64,000 nt of DNA. Source: Cornus controversa (Eukaryota; Streptophyta; Magnoliopsida; Cornales; Cornaceae). The notes under the pieces are model-generated. The model was not told the origin of the DNA and made no database searches. It saw only the letters and a list, made by a program, of their open reading frames with translations. The translations under genes and the position numbers were made by a program. Location: assembly GCA_026545225.1 (NCBI GenBank), contig CM048848.1, forward strand, positions 45,404,806-45,468,805, in the 5' to 3' direction. This document shows, piece after piece, positions 1-64,000 of this stretch. Position 1 is the stretch's first letter. Each line of letters opens with the position of its first letter.

Positions 1-120
1 TATAAGTGCTACTCTAACGAAAGGAAGCCACCAAAAAAACCAGCCCATATATTTATATATATATATATATATATAAGTGCTACTCTAACAAAAGGAAGCC
101 ACCAAAAAAACCAGCCCATA

Positions 121-160
<40 letters not shown>

Positions 161-210
161 TGCTACTCTAACAAAAGGAAGCCACCAAAAAAACCAGCCC
201 ATATATTCGG
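1..210. repeat. Minisatellite, three tandem units separated by AT tracts
   Basis: A segment of about 50 bp, starting AAGTGCTACTCTAAC and containing GGAAGCCACC and AACCAGCCC, occurs three times in direct orientation. The copies are separated by (AT)n tracts of different length. The first copy has one G where the others have A. The array is cut by the window edge, so the copy number is a minimum. There is no coding potential. Confidence 0.9.
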
Positions 211-1077
211 TCTCACTCAAGAGAGATTAATAAGTAGTTCCGGGGTTAATACAGTAACGCGTTACATGCGTACATGTGTTTTTCTTTATCCCAACACTTA
301 TCGTGGTAATGTGTTACTATTGATAGGAACAAATAAGCCTGAAATTATCTAATAATTTTTTCTCAATTGATGAGTCTAAGATCTAGTTGGACACTTTTTA
401 ACTAGTGTTTTCGGTGACATCTTTAATCTGAATCATTTTTCATATATATATATATATATATATTAATCTGTGTTTTTATGAGTAATGCTACTGTTCTGTT
501 CTCATTAATGCTTTGTTTCGTAGAAGAAAAGAACAGGGAAGAAAGGAAAAGAGAAGGAATAAAACAAGACTTCATTGTTTGGTAGGAGGGAGAGCTGGAG
601 CCTGGAGGGAAGGAAAGGATCATCTCTAGTGACCCATCATTTTTCTTTCATCCAAAAGTATGAGAAAGAGAAGAGAGAAAAATACAGAGGTTAGTTAAAA
701 CATTTTGATAAGAAATTTTTACTCTCATTTAATGTTTTAATTTATATATTTAAAGGTATATTAGTAAAGTATCAATGTATTTTCCTTCCTTCTAACCAAA
801 CAATAGGAATGTCCCGAGAAGCTGAGCTTTGGCACAACAGTAATGTTGTTTCGTTGTGACTGCTCACAAGTTTCAAATAATAAAAGAGTCTCTCTGTATG
901 CAAAGGTAAAATTACTTATATACATAATCATTTTCAAATCCCGCAATGACAAAAATCTCATTTTTTACATAAAAATGTCTCCTCCATTCATCTCTCTCAT
1001 CCTTCTTACTAAACAGGGCATAAGATACTTAGATCAAATGACAATAAAGATGCTAGTGGTATGAAAGTACTCTTTTT

Positions 1078-1109
<32 letters not shown>

Positions 1110-1147
1110 TCTGGTGAAGAGAGTCTATTGTGATGCTTTGAGCTTAA
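211..1147. other. AT-rich intergenic DNA, no gene seen
   Basis: Only short open frames with low-complexity translations occur here on either strand, with no recognisable domain. Simple (AT)n tracts lie at about 440-462 and 1082-1110. Confidence 0.6.
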
Positions 1148-1358
1148 ATTAATACCCATTACCTATGCATCGATCGGTACAAGAGCATTCTGCATTTTAA
1201 TATGATATATCACGGTTTACGTCTATATATGCGCCAATAAAAACCTAAACCCTAATCAGATTCGACCTTTTTACTATTTTAGTCAAATTGCCTACCAAGA
1301 AAATGACTTCTTTATCTCCAGGATTGGTTCCTTTTAGGCTGTACCCCCACTAATTAGG

Positions 1359-1422
<64 letters not shown>

Positions 1423-1765
1423 TTATAGACACAAACACATCAGGATTCTCTCATTTGCAATTTTAGGTCCCATGTCATCCTATAACATTTAAATTGCAAA
1501 CCCAACAACTTTAAATAGATAATGCAAATTTAAATCAATGTGGCAACAATTGCGTAAAAGTATTGAATTTTTTATTTAATAGTATTGTAACATGACATAA
1601 TATGTTATAGGCGTGTTACATTTTTAATATAATGTGTTACATTGTTATTGCACGACTGTTGCATTTGTGATATACTATGTTGAATATGTGTAGTGTGGTG
1701 CACTATTAATTTAAAGGTAGATGGGATGAGCGACTGTACTGGATCCAAATCCACACACTCAAATT
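1148..1765 (+). repeat. Dispersed repeat R1, copy 1
   Basis: This stretch begins around AATTAATACCCATTACC and includes GCATCGATCGGTACAAGA, AAAATGACTTCTTTATCTCC and, near the end, a GTGTAGTGTGGTG block. It matches 3379-3714 plus 6758-6866. A CT microsatellite at about 1362-1407 followed by (AT)n lies inside copy 1 and is much shorter in copy 2. No protein is encoded. The family is unknown to me; it could be a non-autonomous element. Confidence 0.75.
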
Positions 1766-3378
1766 TATCACCGAAAAAATTACTATTAACTCTTTTTTTT
1801 TTTTAAAAGACAAATAAGTCCTATCATCAATTTTCAATTGAACTAATATCTTAGATTTTGAATTTTTTCCCCTATAAGTTCTAGACAACTAAATCTTTCA
1901 TTTTTGACCCTTATTAAATATAAATAAAATTTGGCAATTGCAATTTTGTTAAAAAATTAATAAATAATCATTTTTAATGTCCTTTTAAGTTCTAATCAAT
2001 GAATAATACATTATGCATTTAAATTATAATTAATTTAATTTAAATTCAATTCAAAAACTCGTGTAACACCCACTGCAACTTTGATACACAAAAAATTAAC
2101 TATTTTATAAAAATGTCAATAAAATATTATCATTTCTTTTTATTTAAATTAAATTGTATATCTAATTTGGTAAGCATATATATGAAAGTTTGAGTAGTTC
2201 AGAATTTAAATTGAAAAACAAAATATAGTATATAAAATTTATTGGTCTTATTAAAAATTAGTATAACTTATGTTGAAAAAATAGGACTTAATTATAATTT
2301 TTCTCTTTGTATATTGTCTAGGATGCTGCCTCCACTTTCCTCCAACAAAATTGTGGGCCATTTAAAAGCTAAAAGCTTAGGGCACTGCTGCATAGAGAAT
2401 CTTAAGGCCCACCTCCAATCATTTCATTATGAGACCAAAGATTTGAAATCATCACACGAGATCCAGTAATCATTTAGGCATCCTAAGTGAAAGGTGACCG
2501 AGACTTGTGACTATATTTAGAGACTGTATCTTTAGTCTATACTTAAATGAGTAATGAGTAGTTTATTTATGAATTCATGATGACAATTAATCAAAGTCCA
2601 AATAATTTAAATAGTGATCTTGCAATCAACAAGTACCCTGTGTACTCAATTACATAGCTTCAAATACATCGAAGTAAAATTTTAATATCTCATTGTTTTC
2701 ACTGGATTTCCACCCTCCTTTGTTACAAGATAACGATTAATTTTGATGGGCGTAGTAAGCAAAGAGAAGGTTTTGGGGGGTGCATTTGCCTGGTAGCAAA
2801 GGGAATGAACGTGTTTTCACGAAAAATATTAAGATTTGGACTAACGTTTTCAAATTCAAGTTGATTGTATTTCGCATCTTTCTTAAAAAAAAAATAATCA
2901 AACAATTTCATCCTTGGTTTTTGTGATCAGATTATCCGTATAATATATAGATAAAAAAGAAACTTAAATATTTTAATATATTTTTCTTTGAATCGAATCT
3001 CAATTTTAACGACGTTTGCATTAGATATCTTTCAACTAAAATCCCTCTTTTTTTTTTTTTTTTTATCAAATTCTTCAATATATCGTTTTGAGCCGAACTC
3101 TCTTATTGAATTGCTCATTCAATGAACATTCAAACCTCCACGCTCATTAACATTGAGATTTTGAGTCTTGCATGGCTACCATGTCAAAGCTAAGGCATCT
3201 TGAAAGCAAGTTGTATTCCAAGAATATGATATAAAGGTAATCAAGAAAATCTGATACTAAATCATGCCTTCATCTAGATTGGAGGGTTATAAATAGGAGG
3301 AAGAACTTTTCTCATTTTATAGAGTCTAGGAAGCATAAACACTTCACCTAGAGGTGCCATGACAGTATTAGACACCTA
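1766..3378. other. AT-rich intergenic DNA, no gene seen
   Basis: Homopolymer A/T runs (for example about 1793-1804 and 3050-3064) and short random frames only. The frame at 2242-2469 encodes a protein that matches no family I recognise and lacks a plausible gene context. Confidence 0.55.
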
Positions 3379-3714
3379 CTAATTAATACCCATTGCCTAT
3401 GCATCGATCGGTACAAGAAATGCTGCATTTAAAAATGATGTCATAGTTTGCGTCCATCTATGCACCAATAAAACCCAAACCCTAATCAAACCGACCTTTT
3501 TACTATTTTAGTCAAATTGGCTAACAAGAAAATGACTTCTTTATCTCCAGGATTGTTACCTTTAAAGTTCTACCCCACTAATTAGTTTCTCCCCCCCTCT
3601 CTCTCTACACACACACATGCAACTTTAGATTGACGAGGCAACAACTATGTAAAAGTATTAAAATTTTGATTTAATGGTGTTGTTATTGCACGAGTATTGC
3701 ATCTGTGATGTAGC
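3379..3714 (+). repeat. Dispersed repeat R1, copy 2, left part
   Basis: It matches copy 1 through the CATCGATCGGTACAAGA and AAAATGACTTCTTTATCTCC blocks and stops at the left edge of the copia element at 3715. The rest of R1 resumes at 6758. Copy 2 was therefore one continuous repeat before the copia insertion. Confidence 0.8.
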
Positions 3715-3737
3715 TAAAGAAGAACTTAATACACGAT

Positions 3738-3997
3738 ATTGACAACCATCTACTCTAAAAGCTTAAACTGTCAAAGAGGGTGTAACTTAAATATGTAAAT
3801 CATTCAACACGTTTCCTCATGTGTGGGTGACGGTGACATGGTATCAGAGCCAAATGTCTCGTGTTCAAACCTCATTACCACCTTGATAATTAATATTGTA
3901 TACATGGTCACACGTGAGGGGGTGTGTTAGAGGATTTAAATATTTAAGTTACACTCTCTATAACAGCTTAAGCTTTTGGAGTAGATGGTTCTTAATA
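3738..3997. mobile_element. TRIM-like element with inverted terminal copies, nested in the copia element
   Basis: The left end is the minus-strand form of the 73-bp TRIM LTR seen in the arrays at 22.5 and 40.0 kb (GACAACCATCTACTCTAAAA). The right end (about 3925-3997) is the same LTR in plus orientation. Between them is the TRIM internal part with TGGTATCAGAGCC, complementary to initiator tRNA-Met, and a purine-rich GTGAGGGGGTG just before the right LTR. The head-to-head arrangement is abnormal for an LTR element and must be a rearranged copy. Confidence 0.7.
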
Positions 3998-5405
3998 GAA
4001 TCCAAGAAAGTAGAGCAGCCAAGTGGTGGAACGTCTCATAATCGCGCAACCAGCCCAATCGGCATTGGAGAATGCATATAGGTCTAGACTAATATTCTTA
4101 AGAATGCGAAAATCCATTGAAAGTATGCCTTTCACATAAGAATTCTTTTTAACATCTAAAAGTGGGCATTTGTAGGAGCATGCATGCCGAGTAAGGGTTA
4201 TATGGTACAATTTTTCTGTATTTTGTGACATCAGGATAAACAGCATTTCCATTGACAATAATGGCTTATTTTGATGGCATCGGAGTGGCAATGGGTTTAC
4301 AGTCTGCCATGTGCATGCTATGCAGTAAACAATCATATATTTAGACTAAGATAGAAAAATCCCACCACTAAACGACTGAACTTGTACTCCTAAAAAATAG
4401 TTTAGCTGACCAAGGTCTTTTATAAAGAATTTAATGCCTAGTTGTGCAATAAATTCATCCAATAAATTAGATGGACTTCTTGTGAGAATTATATCATCAA
4501 CGTAAACCAGTAAAATTATGATATGATCACCGTTATTAAACACAAAAAGAGATGAATCAGCTGAGATGCATTGAAAACTATAGTCAATAATAAAAGAGCT
4601 AAAATGATCAAACCAAGCCCATGGAGCTTGTTTCAGGCCATATAATCACCAATGTAATTGACAAACATGATTCAGTGTCTTCAAAACCTGGTGGTTGGTC
4701 CATAAAAATGGTTGTGTCAAGATGCCCATGAAGAAATACATTTTTGATAGCAAGTTGGCGAAGACTCCATCCTTTTACTATACTAACAATGAGAATTGGT
4801 CGAATAGTTCCTAATTTGATGACTGGGCTAAATGTCTCAGTGAAATCTACACCTTCTTGATGATTGTATCCTTTTGCAATAAGTCAGGCTTTCAACCGAT
4901 CCAATGATCCATTAGATTTGAGTTTTGTTTTAATAACTCATCGACATCCAATTACATTCATGTGAGGTAACCGTGGGATAAGAACCTAAGTCCAATTTTA
5001 ATGCAAGGCTTGCATTTTATCAACCATGTCTGCATGCCAACCCAAGTGGTTTAAAGCACTTTTTATTATTTTTGGCTTAGATGGAATGACTGGTGTGGTT
5101 AACGTAAAGGCATATTTAGGGTTGGATTTGATAATACCAGCTTGACTATGGGTAGTCATAGAATGTGTGGTATTAGTAGTTGGTAGGTGAGATGTATCAG
5201 GTTGTTGTGTAAGTATTGTGGAAGTGGGTAAGTTGGTTTCAGTTTGTTGCGGAATTGTGATTGGAGTGAAAATTGGTGTTTCAGTTAGTAAAGAGAAAGA
5301 ATGATGTATAAGTTGATGGTTAAAAAGATGTGCATGATTTGGATCGATGGTTACGGATAAATGGGTAATTGTTGTAGTATTATTTGGTAGAGTAGAGGTT
5401 AACAA
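3998..5405 (-). pseudogene. Copia reverse transcriptase / RNase H remnant
   Basis: Minus-strand translation gives a Thr/Pro-rich linker (5405-5100). Reverse-transcriptase blocks with several in-frame stops follow (GVDFTETFSPV-like near 4860, VYVDDIILT at about 4500). An RNase H block ends with YAFSNADWAGC near 4060. The YVDD motif is preserved but the frame is broken repeatedly. The RNase H end is lost at the TRIM-like insertion. Confidence 0.8.
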
Positions 5406-5906
5406 CTAGTTAGGAAGGGTGGTGTTGTCAATGGGATTAAGAATTGGTTGTTGAAATAGAAAAGAGCATTCATCAAAGACAACATGTCTAGATATATAGA
5501 CACAGCCCTTTGGAAGATGGAGGCAACGGTATCCATTGTGTTTATCATTATAGCCTATAAAAACATAGGGGAGGGATCGTGATTCAAGTTTATCTATTGT
5601 GTAAGAGTGAAAGTATGGGTAACATTGCCAACCAAAGATTCGTAGGAAGTCATAGGAAGACTGTTTGTTATGAAGAATATAAAATGGTGTGTTCATGACA
5701 AGAGAAGGCGAAGGTAATCGGTTTATAAGGAATGTAGAGGTAAGGAAGGCTTCCATCCAAAACATTTTAGGCATAGATGCATGCATCATAGCTAGCCCTA
5801 ATTCAAACACGTGTCGATGTTTCCTTTCCGCCACAACACTATTATGTTCTACAGTACCTGGACATGATAGTTGTGGAGAATGATTCATATTGTAGTCATT
5901 GACCAT
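5406..5906 (-). pseudogene. Copia integrase C-terminal fragment
   Basis: A 166-codon frame contains the late integrase block SCPGTVEHNSVVAERKHRH, then FLINRLPSPSL, FGWQCYP, and the gag-pol linker signature VFIGYNDKHNGYRC...VYISRHVVFDE. The HHCC zinc-binding region and the first catalytic Asp are absent. It is continuous upstream with gag through an internal deletion. Confidence 0.85.
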
Positions 5907-6432
5907 TTAAAAGCCAAAATACTTTTTTTCTGATCGGATAATGGTTTGCCAATGGCGTTGAGTTGATCACAAGTTGGTTTAAATTCCCTGATGTAGTCAT
6001 TAAGTGAAGTAGACTCATTTTTCTTCTCTTGAAGTTTGAGAAGTAATTCAAATTCACGAGCCTGAAAATATTATGAATAAGTATTGGATAAAGCCTTCCA
6101 AACATCGAACAAAGTGATAAGGTCGACAACAGTCTCGAGAGCTTCTTCAAAAATAATAGTCGTGAGCCAGGCTTTAACTAATCTATTTGTGTGTCCATGC
6201 CGCCAGATCGGGATTAGTCACTTTGCCTACATTATTGACCACCATCAATCTCACCTTTAGGTGGTGGTGTGTCTCCTACGATGAAACCAAGAAGATTTTG
6301 ACTTTTAATCAAAGATAGAACTTGTGTTTCCCATAAGAGATAGTTGGAAGATGTGAGTTTGAGAGATACAAAATTGGCTGAGATTAGCAGGATATGGGTA
6401 TTTTGAAAGTGGAGCTGTAACCATTTAATCAA
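5907..6432 (-). pseudogene. Copia gag fragment
   Basis: The minus-strand translation contains an N-terminal block typical of copia gag (FVSLKLTSSNYLLWETQVL). Further on, in a shifted frame, it contains a block around REFKPTCDQLNAIG-like residues followed by KKVFWLLNG. At least one frameshift separates them. No zinc knuckle is seen. The gag sequence runs directly into integrase at about 5906, so the protease and first integrase domain are deleted. Confidence 0.75.
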
Positions 6433-6529
6433 GAGGATAAAATTAGTAACGACGACAAAAAGAGAAAAGAAAAGAAAAAAAATTTGAAAATGGATCGTGC
6501 TCTTTAAAGCTTTGGAAGCTCAGATACCA

Positions 6530-6757
6530 TAAAGAAGAACTTAATACACGATGTTTATGGTAAAACACTCATTGATGTTTTCATTATCATCTTTAACTAT
6601 ATATAGGAGTACTTGCAACAGTGCATTCAGAATATCTAATATCTACACAATATCTAAAAAATAATTGAAGTTTGTTATAACAGAATATCTATATACTATC
6701 TAGATAGTTTATCATATTTTTATACGTATTATAAATATATGTATTCAGTTAGTAACA
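6530..6757 (-). repeat. 5' LTR of the copia element
   Basis: About 228 bp, reading on the minus strand from TGTTACTAAC to TTCTTCTTTA, directly followed by the primer-binding site at 6518-6529. A TATA-like CCTATATATAGTT lies on the minus strand near 6600. The element-3' end is TA instead of the usual CA, in both this LTR and the left remnant. Confidence 0.75.
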
Positions 6758-6866
6758 CGTTGAATATGTGATGTAGTGTGGTGAATTGTTAATTTAAAAG
6801 TGCACGGGATAATGTTGGACGAGATGAGTATAGAAAAGGATCCATGTCTACACACACAAATTGGGC
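6758..6866 (+). repeat. Dispersed repeat R1, copy 2, right part
   Basis: It continues the match to copy 1 (GTTGAATATGTG, TAGTGTGGTG, GGGAT...GGATCC...CACACAAATT) immediately after the copia LTR. This defines the copia insertion point inside R1. Confidence 0.75.
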
Positions 6867-8136
6867 TTTAACCCGTGAACCCGGCCAAATCCATCCACTA
6901 AATCATAACTGTTGAGTAAGCGGTTTAATTATATGGGCTGTTAACGGGTCAGTTAAGAAAAGACAATATAATACGCGGGTCATTACTGAGTTGATAGTGG
7001 GTACCCACAACCAACCCGCTCAACAAAAACTTGTTAACCTTACACGTCGATCTCTCTCTTTTCACGACCTCATTTTCTTCTCTCTCCCTTGCTTTCTCTC
7101 TTTTCGTCTCAAGACTCCCTCTGTCTCTCTCTAGATTGATTAAAGTATATATATATATATATAAAGATAAAGGCTTAGAGCAACTCCCCTTGAATCAAAC
7201 ATTCTGAACTGGCACATTGAATGGATAACTTTGACATACATGTTTCAACAATAGTCAAATGTTTAGTTGTCATTTCGCATATCTGTCAAATTTGACATAC
7301 AACTTTTTGATATGCCAAATGAATTGTTCTTATTATTTTAATAAATGGGTTCCACATATCATTAAAACTTGCATGAGAAAATATTAGAGAACAAATCTGA
7401 GATAATTTTTATCCTTTTTTTTATTGTGTTCTTGGCAGATCTTTACCAACAGTAATATTACCATCTTCTAAGATAAAATCTAGATCTTTTTTCAAATGTA
7501 GGAGCATGCTTGTGTTGGAGAACGAATAATCATTGAGTCCTCCTCTTTCCGGACAACACATACAAAGAGACCTACCAACAATCAAATAATTAGTGAGTTT
7601 CTGAGAGATATTTATATAATTAGTTTCTTTCTCGTCTATTTCTATCAATTTTCTTTAGTTATTCACTAGAGCAATTATGATATACTAGTCACTTCAATAG
7701 AAATGTTTTTACAAAGAAAAAAAAGAGACATGAGATAATCTATTCAATGTACGTTTCAGTAAGATTTCGAATAGCATTTTTGAATCAAATTGATTATATT
7801 TTACCTCTTTCTCAGAGAAAAACAATCAAACAATCCCAACCATTGTGTAGAGCTGGACACTTATGGATATCTTGGTTGTATCAGACACTTCACCTAGGGG
7901 GTTATGATTGTATTGGACACTCTGACACGACAATGGTCCAGACACGGATAGAAATGTTTTGAAATTTGAATATTTTATTTTTTTTGGTTAAACACGTTAG
8001 GACACGACAATGACACATTTTGAACACTTTCAGGACATGACGGAATAGTTTTGTAATCATTTTTTTATAAAGATGGGATTCAATGCAATTTAAAATGTAT
8101 TATGGGTTAATTAAAAATAATAATTTAAATTTAAGA
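6867..8136. other. Intergenic DNA with degenerate GGACAC-type repeats
   Basis: No gene seen. An (AT)n tract lies at about 7145-7163. From about 7850 to 8045 there are scattered GACACTC, GGACACGAC and CACGTTAGGACACG motifs, related to the GGATACG/GGACACG repeats at 10.1, 30.3 and 63.3 kb. The frames at 7421-7648 and 7747-7962 have no recognisable domain. Confidence 0.5.
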
Positions 8137-8147
8137 TTTTTTTTTTT

Positions 8148-9118
8148 AAAATCTAGCTTTAAACTTAAATTAATGATTTCACCTCTTGATTATATGCATA
8201 AAATGATTAAAAAATATTATAATTTATATATAATAATATATTATATTATTGTTTTTTTGACCTATCTAAGCCATATTTGTGTTCTCGGTATGTGTTCTAC
8301 CCGTATCAGTGCTTCCTACTTTAGAGTCATTGAATCACGGATAAAGGAAAGAGTAACATGGAGTTGTTCCTTTAGCAGGAGTCATGTGATAAAAGGTAAA
8401 TCAAAGAAAGTTTGAAGTGTTAAGCTGTGAAGCCCAATTATTTTAGTAAGAGTAATATACTACTATCCTTTATCAACATTTACAATCTATTGCCAAAACC
8501 TTGGGCTTGCGAAAATACACTGGCCATTGGATTAAGTTAGGGTGGTGTAAAGGGCTTATGTTTGGTTAGAATGGACTGGGCAGCAGGCTGGTTTCTCCTT
8601 CTGGGCTTCAGTAGGTTGGACTGCAAAAATAAACAACACGATTCTTTTTTGAGTAATGATAGATAAACCGAATCACACTAGATCGAGAATAGTTTTATAT
8701 GAGTGGAGTGATGAGTTCCACACATGATATTATGGTGATGACATGTGCTGAGACCAACCATTCCATTCACATAAAAATAAAATTGAACTAGTCCGATCGA
8801 TCTCTAAATCACTATTTTTTTTTTTCATGAATTTGACCGAAAATAAGCACAAGTTTTTTTTTTCGCAATACTCGTAACGTTTCTTTTGAAACTTCGTCAC
8901 TTTAAATGGTAAATTTTACTACTATAATGGTGAAATTTTACTAATTTAAACTCACAAATAAAAATGGTCTAATTCAAATATAAAACGTGTTTTCGATTAC
9001 TATTTAAAACACTTTATAAAAATTGTAGTTGACTGAAACAAAAACGCAAACTACCAAAGAATGCCAAATAGGTCCTGCATATTTTTAGTATTAGCCATCG
9101 GGAATCAACATGAACAAA
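8148..9118. other. AT-rich spacer at the start of copy A
   Basis: The 110-codon frame at 8083-8415 crosses the left duplication edge and is not conserved as a frame in copy B (only 28400-28585 is open there), so it is not taken as a gene. It includes a segment related to the GGACAC repeat family (GTGTTCTCGGTATGTG...CAGTGCTTCC). Nothing else was recognised. Confidence 0.5.
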
Positions 9119-10080
9119 TCTACTATTATTAAAAGTACAAAGGAATTTTTTAATTTCAGTACACTATTTTTTTTATTTTGAATTAAAAAAAATAAAATTA
9201 CCCAAGCAAAACCTTTTCTTTTCATTTCTAATTTTTTAATTTAAAAAATTAGAACCCTTTCATTTTTTATTTTTAAATTAAAAAAATAAAATTATCCAAG
9301 AAAAACCCTTTCCCAAGTAAAACCCTTTATTTTTATTTCTAAATTTTTAAAAATAGAATTATAACCCGCAAAACCCTAAGCATCTAAAATCACTCTTCCC
9401 TTTCCTTTTTTATTTATAAATTAAAATATATCTATATTACTATTAAAAGTACAAAGGGATTTTTTAGTTTTAGTATACTATTTTTTATTTTTAAATTAAA
9501 AATATAGAATTACCCAAGCAAAACCTTTCCTTTTTTATTTTGAAATTAAAAAAATAGAATTACCCAAGCAAAACTCTTTCCCAAGCAAAACCATTTTTTT
9601 TTTCTAATTTCTATCTATTCTATACTACTTTTAAAAATATAAAGGGGTTTTTTAGTTTCGGTACACTATTTTTTTATTTTTAAATTAAAAATATAGAATT
9701 ACCCAAACAAAACCCTTTCCTTTTTTTATTTTGGAATTAAAAAAATAGAATTACCCAAGCAAAACCCTTTTGTTTTTATTTCTAATTTTTAAATTTAAAA
9801 AAGCAAAACCCTTTCCTTTTTATTTTTAAATTAAAAAAATAGAATTACCCAAGCAAAACCTTTTCTTTTTTATTTCTAAATTTAAAAAAATAAAATTATA
9901 ACCCACAAAACTCTAAGCACCTAAAATCATTTTTATTTATAAATTAAAAAAAAGAATTACCCAAGCAAAACCCTAAACACCTAAAATCACTATTCCTCTC
10001 GGATACGGCTATCCAAAAATAGAATTACGTACCCATACAAAACCCTTTACCTAGCAAACTCCTTTATTTTTATTTCTAAA
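9119..10080. repeat. AT-rich tandem array with Helitron-like 5' ends (copy A)
   Basis: Imperfect units repeat AATTACCCAAGCAAAACCC, CCTTTCC and A/T runs. Three longer units start with a TCTA(C/TA)(C/T)TA-type sequence followed by TATTAAAAGTACAAAGG (9119, 9431, 9619). A TC start followed by TATACTACTATTAAA is a common 5' end in plant Helitrons. I do not see a matching CTRR end with hairpin, so the Helitron origin is an inference. Confidence 0.55.
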
Positions 10081-10089
10081 TTTATCAAG

Positions 10090-10725
10090 CTTTCCATCCA
10101 TGCACGTTTTGTGGAGTCCCTTATCCTACAACACGGATACTCCAAAAAGAGCTCTGTGGTCATATCGGATACGTATCCGATACGGATACGGCTAGGATAC
10201 AGCAAGCTACGTGTCCAATATGGATAAGAAGTATCCAATTTTTTAAAATTATTTTTTGAATAATGGATACGACTAGGATACGCGGGGGATATGTGCGGAT
10301 ACGTCATGATACGTTTAGGATACAACTGTGATACTTTTCAGGACAAGTTTTTAATTTTTTGTTCTATAGAATGGGGTTGAGATTGTAATATTAAAAATTT
10401 TATAGATTAAAAAATAAGGATCATTTTATAATAAAACAAAAATATTTTTAAAACCCTCAAGAAAGTGAGTCATTGTAAAAAATATTAGAAAAGATAGTGA
10501 ATTTTTAGATTTTAACTTCTTATGTTTTGTATAATTACTTTAACTATATTTATTGTATGGTTGAAGAATAAAAATTAATATTTTATGTATAATATTATAT
10601 TTTTATTTATTTATTTTACGTATCCTTGTCGTGTCCGTATTCTATTTTTTTGAAATTTTTCATATCGCCGTATCCGTATCATATCGTACCCATATTCCGT
10701 GTCCGTATCCTTGCTTCCTTGCCCT
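10090..10725. repeat. GGATACG-rich dispersed repeat with inverted ends (copy A)
   Basis: The left end has clustered GGATACG and CGTATCC motifs (about 10120-10330). The right end has CGTATCC, GTGTCCGTATTC and CCGTATC motifs (about 10618-10715). AT-rich sequence with GGGGTTGAGATTG lies between. The motif-rich ends are in opposing orientation. The family recurs at 30255-30890 (copy B), weakly at 7850-8330, and as GGACACG at 63270-63450. It is non-coding and of unknown class. Confidence 0.65.
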
Positions 10726-10732
10726 TATCTTT

Positions 10733-10785
<53 letters not shown>

Positions 10786-10928
10786 TCCTTGCCCTTATCT
10801 TTAACATGAGAGTAATATTTTGCTTCCTTGCCCTTATCTTTAACATGAGAAATATATATATTTTGCTTCCTTGTCCTTATTATCTTTAACATATATATTT
10901 TGCTTCCTTGCCCTTATCTTTAACCTGA

Positions 10929-10964
<36 letters not shown>

Positions 10965-10965
10965 C
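10711..10965. repeat. Minisatellite GCTTCCTTGCCCTTATCTTTAA with AT tracts (copy A)
   Basis: The unit CTTGCCCTTATCTTTAACAT (some copies continue GAGA) is repeated about five times, separated by (AT)n tracts of up to about 46 bp (10737-10783 and 10930-10963). The same array is in copy B at 30885-31109, where the last AT tract is split by a Helitron-like insertion. Confidence 0.85.
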
Positions 10966-11244
10966 CACTTGGTTTAAACTAGTCAATGATCGATCAAAGT
11001 CAACAATACTCAGCCTCCACTGGCCTAATTTCAATTAAAATTTTCTACTGTTCACATCACATGGTCCACCACTCATACTAATTTTTTTGGACCATATATT
11101 ATATCATCACAAGTTTAAATAAGAATCCTGCAGTCTTATAGAAAGAAAGAAAGAAAAAAAGAGCATTACTACCTAATATCAAATATCAAATTCAAGTTAG
11201 ACAACTCTAGATCAAAGGGGTTACATAGATATACAGACTGTGGC

Positions 11245-11250
11245 TATAAA
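11245..11250 (+). promoter_or_regulatory. TATA box of GST gene 1
   Basis: GGCTATAAAGG lies 35 bp before the ATG at 11286 and is conserved in GST gene 3 (31629-31634) but altered in GST gene 2. If used, the 5' leader would be only about 10 nt, so a more upstream start remains possible. Confidence 0.45.
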
Positions 11251-11285
11251 GGACCTGGCTATCACAGTTTGTCCATCAAACCAAA

Positions 11286-12145
11286 ATGGCAGAACTGAAG
11301 CTTTTCAGGACATGGTCAAGTCCGTTTGCCCTGAGGATTGTTTGGGCACTGAAACTTAAGGGCATAGAATATGAAACCATATTTGAAGATCTTACCAACA
11401 AGAGCCCTTTACTTCTCCAGCTCAATCCTATTCACAAAAAGGTTCCAGTGCTGGTGCATGATGGAAAAACGATTACAGAATCGCTTGTAATTCTTGAATA
11501 CATCGAGGAGACATGGCAACAGACACCCATATTGCCCGAAGATCCTTATGAGAAAGCCATGGCGCGTTTCTGGGCTAAATTCAACGACGATAAGGTAAAT
11601 AACCACAGTCTGATATGTGTTATAAACCGATAATTCAGACCTAAAAGATAAGTCGAATGCTTATTTGCTGTCATATATTTTAAGTACTATGTGGTTTAGA
11701 GACTTGTTTATTCTAAAAGCAGCATCTAATCGAACATTTACTTGTTTCTTTTTCTTCCTTCAAGCTTTTGCCATCAATACGGCATGTTTTGCTTACACAA
11801 GGTAAAGAGCAAGAGGAAGCTATGGTTGCAGTTATGGAGAACCTGAAATTCATAGAAGAAGAGCTAAGAGGAAAAAAATTCTTTGGTGGAGAGACTATTG
11901 GATTTCTAGACCTTGCATTGGGTTGGATGGCTAATTTGGTCAGCGTAATTGAAGAGGTAATAGGTCTTAAGTTGGCAGATTCAGAAAAGTTTCCATTGAT
12001 ATTTGCTTGGATGCAAAACTTTTCAGATGTTCCGGTTATCAAAGAAAACTGGCCGTCTCGAGACAAGCTAGTTACCAAGTTCCAAGTTATGCGTGACACA
12101 TATCTTGCCGCCGCAGCAGCACCACCACCACCACCACCAAAATAA
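11286..12145 (+). CDS. Tau-class glutathione S-transferase, gene 1 (copy A)
   Basis: Predicted to conjugate glutathione to electrophiles in the cytosol. There are two exons: 11286-11594 (103 codons) and 11765-12145, with a phase-0 GT...AG intron (donor AAG/GTAAAT, acceptor TTCAAG/C) at the position usual for tau GSTs. The product is 229 aa, normal for the class. The N-terminal thioredoxin-like domain carries the tau Ser motif WSSPF (catalytic Ser probably residue 12), the cis-Pro segment KKVPVL and the glutathione-binding [11 protein letters not shown]. Exon 2 supplies the helical H-site domain ([28 protein letters not shown]). The C-terminus is an Ala/Pro tail ending in a run of six Pro. Right after the stop, the tail-coding sequence and TAAA(T/C)CGGTTCACAAAG are repeated once. 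Paralogues are at 14209 and 31670. The family is clear; the substrate is unknown. Confidence 0.92.
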
Positions 12146-14208
12146 ATCGGTTCACAAAGTGCAGCACCACCACCACCACCAAAATAAACCGGTTCACAAA
12201 GTCCTGCATGAACCTCCAAAGTGAGGTTTGTAGAAGAAAATTAATATTTGAAACAATAATTCATACCTAAAAGATAAGTTAAAGGCTTGTTTATTGTGAG
12301 ATAGGTTTCTAGTGGGATCCATGATTCCCACTTAAATTGTATGACATTTGTTTGGGAGGCAAAATGAGAATTATGACTATATTTAGAGATTGTACTCTAT
12401 ACCACAAGTAATGAGTAGTTTATTTATGAATTCACTATAACAATTAATTATAATTTTCTAATCAAGGTCCAAATACTTTAAATAATAATATATATGATAT
12501 CAATTTTAATTTAATTTAATTTAATTTTTACATATATATGATATCATACTCATGAAAGATTAGTTCTGTTGAAAAATTCTTTTGTATTGTCTAATAGTTA
12601 CAGATTCAAATATGAAAAAAAGAAAGAAAATGTATAACAAATGTGTTACTAAAAACTGTTTTTCGCTTTTTATTCTCAAAAATATGGAATAATAAGTTTA
12701 ATGAATGCTATTTCTGTTTTCTGTTTCTACTCATAAAAAATAAGAATATATTTTTATTTTTTATCGAGTACAAAAACAATAAACGTTTTCGTTAGTGAAC
12801 GCACCCTGGTTGTCACGGAAATGTAAAAAAGCACACACTAGCGGTTTGCAAGAGTTGGGATGGTGAAGGATTTCGAAGAGAGAAATACTTGATGGGATGA
12901 ACTTGAATGTGATATTGGCTTGATCCTTATCTCATTGGTTCTTGTGGTAGAATTGCTCATTTCATCCATATTTATTATCGCATATCAAGACTTCGCTACA
13001 AAATTTCCTAAACCGTCAAATAATTTTTGCAATTTCTTAATTAATTTTTACCAGCATATCAATATTTTTATGTTGCCAAATAGTTCAAAAAATATTTCAT
13101 CTAAGGGCAAAATAATTATTTCAATAGTAAAAGAGCTTTAGCAAATGTTTTGTCAAACATACAGAAGACATTAAAAGTTTTTCTAAAATATAATTTTTAA
13201 ACACTAACACATAAGTCAAAATAGAAGTAATAGCTTCCGCTACTTCACGTTTTCGTCTGCGTAAAAATAGAAACAAAAGTTGTGTGAGACCGATCATAAG
13301 TACTAGAACAAGCACAATATCATCTAACTATTCCAGCATCAACATGCACAAATCAAATTTGTCACGGTTACCATTCATGGACTTTTTGTTGAGTAGCTCA
13401 TGAAAATAGTCACTTGTCTTCAACTAGTCAATGATCCTGCACAATACTCGCCTTAATTTCCAACCAACAAGTCTCATCTACCATATGGCCTTAATTTAAT
13501 TGAATTTTGTGACCGTTCACTTCACCTGGTCTATAACCATACTTATTAGAAAGAGAGTTATTCCTTAATTTAATTGAATTTTGTGGTCTATAATCTTACC
13601 TATAGAAGATAGAAATTATTTTATTCTTTAATTTAATTGAATTTTGTGGTCTATAATCTTACCTATAGAAGATAGAAATTATTTTATTCTTTAATTTAAT
13701 TTAATTTTGTGGTCTATAATCTTACCTATAGAAGATAGTAATTATTTTATTCTTTAATTGACTTGAATTTTGCGAGCGTAAGAGTGCACAACTTATGAGA
13801 AGAAAAGGAATTTGTCTACATATTAGTCATGACCATGTTTTCTTACTTGGCAACGCTAACTTTTACCACCACGCCAAAAAGAGGACATCATAGAAAAGTG
13901 TCACTTCCATGTTATCTTCGAGCGTTGTCATGCGTCCATCAACCCTTCTTCCTTAACTTTGAGAGTTAACCGGTAACTATCGAAAAGACATGTCATCCGC
14001 CACATGTCGCTTACTCATTGGTCACCTTGGCTGAAAGGTAAATTTTGGGTGTAAAGCATGTAAATTATCTAAATTTAAGGGGTTAGATGCATATACAGAA
14101 AGATATAGGGATATGTTACAATATTCCAACCAAGAAAAATAAGAAAAGGAAAAAGGAAATGCGGGTATAGAGGAGCTATAGCTATCACAGTTTGTCCATC
14201 AAACCAAA
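12146..14208. other. Spacer between GST genes 1 and 2, present only in copy A
   Basis: Sequence from intron 1 of GST gene 1 to exon 1 of GST gene 2 has no equivalent in copy B. It contains AT-rich DNA, a 63-bp tandem repeat (13563-13751) and the 5' flank of GST gene 2. No further gene was recognised; short frames at 12920-13141 and 13121-13315 look random. Confidence 0.65.
13563..13775. repeat. 63-bp tandem repeat, three units plus a partial
   Basis: Units start at about 13563, 13626 and 13689, with a fourth partial start at 13752. Each contains CTTTAATTTAATT, TTTTGTGGTCTATAATC and ACCTATAGAAGATAG. The near-identity of units points to recent expansion. A diverged relative precedes it at about 13489. 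It lies roughly 0.45 kb upstream of GST gene 2. Confidence 0.85.
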
Positions 14209-15119
14209 ATGGCAGAACTGAAGCTTTTCAGGACATGGTCAAGTCGATTTGCCCTGAGGATTGTTTGGGCACTGCAACTTAAGGACATAGAATATGAAAC
14301 CATATTTGAAGATCTTACCAACAAGAGCCCTTTACTACTCCAGTTCAATCCTATTCACAAAAAGGTTCCAGTGCTGGTGCATGATGGAAAAGCCATTTCA
14401 GAATCGCTTGTAATTCTTGAATACATCGAGGAGACATGGCAACAGACTCCCATATTGCCCAGAGATCCTTATGAGAGAGCCAAGGCGCGTTTCTGGGCTA
14501 AATTCGGTGATGATAAGGTAAATAACCACAGTCTCGTATATGTTTTGATGTCTGGCCCTGAATCAAAAACATCAGTAAATATTGTAATATCTATATACTT
14601 GCATCAAACCATTTTGATTTAAATAACTTTCCAACTTAAACTGCTTTCAAATTTCAAAAACTGACAGAAAGTCTAACATTTCTAGCTGGCTTACAAAGTT
14701 GTTTATTCTAAAAGGCATTATCTAACCAAACATTTACTATTTCTTCTTCCCTCAAGCTTTTACCATCAATGCTGCATGTTTTGAATACTCAAGGGAAAGA
14801 GCAAGAGGAAGCTACGCTTGCAGTTATGGAGAACCTGAAATTCATAGAAGAAGAGTTAAGAGGAAAAAAATTCTTCGGTGGAGAGACTATTGGACTTGTA
14901 GACCTTGCATTGGGTTGGATGGCTAATTTGGTCAGTGTATTTGAAGAGGTAATAGGTCTTAAGTTGCTAGATTCAGAAAAGTTCCCATTGATATTCGCCT
15001 GGATGCAAAACTTCTCAGATATTCCAGTTATCAAAGAAAACTGGCCACCTCGAGACAAGCTAGTTGCCAGGACCAAAGATAGGCGTGAGTCATACCTTGC
15101 AGCAGCAGCACCAAAATGA
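14209..15119 (+). CDS. Tau-class glutathione S-transferase, gene 2 (copy A)
   Basis: Two exons, 14209-14517 and 14757-15119, with a phase-0 intron at the same place as gene 1; the product is 223 aa. Fold motifs are kept: [33 protein letters not shown] and WMQNF. Compared with genes 1 and 3, the residue after the presumed catalytic Ser is changed from Pro to Arg (WSSRF in place of WSSPF). About ten of 103 exon-1 residues differ from gene 1. Near the C-terminus [10 protein letters not shown] replaces the VTKFQ form shared by genes 1 and 3, and the tail is a short AAAAPK. The core promoter reads TATAGAGG where the other two read TATAAAGG. A polyadenylation-like AATAAA lies at 15266. The frame is intact; altered or reduced activity is an inference. 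Confidence 0.9.
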
Positions 15120-16490
15120 ACCGGTTCACAAAGCCCTGCACGAACCTTCAAAGTTCCTACAATCACATGAATGATAATCATATGAGGTACACCCAATCTC
15201 AAAGTGATGTTTGTCTAGGAGTTGTGCCTAGTGTTTGTTTTTTTCTTTCCCAGTAAGTTTTTAATAATAAATGGGTTGTGTTTAACTTGTTTAATAAACG
15301 GGGTGGTTGTGACTTTTGTTTTATCAGTGAATAAATTGCATGACTCGTATAATTATCAAATCTCATTCAACTACTTAAAAGTAAGCAACATAAATTGCAA
15401 TGATAAAATCTTATCCAACTACCTAAAGTTAGCAACATAAATTGCATCTATTGAATCTAGCATTAAAATTCTTCACCTTAACAATTGTGATCTTACATTT
15501 TCTAATGAAATTACAAATATTGATTCCATGTCTAAAATAATTTATTTGTTTGCACCTGAAATAATATAGTTATGAGAAGATAAATATTGTGGTGCTGATG
15601 AGACAAGTTTAAGCGTCAATATAATCATTTCTAGATCAACACTGCCTGAGAAAAAACCATGACTGATACAATAATATGTACAAGTAGGATGATATCAACA
15701 ATACCAAATCCATGTGCTCAAAGTCCTTCAGCTAAAGCATAAAGTAGATAAATCTAATAAAGAGATCATGCAAATATTATTGCTGAAACCTGCATTATCA
15801 ATTTATCTGCAAGATTACTAAATTTCAGTGCCTTTAAAACGTAAAATAAATGCAATACTGAAATGACACAACAAATCATTAAAACATAGGATATGAATAC
15901 ATCAAGGACATGTCATGTATGCAAGTCCGTATATATGGTATTAATGTATATATATAAATTAAGATATATATTTATCTATGCATAAATTTAAAATAATACA
16001 TGTTATATACATTATTACTAATATTCGCTTATAAAAGAATTATGAAAATAAGCAGAGAGTTATTCTGTGTGGACACAAACTTTAGACTAAAATAGACATA
16101 ATATATTCTCAGTATATTACAATTCTTCTTCTTTTTTCAAGAAATTTTAATATTTGTAACCCTTGTTATAGTTTTCCTAAAAATTACATAATGACATTAT
16201 ATTTAGAAAATTTGAAAATTTATACTTGAATGTTTAAGACCTGTTAGAAATGTGTGTCGAAGAATCAAATAAATATTGGATACATGAAGTATCTGACAAG
16301 TGCTAGATACGTGTTCGAAATCAAAGGAAAAAAAAAATCCAAAATTTTGGATATATTTGGAAAATATTAAACACATATTATCTAAGCTTCTTAGTAGACA
16401 ATAAGACAGTGCTAGGCAGGTAGAACTTTTCCTGAAAAAGGAAGACAACATAACAAAAAAATTAGTTCAACTATATGAATTGTATTTTCT
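15120..16490. other. Spacer downstream of GST gene 2 (copy A)
   Basis: GST 3' flank and AT-rich DNA, collinear with 32601-34060 in copy B. Relative to copy B, copy A lacks about 57 bp near 16380 (present at about 33870-33930) and about 25 bp near 15645. No gene seen. Confidence 0.6.
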
Positions 16491-16496
16491 TAGGAT

Positions 16497-16740
16497 GTAT
16501 ATTCATATTGGTCCCGGCAAATGTTCTACACAGGCAGTCAAGCTACCTAACAGAGCCCTCCTCTTTTTTCCAAGTTTGGGACCGGCTGTGTAATAACAAA
16601 GCACCGAACATGACACAGGTGGAGTTAAAAGAAAGATAACTAGAACATTAATTTGCAGGGGATGGGAAGGAAGAACCTTAAACAAACCTTCCATAGTACA
16701 ATATTCATGAATAAGTGGTGTATTGTGCACATTCACTTAA
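16497..16740. repeat. Conserved repeat with GAGCCCTCCTCTTTTTTCC core (copy A)
   Basis: A block with CTACCTAACAGAGCCCTCC and TTTTTTCCAAGTTTGGGACC resembles the sequence beside the LINE 3' end at 59500-59590 (GCGCAACCCTCCTCTTTTATCCAGGCTTGGGA). It is also present in copy B (34061-34300). It is probably the tail of a retroelement; the class was not determined. The 77-codon minus frame across it is conserved between copies only because the DNA is. Confidence 0.4.
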
Positions 16741-17182
16741 TTTATGTGCCACAGTAATTCATGATCCAAATATTACCAAAGAGTCAATATTAGAAGTTAC
16801 CAACATAGCAAGTGATGTTTCTTCTAGGATGATCTTTTATTATACACACACAGAGAGAACAAGTTAACAACTATTAGAGATATGTATCTGTGTTGGCGTA
16901 TTCCGTAAAGAAAGCTTAGTTAGGTTGTCAAGGATGAGGCCCTTATTTATGGTTCATCTTTGATCCGTGAAGAAATGCTAATTAGGTTGTTAAGGATGAG
17001 GCGCTAATTCATAGTTCATCACCAAAGAGTTTATTGAAGATTAAAGACTAAGCCAAGTTCGCATCAGCGTGATCCTTGACGTGCATTAATCACACACTTT
17101 AGGAAGGATGAGTGAATTATAAACTATTGGACTCGCCCCACTGGAATTTTTTTTCTCATATATATATATATATATATATTGT

Positions 17183-17228
<46 letters not shown>

Positions 17229-17880
17229 ATATTAACTTTACAATTGTGAACTTGCCCCTTCTAAAATTGTTATAAAATGTTTAGCCTATAAGCTTTTTCA
17301 ACCCTTTCTTCCGTCAAATTTTCTCCTTTCTTTCACAAATTCTCTGTCCTTCATTCTCATGACCCACACCAATTACATCTCTATTTTGGCCATCAGTCTG
17401 TCTTTTTTATTCTATCAATCTCTCTCCAAAGCACAGCACCAAGTGGAATTATAAACGACTCTAAGCCCGTATGAAAAACTCTAATCCCCTTTTCTTAGTC
17501 AATATTGTTCTTTCTACAAAGTAAGATTTTTAATTTTGAAAAAAGAAAAAAGAAAGAATAAAAAATGAGAAGAATTTTGTTAACATCAATAGATTATTTA
17601 AGAAAAAACATTCGACGGCATTGATTATGAGGTTGTCACGCAACGCTAAATATTTAAATTTTATCAATTATAAATGTATTAATTATAAACGTATTATTAT
17701 AAATCAATATTTAAATTTTATTATCTATTGTTTTGGTTTGAAAAATTTTTTGTCATATTGTTGTTCATGGTTGCCCCCACTAAAGTAAAATCCTGGCTCA
17801 CTCATCATGATTAATTGCTAGCTTAAATGGCCTAAAATTCCATAACCAACCATTAAAGTTTGGATGGCATGTTTAAATAT
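16741..17880. other. Spacer with AT and GT microsatellites (copy A)
   Basis: (AT)n at about 17157-17179 is followed by (GT)n to about 17224. The GT run is much shorter in copy B (about 34795-34820). TTAGGTTGT(C/T)AAGGATGAGG occurs twice (about 16921 and 16984). No gene was recognised. Confidence 0.55.
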
Positions 17881-18840
17881 GAATAGTTATAATCAAACCG
17901 AGACCAAACTCTCCACTCAAACCTCTACACCTTCAATCAGCTCCATTAACAGATCTGCTCCTTACAGTATCTGCTTCTCCACAAGTACTTTGATCTCCAG
18001 ACTAGTGTTCCAATCCGAGTGATTCCTTAAGTAGTGTTGAATGCGTTGTAGGCTCGATAGCAGTAGAAGATCAACAACTGTAGAACATACTCGGCAAGCT
18101 AGATGGAGTGATTAATTGCTAGAATGCACTCATTATGCTCTAAGTGTGCTAGAGATAATATAATAAAGCAAGCATAGGTTTTTTTGAACACTAAAGGTCC
18201 TTATGTAGAGCATAGAATCCTGAAAACTATAGGGTTTTAAGAGATTGAATTTGAAAGGGAAACTTTGTTTCGTGTCACTCAATCGATTGAGCCAAGTGTC
18301 AATTGATCAACACCAAGCCAATGGCTTTCGTTTGATCCCCCAATTGATCGACGTGCCCTATCCTTCTATGACTAGGATTTAATTTAAAAAAAAAGTTTTC
18401 AAAAACTCTTTTAAGCATGTCAAACCAGATTTTTCTAAACCGAACAAGGAAAACATGAAACCCTATTTGATGAATGCATGAAACCCTAATTAGCTGGTGC
18501 ATGTATGAATGTTTAATTAACCTTTTCACCCTCAAGTGTGGAGTTTATCTTTTTACCCTTCTCTTGCAGCTTTAAGTTCCAATTCTGCCCCTGGACAAGG
18601 GGTAACCAACTCTAACTAACATTCAAAAAACTTTCTAACAAATAAAATAAAATTACAGACTCAAGCTTTTGACATGAAATTCCTAACCTAACTCCTATTG
18701 ACCTAACAAAGTTTGAAACTATTTTATTCAAGTTCAATACCTTTATGTGTTTCTTGAAGACATCAGGTTCATGCTCCATTCTGCTAAGTTTTGCAACTTC
18801 TAGCTTAAGGTCATCTTGCTCTTTTTCTACTATTTTCAGT
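17881..18840 (-). repeat. LTR-like sequence, degenerate (copy A)
   Basis: The sequence resembles a copia LTR and contains features paralleled at 19440-20420: ATTCTGCCCCTGGACA, ATTACAGACTC, GAAACCCTAATTAG, and short CAATCGATTGAG-type stretches. I could not define ends or target duplications. It is collinear with 35480-36470 in copy B. Confidence 0.35.
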
Positions 18841-18847
18841 TTTTCAT

Positions 18848-19033
18848 TTAATTTTTTATTTTCTTTTTCTTTTTAAGAAAATCACTAAATAATTTTTGTA
18901 TCTCACACTCATCAAGTTCTGAATCACTGACAATTCTATCTTTAGTACTAAAAGAATTATTGGCAAATTCAAAAGGGGGATGTGACGATTTAGACTTAGA
19001 AGACATAGGTTCATCAACAAAGCAGTGAGACAA
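18848..19033 (-). pseudogene. Short retrotransposon gag-like fragment (copy A)
   Basis: The 61-residue frame contains SSKSKSSHPPFEFANN and an acidic stretch SELDECEIQKLFSDFLKK followed by Lys, like the coiled-coil/acidic part of some copia gag proteins. Charged sequence continues past the stop in other frames. About 85 bp upstream on the minus strand lies a primer-binding-like TAGTATCAGAGCAG (about 19117-19130). In copy B the equivalent is 36466-36650. Too short to assign firmly. Confidence 0.4.
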
Positions 19034-19117
19034 ATAAGTTCTAATTTGGATTTTTATTTTTTATTTTTTAAGAGCCACACCAAAAATATAAAATCTACCT
19101 ATCTATCATTTAAGGAA

Positions 19118-20450
19118 CTGCTCTGATACTAATTAAGGAAAAACAATGGGATTATTACCCAAGGCTTTGATACATCAGAATGCACAAAGCCCAAAATAGA
19201 TCTAGAGGGTTAATAGGTTTTGTTCAATGTTAACTCCAATAACTGATTTTTGAATTTTATAAAATACATTCGAAAGTAGCAATATCATTTATTTTAACCA
19301 TAGAGACCAAAATTAAAATAACAAGAATTCATACAAAATACACCAGATTTAGGTGAAATTTTCGGACAGCGAAAAACCACAGGTTCTAGTTCAATCAAAA
19401 TCCACTTAATGAGAAAAAAATTAAAATTTAGTCACCAGATTCAAAACCCTAGAATCACCTAATCTCTACCGATTCAAACTTATGCCAAACTCTCCAATCG
19501 ATTATTCAGACTGCTGATTTATCAATAGATCTGCTCTCTTCGCAACATTCTAGACGATGAAAAGCAAAATATGCACTCTATGCGCCTAGATGCTCTCTAT
19601 AACGATATCTCTAGATGTGTATGTATTCTCTTAATAATGTGTAGAGATATCTATATTTATATGTGTGTTACGAGAGCCTAGAGGTGTTTGTATAGTGCTT
19701 TGAGTCCAAAAGATTAGTGTCTCTTAGTTGTAATCAGAAAAGGAAAACTAAGGATATGTTTGGTTCAGTTTTCTCAAAACGGTATCAAAAACTAAAAAAA
19801 CATTTCCAGAGGGCTATAAAAGACTGTTCTCTGAAAACAAACCTTTTTTAAGTAAGTTTCAGAAAACTGTCAACCAAACACTTTTTTGTACTTTTTTCTG
19901 ATTTTCAGTTCTCTGGAAACAGAGAATTATTTTTAGAAAACCGAACCAAACAGACTCTTAAGCCTTTTAGAATTTTGATTTGAGAGAGTTTCCAAAACGG
20001 TTAGCAAACAGGTTGATGATCGAACTATCGATCAAACCATACTGACATTGCTTCGATCGATCGAAGCATTTTGGAATTTGATAAAACTTACCTGGAAATT
20101 TTTTATCTATCCGACATATCGATGGACGGCTTATTGATTTTGTAAAAGTTTACTGTTTAAAATATATTTGATCTAAAAATAATTTAATGCATTCAAAACA
20201 TCTTCCATGAATCAAAACATGTATGCATTATGCCCTAAAATAAGTATTCATGATCATGAACCCTAATTGATGAGTTAGTTATTCAAGAGGTGATATTACC
20301 TGTTTGCCCTTTGATGTATTTTTAATATCTGATTCTGCCCTTGGACATAGATACCACCACAAACTAACTAAACTTAATTCTGAAAACAGCACAGAAATTA
20401 CAGACTGTGACTTTTTTTACGAAATTTGCCAACACTAAGTTTTAATCCTC
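19118..20450 (-). repeat. LTR-like sequence next to a tRNA-Met primer site (copy A)
   Basis: The minus strand reads from AT-rich sequence into TTAATTAGTATCAGAGCAG, close to the copia primer-binding motif, so the sequence to the right is probably a 5' LTR. It includes GATCGATCGAAGCATTTTGG and ATTCTGCCCTTGGACAT, similar to 17881-18840. Terminal TG/CA and target duplication were not resolved. Confidence 0.35.
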
Positions 20451-22544
20451 ACAAGGATTGATTAGGAATGTTTATTCATCCAAAAAAGGATTGATTAGGA
20501 AGGTCGGAATTTGGAAACATGACAACTCATTAATTCTGAGTGTAATTAGATGGGCATAGCCAATAAGTCAAGTTAAAGGTTCGATCAACCGAGTTTTGTC
20601 TAGCAGATTTTGGATGAATTAAGCTAAAGCTTGGAAAAGTCAAAGTTGGTCCAGCAGCTGTTTGACCAATCAAAGTCACTGTTGAGTGATCAAGATCACT
20701 CCAGTAGGCGCTTTACTGGTCAAACTATCTAAAAGTAAAAATAGGAACTCAAGGTTTATCCAAACAAAACACAATGCATGAGAGACGGTGAGAATACTCT
20801 AAATTGAGAGAACAACGAAGAATCAAAACAAACTTAAAGAGATATATATTTTATGTGAGTGATCTACTCTCCATGGAATCTCATGCATAAAAGATAGGCC
20901 AACCACATCACCTACTATTTAGATTGCTGGAGAACAATGTGTAAATGATGCTGTGAAGCAGCAGCTGGACTCTAAAGTGAGTGAACAACTAGTGGAAGAA
21001 ATCTATGCATACATGCAATTAGTCAGTGGCTAGGCTTGTGTCTTAACTAGGGCATAACAATGAGCATTGGCAGTCTTTGTGCTCTTAATAAGCTTTGCAT
21101 ATTGGAATGATCAGTTGTGTCAAGACCAAGTCCTGTCGTTTTTTCTCTTTAGGGTTCTCCATGTGAAAATTGAATATGCCTTGTTATGTTATTGCTCGAG
21201 TTTGATTATGTACTAATAAATTGATTATGTGGTTGCATAATTAATAAGAAGGATCCAATCACTACACTTGAACTGTCTGTGATTCTGCAAAACTTCAGAG
21301 CCTAACGATAACCTTTCAATATCTCCTTCAATAAAGAATGAAATTACTTGAGTCAGGAATCTAATTGAAAATAAGGCAATTCTCAATAAGTTTGAAGATG
21401 CTAGATAGCTTGCTAGCAAGGCATGATAGTGGAAATACATATTGAGTCCATATTCCCTTGGAATGCTTGATCACCATCTTCACCTCCTAACCTCACTAGT
21501 CAGTAACTCCCTCTTGACTACTCAAAAAGAAATTTATATATTTTCCCTAGATTTAAGCCAGCAATTTAGATGGAGAATGTGTTTCAGAAATTATAAAGGG
21601 AAAAAAAATACTATGATTTGGATTTTGGACATTTTTATAGAATAGAAACATGGTTCCTCTCTGCTGTAACTTTTTTTTTTTTTAAATCCTCTCTATTAAT
21701 CTCGCATTGTCAATTTGTTTGCACATATTCTGTCATACCCCAAGGTGTTCAAAAGATTAAAAAAAAACATATAGAGTCACCAACTTGTACTATAAGAAGT
21801 AATCACATTTTGCCAGGATGAGTTTTTGGACGTATGGGGTTTTACTAATTCTAAGTCTTTTAAGCCCTGTTGTCTTTTTCTTTCTTTTTTTTTTGTCCAT
21901 TGGCAAGACATTTTATCAAGCTGACTCATTATTACCTAACTGAAATATTGAAATATCAATTGCTTCAGGAATGAGGAGCATATAGTTTCTTTTCAAAAGT
22001 TTCAATGGCTGTTCGAAGAAACATAATGTTGCAAAAAAATATCTCTTCAATTTCCCCAAAAAAATAATAATCAATAAAAACATTTGCAAAGAAAACTTAA
22101 TGATGCCATTAATCAATTTTAGAAAGGAGAAGTATCTCGATTTGACAGTAGTAATAAACAGCAATAAAGCATTCAAAGTATACCTTCTGGAAATATACAG
22201 AATCCAATTGAAATAGCCACCTTGGTCTGCAGAGAAAATACATTAGTAAGTTGTTCCAAATTTTAAAAGTTATACCTTAATTCTATTCTCATATCAGCTT
22301 AAATAGCATTGAGTTGGGTTTCCCGTTTACCCACAACAGAGCCGTCGCCACCAGGCAGGTGGCCACAGGTCATAACACACTCTTCGCATAACAAATCCTG
22401 ACTTATTTGCTCGGCCAAGCTCTTTCCTTTTCAAATAAAACAAGTGGTTAGGAACAAAAAAATAGCCAAGCAAGCAAGTCATGCCCCTATCTATCACTTC
22501 AGCTTGAGAATCTTGCAGTCTATCCATTCCAGTGGTTCAGGACT
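20451..22544. other. Intergenic DNA (copy A)
   Basis: No gene recognised. Relative to copy B it contains about 173 extra bp at 21357-21529; copy B has a clean deletion at 39006 with AG microhomology. The short frames here are not conserved between the copies as frames. Confidence 0.55.
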
Positions 22545-23496
22545 CTTGACAACCATCTACTCTAAAAACTTAAGTTGTTAGAGAGAGTGTGACTTTAATA
22601 TTTAAATCACATGCCCTTCACGGTTTGAACATAGGTGTTTGCTTGCTCTGATACTATATTAACCACCATCTACTCTAAAAGCTTAAGCTTAATATTTAAA
22701 TCCTTTAACGCGCCCCTCACTTGTGGCCTTCTTTTGGTCCAACGCATGTTTCAATTTTAATTATCAAGGTGACAGTGAGATTTGAACTCGAGACCTTTGG
22801 CCCTAATATCATGTTAACAACCATCGACTCCAAAAGATTAAGTTGCTAAAGAGGGTGTAACTTAAATATATAAATCTTTCAACATGCCCCCTCACGTGTG
22901 GCCTTCTTTTTGGTCCAACACGTGTTTCAATTATCAGGGTGACGGTGAGGTTTGAACTCGAGACATTTGGCTCTAATAACATGTTGACAACCATCTACTT
23001 TAAAAGCTTAAGCCGTTAGAAAGGGTGTAACTTTGATATTTCAATCCTTCAACACGCCGCCTCACATGTAGCCTTCTTTTTGGTCCAACACGTGTTTTAA
23101 TTTTAATTATCAGGATGACGGTGAGGTTTGAACACAGGTGCTTGCCTGCTCTGATACCATGTTAACCACCATCTACTCTAAAAGCTTAAGCTATTAGAGA
23201 GGATGTAAATTTAAAATTTAAATCCTTCAACACGAACCCTCACATGTGGCCTTTTTTTTAACATTAAATTTACATCCTCTCTATTAGCTTAAGCTTTTAG
23301 AGTAGATGGCAGTTAACATGGTATCAGAGAAGGCAAGGTCATGTGTTCAAACCTCATCGTCACCCTGATAATTAAAATTGAAACATGCATTGGACCAAAA
23401 GAATGCCACACGTGAGGGAGCATGTTGAAAGATTTATATATTTAAGTTTACACCCTCTCTAGCAACTTAAGCTCTTAGAGTAAATGATTGTTAACA
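22545..23496. mobile_element. Tandem TRIM retroelement array (copy A)
   Basis: Seven copies of a ~73-bp terminal repeat occur. In minus orientation they are at about 22545, 22659 (shortened), 22812-22884, 22982-23054 and 23160-23232; in plus orientation at about 23255-23318 and 23423-23496. In its own orientation each LTR runs from TGTTGAAGGATTTAAATAT to GGTTGTTAACA, so TG...CA. It is followed by TGGTATCAGAG (initiator tRNA-Met primer site), then about 100 bp of internal sequence, then a purine-rich CACGTGAGGGGG before the next LTR. No protein is encoded. Units share LTRs (LTR-internal-LTR-internal-LTR), with a head-to-head switch at about 23232-23260. Confidence 0.85.
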
Positions 23497-23612
23497 ATGA
23501 CTAAGGCTAGTTGGCCCCTTTTCGATAGTCAAAAGGCCTATTCGATCTATCTGATGTGGGAGGAGCCCATCTCTTTAATTGATTGATTCCCTTAGAAAGA
23601 ACCAAGAATGAT

Positions 23613-23638
23613 CCCCCACCCCCCCCCCCCCCCCCCCC
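23613..23638. repeat. Poly-C tract (copy A)
   Basis: Five C, one A, then twenty C. The matching place in copy B (about 41155-41175) is a (CA)n run. Such a long C run is error-prone in sequencing, so its exact length is uncertain. Confidence 0.8.
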
Positions 23639-24073
23639 AACACCCACCCATGCACAAACCCGAAAGCAAACAAACACACCCACCCATCCCCAAGGGAGTT
23701 AATTCGGAAAGAACAAAAATATATATATATAACAACTTAACTCCCTTCATATAGTTCACAAATTTATGAAAACAAAAAGACATTTTCTAAAAGAGTGAAA
23801 ACATCTACCAGATGATTGCATAACATGGTTGACCTGATTTTTTTAATTGAATTGAGTATTGATGCTTATGACTATTCCTGCAATTAAAAAACAGAAAATT
23901 CAGTTATATAACAAACATTCAAACTAACTTCCACCAAACGGAGAATGAGCCATGTGTCAAGTCAATCTGACCTTCAGCCACCAATTCTAGGTTCCATACA
24001 GCACATGGATAATAGATTTTTCATTGCAGAAGATCTTCTTCAGTCAATCAAATGTGGCTGTGTGAAGAAATCA

Positions 24074-26747
24074 TCACCAATAGTCCCTACAACTACAGGT
24101 TCCGTCCTTGAACAAATGAAAGCGATTGGCATCTCTAACCAATAATTCTCGTTGCGTAATCTTCGATATGTACTTAGTCACAGTGTGACAATCCCCACAG
24201 ACCCGAAGATTCTTCATCACCTGCAAAGGTGTGCCTGGTTTCGTGTTTAACAATCCAAATGCTATAGCAAGCCTTTCGCTGTGCCCACAAAGCATGTCTC
24301 TCTTCTCATCCTCCTCAACATCATGAAGAACATATTGCAAATCGGCAACATAACCTTCCTTAGCCATTAAACCAGCAAGTATCTCTAATAACTTATTGAC
24401 CTCTTCATGTTGTTCGAAGAAACTATCCCCAGTGCCAAACACATAAACCCTGTTTCGAATCTCCATCCAGCTACATCCAGGGTCTTTTTTCAGTCCTCTA
24501 GCTTTCAAAGATTTTCGTATTATTCTCACTTGATCCCACTTCCCTAATGCTGCATATACATTTGATACTAAAACATAATACCCAGTATCATCCGAATTTA
24601 ATTCAATGATACGTTCAGACACACGTTCTGCAATCTTCAGGTCTCCACTTGCTCGACAAGCACTAAGTAAAGCTCCCCATATACTTGCATCTGGCTTCAA
24701 TGGCATGGAAAGGACAAACTCCTCTGCTTCAGCAAAAAGCCCAGATCGTGATAGAAGATCAACCATACAAGCATAATGTTCAATCTTAGGCACAATGTTG
24801 TAGTCTTTCTTCATCCGGTTAAAGCAAGCCCGACCTTCGTCAACCAGACCTGAATGGCTACATGCAAATATGATGGCAACGAAAGCAATATGATCAGGAA
24901 TAACACCTGCTGCTTCCATCTCCTTGAAAGCTCTCAGAGCTCTCCTTCCTTCACCATACATCCCAAGTGCAAAGATCAACGCAGTCCATGTCACTACATC
25001 TTTTGTTTTCATTTGCTCAAATACTAGGAGCGAGTTCTTCAAACTACCACATTTGGAATACATATCAATCAGTGCATTCCCAATTGGAACATGTGACTGA
25101 AACCCTAACTTGAAATTGCAGCCATGGATCTCCTTCCCTTGACGTTTGGCAGCAAGTAAGGAACACATGGGCAAGGTAACTAACATGGTAGCCACATCTG
25201 GCACCATCCCCTCTGTTCTCATTCTATTGATCATCCTGAATCCTAAATTACTGTCCTCAGAATGAAGACATGCAGCAATAATGGTATTCCATGTCACAAT
25301 ATCACGAGTATTCATGCTCTCAAATATTTTTAGTGCATCCTCCATTTTGCCACATTTAGCATACATATCCACAAGAGCATTTCCCACAACTAAACTTGAA
25401 TCAAGTCCTATTTTTGTTATCTCACAATGGAGCTCCTTCGCATGATTAATGTTTATTAATTGGGTAGACATAGATAGGAGCATCACATAGGCGACGGAAT
25501 CGGGTTTAAAAACTGTTTTCATCATCTTAAAAAGCTTCTTTGCTTCCTCATAACGTCCATTTTGAATATAACCATTAATTAAAGAGTTCCATGACACCAA
25601 ATCTCTGCATTTCATTCTGTCAAAAACTTCCCATGAAGCCAACAAATCACCACACTTTGCATACATACTAATAAGAATATTACTTGCTGTGGTATCACAT
25701 TCATGCCCGCTTCTCATCATGTACTCGTGAACATATTTTCCCAGTTCTAAATCTCCAATGTGACCACAAGCATAGAGAACAGATGTAATTGTTAATAGGT
25801 CTGGTTCAAATTTATCAAGCATATCTAGAAACAACTTGATTGACTCTTGATACAAGCCCGCTTGAGAATACCCACAAATTACAGAGTTCCAAGTGACTGT
25901 CTCTAACTGCCATCTCGTAAAAAATTATCCCACAATCTGCTAATCTATCTAATTTGAAGTACATATAAAGAAGCAGATTACTGATGATGATATCAATCTT
26001 AACACCAATCTTTTCAACCAAGCCATGAACTATCTGACCCTCTTCAACGGCAAACAGACCTCCACTTGCAGGTAAAACACTGGACAAAGTGAAAGAATCT
26101 GGAACCACGCCAGCAGATCTTGAACAATGATAAGTTTCCAAAGCTTCCTCCCAATACCCATTTGAACTGTACCCCGAAATCAGACTATTCCAAGAAACAA
26201 CATCTCTATAAGTCATTTCCTCAAACACACTACGTGCTCTATCCAAATCATTGAATCTTGCGTACATATCGATCAATGCATTGCCAATATACAAATCCGA
26301 GCCAAAACCCATTTCCATCACATGATCATGAACAAGCCTACCCAAATCAACATCCAAAAAGCCCGCGCATGCATTGATAATTGAAGGGAAGGTGTATGTA
26401 TCAGGTCGAAGCCTTAATTTCCGCATTTGATAATAAAAATCCAAAGCCTCGGAGAACAAACCATTATGGGTCAGTGCTCTTATGATTGAGTTCCATTGAA
26501 AAACATTGTTAGTAGGTGAAACTCGGCGAAAAACTGATAAAGAAGCAAGTGGGTCTCTAAATTTGGCGTACTTGCTTATGAGTTTGCCAGAGAAGAAGAC
26601 AGATTGTTCGAGTCCCAATGTGATTATCAGTGAATGAACTTTGTGGAGTTCTCTGGAGTTCGTTGCAGAAGATAAAGCTTTTGAGATTGAAATATATAGT
26701 AGCTCTTGGCTTCGTTGGCCTAGACTTCGAAACTTTGCATCTTTCAT
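24074..26747 (-). pseudogene. DYW-type PPR gene, frameshifted (copy A)
   Basis: This is the duplicate of the intact gene at 41617-44292. It is open from the ATG at 26747 to a stop at 25815 (310 codons, the last ~25 out of frame). It then resumes in another frame from about 25900 to the DYW stop at 24074. The cause is a 2-bp loss at about 25900: copy A reads GTGACTGTCTCTAAC where copy B reads GTGACTGTGTCTCTAAC. All later PPR, E and DYW blocks are still open (593 codons from an internal Met) and nearly identical to copy B. Without correction the product would stop before half of the repeats and lack the editing domain. A sequencing error or recoding cannot be excluded from sequence alone. Confidence 0.85.
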
Positions 26748-27490
26748 GAGACGAGACTGAAGTTTGGCTCAGATTCCTTGCAATTCAGATTCATACAGTT
26801 TACCGTTGGAACCTTGTTTGGTTACGGAGTTCTCTCAACCGTTTTAAAGGAACAAGGTAGTGAAAAGATTTGAAATTATTCCAGCAATTTAGAATTAACC
26901 AAACAAAAATACAGAACAAGATTTCAAGAGAAAAAATTTAAAAGAAAAGTGAAAACAGATATTGTGAAGCAAGGACATTGAAAATTCCTTAAATTTGAGG
27001 CATTATTTACCACTTCAGCGCCAAAACTGTAGTAAAAGAAAGGTGATTTTTTTTTTTTTTTCAAGAGCGATGTTGGTGTCAAAGCTCTAAAAGAGCATTC
27101 ATATTTAACCACTAACAGATAATTACCGTACCAAATTATTAATAATATTGGGGCATTATTTATATATTTTATTTATCAAATCAAAGTTTTGATGAGCTTT
27201 TCTTTTTTCATACTTAAATTTTTATGAGTTTTGCTTGCTATTTATCAAATCGACATTTTGATGAGCTTTTCTTTTTCATAATTAATTTTTTATGAGTTTT
27301 GCTTGCCAATATTTTAATAAACTTATACATAAAAAAGTTATGATACATTAGCCAACAATCGACTACTCACATAAAAGTGAAACTGTGACATTTTCGATGT
27401 CACCGATTACTCTTACTCATATGAAACTGTGACTTCTTCGATGTCAACTGAAAAAAAATTCTCACAAAATCTCTTCGGCTACTTGTCCAA
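26748..27490. other. Upstream region of PPR copy A, with local tandem duplications
   Basis: A ~69-bp block (TTTATCAAATC...GAGTTTTGCTTGC) is present twice in tandem at about 27166-27305. A GAAACTGTGAC...TTCGATGTCA block is doubled at about 27378-27450. Copy B has each once (about 44735-44805 and 44860-44890). No clear TATA box was identified for the minus-strand gene. Confidence 0.6.
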
Positions 27491-27492
27491 AC

Positions 27493-28125
27493 TTAATAAA
27501 TAGGTCTAAATAGCATTACTCGTAATAAGAGGGAAAGATAAAAACAGTACCCCATGCCCAAATCACTTTTTGTGCAATCTGTGGGCTTAAAGGATACAGT
27601 CTTGTTTTTTAGGTCATAATCTACTAAGAAGTTCATCTGTGCCAGGTTACCAAAGACAGCAATCTCATGAGTTGGTGCAAAAAGCAAGGCATGGGACATT
27701 CATTGCAGTTCTTGTGAATGTGTTCTCAAGATTCAACTTCACATCTGCACTAGCAAAATGCAATATTGATACTCCTATCTTTGTCCAAGTAACACAATCT
27801 GGGACCTTTTTGGGGTCATTGACAGGTTTTAAACCTATTGCAAGTCTCATTGCCCATTGTAATGGAAAGGATAGATTTGTTGGTAGACATGTCAATGTTG
27901 CTCCTGTGTCAACCACTATGTTACCCTTCTATTGTCACAAAGTACAAAGTTTTCTTTTTCAAGATTCGTGTAGTAGTAACCACCCCAGCACCTAACACCA
28001 TGCCTTTGCTACCAAAGTTCATTTTGCTAGACTTTGTGGATGTCTTAGGGTTCACCAAGAAATATAAAAATATGCCACCAATCAACGAATTCATCTGCAA
28101 AATGAAGTAAACTCACCGACAAATT
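27493..28125 (-). pseudogene. Aspartic protease (A1, nepenthesin/CDR1-like) 3' fragment (copy A)
   Basis: Minus-strand translation gives, across at least two frame changes: QMNSLIGGIF then MNFGSKGMVLGAGVVTT (the block before the second catalytic site); VDTGATLTCLP (second catalytic Asp motif); and the C-terminal FGNLAQMNFLVDYDLKN followed by VSFKPTDC. The first catalytic DTGS and the propeptide are absent, and the gene is cut at the duplication edge at 28294. An AG acceptor-like TTTTGCAG precedes the QMNS block. Copy A also lacks 13 bp near 27765 that copy B has. Non-functional. Confidence 0.75.
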
Positions 28126-28304
28126 AAATGTTGACACGTACATAGTTGTAGGATTCATTAAAGTAAATACATTTTTACTTATGTGACAAAATATAATTGA
28201 TTGATGACACCATGACATGGTATCACGGATGCAAAAAAAATCTCTCTCACAAACTGACGAGACCAAATCTAGCTAACCTCGTTGAATTCAACAATTTTTT
28301 TTTT

Positions 28305-29275
28305 AAAATCTAGCTTTAAACTTAAATTAATGATTTCACCTCTTGATTATATGCATAAAATGATCAATAAATATTATTATTTATATATAATAATATATTA
28401 TGTTATTATTTTTTGACGTATCTAGGCCATATTTGTGTTCTCGGTATGTGTTCTACCCGATCAGTGCTTCCTACTTTATAGCCATTGAATCACGGATAAA
28501 GGAAAGAGTTACATCTGGTTTTTCTTTTAGCAGGAGTCATGGGATAAAAGGTAAATCAAAGAAAGTTAAAAGTGCTAAGCTGTGAAGCCCAATTATTTTA
28601 GTAAGAGTAATATACTACTATCCTTTATCAACATTTACAATCTATTGCCAAAACCTTGGGCTTGGGAAAATACACTGGGCCATTGGATTAAGTTAGGGGT
28701 GTAAAGGGCTTATGTTTGGTTAGAATGGACTGGGCAGCAGGCTGGTTTCTCCTTCTGGGCTTCAGGAGGTTGGACTGAAAAAATAAACAACACAATTCTT
28801 TTTTGAGTAATGATAGAGAGTCTGAATCAGACTAGATCAAAAAAAGTTTTATACGAGTGAAGTGATGGGTTCCACACATGATATTATGGTGATGACATGT
28901 GCTGAGACCAACCATTCCACTCACATAAAAATAAAATCGAACTAATCTGATCGATCTTTAAATCATTATTATTATTTTTTTTTTATGAATTTGACCAAAA
29001 ATAAGCACAACACCTTTTTTTCGCAATACTCGTAACGTTTGTTTTGAAACTTCGTCACTTTAAATGGTAACTTTTACTACTATAATGGTGAAATTTTACT
29101 AATTTAAACTCACGAATAAAAATGGTCTAATTCAAATATAAAACGTGTTTTTGATTACTATTTAAAACACTGTATAAAAATTGTATTCGACAGAAACAAA
29201 AACGCAAAATACCAACAAATGCCAAATAGGTCCTGTGTATTCCAGTATTAGCCATCGGGAATCAACATGAACAAA
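28305..29275. other. AT-rich spacer at the start of copy B
   Basis: Counterpart of 8148-9118. No gene; the 61-codon frame at 28400-28585 has no recognisable domain. Confidence 0.5.
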
Positions 29276-30240
29276 TCTACTATTATTAAAAGTACAAAGG
29301 AATTTTTTAATTTCAGTACACTATTTTTTTATTTTGAATTAAAAAAAATAAAATTACCCAAGCAAAACCCTTTCTTTTCATTTCTAATTTTTAAATTTAA
29401 AAAAGTAGAACCCTTTCCTTTCTATTTTTAAATTAAAAAAATAAAATTACCCAAGCAAAACCCTTTCCCAAGGAAAACCCTTTCTTTTTATTTCTAAATT
29501 TTTAAAAATAGAATTATAACCCGCAAAACCCTAAACACCTAAAATCACTCTTCCCTTTCCTTATTTATTTATAAATTAAAATCTATCTATACTACTATTA
29601 AAAGTACAAAGTGGTTTTTTAGTTTCAGTACACTATTTTTTTATTTTTAAATTAAAAATATAGTATTACCCAAGAAAAACCATTTCCTTTTTTATTTTGA
29701 AATTAAAAAAATAGAATTACCCAAGCAAAACTCTTTCCCAAGCAAAACCATTTTTTTTTTCTTCTAATTTCTATCTATTCTATACTACTATTAAAAATAT
29801 AAAGGGGTTTTTTAGTTTCAGTACACTATTTTTTTATTTTTAAATTAAAAATATAGAATTATCCAAGCAAAACCCTTTCCTTTTTTATTTTGAAATAAAA
29901 AAATAGAATTACCCAAGCAAAACCCTTTTGTTTTTATTTCTAATTTCTAAATTTAAAAAAGCAAAACCCTTTCCTTTTTTATTTTTAAATTAAAAAAATA
30001 GAATTACCCAAGCAAAACCCTTTCTTTTTATTTCTAAATTTTAAAAAATAGAATTATAACCCACAAAACTCTAAGCACCTAAAATCATTTTTATTTATAA
30101 ATTAAAAAAAAAAAAGAATTACCCAAGCAAAACCCTAAACACCTAAAATCACTATTCCTCTTGGATACGGCTATCCAAAAATAGAATTACGTACCCATAC
30201 AAAACCATTTACCAAGCAAACTCCTTTATTTTTATTTCTA
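29276..30240. repeat. AT-rich tandem array with Helitron-like 5' ends (copy B)
   Basis: Counterpart of 9119-10080, with Helitron-like starts (TCTATACTACTATTAAAA or variants) at 29276, 29586 and 29779 and repeated ATTACCCAAGCAAAACCC. Confidence 0.55.
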
Positions 30241-30254
30241 AATTTATCAAGCTT

Positions 30255-30890
30255 TCCATCGATGCACGTTTTGCGGAGTCCCTTATCCTACAGCACGGAT
30301 ACTCCAAAAAGAGCCCCGTGGCCATATCGGACACCTATCCGATACGGATACGGCTAGGATACAGCAAGTTACGTGTACGATATGGCTAAGAAGTATCCAA
30401 TTTTTTAAAATTATTTTTTGAATATCGAATACGGTTAGGATACAGGGGAGATACGTGAGGATACGTCAGGATACGTTTAGGATACATTTGGGATACGGCT
30501 GTGATACTTTTCGGGACAAGTTTGTAATTTTTTGTTATATAAAATGGGGTTGAGATTGTAATATTAAAATTTTATAGATTAAAAAATAAGGATCACTTTA
30601 TAATAAAACAAAAATATTTTTAAAACCCTCAAGGAAGTGAGTCATTGTAAAGAATATTAGAAAAGATAGTGAATTTTTAGATTTTAACTTCTTATGTTTT
30701 GTATAATTACTTTAACTATATTTATTGAATGGTTGAAGAATAAAAATTAATATTTTATGTATAATATTATATTTTTTTTTATTTAATTATTTGACGTATC
30801 CTTGTCGTGTCCGTATTCTATTTTTTTAAAATTTTTCGTATCGCCGCATCCGTATCGTGTCGTACCCATATTTCGTGTCCGTATCCTTGC
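30255..30890. repeat. GGATACG-rich dispersed repeat (copy B)
   Basis: Counterpart of 10090-10725. It has an extra GGATACATTTGGGATACGG stretch near 30480, so the motif cluster has changed copy number since the duplication. Confidence 0.65.
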
Positions 30891-30908
30891 TTCCTTGCCC
30901 TTATCTTT

Positions 30909-30951
<43 letters not shown>

Positions 30952-31109
30952 CTTCCTTGCCCTTATCTTTAACATGAGAATAATATCCTGCTTCCTTGCC
31001 CTTGTCTTTAACATGAGAAATATATATATTTTGCTTCCTTGTCCTTATTATCTTTAACATATATATTTTGCTTCCTTGCCCTTATCTTTAACCTGAGAAT
31101 ATATATATA
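30885..31109. repeat. Minisatellite GCTTCCTTGCCCTTATCTTTAA with AT tracts (copy B)
   Basis: About five units with an (AT)n tract at about 30911-30949. Copy-number pattern and unit order match copy A. Confidence 0.85.
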
Positions 31110-31289
31110 TCTATATTACATTTAAGCTTGGCCTAATAAGGCCAAAAACGGTGATCCAACGGCCCAGAGTTGTTAAAAAAGTAATCCTGCGGTTCAAAAT
31201 GTCTTTTGCTATCTACGGTCTAAAATCACTTCATCTAACGGTCACGATTGCGAGTGCGCGATAGTGCCGTAGGCACGGGCATACCCTAG
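31110..31289 (+). mobile_element. Small non-autonomous Helitron-like insertion (copy B only)
   Basis: A 180-bp segment inside the (AT)n tract is absent from copy A at 10930-10963. It begins TCTATATTAC, ends CTAG followed by T, and sits between A and T as Helitrons do. The hairpin GTGCC-GTA-GGCAC (31264-31276) ends 9 nt before CTAG (31286-31289). No coding capacity. Helitrons usually insert without target duplication, as seen here. Confidence 0.8.
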
Positions 31290-31628
31290 TATATATATAT
31301 AGCCACTTGGTTTGAACTAGTCAATGATCGATCAAAGTCAACAATACTTTCCTTTTCAACCAAGAAGTGGAGGCTGGTCTCATCAACCACTGGCCTAATT
31401 TCAATTAAATTTTGCTACTGTTCACATCACATGGTCCACCACGCATACTAATTTTGTTGGACCATATATTATATCATCACAAGTTTAAATGAGAATCCTG
31501 CAGTCTTATAGAAAGAAAGATAAGAAAGAAAGAAAAAAAAAAAGAGCATTAACTACCTAATATCAAATATCAAATTCAAGTTAGACAAATCTAGATCAAA
31601 GGGGTTACATAGATATACAGAATGTGGG

Positions 31629-31634
31629 TATAAA
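31629..31634 (+). promoter_or_regulatory. TATA box of GST gene 3
   Basis: GGGTATAAAGG, 35 bp before the ATG at 31670, at the same spacing as in GST gene 1. Confidence 0.45.
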
Positions 31635-31669
31635 GGAGCTGGGTATCACAGTTTGTCCATCAAACCAAA

Positions 31670-32600
31670 ATGGCAGAACTGAAGCTTTTCAGGACATGGT
31701 CAAGTCCGTTTGCCCTGAGGATTGTTTGGGCACTGAAACTTAAGGGCATAGAATATGAAGCCATATTTGAAGATCTTACCAACAAGAGCCCTTTACTTCT
31801 CCAGCTCAATCCTATTCACAAAAAGGTTCCGGTGCTTGTGCATGATGGAAAAACGATTACAGAATCGCTTGTAATTCTTGAATACATCGAGGAGACATGG
31901 CAACAGACTCCCATATTGCCCCAAGATCCTTATGAGAAAGCCATGGCGCGTTTCTGGGCTAAATTCTGTGATGACAAGGTAAATAACCACTGTCTCGTAT
32001 ATGTTTTGATGTCTGGCCCTGAATCAAAAACATCAGTAAATATTTTAATGTCTATATACTTGCATCAAACCATTTTGATTTAAATAACTTTCCAACTTAA
32101 ACTGCTTTCAAATTTCAAAAAGTGACAGAGAGTTTTATTTTAAGCAGTGTCCAACATTTCTAGCTGGCTTACAAAGTTGTTTATTCTGAAAGGCATCATC
32201 TAACCAAACATTTACTATTTCTTCTTCCCTCAAGCTTGCGCCATCAATGCTGCATGTTTTGAAAACTCAAGGGAAAGAGCAAGAGGAAGCTACGCTTGCA
32301 GTAATGGAGAACCTGAAAATCATAGAAGAAGAGCTAAGAGGAAAAAAATTCTTCGGTGGAGAGACTATTGGACTTGTAGACCTTGCATTGGGTTGGATGG
32401 CTAATTTGGTCAGTGTATTTGAAGAGGTAATAGGTCTTAAGTTGCTAGATTCAGAAAAGTTCCCATTGATATTCGCCTGGATGCAAAACTTCTCAGATAT
32501 TCCAGTTATCAAAGAAAACTGGCCACCTCGAGACAAGCTAGTTACCAAGTTCCAACATAGGCGTGAGTATTACCTCGCAGCAGCACCACCACCAAAATGA
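31670..32600 (+). CDS. Tau-class glutathione S-transferase, gene 3, chimeric (copy B)
   Basis: Two exons, 31670-31978 and 32235-32600, phase-0 intron, 224 aa. Motifs: WSSPF (presumed catalytic Ser12), [38 protein letters not shown]; tail AAAPPPK. The 5' flank and exon 1 up to the C of CCATGG (gene-1 specific T at 31944) match gene 1, with about 3 residue differences in exon 1. From 31968 on, exon 1 end, intron, exon 2 and 3' flank match gene 2. A VTKFQ patch near the C-terminus is shared with gene 1, more likely the ancestral state than a second exchange. The gene keeps the intact Ser-Pro-Phe motif and TATAAAGG. AATAAA lies at 32744. The frame is intact and probably functional. Confidence 0.92.
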
Positions 32601-34060
32601 ACCGGTTCACAAAGCCCTGCACGAACCTTCAAAGTTCCTACAATCACATGAATGATAATCATATGAGGTACACCCAATCATAAAGTGATGTTTGTCTAGT
32701 TGTGCCTTCTGTTTGTTTTTTTCTTTCCCAGTAAGTTTTTAATAATAAATGGGTTGTGTTTAACTTGTTTAATAAACGGGTTGGTTGTGACTTTTGTTTT
32801 ATCAGTGAATAAATTGCATGACTCGTATAATTATCAAATCTTATTCAACTACTTAAAGTAAGCAACATATATTGCAATGATAAAATCTTATCCAACTACC
32901 TAAAGTTAGCAACATAAATTGCATCTATTGAATCTAGCATTAAAATTCTTCACCTTAACATTGTGATCTTACATTTTCTAATGAAATTACAAATATTGAT
33001 TCCATGTCTAAAATAGTTTATTTGTTTGCACCTGAAATAATATAGTTATGAGAAGATAAATATTGTGGTGCTGATGAGACAAGTTTAAGCGTCAATATAA
33101 TCATTTCTAGATCCACACTGCCTCTGTGAACATATATGACCTGTTTTGAGAAAAAACCACGACTGATACAATAATATGTACAAGTAGGATGATATCAACA
33201 ATACCAAATCCATGTGCTCAAAGTCCTTCAGCTAAAGCATAAAATAGATAAATCAAATAAAGAGATCATGCAAATATTATTGCTGAAACCTGCTATTATC
33301 AATTTATCTGCAAGATTAGTAAATTTTCAGTGCCTTCAAAACGAAAAATAAATGCAATACTGAAATGACAACAAATCATTAAAACATAGGATATGAATAC
33401 ATCAAGGACATGTCATGTATGCATGTCCGTATATATGGTATTAATGTATATATATAAATGAAGATATATATTTATAAATTTAAAATAATACATGTTGTAT
33501 ACATTATTACTAATATTCGCTTATAAAAGAATTATGAAAATAAGCAGAGAGTTATTCTGTGTGGACACAAACTTCAGACTAAAATAGACATAATATATTC
33601 TCAGTATATTACAATTCTTCTTCTTTTTTCAAGAAATTTTAATATTTGTAACCCTTGTTATAGTTTTCCTAAAAATTACATAATGACATTATATTTAGAA
33701 ATTTTGAAAATTTATACTTTAATGTTTAAGACCTGTTAGAAATGTGTGTCGAAGAATCAAATAAATACTGGATACGTGAAGTATATGATAAGTGCTAGAT
33801 ACGTGTTCGAAATCAAAGATAGAAAAAAACATTTCCAAAATTTTGGATATATTTGGAAAATATTAAACACATATTTGCAAGTATCTGACTGTCAATATCC
33901 GATACAGATACATCCCCTCCTCACAAAATTATCTAAGCTTCTTAGTTGACAATAAGACAGTGGTAGGCAGGTAGAACTTTTCCTGAAAAAGGAAGATAAC
34001 ATAACAAAAAAAATTCCCAACTACTTGGGTTCAACTATATGAATTGTGTTTTCTTAGGAT
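32601..34060. other. Spacer downstream of GST gene 3 (copy B)
   Basis: Collinear with 15120-16490. It retains a segment at about 33870-33930 (containing CCGATACAGATACATCCCC) missing from copy A. No gene seen. Confidence 0.6.
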
Positions 34061-34300
34061 GTATATTCATATTGGTCTTGACAAAAGTTCTACACTGGCA
34101 GTCAAACTACATAACAGAGCCCTCCTCTTTTTTCCAAGTCTGGGACCGGCTGTGTAATAACAAAGCACCGAACATGACACAGGTGGAGTTAAAAGAAAGA
34201 TAACTAGAACATTAATTTGCAGGAGATGAGAAAGAAGAACCTTAAACAAACCTTCCATAGTACAATATTCATGAATAAGTGGTGTATTGTGCACATTCAC
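34061..34300. repeat. Conserved repeat with GAGCCCTCCTCTTTTTTCC core (copy B)
   Basis: Counterpart of 16497-16740. Confidence 0.4.
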
Positions 34301-37300
34301 TTAATTTATGTGCCACAGTAATTCATGATCCAAATAAATTTGTTATAACCAACATTTATCGATTTGTTGGTTATATGAGCTATTGATATCAAAGAGTCAA
34401 TATTAGAAGTTACCATCATGGCAACTGAGGTTTCTTCTAGGATGATCTTTTATTATAAACACACACAGAGAACAAGTTTACAACTATTAGAGATATGTAT
34501 CTGTGTTGGCATATTCCGTAAAGAAAGCCTAGTTAGGTTGTCAAGGATGAGGTCCTTATTCATGGTTCATCTTTGATCCTTGAAGAAATGCTACTTAGGT
34601 TGTTAAGGATGAGGCGCTAATTCATAGTTCATCACCGAAGAGTTGATTGAAGATTAAAGACTAAGCCAAGTTCGCATCAGCATGATCCTTCACATGCATT
34701 AATCACACACTTTAGGAATGATAAGTGAATTATAAACTATTGGACTCGCCCCACTGGAATTTTTTTTCTCATATATATATATATATATATATGTTGTGTG
34801 TGAGTGTGCGTGTGTGTGTGTCTATATATGTATGTATATATATTAACTTTACAATTGTGAACTTGCCCCTTCTAAAAGTGTTATAAAATGTTTAGCCTAT
34901 AAGCTTTTCCAACCCTTTCTTCTGTCAAATTTTCTCTTTTCTTTCGCAAATTCTCTGTCCTTCATTCTCATTACCCACACCAATTACATCTCTATTTTGG
35001 CCATCAGTTTGTCTTTTTTATTCTATCAGTCTCTCTCCAAAGCAAAGCACCAAGTGGAAGAATTACAAATGACTCTAAGCCCGTATGAAAAACTCTAATC
35101 CCCTTTTCTTAGTCAATATTGTTCTTTCTGCAAAGTAGGATTTTTAATTTTGAAAAAAGAAAATAGAAAGAATAAAAAATGAGATGAATTTTGTTAACAT
35201 CAATAGATTATTTAAGAAAAAACATTCAACAGCATTGATTATGAGGTTGTCACGCAACACTAAATATTTAAATTTTATCAATTATAAATGTATTAATTAT
35301 AAACGTATTATTATAAATCAATATTTAAATTTTATTATCTATTGGTTTGGTTTGAAAAAAAATTTGTCATATTGTTGTTCATGGTTGCCCCCACTAAAGT
35401 AAAATCCTGGCTCGCTCATCTTGATTAATTGCTAGCTTAAATGGCCTAAAATTCCATAACCAACCATTAAAGTTTGGATGGCATGTTTAAATATGAATAG
35501 TTATAATCAAACCAAGACCAAACTCTCCACTCAAACCTCTACACCTCCATTAACAAATCTGCTCCTTACAGTATCTGCTTCTCCACAAGTACTTTGATCT
35601 CCAAACTAGTCGTCCAATCCGAGTGATTCCTTAAGTAGTGTTGAATGCGTTGTAGGCTCGATAGCAGTAGAAATCAACAACTGTAGCACATACTCGGCAA
35701 GCTAGATGGAGTGATTAATTGCTAGAATGCACTCACAATGCTCTAAGTGTGCTAGAGTGAATATAATAAAGCAAGCATAGGTTTTTTTGAACACTAAAGG
35801 TCCTTATATAGAGAGCATAGAATCCTGAAAACTATAGGGTTTTAAGAGATTGAATTTGAAAAGGAAACTTTGTTTCGTGTCACTCAATCGATTGAGCCAA
35901 GTGTCAATTGATCAACACCAAGCCAATGGCTTTTGTTTGATCCCCCGATTGATCGATGTGCCCTATCCTTCTATGACTAGGATTTAAATTTTAAAAAAAG
36001 TTTTCAAACACTCTTTTAAGCAATGTCAAACCAGATTTTTCTAAACCGCATGAGGAAAACATGAAACCCTATTTGATGAATGCATGAAACCCTAATTAGC
36101 TGGTGCATCTATGAATGTTTAATTAACCTTTTCACCCTCGAGTGTGGAGTTTATCTTTTTACCCTTCACTTGCAGCTTTAAGTTCCAATTCTGCCCCTGG
36201 ACAAGAGGTAACCAAGTAACTCTAACTAACATTCAAAAAACTTTTTAACAAATAAAATATAATTACAGACTCAAGCTTTTGACACGAAATTCCTAACCTA
36301 ACTCCTATTGACCTAACAAAGTTTGAAACTATTTTATTCAAGTTCAATACCTTTATGTATTTCTTGAAGACATCTGGTTCATGCTCCATTCTTCTAAGTT
36401 TTTCAACTTCTAGGTTAGGGTCATCTCGCTCCTTTTCTACTATTTTCAGTTTTTCATTTAATTTTTTATTTTCTTTTTCTTTTTAAGAAAATCACTAAAT
36501 AATTTTGTATCTCACACTCATCAAGTTCTAAATCACTGTCAATTTTGTCTTTAGTACTAAAAGAATTATTGGCAAATTCAAAAGGGGGATGTGACGATTT
36601 AGACTTAGAAGACATAGGTTCATCAACAAAGCAGTGCGATAAATAAGTTCTAATTTGGATTTTTATTTTATTTTTTTTAAGAGCCACACCAAAAATATAA
36701 AATTTTACCTATCAATCATTTAAGGAACTGCTCTGATACTAATTAAGGAAAAACAATGGGATTATTACCCAAGGCTTTGATACATCAGAATGCACAAAGC
36801 CCAAAATAGATCTAGAGGGGTGAATAGGTTTTGTTCAATGTTAACTACAATAACTGATTTTTGAATTTTATAAAATACATTTGAAAGTAGCAATATCATT
36901 TATTTTAACCATAGAGACAAAAATTAAAATCACAAGGATTCATACAAAATACACCAGATTTAGGTGAAAATTTCTGACGGGGAAAAACCACAGGTTCTAG
37001 TTCAATCAAAATCCACTTAATGAGAAAAAAATTAAAATTTAGTCACCAGATTCAAAACCCTAGAATCACCTAATCTCTACCGATTCAGACTTATGCCAAA
37101 CTCTCCACTAGATTATTCAGACTGCTGATTTATCAATAGATCTGCTCTCTTCGCAACATTCTAGACGATGAAAAGCAAAATATGCACTCTATGCGCCTAG
37201 ATGCTCTCTATAACGATATCTCTAGATGTGTATGTATTCTCTTAATAATGTGTAGAGATATCTATATTTATATGTGTCTTACGAGAGCCTAGAGGTGTTT

Positions 37301-40016
37301 GTATAGTGCTTTGAGTCCAAAATATTAGTGTCTCTCAGTTGTAATCAGAAAAGGAAAACTAAGGATATGTTTGGTTCAGTTTTCTCAAAACGGTATCAAA
37401 AACTAAAAAAACGTTTCCAGAGAGCTATAAAAGACTGTTCTCTGAAAACAAACCTTTTTTAAGTAAGTTTCAGAAAACTGTCAACCCAACACTTTTTTGT
37501 ACTTTTTCCTGATTTTCAGTTCTCTGGAAACAGAGAATTGTTTTTAGAAAACAGAACCAAACAGACTCTTAAACCTTTTAGAATTTTGATTTGAGAGAGT
37601 TTCCAAAACGGTTAGCACACAGGTTGATGATCGAACTATCGATCAAACCATACTCACATTGCTTCAATCGATCAAAGCATTTTGGACTTTGATAAAACTT
37701 ACCTGGAAATTTTTTATCTATCCAACATATCGATGGACGGCCGCTTATTGATTTTGTAAAAGTTTACTGTTTAAAATATATTTGATCTAAAAATAATTTA
37801 ATGCATTCAAAACATCTTTCCATGAATCAAAACATGCATGCATTATGCCCTAAAATAAGTATTCATGATCATGAACCCTAATTGATGATTTAGTTATTCA
37901 AGAGGTGATATTACCTGTTTGCCCTTTGATGTATTTTCAAAATCTGATTCTGCCCTTGGACATAGATACCACCACAAACTAACTAAACTTAATTCTGAAA
38001 ACAACACAGAAATTACAGACTCAGACTTTTTTTACGAAATTTGCCAACACTAAGTTTTAATCCTCACAAGGATTGATTACGAATGTTTATTAATCGAAAA
38101 AAGGATTGATTAGGAAGGTCAGAATTTGGAAACATGACAACTCGTTAATTCTGAATGTAGTTAGATGGGCATAGCCAATAAGTCAAGTTAAAGGTTCGAT
38201 CAACCAAGTTTTGTCTAGCAGATGTTGGATCAATTAAGCTAAAGCTTGGAAAAGTCAAAGTTGGTCCAGCAGCTGTTTGACCAATCAAAGTCACTGTTGA
38301 GTGATCGAGATCACTCCAGTAGGCGCTTTACTGGTCAAACTATCTAAAAGTAAAAATAGGAACTCAAGGTTTATCCAAACAAAACACAATGCATGAGAGA
38401 CTGTGAGAATACTCTAAATTGAGAGAACAAAGAATAATCAAAACAAACTTAAAGAGATATATATTTTAAGTGAGTGATCTACTCTCCATGGAATCTCATG
38501 CATAAAAGATAGGCCAACCACGTCACCTACTATTTAGATTGCTGGAGAACAATGTGTAAATGATGCTGTGAAGTCAGTTTTTTTGTAGAGTATGCAGAGT
38601 GCAAGAAGCAGCAGCTGGACTCTAAAGTGAGTGAATAACTAGTAGAAGAAATCTATGCATACATGCAATTAGTCAGTGGCTAGGCTTGTGTCTCAACTAG
38701 GGCATAACAATGAGCATTGGCAGTCTTTGTGCTCTTAATAAGCTTTGCATATTGGAATGATCAGTTGTGTCAAGACCAAGTCCTGTTGTTTTTTCTCTTT
38801 AGGGTACTCCATGTGAAAATTGAATATGCCTTGTTATGTTATTGCTCGAGTTTGATTATGTACTAATAAATTGATTATGTGGTTGCATAATTAATAAGAA
38901 GGATCCAATCACTACACTTGAACTGTCTGTGATTCTGCAAAGCTTCAGAGCCTGACGATAACCTTTCAATATCTCCTTCAATAAAGAATGAAATTACTTG
39001 AGTCAGAAATTTATATATTTTCCCTAGATTTAAGCCAGCAATTTAGATGGAGAGTGTGTTTCAGAAATTATAAAGGGAAAAAAAATACTATGATTTGGAT
39101 TTTGGACATTTTTATAGAATAGAAGCATGGTTTCTCTCTGCTGTAATTTTTTTTTTTTTAAATCCTCTCTATTAATCTCGCATTGTCAATTTCTTTGCAC
39201 CAATTCTGTCATACCCCAAGGTGTTTCAAAAGATTAAAAAAAACATATAGAGTCACCAACTTGTAGTATAAGAAGTAATCACATTTTGCCAGGATGAGTT
39301 TTTGGACGTGTGGGGTTTTACTAATTCCAAGTTTTTTAAGCCCTCTTGTCTTTTTCTTTCTTTTTTTTTTTGTCCTTTGGCAAGACAGTTTATCAAGCTG
39401 ACTCATTATTCCCTAAATGAAATATTGAAATATCAATTGCTTCAGGAATGAGGAGCATATAGTTTCTTTTCAAAAGTTTCAATGGCTGTTCGAAGAAACA
39501 TTATGTGGCAAAAAAATATATCTTCAATTTCCCCAAAAAAATAATAATCAATAAAAACATTTGCAAAGCAAACTTAATGATGCCATTAATCAATTTTAGA
39601 AAGGAGAAGTATCTCGATTTGACAGTAGTAATAAACAGCAATAAAGCATTCAAAGTATACCTTCTGGAAATATGCAGAATCCAATTGAAATAGCCACCTT
39701 GATCTGCAGAGAAAATACATTAGTAAGTTGTTTCAAATTTTAAAAGTTATACCTTAATTCTCATATCAGCTTAAATAGCATTGAATCAGGTTTCCCGTTT
39801 ACCCACAACAGAGCCGTCCCCACCAGGCAGGCGGCCACGGGTCATAACACACTCTTCGCATAACAAATCCTGACTTATTTGCTCGGCCAAGCTCTTCCCT
39901 ATTCAAATAAAATAAGTGGTTAGGAACAAAAAATAGCCAAGCAAGCAAGTCATGCCCCTATCTATCACTCCAGTTTGAGAATCTTGCAGTCTATCCATTC
40001 TAGTGGTTCAGGACTC
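34301..40016. other. Long spacer of copy B with decayed LTR-element sequence
   Basis: Collinear with 16741-22544 and without recognised genes. It holds the LTR-like stretches (about 35480-36470 and 36720-38060) and the gag-like fragment (36466-36650, minus). It has an extra ~45 bp with a short inverted repeat (ACCAACA...TGTTGGT) near 34350 and about 32 extra bp near 38575, and lacks about 173 bp at 39006. Confidence 0.55.
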
Positions 40017-41050
40017 TTGACAATCATCTACTCTAAAAGCTTAAGTTCTTAGAGAGTGTGTAACTTTAATATTTAAATCCTTCAACATGCCCCCTCACGT
40101 GCTGCCTTCTTTTTGGTCCAACACGTGTTTCAATTTTAATTATCAGGATGACGGTGAGGTTTGAACACAGGTGCTTGCCTGCTCTGATACTATGTTAACC
40201 ACCATCTACTCTAAAAGCTTAAGTTATTAGAGAGGATGTAAATTTAATATTTAAATCCTTCAACGCGCCCCTCACTTGTAGCATTCTTTTGGTCCAACAC
40301 ATGTTTTAATTTTATTTATCAAGGTGACGGTGAGATTTGAACTCGAGACCATTGGCCCTAATACCATGTTAACAACCATCTACTCCAAAAGCTTATGCAG
40401 CTAGAGAGGGTGTAACTTAAATATATAAATCCTTCAATATACCCCATCACGTGTGGCCTTCTTTTTGGTCCAACACGTGTTTCAATTATCAAGGAGACAA
40501 CGAGGTTTGAACTCGAGACATTTGACTCTGATAACATGTTGACAACCATCTACTTTAAAAGCTTAAGCTATTAGAGAGGGTGTAATTTTGATATTTCAAT
40601 CCTTCAACACGCCGCCTCACGTGTGGCCTTCTTTTGATCCAACACATATTTCAATTTTAATTATCAAGGTGACGGTGAGGTTTGAACACGGGTGCTTGCC
40701 TGTTCTGATACCATGTTAACCACCATCTACACTAAAAGATTAAGCTATTAGAGAGGATGTAAATTTAAAATTTAAATCCTTCAACACGAACCCTCACATG
40801 TGGCCTTTTTTTTAATATTAAATTTACATCCTCTCTATTAGCTTAAGCTTTTATAGTAGATGGTAGTTAACATGGTATCAGAGAAGGTAAGGTTGTGTGT
40901 TCAAACCTCACCGTCACCCTAATAATTAAAATTGAAACATGTGTTGAACCAAAAGAAGGCCACACGTAAGGGGGTGTGTTAAAAGATTTATATATTTAAG
41001 TTTACACCCTCTAGCAACTTAAGCTTTTAGAGTAGATGGTTGTTAACAAG
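40017..41050. mobile_element. Tandem TRIM retroelement array (copy B)
   Basis: Counterpart of 22545-23496. It has repeated ~73-bp LTRs in minus orientation (starting near 40018, 40194, 40368, 40540 and 40715), then plus-orientation copies ending near 40870 and 41047. Primer sites (CTCTGATACCAT / TGGTATCAGAG) lie between LTRs. Unit composition differs slightly from copy A, so the array has changed since the duplication. Confidence 0.82.
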
Positions 41051-41616
41051 GACTGCCCCTTCTCGATAGTCAAAAGGCCTATTCAATCTATCTGATGTGG
41101 GAGGAGTCCATCTCTTTAATTGATTGATTCCCTTAGAAAGAACCTAGAATGATCCCTACACACACACACACACACCCATGCACAAACACGAAAACAAACA
41201 AACCCACCCACCCATCCCCAAGGGAGTTAATTCGGAAAGAACAAAAAAAAAAAAAATATATATATATATATATAACAACTTAACTCCCTTCATATAGTTC
41301 ACAAATTTATGAAAACAAAAAGACATTTTATAAAAGAGTAAAAATATCTACCAGATGATTGCATAACATGGTTGACCTGATTTTTTAAATTAAATTGGGT
41401 ATTGATGCTTATGACTATTCCTGCAATTAAAAGACAGAAAATTCAGTTATATAACAAATATTCAAACTAACTTCCACCAAATGGAGAATGAGTCATGTGT
41501 CAAGTCAATCTGACCTTCAGCCACCAATTCTAGGTTCCATACAGCACATGGATAATAGATTTTTCATTGCAGAAGATCTTCTTCAGTCAATCAAATGTGG
41601 CTGTGTGAAGAAATCA

Positions 41617-44292
41617 TCACCAGTAGTCCCTACAACTACAGGTTCCGTCCTTGAACAAATGAAAGCGATTGGCATCTCTAACCAATAACTCTCGTTGCGT
41701 AATCTTCGATATGTACTTAGTCACAGTGTGACAATCCCCACAGACGCGAAGATTCTTCATCACCTGCAAAGGTGTGCCTGGTTTCGTGTTTAACAATCCA
41801 AATGCTATAGCAAGCCTTTCGCTGTGCCCACAAAGCATGTCTCTCTTCTCATCCTCCTCAACATCATGAAGAACATATTGCAAATCGGCAACATAACCTT
41901 CCTTAGCCATTAAACCAGCAAGTATCTCTAATAACTTATTGACCTCTTCATGTTGTTCAAAGAAACTATCCCCAGTGCCAAACACATAAACCCTGTTTCG
42001 AATCTCCATCCAGCTACATCCAGGGTCTTTTTTCAGTCCTCTAGCTTTCAAAGATTTTCGTATTATTCTCACTTGATCCCACTTCCCTAATGCTGCATAT
42101 ACATTTGATACTAAAACATAATACCCAGTATCATCCGAATTTAATTCAATGATACGTTCAGACACACGTTCTGCAATCTTCAGGTCTCCACTTGCTCGAC
42201 AAGCACTAAGTAAAGCTCCCCATATACTTGCATCTGGCTTCAATGGCATGGAAAGGACAAACTCCTCTGCTTCAGCAAAAAGCCCAGATCGTGATAGAAG
42301 ATCAACCATACAAGCATAATGTTCAATCTTAGGCACAATGTTGTAGTCTTTCTTCATCCGGTTAAAGCAAGCCCGACCTTCGTCAACCAGACCTGAATGG
42401 CTACATGCAAATATGATGGCAACAAAAGCAATATGATCAGGAATAACACCTGCTGCTTCCATCTCCTTGAAAGCTCTCAGAGCTCTCCTTCCTTCACCAT
42501 ACATCCCAAGTGCAAAGATCAATGCAGTCCATGTCACTACATCTTTTGTTTTCATTTGCTCAAATACTAGGAGCGAGTTCTTCAAACTACCACATTTGGA
42601 ATACATATCAATCAGTGCATTCCCAATTGGAACATGTGACTGAAACCCTAACTTGAAATTGCAGCCATGGATCTCCTTCCCTTGACGTTTGGCAGCAAGT
42701 AAGGAACACATGGGCAAGGTAACTAACATGGTAGCCACATCTGGCACCATCCCCTCTGTTCTCATTCTATTGATCATCCTGAATCCTAAATTACTGTCCT
42801 CAGAATGAAGACATGCAGCAATAATGGTATTCCATGTCACAATATCACGAGTATTCATGCTCTCAAATATTTTTAGTGCATCCTCCATTTTGCCACATTT
42901 AGCATACATATCCACAAGAGCATTTCCCACAACTAAACTTGAATCAAGTCCTATTTTTGTTATCTCACAATGGAGCTCCTTCGCATGATTAATGTTTATT
43001 AATTGGGTAGACATAGATAGGAGCATCACATAGGCGACGGAATCGGGTTTAAAAACTGTTTTCATCATCTTAAAAAGCTTCTTTGCTTCCTCATAACGTC
43101 CATTTTGAATATAACCATTAATTAAAGAGTTCCATGACACCAAATCCCTGCATTTCATTCTGTCAAAAACTTCCCATGAAGCCAACAAATCACCACACTT
43201 TGCATACATACTAATAAGAATATTACTTGCTGTAGTATCACATTCATGCCCGCTTCTCATCATGTACTCGTGAACATATTTTCCCAATTCTAAATCTCCA
43301 ATGTGACCACAAGCATAGAGAACAGATGTAATTGTTAATAGGTCTGGTTCAAATTTATGAAGCATATCTAGAAACAACTTGATTGACTCTTGATACAAGC
43401 CCGCTTGAGAATACCCACAAATTACAGTGTTCCAAGTGACTGTGTCTCTAACTGCCATCTCATAAAAAATTATCCCACAATCTGCTAATCTAGCTAATTT
43501 GAAGTACATAGAAAGAAGCAGGTTACTGATGATAATATCAATCTTAACACCAATCTTTTCAACCAAGCCATGAACTATCTGACCCTCTTCAACGGCAAAC
43601 AGACCTCCACATGCAGGTAAAACACTGGACAAAGTGAAAGAATCTGGAACCACGCCAGCAGATCTTGAACAATGATAAGTTTCCAAAGCTTCCTCCCAAT
43701 ACCCATTTGAACTGTACCCCGAAATCAGACTATTCCAAGAAACAACATCTCTATAAGTCATTTCCTCAAACACACTACGTGCTCTATCCAAATCATTGAA
43801 TCTTGCGTACATATCGATCAAAGCATTGCCAATATACAAATCCGAGCCAAAACCCATTTCCATCGCATGATCATGAACAAGCCTACCCAAATCAACATCC
43901 AAAAAGCCCGCGCATGCATTGATAACTGAAGGGAAGGTGTATGTATCAGGTCGAACCCTTAATTTCCGCATTTGTGAATAAAAATCCAAAGACTCAGAGA
44001 ACAAACCATTATGGGTCAGTGCTCTTATGATTGAATTCCATTGAAAAACATTGTTAGTAGGTGAAACTCGGCGAAAAACTGATAAAGAAGCAAGTGGGTC
44101 TCTAAATTTGGCGTACTTGCTTATGAGTTTGCCAGAGAAGAAGACAGATTGATCGAGTCCCAATGTGATTATCAGTGAATGAACTTTGTGGAGCTCTCTG
44201 GAGTTCGTTGCAGAAGATAAAGCTTTTGAGATTGAAATATAAAGTAGCTCTTGGCTTCGTTGGCCTAGACTTCGAAACTTTGCATCTTTCAT
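41617..44292 (-). CDS. DYW-type pentatricopeptide repeat protein, intact (copy B)
   Basis: An intronless 891-residue protein, probably an organellar RNA-editing factor. Residues ~30-690 are PLS-type PPR repeats with many GNALIDMYAKCG and VVSWNSLISGY-type motifs. The E/E+ region follows (about 690-795). The DYW cytidine-deaminase-like domain has HSE at 823-825, CGDC at 851-854, and ends CSCRDYW. Sequence and length closely resemble Arabidopsis At3g03580 from memory; the target editing site cannot be inferred. The ATG at 44292 is the first Met of the frame and matches the copy-A start. The N-terminus has few acidic residues but no clear transit peptide by eye. It is the only unbroken copy in the window. 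Confidence 0.93.
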   Translation of the reverse strand: MKDAKFRSLGQRSQELLYISISKALSSATNSRELHKVHSLIITLGLDQSVFFSGKLISKYAKFRDPLASLSVFRRVSPTNNVFQWNSIIRALTHNGLFSESLDFYSQMRKLRVRPDTYTFPSVINACAGFLDVDLGRLVHDHAMEMGFGSDLYIGNALIDMYARFNDLDRARSVFEEMTYRDVVSWNSLISGYSSNGYWEEALETYHCSRSAGVVPDSFTLSSVLPACGGLFAVEEGQIVHGLVEKIGVKIDIIISNLLLSMYFKLARLADCGIIFYEMAVRDTVTWNTVICGYSQAGLYQESIKLFLDMLHKFEPDLLTITSVLYACGHIGDLELGKYVHEYMMRSGHECDTTASNILISMYAKCGDLLASWEVFDRMKCRDLVSWNSLINGYIQNGRYEEAKKLFKMMKTVFKPDSVAYVMLLSMSTQLININHAKELHCEITKIGLDSSLVVGNALVDMYAKCGKMEDALKIFESMNTRDIVTWNTIIAACLHSEDSNLGFRMINRMRTEGMVPDVATMLVTLPMCSLLAAKRQGKEIHGCNFKLGFQSHVPIGNALIDMYSKCGSLKNSLLVFEQMKTKDVVTWTALIFALGMYGEGRRALRAFKEMEAAGVIPDHIAFVAIIFACSHSGLVDEGRACFNRMKKDYNIVPKIEHYACMVDLLSRSGLFAEAEEFVLSMPLKPDASIWGALLSACRASGDLKIAERVSERIIELNSDDTGYYVLVSNVYAALGKWDQVRIIRKSLKARGLKKDPGCSWMEIRNRVYVFGTGDSFFEQHEEVNKLLEILAGLMAKEGYVADLQYVLHDVEEDEKRDMLCGHSERLAIAFGLLNTKPGTPLQVMKNLRVCGDCHTVTKYISKITQRELLVRDANRFHLFKDGTCSCRDYW

Positions 44293-44957
44293 GAGACGAG
44301 ACTGAAGTTTGGCTCAGATTTCTTGCAACTCATATTCATACAGTTTACCGTTGGAAGCTTGTTTGGTTACGGAGTTCTCTCAACCGTTTTAAAGGAACAA
44401 GGTAGTGAAAAGATTTGAAATTATTCCAGCAATTTAGAATTAACCAAACAAAAATACAGAAAAAGATTTCAAGAGAAAAAATTTAAAAGAAAAGTGAAAA
44501 CAGATATTGTGAAGCAAGGACATTGAAAAATCCTTTTGAGGCATTATTTACCACTTCATCGCCAAAACTGTAGTAAAAAAAAGGTGAATTTTTTGTTTTT
44601 ATTTAAGAGCAATGGTGGTGTCAAGGCTCTTAAAGCATTCATATTTCACCACTAATCACATGCCGTGGCAGGCACACTAAATAATTACCGTACTAAATTA
44701 TTAATAATATTGGGGCATTATTTATATTTTTTATTTATCAAATCAAAGTTTTGATGAGCTTTTCTTTTTCATAATTAAATTTTTATGAGTTTTGCTTGTC
44801 AATACTTTAATAAACTTATATCAAAAAGTTATCCTACATTAGCCGACAACCGACTACTCACATGAAACTGTGACCTCCTCGATGTCAAAGGAAAAGAAAT
44901 TTCTCGCAAAATCTCTTCAGCTACGCTCCCGAACTTAATAAATAGGTCTAAATAGCA
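44293..44957. other. Upstream region of PPR copy B
   Basis: Collinear with 26748-27490 but with single copies of the two blocks that are doubled in copy A. It has about 25 extra bp near 44655 (CACATGCCGTGGCAGGCACAC). No clear core promoter motif. Confidence 0.5.
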
Positions 44958-45600
44958 TTACTCATAACAAGAGCGAAAGATACAACAGTACCTAATGCCC
45001 AAATCACTCGTTGTGCAAGTTTTGGGCTTAAAGGACACAGTCTTGTTTTTTAGGTCATAATCTACTAAGAAGTTCATCTGTGCCAGGTTACCAAAGACAG
45101 CAATCTCATGAGTTGGTGCAAAAAGCAAGGCATGGGACATTCATTTCAGTTCTTGTGAATGTGTTCTCAAGATTCAACTTCACGTCTGCACCAGCAAAAT
45201 GCAATGCGACAACAGGAATACTGACACTCCTATCTTTGTCCAAGTAACACAATCTGGGACCTTTCTGGGGTCATTGACAGGTTTTAATCCTATTGCAAGT
45301 CTCCCATGGTAATGGAAAGTATAGATTTGTTGGTAGACATGTCAATGTTGCTCCTGTGTCAACCACTATGTTACCCTTCTATTGTCAATTTGTCACAAAG
45401 TAGAAAGTTTTCTTTTACAAGATTCGTGGAGTAGTAACCACCCCAGCACCTAACATCATGCCTTTGCTACCAAAGTTCATTTTGCTAGACTTTGTGGATG
45501 TCATAGGGTTCACCAAGAAATATGAAAATATGCCACCAATCAAAGAATTCATATGCAAAATGAAGTAAACTCACCAACTAATTAAATGTTGACATGTACG
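44958..45600 (-). pseudogene. Aspartic protease (A1, nepenthesin/CDR1-like) 3' part (copy B)
   Basis: Same blocks as 27493-28125: FGNLAQMNFLVDYDLKN near 45060-45100 and the QMN...MNFGSK block near 45470-45570, with frame changes. It keeps 13 bp missing from copy A. Its 5' end lies beyond the solo LTR at 47330-47577, so the gene was split by the insertion. The region with the first catalytic Asp was not found on either side, so it was already incomplete or lost sequence at insertion. Confidence 0.72.
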
Positions 45601-45750
45601 TAGTCGTAGGACTCACTAAAGTAAATACATTTTTACTTATGTGACAAAATATAATTTATTGATGACACCGTGATATGGTATATATCACCGATGCAGAAAA
45701 ATCTCTCTCACAGGCTGACGAGACCAGATCTAGCTAGCCTCGTCGAATTC

Positions 45751-47319
45751 AACAATGTTGTTTTCACACCCGAAAACGGTCCTCGAAAGTGGTACCCCTT
45801 GGCCTATCCCTGTGGTTGATCCTAAGGTGATGGTTGTTGGTATAGGTAGTCAAATATTTCAGTCAACATTTTGATGCCACATCAGCAAAAATGGTCTTTT
45901 TAGCTTGGTCAAACGGTCAACGGCCAAGTTACGTGGCACATGCCACATCATCAGTAAAACGTCAAATTAAGGACCAAAATCTTTGGTCTTTTTAGGATCT
46001 CTTCCTCTTCCTCCACCGAGCACCCTCGATCTACCTGTCATGGTGGTCCTCCTCCTCCTCCTCCACCGAGGACCCTCGATCTATCTGTTGAGGTGGTCCT
46101 CTTCTTCCTCCTCCACCAAGGACCCTCGATCTATCTATCGAGGTGGTCATCATCTTCCTCCGAGCACTTTCTTCTATCGGTTGAGCTCTTCCTCCTCCTC
46201 CACTGAGGACCCTCGATATACCTCTCGATGTGGTCCTCATCTTCCTCCGAGCACTCTTTTCTATCAGTCGAGCTCCTCCTCTTCCACCGAGGACCCTCGA
46301 TCTACTTATTGAGGTCCTCATCTTCCTCCGGGCACTCTTCTATCAGTCAAGCTCCTCCTCCTCTATATATCGCAGTCCTCCTTCGAGGACCCTCCTCTAC
46401 GCTGTTGAGGTCCTTCTTCTCTTCCTCTTCTAAGGATCTCCTCTACCTCGAGATCCTCCTCCTCTTCCTCTTCCAAGGACCTCCTCTACCTTGTCGAGGT
46501 CCTCCTTCTCTTCCTCTTCTAAGGACCTCCTCTACCTCGAGGTCCTCCTCTTCCTCTTCCAAGGACCTCCTCTACCCTGTTGAGGTCTCTCTTCCTCTTC
46601 CAAGGACCTCCTCTACCTGTCGAGGTGGTTCTCATTCTCTTCATCTGAGGACCTTCCTCTATATACCGAGGACCCTCATCTACTTGTCGAGGTCCTACGA
46701 TTCTATTCTCGAAATAACTCTTTTCATGAAAGATTGACGACTTGAAGACTTGAGTTAAGAGCAGGACTCAGGATTATTTGGGATCCGAGGAGGTACTTGG
46801 TTTGGTGGCTGAAATTCAGGGTCCGTCGAGCCTATCCTCAACCTGACTTATAGAGAGAAATATCATTTGACTCCCATATATCATATCCTCACCTTACCTG
46901 ACCATATTAATTTTATATTATAAATATTTACCTTTGTTACATCTGCCAATATACACCTTGTTATTGTTTACCATCACTTAATATTCTTTTCTTTTTTAAT
47001 TATTGTTATATATATCCATATTTATTACCTCACCATGATATCACCTCATCTTCATTTCTTGGCTTATAAAAGAACATCGTCAGGGGAACAAAAAGGGGGG
47101 ATCAGAATAAGGAGATATTTTTAGACTTTTCAACTTTTAGTTCTCTCGGACCCACAAACATTCAAAACTTCACCAAAGGAGTCAATGGTGTATTGTGCCG
47201 ACTACCATATTTTTCTCTCTCTCTAGTTTGCCTAAATTTTCACCTCTCTCTATCCACTCTGGATCTCTATTATATTGCAAGTAACACCTCATCAATTTTC
47301 AGAACCCCACTACAAACAA
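45751..47319 (+). mobile_element. Solo LTR with AACAA target-site duplication
   Basis: LTR body 45756-47314 (1559 bp), starting TGTTGTTTTC and ending CCACTACA. It is flanked by AACAA at 45751-45755 and 47315-47319. Near its right side is GGCTTATAAAAG (about 47062-47073), a likely TATA box for plus-strand transcription. The following GGGGGGATCAG and CCGACTACC stretches recall Tat-type Ty3/gypsy LTRs, from memory and not verified. There is no internal domain, so this is a recombination-derived solo LTR. It separates the two parts of an aspartic-protease pseudogene. Confidence 0.8.
46005..46700. repeat. CT-rich minisatellite inside the solo LTR
   Basis: At least twelve imperfect units of roughly 50 bp share GAGGACCCTCGATCTA or AAGGACCTCCTCTACC, GTTGAGGT and runs of CCTCCTCTT. 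Because of its composition several frames stay open on both strands (for example 45983-46312, 46228-46737, 46031-46321) with Ser/Leu-rich or Arg/Gly-rich translations. These are not regarded as genes. Confidence 0.85.
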
Positions 47320-47577
47320 TAGTTTATGTGGAAAGAATTCCACTAATGAATGATTTATCTGCATGAAATATTCTCCAGCATGAGAGATTATTTCGACTTG
47401 AGAGAGTGAAGATGACAAGAAATGACTCAAACGGTTAGATGAGCGTCTTAATGCATTGGTTGCACGATCCCATGGTGTTAAGTATTTTGGCAAATCGTGG
47501 TGGATGAGATCTATGCATAAACTGCCAATTGCATGATCCTTAGCTTCTATGAGAGACATATTAGAGAAATGAACCAA
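47320..47577 (-). pseudogene. Aspartic protease N-terminal fragment
   Basis: Minus-strand translation contains IDLIHHDLPK, NALRRSSNRLSHF and HAGEYFMQI, matching the propeptide and mature N-terminus of CDR1-like A1 proteases (DLIHRDSPK ... GEYLM in the family). It then diverges and stops. The signal peptide is not in the same frame. With the fragment at 44958-45600 it represents one gene interrupted by the solo LTR. Confidence 0.7.
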
Positions 47578-48738
47578 ATGTAACCTTCGCTTTCATAGTT
47601 CTTTACAAAAGTAGTAGTGAAGAAGAAGGGTGTATGATGTTTGTGTGTATATATATATATATATATATTAATGGTCCCTTGCTTATCGTCACAGTGAGCA
47701 AAAAAATTTGTACACACTAAACATAATAATGATCCAAGTCTAAAAAATGATAATTATAAAAAAAACATAACAATTATGTTTATTATACATGCTGAGCAAG
47801 AGATTAATTCTGTATACACAAAAACATATATCACATAGAGGGAGAGTATTAGATGGTGAACAAGACAATGATAAAAATAAATAAATAAATAAAAACTAAA
47901 AAAACAAGACATCATTTATGTGTGTATATATATATATATAATATACACACACAAACGTGTATCATATAGAGGGAGAGTAGTAGATAGTATTTATACAAAG
48001 ATCTTTGTATTATGGTTTGCTAAAATTGACTTGTCTCATAATTTCATGGACTTTTGGTGGCCGTGAATTTTAATGGTGAAATATTTGAGGATAATTGTAT
48101 TAATTGTGTGGGTTAATTAATGCAATTACCCTTTTATTTAAACAATGCATGAATCAGTCACATAGTGAAGTATTTGGGTATAAACCATATTTTGAGTTTA
48201 CTACCATGACATTTTTGTTACTAAAAATTCTAGTAGCTTGCAATCAATGTGTGTGTGTATTTTAAAGAGAATTACTAATTTACCCTTTCACTAACTCCTT
48301 ATTTCCTTTTCAATGCCACTCCCAAGTTTGAAACCCACTTCAATCTCTGGAAAAAACTCTACATCCTAAAACTAGATCAAACCTTCCTACCGTGGTGGTA
48401 TCTTTTCAAGCGATATACTTGAACGTTCAAATCTAATACAAAAAGACAATTAAACCATTCTCCTTACAGGACATATTCATCCAAACACGCCCTTAACAAT
48501 CCAACACTAACCAAGCTGTTAATACAATTGATCAATTAGAGCCATTCTCTGGGATAATTTTAAGCTCTGTTTGTCCCGCCAAAATATCACCACTCAGTAA
48601 CCGCTAAACAACGAACACTTCGAACGTTACATTGCAAAACTCTATAACCCTCTCATTTATCTGATCTCTCAGAACAGACGTGTTTTTGTCCTCCAAGAAC
48701 ACCAAGAAACACACGCACTGAGCTCAACTCAACAAACA
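47578..48738. other. Intergenic region upstream of the FLA gene
   Basis: AT-rich with (AT)n at about 47647-47668 and a repeated TATCA(C/T)ATAGAGGGAGAGTA block at about 47828 and 47960. The last 200 bp are less AT-rich and are the likely promoter and leader of the gene at 48739; no definite TATA box. Confidence 0.55.
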
Positions 48739-50949
48739 ATGCCAATCTTTCATCAAAGCTTCGTCAACCTCTTCACCTTCTCTCTCCCCATTTTCTGCCT
48801 CCTCCTCTCCTGGGCTTCCTCCACCGCCACTCCATCGCCACCACCACCCTCCGCCATGGCTGCCTCCGAAACCCTCCGAGACCGCGGCTACTCCCTCTTC
48901 GCCGGCATCATTGCCGCCACCGACACCGCTCTCTGGAATGGCACCGGTACCATCCTCGCCCCACCAGACTTCGCCTTCTCCTTCGCCACAGCCAAGTTCA
49001 CCACCCACGGCCGCGCGCCGCCACGTCCCTCCACCTCTCTCCTTCTCTACCACACCTTGAAACAACCCCTCACATACCACAACCTCACCGCGCTTGCCAA
49101 TTCCGTCGAATTGCTCACGTTTTATCAAAGCTACTGCGTCTTTGTCTCCAAGAACGCTAATGGAGAGCTCTCATTCGCCGAGACCAAGAAGCCGATCGCC
49201 ACCGTTAAAATCCGGCAGCCTGATCTTTACGTGGACGATTATCTCACCGTTCACGGCGTCGATGGCGTGATGGACCCCACCTCTGCGTCCAAGTGCTCGT
49301 CTTTTGATTCTGCCGTTCAGATCAAATCTCAGGTCGACCGATCGTTTCTTGATCATGCGGTGAAAGTCTTGAGGAGAAGAGGGTTTGGTGTGGTCGCGAC
49401 GGCGATGGAGATGAGACGGTCTGATCTGATGAGTTTGACGGCGATAACGGTTTTTGCGCCCTCAGACGCGCGTCTCTTTTCGGCATCTAACGGCATCCGT
49501 TTCGATTTCCGTCACCACGTCATCCTGAAACGACTGGGTTTTGCGGATCTTGCGAGACTTCCCGTCGGAACAGAGATGGAGACCGTAGATCCGAACAGGA
49601 CGGTGGTTATCGGTTCTGTGAACGGCGCCGTTACTGTCAACGGTGTTGCGATTGACGGTTCAGAGGTTTATCACAACCGGTGGGTGTCTGCGATATCTAT
49701 TTCACGGACGTTAGACGACGACAGCGATTTCGCCGGAGTTCTTTCTCCCGCGCCGACATACTCCGGCGATGCTCAAGTGAAAGGTCTATTTCCCGGCGGA
49801 CATTCAGATTTCGAGCACACTGAGGTTCGATCTCCGGCGCCGAGCTTCTCCGGTGGATTTTCAGATTTTGGGCCTTTTGGCCGTGTCAGAACACCATCTC
49901 CGGCTCCGAATCACTACGGCGACGCCAAAAGCGATGTTGGAGAAGATGCACGCCGACCGCCGTCTACGGTGCCGGCGGAATCTGCTTCCACAGACTTGAA
50001 CTCTTTGGCGCCGAGCTTCTCCGGTGGAAATCCGGCGAGTAAGTTTTCCGTTGGGATTTCAGATTTCCGCCGTGTCGGAACACCATCTCCGGTTCCGAAT
50101 CACTACGGCGAAGCCAAAAGCAATGTTGGAGAGGAAACTGTGACCCAAGTTAGACGCCGGCCGCCATCTCCGTCGTCGGCGAAATCTGCTTCCACAGGAT
50201 TGAACTCTTTCGAGCCCAGCATCTCCGGCGGATATCCGGTGAGTAGGAAGTTTTCCGGTGGAATTTTAGATTTCCGCCGTGTAGGAACACCATCTCCGGT
50301 TCCGAATCACTACGGCAAAGCCAAAAGCAATGTTGGAGAGGAAATTGTGACCGAAGTTACACGCCGACCGCCGTCTCCTTCGCCGGCAGAATCTGCTTCC
50401 ACCGACTTGAACTCTTCGGCGCCGAGATTCTCCGGTGGAAATCCGATGAGTAGTCAGTTTTCCGGTGCAATTTCAGATTTTGGTCGTGTTGGAACACCAT
50501 CTCCGGTTCCGAATCACCACGGCGAAGCCGAAAGCAATGTTAGAGAGCATACTGTGACAGAAGTTACACGCCGACCGCTGTCTCCATCGCCGGCAGAATC
50601 TGCTTCCACCGACTTGAACTCTTCGGCGCCGGGCTTCTCCAGTTGGAATCCAGCGAGTAGTCAGTTTTCCGATGGAATTTCAGATTTCGGCCTTATCGGA
50701 ACACCATCTCCTACTCCGAATCATCACGGCGAAGCCAATTGGGATGTTGCAGAGGGTGCTGTGACCAAAGATACAGGCCGACCGCCATCTCCGCCGCCGG
50801 TGGAATCTGCTTCTACCGATTTGAACTCATCGCGGGCCGATCTACCGGGTTGCTCGGACGGCGTCGTTTCGTCTCTCTCGCTCAACGTTGAGGGTCAAGA
50901 TCTGTTCTGTCCCTTAACCGTAGAGAGAAAAGTCGCGAGTGGAAGTTGA
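48739..50949 (+). CDS. Fasciclin-like protein with two FAS1 domains and a 69-residue repeat tail
   Basis: An intact 736-residue frame, GC-rich compared with its surroundings. Residues 1-~29 form a signal peptide (hydrophobic LFTFSLPIFCLLLSW, then small residues). A first, divergent FAS1-like domain covers about 45-190 (ILAPPDFAF, LLLYHTL). A second covers about 200-330 with TVFAPSD at 237-243, VTVNGV and a late VYHNRWVSAI. From about 335 the protein is Pro/Ser/Gly-rich, and from 375 it is five tandem units: 375-440, then 441-509, 510-578 and 579-647 at exactly 69 residues, then a partial. The core is GTPSPVPNHYGEAKSNV. Scattered Ser-Pro/Ala-Pro pairs could be O-glycosylated. No hydrophobic C-terminal GPI signal is seen. 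It resembles the Arabidopsis FLA19-21 group, an inference. Probably secreted to the cell wall. Confidence 0.88.
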   Translation: MPIFHQSFVNLFTFSLPIFCLLLSWASSTATPSPPPPSAMAASETLRDRGYSLFAGIIAATDTALWNGTGTILAPPDFAFSFATAKFTTHGRAPPRPSTSLLLYHTLKQPLTYHNLTALANSVELLTFYQSYCVFVSKNANGELSFAETKKPIATVKIRQPDLYVDDYLTVHGVDGVMDPTSASKCSSFDSAVQIKSQVDRSFLDHAVKVLRRRGFGVVATAMEMRRSDLMSLTAITVFAPSDARLFSASNGIRFDFRHHVILKRLGFADLARLPVGTEMETVDPNRTVVIGSVNGAVTVNGVAIDGSEVYHNRWVSAISISRTLDDDSDFAGVLSPAPTYSGDAQVKGLFPGGHSDFEHTEVRSPAPSFSGGFSDFGPFGRVRTPSPAPNHYGDAKSDVGEDARRPPSTVPAESASTDLNSLAPSFSGGNPASKFSVGISDFRRVGTPSPVPNHYGEAKSNVGEETVTQVRRRPPSPSSAKSASTGLNSFEPSISGGYPVSRKFSGGILDFRRVGTPSPVPNHYGKAKSNVGEEIVTEVTRRPPSPSPAESASTDLNSSAPRFSGGNPMSSQFSGAISDFGRVGTPSPVPNHHGEAESNVREHTVTEVTRRPLSPSPAESASTDLNSSAPGFSSWNPASSQFSDGISDFGLIGTPSPTPNHHGEANWDVAEGAVTKDTGRPPSPPPVESASTDLNSSRADLPGCSDGVVSSLSLNVEGQDLFCPLTVERKVASGS
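49861..50840 (+). repeat. 207-bp coding tandem repeat in the FLA gene
   Basis: Units begin at 49861 (198 bp), 50059, 50266, 50473 and 50680 (partial). Three middle units are exactly 207 bp. Each starts TC/TTAGATTT and has ACACCATCTCCGG and GAATCTGCTTCCAC. All changes keep the frame. Confidence 0.92.
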
Positions 50950-51257
50950 AACCGCTAATCTTCACCGTTGGTTGTGAATGGTCAACTTTCTGAGCTGATG
51001 ACTCATTCTCCACCCTTGGATATGTAAACAACGACTGATGAGCTCTCAGAAATCATCTGATAATGATATCTGAGCACCAACAGTGTTAAATCTGATGCAC
51101 AAAATGGTGCTGATCCACGTGATCATGCCCACCTACGTCTGATTGCAGCCACGTGGCAGATCAAGGTAAACCCTGTAATTTGAAAAAATTGTAGCCAAAA
51201 CAATTTGTATTTTCCACATTTTTTTGTAAATATGAACCCGCACGTGCAATTTCTTCT

Positions 51258-51263
51258 AATAAA
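51258..51263 (+). terminator. Polyadenylation-like signal of the FLA gene
   Basis: AATAAA about 310 nt after the stop codon; upstream TGTAAATATG may act as a far-upstream element. Inference from motif only. Confidence 0.35.
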
Positions 51264-51889
51264 TGGATATACTTTTCATTACTGTCTATTGTCACACATT
51301 TGATACAAAGAGTTACCTTGGAATGGATTTGAAACTTTAAATGAATCCTAATTAGGAGAGAAACTAATGTAATTTGTTATAAAAATGGATTTGGTGCCCT
51401 AGGATTCCTACCAAAACAAAGCCGATATTATGCTCACATAGATATCATCGGTCAGCTTATGTGAATATTGAAAAACAAATCTTTGTAAATTTGATGCTGC
51501 CAATGGCCATTGGAGTTGGGTGAAATCAGGAGAATGTAAAAGATAAAAATAAATAAATAACCCTAATGTTTGCTTTGAAAAGTTACGGTAAAAAAGGTAT
51601 TTACCTTAAAAAAAAAAAACATATATTAAAGATATCAAAACGCTGGTGTATTGTTTGGAATATTAAACATATATTAGTGAATTTCTTGGCCACACTCCTT
51701 ATTGCTGGTGTATTGTTTGGAATATCAAAATGGTGCTGTCTCTCCTTTCCAGTTAGCATATGCCTATGGCCCTATACTAACACCATCTTTACAATTGCAC
51801 AGCAGTACACTAATGGCCATTTTAATTGATTCATTGTTTGATACTATTAAAGTTGTATTTGATCATCCAGTAGCAAGAATCCTCGTGCC
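51264..51889. other. Intergenic DNA 3' of the FLA gene
   Basis: No gene. CTGGTGTATTGTTTGGAATAT occurs twice about 70 bp apart (about 51641 and 51703), so short overlapping frames there are repeat-derived. Confidence 0.5.
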
Positions 51890-52612
51890 ATATGTACACA
51901 CAAATTTTGAGTATGAAAATAAGATCAAAATACGTAGATAAATATATTAATTTCAAGAAATATGAATTACAAATCTCTGTAAATCTTTATAAAAGAAACA
52001 TAAATTCTTCTGATTTGATCTCCTTGATGATCCGGAGTTAAGGGCTGCTGAAACTTAATCTTGAATTGGATTGAAACTTTGATGAAGAACGGCACGTGGG
52101 TGGATGATGTGCTTGTTGTTCTTCTCTTTCAAGGTTTAAATGCTTTAGAGTTTTGCATTTTGAGTGAAGAATTCTGCGGAGTTTCAGCTTTCTCTGAGAG
52201 TCTTCTCCTGATTGTTTCATCACCCTCTACCTCTATTTATAGACTTCTTGAAGGGGCACACTAGTAACTTCTTGCACCCTTGATAGTTATCTTTTGTGAT
52301 AATTATCCAATTAATATATATATATATCATTATCTTTGATGATAAATATTTATACATATATATCACTTATGATTTGACTCATTTTCTAGTAGGCTTGGAT
52401 TTCTTAAACAATTTGGGTCACCCATGACTCATTTATTTGTGGTGGGTTTGAACTTTGATTCATGTGAGTCATTAGGCCACATTCTAAAGTGAGCTAAACT
52501 GAAGATAAATCCAAATTATATTTTTGATTTATCTGACTCATTAAGCCATATTCTAAAGTGAGCTAAACTGAAGATAAATCCAAATTATATTTTTGATCTA
52601 TCATATAATTTA
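51890..52612 (-). repeat. Probable solo or truncated LTR, minus strand
   Basis: On the minus strand the sequence has TGTAGACATTAATAA at its start (about 52612), a TATA box CTATAAATAGAGG at about 52232-52244, and an A/C-rich stretch and TTTGTAATTCATATTTC after it, like the R/U5 part of copia LTRs. The left end and target duplication were not resolved. It contains a 69-bp tandem duplication in U3. Confidence 0.45.
52466..52603. repeat. 69-bp tandem duplication
   Basis: Two nearly identical units (52466-52534 and 52535-52603), each with ATTCTAAAGTGAGCTAAACT and AATTATATTTTTGAT. Confidence 0.9.
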
Positions 52613-54231
52613 TTAATGTCTACACCATACATAGACATAATGTGGTCTGATCCACCTATATCAGTAATTAAACCTTACAATGGGAAAAAGAAAACATGAG
52701 GTTTTTGTTTTGAAGTGGAAATGGTCCTTTGTCAAGGACTATTGTCTAGTTGATATTTTAATTCCTATGTTTTTTTGGTATGTAGGTTTTGTACTAAATA
52801 AATTAGTAATGTTAGTTTAGGAAACATTAAATAGAAAAAAAGTGGTTTTGTTGTATTACGAAAGGATAAAAGTGAATTTGCAATATGACCATCGGATTAT
52901 ATCCAACGGTCACCATACTTGGTGCAAAGAAAGTTTCTTGCTTAGCAGTGAGCAAAGATCAATTATGATTGTTTATATTTACTTTTATAAAATAAAAAAA
53001 ACATATCTCATGCTTTTCTTGAATTTCTTTTTCAAAATCATACATAATGGGTAAAGCTAAACTTATAATGCACTAATGTGGTATGGGACGAGGAGCAAAA
53101 CGTGTTTGGATTGAAGTTTCGCTTCTCAAGACAAGATTGAGGTAGAAGTATTCATCCCAAACTTGTCTTTTTCCATCCCATGCACAACCACAGGTATCTT
53201 CAAACACTAGAATTAGCTTACAAGTTAATTTATGATCATCGCTAGAACCTAGCCATTAACTAAAATGGATTGATGGAATTGAAAGGAGAAAAAAAGAAAT
53301 TAGGGATGCACAAAAAAAAACCGTTGGAACATATAAACCACTACGAACAGAATCAAATTGTTTGTTATGATTATGGTAAGTTCTATAAAGTACAAAGACA
53401 AATAAGAACAAATCTATGAAATGACTAAAGTACCCTTACTTTATAAATAAAAATTAATCAAAATGTGAAATAACAAAAAAGGCACTTTTGAGTTTTAAAA
53501 GAAGTCTAACATCATTAATTTGCAATAGGGGTCAAGTTACTCTGAATTTTGAATTATAGGGATTTATATGCACATACCAAATATCAGAGGGTACGTACAA
53601 ACCCTAAGGAGCAAAAATCCCCAGTCTCTCACACCTCCCAGCCCCATGTCACAACCTCCCTCACGCCACTCAGAAACTTATCCCTGAGCCACCGTCGTTT
53701 ACCATCAACCCTCACCCAGATTTTCTATTATTTTGGTTTGGTATTTCTCTCTCTCTCAACCATACAACAACCATAAGGCATCTCCAGTGCAACACCACTT
53801 AGGTGAGCTTTCAAACTCCAATCATGGCTTCACTGACTTCGTCATTTTCCTCAATTATAGTAAGTTGCAGTGCTTTTCAAACTTAATCTTTTTTTTTTCA
53901 AATCTCTTGAATTTGTTAAGGTATATACATTAATAATTTTTTATTTATTTCTAAATCTTCCAAATAGAGTAATTAATGTTAAGATTCAATGGATTTGGAG
54001 ATATATAGATCTGCTCATGTACACAGATTTTGCCACATTCTTGGTGATTCTCCTAATGCACATTTTTTTTTATTTTTTTTGTCTATTATATATATGTGGG
54101 TATATATTGAGATTAATTACACTTGGGAAACCAAGAACCGAATTTCAGAGGGTGCAATGGATCTTTGATCTATAAACAAAGATATCAATTCTTAAAATAA
54201 TATATATATATACACACACAAAATAGGGTTT
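52613..54231. other. Intergenic DNA, no gene established
   Basis: The stretch 53600-53850 is C-rich with pyrimidine runs and could be an untranslated leader, but no supported protein follows. The frames at 53549-53776 and 53870-54175 match nothing I recognise. Confidence 0.45.
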
Positions 54232-54537
54232 GTGTCACGTCCCGAATTCCACTACCCATAACGATACAAGAACTCAAGGGTGAGAATACGGAACATTAAC
54301 ACACCGTGTCCTTTATCATGCTCTGATACCATGTTGTTACGCCTCGAATTTTCGTACCTATAATGATACAAAAATTCAAGGGTGAGAATACGGAACATCA
54401 ACACACCATCTCCTTTATTATGCTTTGATACCATGTTGTTACGCCCCAAATTCCCGTACCCATAACGATACAAGAACTTAAGGGTGAAAATGTGAAACAT
54501 CAACACACCATTTTCTTTATCATGCTCTGATACCATC
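54232..54537 (-). repeat. 102-bp tandem repeat of an LTR-end / primer-site junction
   Basis: Three units with GCTCTGATACCAT (reverse complement of the initiator tRNA-Met primer site) at about 54320, 54422 and 54524, exactly 102 bp apart. Each is followed by (T/C)TTGT(T/C)AC(G/A)(C/A)CC and ACGATACAAGAACT. On the minus strand each unit reads LTR end, then TGGTATCAGAGCATGATAAAG, so each contains one LTR/internal junction. Confidence 0.8.
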
Positions 54538-56620
54538 TTGTCACAACCCGATTTCCAACTCCCTGTGAAGAGCGAGGAAAATGGAGGTGAACAGTTAATG
54601 TTAAACCGGTTCACACAGGTGAATCCCTCAAATTCTGACACTCAACTCCTTGTGTAATTAAAATATTGAATTGAAACTTATTCTAATCGAAAAATGATTC
54701 AAAAATACTCAATTTTAAAAAAAGAATCACCTCAATCGAAGTTCTAATGAAAATGTTATGGCCCGTCAAAGTTGTGACATCGAGCAGTAATACACAGAAA
54801 TTTTCAGGCATTTGAAAATTGTTTGAGGAGTCTGAAACTTTTTTTGAGGTATCTGAAACTAGTTTCAAACGTCTAGTTTCATGCCAAATTAACATTTTGA
54901 AACCTCTAGAACTTCCAGATGGTTGGGGGTCATAATTTTAGACGTCTAAAACTTCTCCACTTGTTACAAAACCATCTAACTCAATTTTCATCCATAGCCA
55001 TGCAACATGAGGGAATTTTAGACATAATCTAACACATCCAAATGCATCCTAAGTACTTAGAATTATTTACACAACATTTCCACACAAATTGAAACACTCT
55101 AAACCATTTATTTACACCTTGTAATGCTAAATCCAAGCATTTCGTACATATGTTGTGTAATCCATACAAGCCTAACATTTCATGATAATACATGACACAT
55201 TTTAACATGCATAGCCTAGCTACGTGTCATGCTTCCTATCATTCTAGTTCAAAAGCCGAAACTTTCACCTAACATGGCATAGACATCAAAACGCTTGACA
55301 ACCATGCAAATTCAATTCAAACATACAACAATGCACAATTTCTATCATTTACGTGACATACGCATCACAATGCATGACAATTCATAAATGCTCAATTTAC
55401 ACATAAGTTATTTCACATCTAGTCATACATGTATAAATATGACAAAAATCACAATAACCAAATCGAACATAAACTCAACACAAAATCATATTGCTTTCGG
55501 AATTGTCCTCACACCCACACATGCAAACAAGATATGCGTCAAAGTCTTATACCTCAGGTCTTAGTTATTTTAGGGTTACTAACCCACTGGTAACCAACCC
55601 ATCTTGTGCAACTTTGAAGTTTTTCAACTTTCGGGGATATGTTTTCCAACTATTTTTCTATGAGACACTCCCGAGAATTCACCACACTCACACCAATCAT
55701 ATCAAGTTGTAACATAACATACACAAGTCCTCAATGCAATAACACTCATTTCATGTCTTATGTGCGTCTCTAGCATGTCATGCAAGGAACCATATCCAAC
55801 CTAAACAAATAACCAATTTACATTGAACTTAGGATTCAAAACCAAACATTTTCTAAATAAAAACATCACCTAAATCTCATATATGCAAACATGTATCACA
55901 TATACCATATAAACATAACTTTTGCATTCTAAATCACAATTTTATCATTTCTATTCATAGAAAATACAAAGGAACCATCATTTAAATTATAAACTTCATA
56001 ACAAAATATCAAATATACATATATTACATGTAAATATCACATTTTATGCATTAAGATGAAATAAAGTTTGTATTGAAAGACACAACACACACCCTACCTC
56101 AAAAGATCAAATCTCTAGCAAAACTCCAAATCCAACAAACAAAAAAATCTCCAACTCTCACTTTGTTCGGTTCAAAACAACGGTTTTACCATGTAGAACA
56201 TACTTTCCTTCTTCGACGCCTTCCGAATCCAGTCCTAATACCTTCTAAATCTAGAGAGAAGAAGAATAACATAAAGAGGAGAGAGAAGAGAGATTCAAGG
56301 CTGTTTAGAGAGAGGAAATAGTGGCTGAAATATCTATCTCCTAATATTTATAAACCCCACACCGTAAAAAGACTAAAATGCCCTTATTCACTTAATGTAC
56401 ATTCCCGACCTCCATTTTCAAATCTGAAAAAAGTTGTGAACTCAAAATCACTTCTATAGCTCTCTAAATATTTTAATTGGTTTATAACCAAAAATAAAAA
56501 AATTTAAAAAAATATCCGAATTTTCAGGCCTACCTGATCTCTGTCCCAGGTCCCGACAACCCAAAATTTCAAAATGAATCAAATAATTCATAAAACTCTC
56601 CAGACCTCTAAACTAGTCCC
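54538..56620 (-). repeat. Probable long LTR, minus strand
   Basis: Immediately right of the last primer-site unit. On the minus strand the sequence ends GGAAATCGGGTTGTGACA just before the primer site, as a 5' LTR should. The right limit is uncertain (about 56550-56620, near GTCCCAGGTCCCGACAACCC). AT-rich, no coding frames of note. Lineage undetermined. Confidence 0.35.
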
Positions 56621-58870
56621 CACATATGTAAATCACACTTATAACATATGCAAAATATTTAAATTCCCATTTCGAAAAATAAATAAAATAAAATAAAATA
56701 TTGCATCTTTACAGTTTGTGATGGTGGTATTACCTTGTCGTTGAAAATAATGGTCCATTGAGGGCATGTACTTTCCATGCTCACTTTCCACACTGTCTTT
56801 AATATGAAAATAATTTATTGAAAAGTTGTACGGATTTATAGTTTATTATATATCAATGCATATACATTTGTATAGATTTACTCTCATATAAATACTCATT
56901 TAAAATGCTACAATATTTATATACACTTGTACATATTTATACTCTTATGTATACTCATTTAACAAGTCATACATACAATAAAACAAATGTCTATATACCT
57001 TTTAAATATACAAAATAAAAAAAAATGATTTTTTATAAAGAATTTCATATGTAAAATACTTTATATGGCATCAAAAGTAAATATTTAGAATTTGTTTGGT
57101 TTAATTTTTTAAAAACAGTTTTATATTTCAGATAAATGAAAACCTAGAAAGTTGTACCAAAAAAAAATTGTTTTGTTGTAAGTTTTATGAAAATTGTTTT
57201 CTAAAAATTCAGTTATAAAAAAACTATTTGTAGAGAATTATCTTTTATAATTTTTTTAAAATAATTTTTTCAAACACAAGAACAACAACAAGATAATGCT
57301 AATGAATAGAGAGTTAGTATAGCTTTGAATATGTGGAGAGATGCTGGGCACTATGATAACAATGAGAACTAAGGATATTGAGTAATGAATGTTCAATATT
57401 TTCTTTTAAATTTTATTTTCAAACTTGTTATAAACTTGTCACTATACTTTTGTGAATGTCCATTGTTTTACATTTGTTATAACTTTTGTTTTTCGTGAAA
57501 ATTATGGTGCGCGCTGCAGTAGTGTAATTTTAATTTTATTTTTATAAAAAAACATGTCTTTATATTCTATATATCTAATATAGTGAGACAAAAATTAGAA
57601 AATATAAAAATATTCCATTTACCATGAACATAATTTTTTTGTCATTAACTTAACATATAATATGAATAAAATAATAAAAGAAGAAACATGGTTTAGCCCA
57701 ATCCAAATCAAACGTTCAACTTTCATTTTGACATATATTACTTAATCATTTTTCGCACTGTTATGAGGAGAGATATATGTAACTTTGTATAAGTTCTTAA
57801 TAATTCTATTGAATAATTCCAAGCAGAAACCATAAATGATAGCTTATCCATTTTACATTATACATGCCCCTTGAACCATTGGTTTTAGTTGTACGCAAAA
57901 ATATAATTCAAGGATACAAATAAATAAAATATATTGAAGAAATCATTATAAGTCTATAAAAATTCATCAAAGTCTCTAATAGAAATCTATACAAATCCAT
58001 GAAAGTCTCTAATAGAAGTCTATACAAATCCATGAAAGTCTGTAATAAAAGTCTATAGAATTCTACTTAAATTTATAAAAATTCATGAAAGTTTGTCATT
58101 TAAAAAATTTCTTTCAATATTCTTTAAAATCCTAATTGAATACACTATTATTATAGTATTTCAACTAAAAATATTATGAATAAATATTAACTTAACAATG
58201 ATCTTTACTATAATCAAATTATTAAATAAAAATTACTAATATCTCCACATATAATATGCACTATGGTGTTTGTATCACTATGTATATTCTTAATAATTTA
58301 TGCAAGATTACATGACGAGTCTTCGGTTTATTTTCTCTCTTAGGTCATGACTAGTCTTTTTTCAATAGAAAAAAAAAAAATCTTCTTCAATGTAAACAAG
58401 GATTCATATTTCTTTAAATTGATAATTTTTAAAAGAGTAAAGTAAAAAAAAATTGCTATGTAAAAAATGTGCAAAAAAACACTTCTGTTCTTTAGTAAGT
58501 GTATATAAATTTTTATAATTTTAAAATTTGGAATAAATTGCCCCTATTGTATATATCCATTAGAAATTTGTCATTGATGATGTGGGTCTCTTTTTGTCAT
58601 GTTTTAATTTAATTTTATTTTATTTATAAAGTAAAAGTACTTTATTCATTTCATTATTTAAATTTTTTGAAATTAAAGATTTATTCTTATTTGCATAAAT
58701 TAAAAAATACATAAATTTTGCCAACAACTATAGTGTTAAAAAAATTATATATTGAAAACTGAATTTAAAATGATTTAGTTTTATTCTGAAATTATTTAAA
58801 TTCATAGAAAATTGAACCAAAAACGCCCCCTTGATGCAATCTAAAGCTTTTGAGACTTGAGAGGCGTCTA
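56621..58870. other. Very AT-rich intergenic DNA, no gene seen
   Basis: Homopolymer-rich. A short repeat AATCCATGAAAGTCT(C/G)TAAT(A)G occurs about three times at 57955-58080. No frames longer than chance. Confidence 0.55.
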
Positions 58871-58897
58871 ATTGGGTTTAGGGTTTAACAGCCCTGG

Positions 58898-58933
<36 letters not shown>

Positions 58934-59479
58934 GAACACATCCTTGAGACTGTCCTCTCAGTCCTTCTCAGTCTCCATCAGTTTGCAAGACCACCTATTG
59001 GGCAGCCTTACCAGCAACAGCAAGGTTCGTCTACGTTCCAATATCTCTCTCTCTCCCTGTCTCTCTCTCCATCTCTATCTCTATAACGTGAAACGCTGTG
59101 GATTCTCGTAATTTGGTGTTATATATAGGTGTGTTCAGTATTGATTATGTGAATGATTAATTATTGTTTCTTTTCCTGTAATTGTTCTTTTATACTATAA
59201 GAGTAAGTCTATCACAAGCCACTCTCATTAAGCTCGAGCCCCGAGAGTTGCACGTCTTAGATGCAATGAATGAGTGCGTGAGCTCATGTGAGAACTCCCC
59301 CAATAGCTTTTATCTTATATACTATAATTGAAGCTTTACTATTCAATCTGAATTCCTTTTCTGGTTATCTCATCAATTTAGTTAATTTGTCAAACAGGAT
59401 CGCAATTCCAAATTTTATAAATACAAATATTATATTAATATAAGTTATTGTTTTAAATTAGATACCAACTATTTTTAAC
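58871..59479. other. CT/CA microsatellites and possible gene leader
   Basis: (CT)n at about 58899-58917 is followed by (CA)n to about 58934 and pyrimidine-rich DNA to 59085. The composition resembles a transcribed leader with a possible donor AAG/GTTCG at 59022, but no coding exon follows in the window. The 79-codon frame at 58872-59111 is largely microsatellite. Confidence 0.4.
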
Positions 59480-59674
59480 ACTCGGTAGGATGGCGGGGGA
59501 TATTCATAGATTCATGTTCACAATGGTTTACGCCGGCTGTCAAGTTACGTAGCGCAACCCTCCTCTTTTATCCAGGCTTGGGAATGGAAACAATAGTTGT
59601 TGTTGTTGTAGGATGGAGGGGTCACTATGCAATATTGGATGAAATCATAGGGGTCTATATGCACGTGACACGCT

Positions 59675-60682
59675 TTAGATATCAAGAAAGTCCACTACTT
59701 GATCATCTAATGTACAATTTTTCCCGTATACCAAAAAAAATAAAAGAGTTAAAATATTGTATTTGAGAGACCAAATAGAAGACTCCACATCCTCGAAGCG
59801 CCTCCTATTCCTCTCTTGCCACAAACCCCACCATAAACAAAGGGGAGTGGCCATCCAAGCATCCCTGGCTCGGCTATCCACTAAACACCCTCTCCAAGCC
59901 TCGATCATATCCTTTGTGGATCTGGGAAACACCCAGGCCATACCAAACACAGCCAAGAACAGAGACCAAACGTCGCTCGCCACTGGACAATGCAAGAGAA
60001 GATGGTTCACCGTTTCTTCTGACCTCTTGCACATGCAACACCAATTCATCATAATTCGACCCCTTCTCCAGAGTTTATCAATGGTAAGAATCTTTCCTAA
60101 GGTGATTCTGTAGAAGGAATGGACCTCAAAGGTTTCCCTCTTGGAACTCGTCCAAATCATCTCATCCATCCCCTCCCCCTCGATCACCTGAATACAAAAC
60201 GGTCAGAAACTTCGCTACCTCTGTAAGCTCCCAGTCATGAAAAGCCCTATGAAAACTCACATCCCAAGTCAATCTTCCGCTATCAAGCTGATAACAGTCG
60301 GCTACTAAGACTTGTCTATTCGATGCAATCCTGAATAGTCGAGGAAACCTACAGGCCAAAGATAGATCCCCACACCAAACATCCTCCCCAAAACTAATAT
60401 GTCTCCCATTTCTTACCCTAAATCGAATGAGTTTAGAAAACTCATCCCATCCTTTCTGAATACATTTCCAACCCCCACCCCCACAGGAAGGTTCAACTCC
60501 ATAGACTGCCAACAACCAACTCCTTCCCCACTCAGGCAAATAACAACCCTCCTCCACAATCTAGACCTCTCGACTCTGAAACGCCAGAGCCATTTGTCCA
60601 ATAACGCCTTATTGAATAGTTCTAACCTCCTTATTCCTAGACCCCCTTTCTGAATCGGGGTACACACCTTCTCCCATCTCAC
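59675..60682 (-). pseudogene. LINE ORF2 C-terminal region with zf-RVT
   Basis: Frames contain KGGLGIRRLELFNKALLDKW, FRVRNGRHISFGEDVWCGD, then CCMCKRSEETVNHLLLHC, the zinc-finger-like block at the end of plant L1 ORF2. The coding sequence ends at about 59675. Two frame changes. Confidence 0.85.
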
Positions 60683-60698
60683 CAGGTGGTATTTGAAC

Positions 60699-61802
60699 TC
60701 ATCTCCTAAACCGCCACAAAAACTTGCTTTGAATCATCTCAAGCCTCCTCACAACTGACATCGGCAACAAAAATAAGGACAGGAAATATGTTGGAAGATT
60801 CGAAAGAGTGCTCTTCATTAGAGTAAGGCGCCCTCCTTTTGTTAGATGCTGTTTTTTCCAACTTGCAAGCCTCCTCTCAAACTGCTCTACAACTGGGTCC
60901 CAAGTGGAAACCATTCTCAACGACGCTCCCAACAACATCCCCAAATAAGAAGTTGGAAGTGAACCAACTCCGCAACCCAGAATGTCAGCAAACTCGTGTA
61001 TTTCCTCCACTACCCCAACTGGCACCAACTCGCTCTTTCCAATATTGATTTTCAGGTCAGACATTGTCTGAAAGCATATCAAAATATACTTCAAATGTCT
61101 CAGTTGATCATCCCTCGCATCATAAAAAGCAATGGTGGTCTGCATAAAGAATATGTGACACCACTAAATGGTTAGGCTCTCTTCCTACAAGAAAGCCTCT
61201 AATGATCCCTAACTCCTCTGCCCTTTTCATCATCCTACTAAAGGCTTCCATGACGATGAAAGAAGATAATGGATCTCCCTGCCTCAGGCCTCGAGAGCTA
61301 AGGAAAAAAACCAGCTGGGGTTTCATTCACCAAAATAGAGAATTGGACTGTCGAAATACATTGGTGGATCCATCTCCTCCATCTAGTCTAATAAATACAG
61401 CAAGAAATCCTAGCTTACATGGTCATATGCCTTTTCAATATCCAACTTGCATACGATTTCCGGTAGGCCGCTTCTGATCCTTGCCTCCACACACTCACTA
61501 GCAATCAGCACTGAATCCAGAATCTGTCTGCCTCCCACAAAAGAATTCTGTGTGTCTGAAATCACCACATCTAAGACCCTCCTCAACCGATTAGCTAGAA
61601 TTTTAGCATAGACCTTATAGATCACGCCCACCAAGCTAATTGGCCTAAAATCTTTCGCATCAATAGCTCCACCCTTCTTTGGGATAAGGGCGATAAAGGA
61701 TGCATTCAAGCTCCTTTCAAAATACCCTGTTGAGTGGAACTCGCTGAGGGCCTCCATCACTTCCACCTTAACCACTTCCCAATTCTGATGCATTAAAGCC
61801 AT
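60699..61802 (-). pseudogene. LINE ORF2 reverse transcriptase domain
   Basis: Motifs [50 protein letters not shown], then in another frame SRGLRQGDPLS and SHILYADHHCFL where active elements have (F/Y)ADD. The second catalytic Asp is thus His. Further on SYLGMLLG and GRLTLMKSTLSNLPTYFLSL. Several frameshifts. Confidence 0.87.
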
Positions 61803-62305
61803 TATGAAGCCATCAGGCCGGGAGCTTTATCCCCGGCACAACTCCTCAAAGCCTCCATCGCCTCGTCTTCCTCAAAGGGTCTCTCCACCAAATCCTTATC
61901 CTCCTCTGATATACTTGCAAACTCAAGACCACCCAACAAAGGCCTGAATCTAGAGGTTTCTGTATAAAGCTACTGATAGAAGGTCACAATCCCTCTCTGG
62001 ATGTCTCCCGCTCTAGATAATAGGTTCCCATCAATTCGGATCTTGCCTATGTGATTTCCCTTCTAAGCATTCGTAAGTCTATGGAAGAAATTGGTGTTCC
62101 GATCCCCTTCTTTCAACCACAGTGCTCTGGACTTCTGTCTCCAAGAAATTTCCTCCATCATTGCAATCTCCCCAAACTCAGCCTTTCATTCCTCCCTTCT
62201 GCAAACCTCCATTTCACTAAGGCCCCCTTCCCCCTCCTTACAATCAAGCTCTAATATTTCAGATAGAGCTCTGTTCTTATGCCAATTAAGATTGCCGAAG
62301 TCTTC

Positions 62306-63183
62306 CTAGTTCCACTTTTTAATATCTTCCTTCAACCGCGTTAGTTTATTATGTGTCAATCGGTAGCTGGCGTTGCCCCTACAATCATAGCTTGCCCACC
62401 AATTTTGAACTTTATCTTTGAAACCCTCTGCTTTTAACAACATGTTTTCAAACCGGAAAGGAGATCTCCCTCTGCTCAAACCTCCACAATCCAAAATAAT
62501 GGGAATATGATCCGAGACCGCTCTAGCTAAAGCTACTTGAGCCACATCTAGAAACTTCTCCTCCAAATCACCAGAAATTAGAAATCTATCGAGTCGAGAA
62601 AGTGTAGGATTCTCTTTACCGCTCGACCAAGTATATCGAGCACCTTCCATTGGGAGGTCAATCAGCTGATGAGCGTCGATGAATTCGGAAAACTCCCACA
62701 TCGCTAGCGTTCTTCTCCCCCCTGAAGATCTCTCACTGGGATCCCTTATCTCATTAAAGTCTCCTCCCCCACACCACGGGCCTGACCACCTCAATCTAAC
62801 AGACTTTAAATCCTCCCACAACCCTCTCCTCTCCACACCCCCAACCGATCCATACACCCCGGAGAAAATTAAGTGGGATCCATCCTCCAAAGAATAGAAA
62901 AGAGATAAAGAAGCCTTCCTTTCCACGAATTGACTTTTGAGACCCACCTCTTATCCCAAAGAACCACGATGCCCCCTGCCGACCCTACTGCTTCAAGAGC
63001 CTCCCATTCAATGAATCTACCTCCCCACAAGCTCCTCATCAGTCCATCCGTCACATCAGCTATCTTGGATTCTTGCAGGCATACAATGTGCGCCTCCTAC
63101 CTACGGATTAGGGACTTCACCACTCTCCTATTGTTTGGATCATTTAGCCCCTGGAAGTTCCACGTCACTATTTTAAGCTTCAT
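62306..63183 (-). pseudogene. LINE ORF2 endonuclease domain
   Basis: It begins near ATG 63183 with KLKIVTWNFQGLND, then an in-frame stop, CLQES, GGIVVLWD, GDFNEIRDPSERSSGG, YTWSSG, LSRLDRFLIS and SDHIPIILD. These are the Asn, Glu, Asp and His motifs of APE-type endonucleases. The frame changes at about 62950. Not functional as it stands. Confidence 0.85.
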
Positions 63184-63269
63184 AACACACTAGTTCTTTC
63201 CCTCTCCCCTCCCCCAACCTACCTCCACTACTCCTCTCTCTCCTCCCACCATTCCTCCCTAGAAAGCAC

Positions 63270-63450
63270 GGACACTTCGTATAGGAGTGTCGTGCCCGTG
63301 TCGGACACTCGGACACTTCTCGGACACGTGTCGGACACTCCATAGAAGTGTCCTGGAATTTTTTTTTTTAGGACACGCGGGGGACACGGCGGGGACACGG
63401 CAAGGACACGTGGGGGACACGGCAAGGACACGCAGGGGACACGGCAGGGT
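63270..63450. repeat. GGACACG-motif cluster
   Basis: A dense array of CGGACACTT, CGGACACGTG, GGGGACACGG and CAAGGACACG motifs. It is related in layout to the GGATACG clusters at 10.1 and 30.3 kb; an AT-rich stretch follows as in those copies. Overlapping open frames on both strands are products of the repeat. Confidence 0.7.
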
Positions 63451-64000
63451 ACATTTTGTAATTTTTAAAAGTGCAAATAAACCCCTGAACTTTTCCAAAG
63501 TTACAAAAAGACCCCTTTGAACTATTTTTTTAATCATTTCAGCCCCTCATCTTCTAAAAGTTGACATCTTGACCCCTTGAAATAACTATAATGACATATA
63601 TACCATTTAGTATGACTATTATGCCCTTTTCTATATAAATATAGTATTTTCTAAAATAAAAAATTTTAAAAATAAAAAATAGTTAGATAAAATTCCTAAA
63701 TAATAAATTTAGAAACAAAAAAATAAAAAAGCCAATAGAACTTTATTTAACATAAATTCATAATGATTTAATTGGTAGTTTGTATTTAAACTTATTTGTT
63801 TGATATTAGAAAAATGAGTAATATGCAAGATTCTAGTAGTGGATGAATATAATGAACATCCTTTTTGAAAATACATTAATTGTTTGATAATAAATTGAAG
63901 TATTTGTGTGATTTATTATTTTTTATTGTTAGATTTACGGTATTGTAGATATTGGTTAACTTGTTGAATATATATTAATATATTATTTCATAACCGTATT
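63451..64000. other. AT-rich DNA to the window end
   Basis: GTACATTTTGTAATTTTTAAAAG and AAAAAGACCCCTTTGAAC stretches follow the GGACACG cluster and may be its internal part. No gene seen. Confidence 0.5.

Follow-up and report, generated by a model that had tools for sequence, protein, structure and literature searches.

Gene 3, a tau-class GST gene in the window (the whole analysed stretch of 64,000 nucleotides), is a chimera of two paralogues: shared-derived bases confirmed that it groups with gene 1 at its front and with gene 2 at its rear. We consider it likely that this in-frame chimera arose by non-allelic homologous recombination, which would have deleted 2.9 kb in one copy of a segmental duplication. 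The original prediction had proposed the chimera, and the three-way alignment, the site tests and the shared-derived bases all bear it out.

The window occupies positions 45,404,806–45,468,805 of contig C4 (CM048848.1, 76.6 Mb), part of an assembly totalling 772 Mb in 61 contigs. Its GC content is 35%, and its gene content identifies it as plant DNA. Self-BLAST revealed a tandem segmental duplication, with copy A at approximately 8125–28303 and copy B at approximately 28282–45764. The self-BLAST HSPs (A/B) and copy B are as follows:

8125–10948 / 28282–31116: HSP
10952–11621 / 31290–32005: HSP
14158–21363 / 31621–39013: HSP, collinear, 93% identity
21528–27237 / 39005–44798: HSP
27239–28303 / 44732–45764: HSP
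28282–45764, no strand: copy B, with one tau-class GST gene (gene 3) against two in copy A (genes 1 and 2)

The K80 divergence between the copies was 0.037 (7175 sites), 0.032 (5668 sites) and 0.053 (2805 sites) for the three longest aligned pieces, and 0.076 (1006 sites) and 0.043 (670 sites) for the two short ones. At the duplication junction (28282–28303), the HSPs at the end of copy A and the start of copy B overlap by 22 bases, a T-run last, which is possibly a short homology at the join. Both copies carry a DYW-type PPR gene on the minus strand (24074–26747 in A and 41617–44292 in B). It is open in copy B (891 aa), and its frame is shifted in copy A by a 2-bp gap at approximately 25901. 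The stretch 24000–25599 differs from its copy B counterpart by six substitutions in 1600 bp (0.4%), compared with 3–5% for the three longest pieces of the duplication; this may reflect a recent gene conversion between the two loci or a PPR gene under strong constraint. Further along the window, an ORF of 736 aa with a fasciclin domain and internal repeats of approximately 207 bp lies at 48739–50946 on the plus strand. An Rfam search of 8000–46000 gave no hit, and a bacterial promoter scan found nothing.

The GST genes and the parts of gene 3, which encodes 224 aa, are as follows:

11286–12145, plus strand: gene 1 (copy A), exons 11286–11594 and 11765–12145, 229 aa, 5' parent type, Pfam GST_N/GST_C
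14209–15119, plus strand: gene 2 (copy A), exons 14209–14517 and 14757–15119, 223 aa, 3' parent type, Pfam GST_N/GST_C
31110–31289, plus strand: Helitron-like insertion of 180 bp in the gene 3 promoter, absent from gene 1
31290–31669, plus strand: promoter and 5' UTR of gene 3, gene-1-derived, with TATAAA at 31629 (−41)
31670–31978, plus strand: gene 3 exon 1, codons 1–103, gene-1-derived at least to 31859
31979–32234, plus strand: gene 3 intron (GT...AG), gene-2-derived, aligning with the gene 2 intron
32235–32600, plus strand: gene 3 exon 2, codons 104–224 and stop, gene-2-derived

All three genes have open frames and GT-AG introns, and all exceeded the Pfam cut-offs for GST_N and GST_C (4.2e-23 and 3.1e-11, respectively, in gene 3). 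The closest relatives of gene 3 are tau-class; its best PDB match was 4j2f (2e-76), the RcGSTU1 of PMC9412104 (in extract). In the β1–α1 loop, genes 1 and 3 both read Ser12-Pro13-Phe14, the serine being followed by Pro-Phe as in the aligned relatives, and gene 2 reads Ser12-Arg13-Phe14.

We assessed the ancestry of gene 3 in a three-way alignment of the genes over the block 31646–32625, counting sites as gene-1-type where genes 1 and 3 agree and as gene-2-type where genes 2 and 3 agree. The best single split fell at 31944|31968, with 12 gene-1-type sites to one gene-2-type site on the left and 10 to 82 on the right; its maximum chi-square was 45.6, and none of 20,000 permutations was as good. 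The exceptions to the split are thus one gene-2-type site on the left (31909) and 10 gene-1-type sites on the right. The split was also recovered when only coding sites were counted (12:1 versus 7:31; one of 20,000 permutations as good) and in the 5' UTR and exon 1 only (362 of 20,000; P = 0.018). Ancestry switches once, between adjacent paralogues of the same orientation. In exon 2, gene 3 differs from gene 2 at 15 of 341 positions and from gene 1 at 36 of 341; the gene 1 intron is mostly unalignable with that of gene 3, and homology with the gene 2 flank continues for more than 7 kb 3' of gene 3. The original prediction had called for a formal recombination test and had named uniform similarity to one paralogue as the opposing outcome; the single-split permutation test supports the switch, and the similarity is not uniform.

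A second gene-1-like patch in gene 3, at 32544–32553, was considered and rejected. It comprises five consecutive gene-1-type sites (run test P = 0.0011, on a 39-site pattern string with one gene-2-type site above the 38 of the split test), and a formal second split in gene 3 was not significant (P = 0.052 and 0.096). The patch is not a conversion into gene 3, since two further loci of the genome, L004 and L005, carry the base of genes 1 and 3 at all five sites, so that it was gene 2 that changed. Gene 2 itself shows five private substitutions within ten exon 2 bases here (15066–15075).

The direction of change at individual sites was estimated with these outgroups. A whole-genome search with exon 1 returned at least 23 matches; among those listed, only the three window genes exceeded 90% identity (100, 97 and 94%). 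The next was L004 (contig C8, 87%), which has both exons, and L005 (contig C9, 83%) has a disrupted frame. At the 12 sites in exon 1 where genes 1 and 3 agree, L004 carries the gene 1/gene 3 base at six, the gene 2 base at four and another base at two. The first six are therefore private changes of gene 2, with genes 1 and 3 keeping the ancestral base, and the next four (31708, 31805, 31855 and 31859) are shared-derived between genes 1 and 3. Ten sites shared-derived between genes 2 and 3 lie at 31972–32560, with no overlap between the two ranges. Altogether, 16 sites were parsimony-informative with L004. To the left of 31908, four grouped genes 1 and 3, none grouped genes 2 and 3, and one grouped genes 1 and 2; to the right, the corresponding numbers were none, 10 and one (Fisher P = 0.001, the cut having been placed with the pattern already in view). 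The two sites grouping genes 1 and 2 (31837 and 32264) indicate that homoplasy exists.

Phylogenetic trees agreed with this polarity. With L004 and L005 included, the tree of exon 1 as far as 31908 grouped gene 3 with gene 1 (SH-aLRT 92.2/UFBoot 95), and support fell to 78.4/78 when exon 1 was extended to 31966 with L004 as the sole outgroup. Exon 2 grouped gene 3 with gene 2 (94.9/98).

Could gene 3 instead be the plain counterpart of gene 2 behind a gene-1 promoter, its exon 1 looking gene-1-like because gene 2 changed fast? In favor of this, the six private gene 2 changes among the 12 exon 1 sites all alter an amino acid, and private sites are more numerous in gene 2 than in gene 3 (12:3, P = 0.035). 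The exon 1 evidence is in fact ambiguous when read without the outgroup, as a fast-changing gene 2 would also yield amino-acid-changing codons at which genes 1 and 3 agree: eight of the nine such codons among codons 1–92 are amino-acid changes. Third positions then separate the two parents by a log-likelihood difference of just 0.36, compared with 6.1 for first and second positions, and the third-position distances over 31679–31978 are 6/100 for each of the three pairs. Against it stand the four sites shared-derived between genes 1 and 3, with none between genes 2 and 3 left of 31908. Moreover, the distal promoter block is far closer to gene 1 (93%) than to gene 2 (71%), so that a junction would remain under this explanation too, further upstream. 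We therefore regard a gene 3 without a coding chimera as highly improbable, noting that the assignment of exon 1 to gene 1 rests on the four polarised sites and the promoter.

The position of the crossover is less sharp than originally predicted. The bases at 31944 and 31968 had been taken as diagnostic, and the best split does fall there; by L004, however, 31944 is a private change in gene 2, and 31968 and 31969 are private changes in gene 1. Being private, they are uninformative about the parent and had been overweighted. The run shared by the genes, given as 23 bp (31945–31967), measures 22 bp (31945–31966), as position 31967 differs in all three genes. The proposed 23-bp crossover window lies inside the interval set by the polarised sites but is over-precise:

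31860–31971, plus strand: crossover interval from polarised sites, 112 bp, codons 64–101, containing 31945–31967

The interval is delimited by the last site shared-derived between genes 1 and 3 (31859) and the first shared-derived between genes 2 and 3 (31972). The latter bound depends on L004, as the more distant L008 carries the gene 2/gene 3 base at 31972; a firm bound is set further out by the closely spaced gene-2-type intron sites that begin at 31996. In a clock profile of all sites, the tested crossovers from after 31859 to after 31969 came within 2.0 lnL of the best one, apart from that after 31909 (2.69). With third-position and non-coding sites only, the profile barely constrained the crossover in exon 1, reaching 2.07 at each end.

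The promoter of gene 3 follows gene 1, as predicted, with additions that gene 1 lacks. The block 31308–31475 is identical to gene 1 at 126 of 135 positions and to gene 2 at 99 of 139; on realignment, the distal promoter of gene 2 proved to be a diverged homologue of those of genes 1 and 3 and not an unrelated sequence. Genes 1 and 3 share TATAAA at −41, and gene 2 has TATAGA at −43. The additions are approximately 32 bp missing from gene 1 and the 180-bp insertion at 31110–31289, which within the window is private to the gene 3 promoter. Helitrons begin with TC, end with CTRR after a hairpin and insert between A and T without target duplication. The insertion reads TC...GTGCC-GTA-GGCAC...CTAG, with its target A|T in a TA repeat, and thus has what appears to be the anatomy of a short non-autonomous Helitron. 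A genome search with it, in which 40 of 2057 candidates were scored, returned at least 43 matches. Of the 43 listed, 30, that of gene 3 included, covered all 180 bases at 94–100% identity. All eight loci read, again including that of gene 3, were flanked by A and T, and each was adjoined by a TA repeat on one side or both.

The block that copy B lacks relative to copy A measures 2923 bp, exactly the distance from the ATG of gene 1 to that of gene 2 (14209 − 11286); gene 3 is offset by 20384 from gene 1 and by 17461 from gene 2. The loss thus amounts to exactly one repeat period, the join is in register, and exon 1 of gene 3 contains no gap or filler. The offsets and the matches to copy B place the block as follows:

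11476–14510, plus strand: copy-A stretch holding the 2923-bp block missing from copy B

Within it, the counterparts of the crossover interval are 11476–11587 in gene 1 and 14399–14510 in gene 2. When the block 12168–14157 was compared with copy B at E 1e-3, only two matches were found, namely 55 bp at 32581–32635 and the diverged promoter at 31299–31453. Two repeats were seen between genes 1 and 2: a dispersed repeat of approximately 330 bp (12474–12807), in the block missing from copy B, with several tens of scored matches genome-wide, and tandem repeats of approximately 65–75 bp upstream of gene 2 (13490–13770), with no further match within the window.

These features can be ordered into a likely course of events. 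An older tandem duplication would have produced genes 1 and 2, and a later segmental duplication of approximately 20 kb would have copied both. Copy B would then have lost 2923 bp when the closely similar first exons of genes 1B and 2B underwent homologous recombination, either through an unequal crossover (involving sister chromatids or homologues) or through single-strand annealing following a break. The lost DNA would comprise the rear of gene 1B, the spacer between the genes, and the front of gene 2B with its promoter. As a candidate substrate for such recombination, exon 1 and its 5' edge contain stretches of 65, 51, 49 and 47 bp that are identical in genes 1 and 2; together with the in-register join free of filler, these fit a homologous exchange between genes 1B and 2B. 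An in-register exchange within exon 1 preserves the reading frame and the splice sites, and it should preserve the two-domain fold as well. An exchange between the paralogues that cost copy B about 2.9 kb, as the original prediction had it, remains the best explanation. The mosaic ancestry, the in-register difference of 2923 bp and the intact frame and splice signals are observed, whereas the direction of the event and the recombination mechanism are inferred.

The maize p2/p1 and p1/p2 Myb chimeras (PMC2686159, in extract) are plant tandem paralogues likewise fused within their cluster, and p2/p1 offers a described precedent for non-homologous or microhomology-mediated end joining. The maize p2/p1 join, as presented in the extract, differs in carrying filler DNA and in having end points at non-corresponding positions of intron 2, whereas that of gene 3 lies in exon 1, in register and gapless; end joining is accordingly a most improbable origin for gene 3.

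An event in the opposite direction would leave the same pattern. If a single gene resembling gene 3 were the older state and copy A had gained the 2.9-kb block, for example through a circular GST-gene fragment integrating at exon 1 in a single crossover, or through exchange with a haplotype that carried both genes, this would be the topologically exact reverse of the deletion, and the mosaic pattern is symmetric between the two. With three sequences and a single close outgroup, a deletion in B and an insertion in A look alike, and L004 informs on the relationships of the genes and not on the earlier state of the locus. A gain in copy A would, however, require a donor with a diverged gene, and among the 40 of 713 candidates scored genome-wide, the whole intergenic block matched only itself; the other long matches fell in the dispersed repeat (approximately 245–585 of the query). 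Since deletions between tandem repeats are also commoner, we judge the reverse direction to be unlikely.

The divergence of the copies also bears on this direction. The dS between genes 1 and 3 was 0.052 over codons 1–92 and that between genes 2 and 3 was 0.072 in exon 2, and the background K80 of the three longest HSPs is 0.032–0.053; each half of gene 3 thus appears to have diverged from its copy A partner about as much as the two copies have in general. Over all 103 codons of exon 1, the dS between genes 1 and 3 rises to 0.098 (0.097 between genes 1 and 2), because the end of exon 1 is gene-2-type. Genes 1 and 2 have a dS of 0.20 in exon 2 and therefore look older than the duplication; this argues against copy A having recently re-duplicated a single gene. 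Gene conversion between exon 1 of genes 1 and 2 was suspected from their lower divergence there (18/309 in exon 1 versus 35/342 in exon 2; Fisher P = 0.045, or 0.15 for synonymous sites only) and then dropped as unneeded: third-position distances to L004 likewise fall from 33–36% in exon 2 to 17–20% in exon 1, so exon 1 seems to evolve more slowly.

The single gene in copy B might also be an artifact, with two genes truly present and gene 1B joined to gene 2B by the assembler. Genes 1 and 2 do share identical runs of up to 65 bp. However, gene 3 has a private base, where genes 1 and 2 agree, at 14 of the 119 sites classified in the block, with examples on either half, and it has its private promoter insertion, so that it was not patched from copy A. 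The window contains no Ns, and the few chromosome-sized contigs suggest long reads, which would span 2.9 kb. An assembly collapse is thus very unlikely, and a true deletion in copy B remains our preferred reading.

As to the protein, gene 3 most likely encodes a working tau GST, which, judging from the mosaic, should combine a promoter and glutathione-binding domain of gene 1 type with a substrate domain of gene 2 type. Within exon 2, up to codon 217, the products of genes 3 and 1 differ at 17 codons; 12 of these (108, 109, 123, 124, 150, 151, 165, 174, 192, 201, 212 and 214) have the gene 2 residue in gene 3, four of the other five differ in all three genes at codon level, and one is gene 3's own. 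Near the C-terminus, at codons 207–210, gene 3 has gene 1 residues because gene 2 changed there. For poplar, extracts of PMC9412104 give Ser12 as the assumed catalytic residue of PtGSTU19, which is the same in gene 3, and describe the GSTU20 substrate site as lined by the β1–α1 loop and helices α1, α4, α6 and α9. The PDB entries 7zs3 and 7zzn are presumably poplar GSTU19 and GSTU20, judged from Tyr160 and Cys160. A difference from the poplar enzymes lies in helix α6, where the tryptophan of PtGSTU20 (Trp161), called conserved in GSTUs in extracts of PMC6540824 and PMC9412104, is replaced by Leu161 in genes 1–3 and L004 (32406–32408 in gene 3). Tau-class membership stands nonetheless, as this tryptophan was not taken as a class criterion.

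The predicted pairing of a gene-1 Ser-Pro-Phe site with a gene-2 substrate domain is present, but Ser-Pro-Phe is no hallmark of gene 1: L004 and five aligned PDB relatives have it too, and Arg13 of gene 2 is, on this comparison, the derived state. Because Arg13 may be later than the fusion, the chimera did not necessarily acquire a better glutathione site. Codon 90 was briefly taken, by comparison with the PDB proteins, as derived in genes 1 and 3 and was dropped, as L004 also has Lys. That the Ser-Pro-Phe site, the Helitron-altered gene-1 promoter and the gene 2 pocket together make a new enzyme, with a substrate range or expression unlike that of either parent, is conceivable by analogy with CYP337B3 (below) but unlikely.

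Fusions of this general kind are known. The best case found among in-frame detoxification-gene chimeras by unequal crossing-over is CYP337B3, a chimeric P450 of Helicoverpa armigera attributed to that process (PMC6211633, in extract). Like gene 3, it joins two paralogous detoxification genes in frame, with the 5' coding part from one parent and the intron and the rest from the other. It differs in enzyme family and kingdom and in having a fenvalerate activity that, according to the extract, was undetected in its parents, whereas gene 3 is known from its sequence. Chimeric tandem genes in plants and the repeated tandem expansion of tau GSTs are likewise known; in clusters such as that of poplar, extracts of PMC6540824 and PMC9412104 describe the expansion of serine GSTs through successive tandem duplications. 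Among the titles listed by a literature search, none reported a plant GST chimera from unequal crossing-over, though one may still have been published, and a search on chimeric tau GSTs returned only a sand-fly paper.

As an evolutionary event, the fusion is ordinary for tandem gene families, whose clusters shuffle and shrink in this way, and it illustrates that a tandem array can lose a gene and yet keep an open product. Gene 3 is at the same time a clean natural domain swap, with both parent types approximately 17–20 kb away as built-in controls, and the trio would let one ask which half determines specificity, the one with the glutathione site or the one for the substrate.
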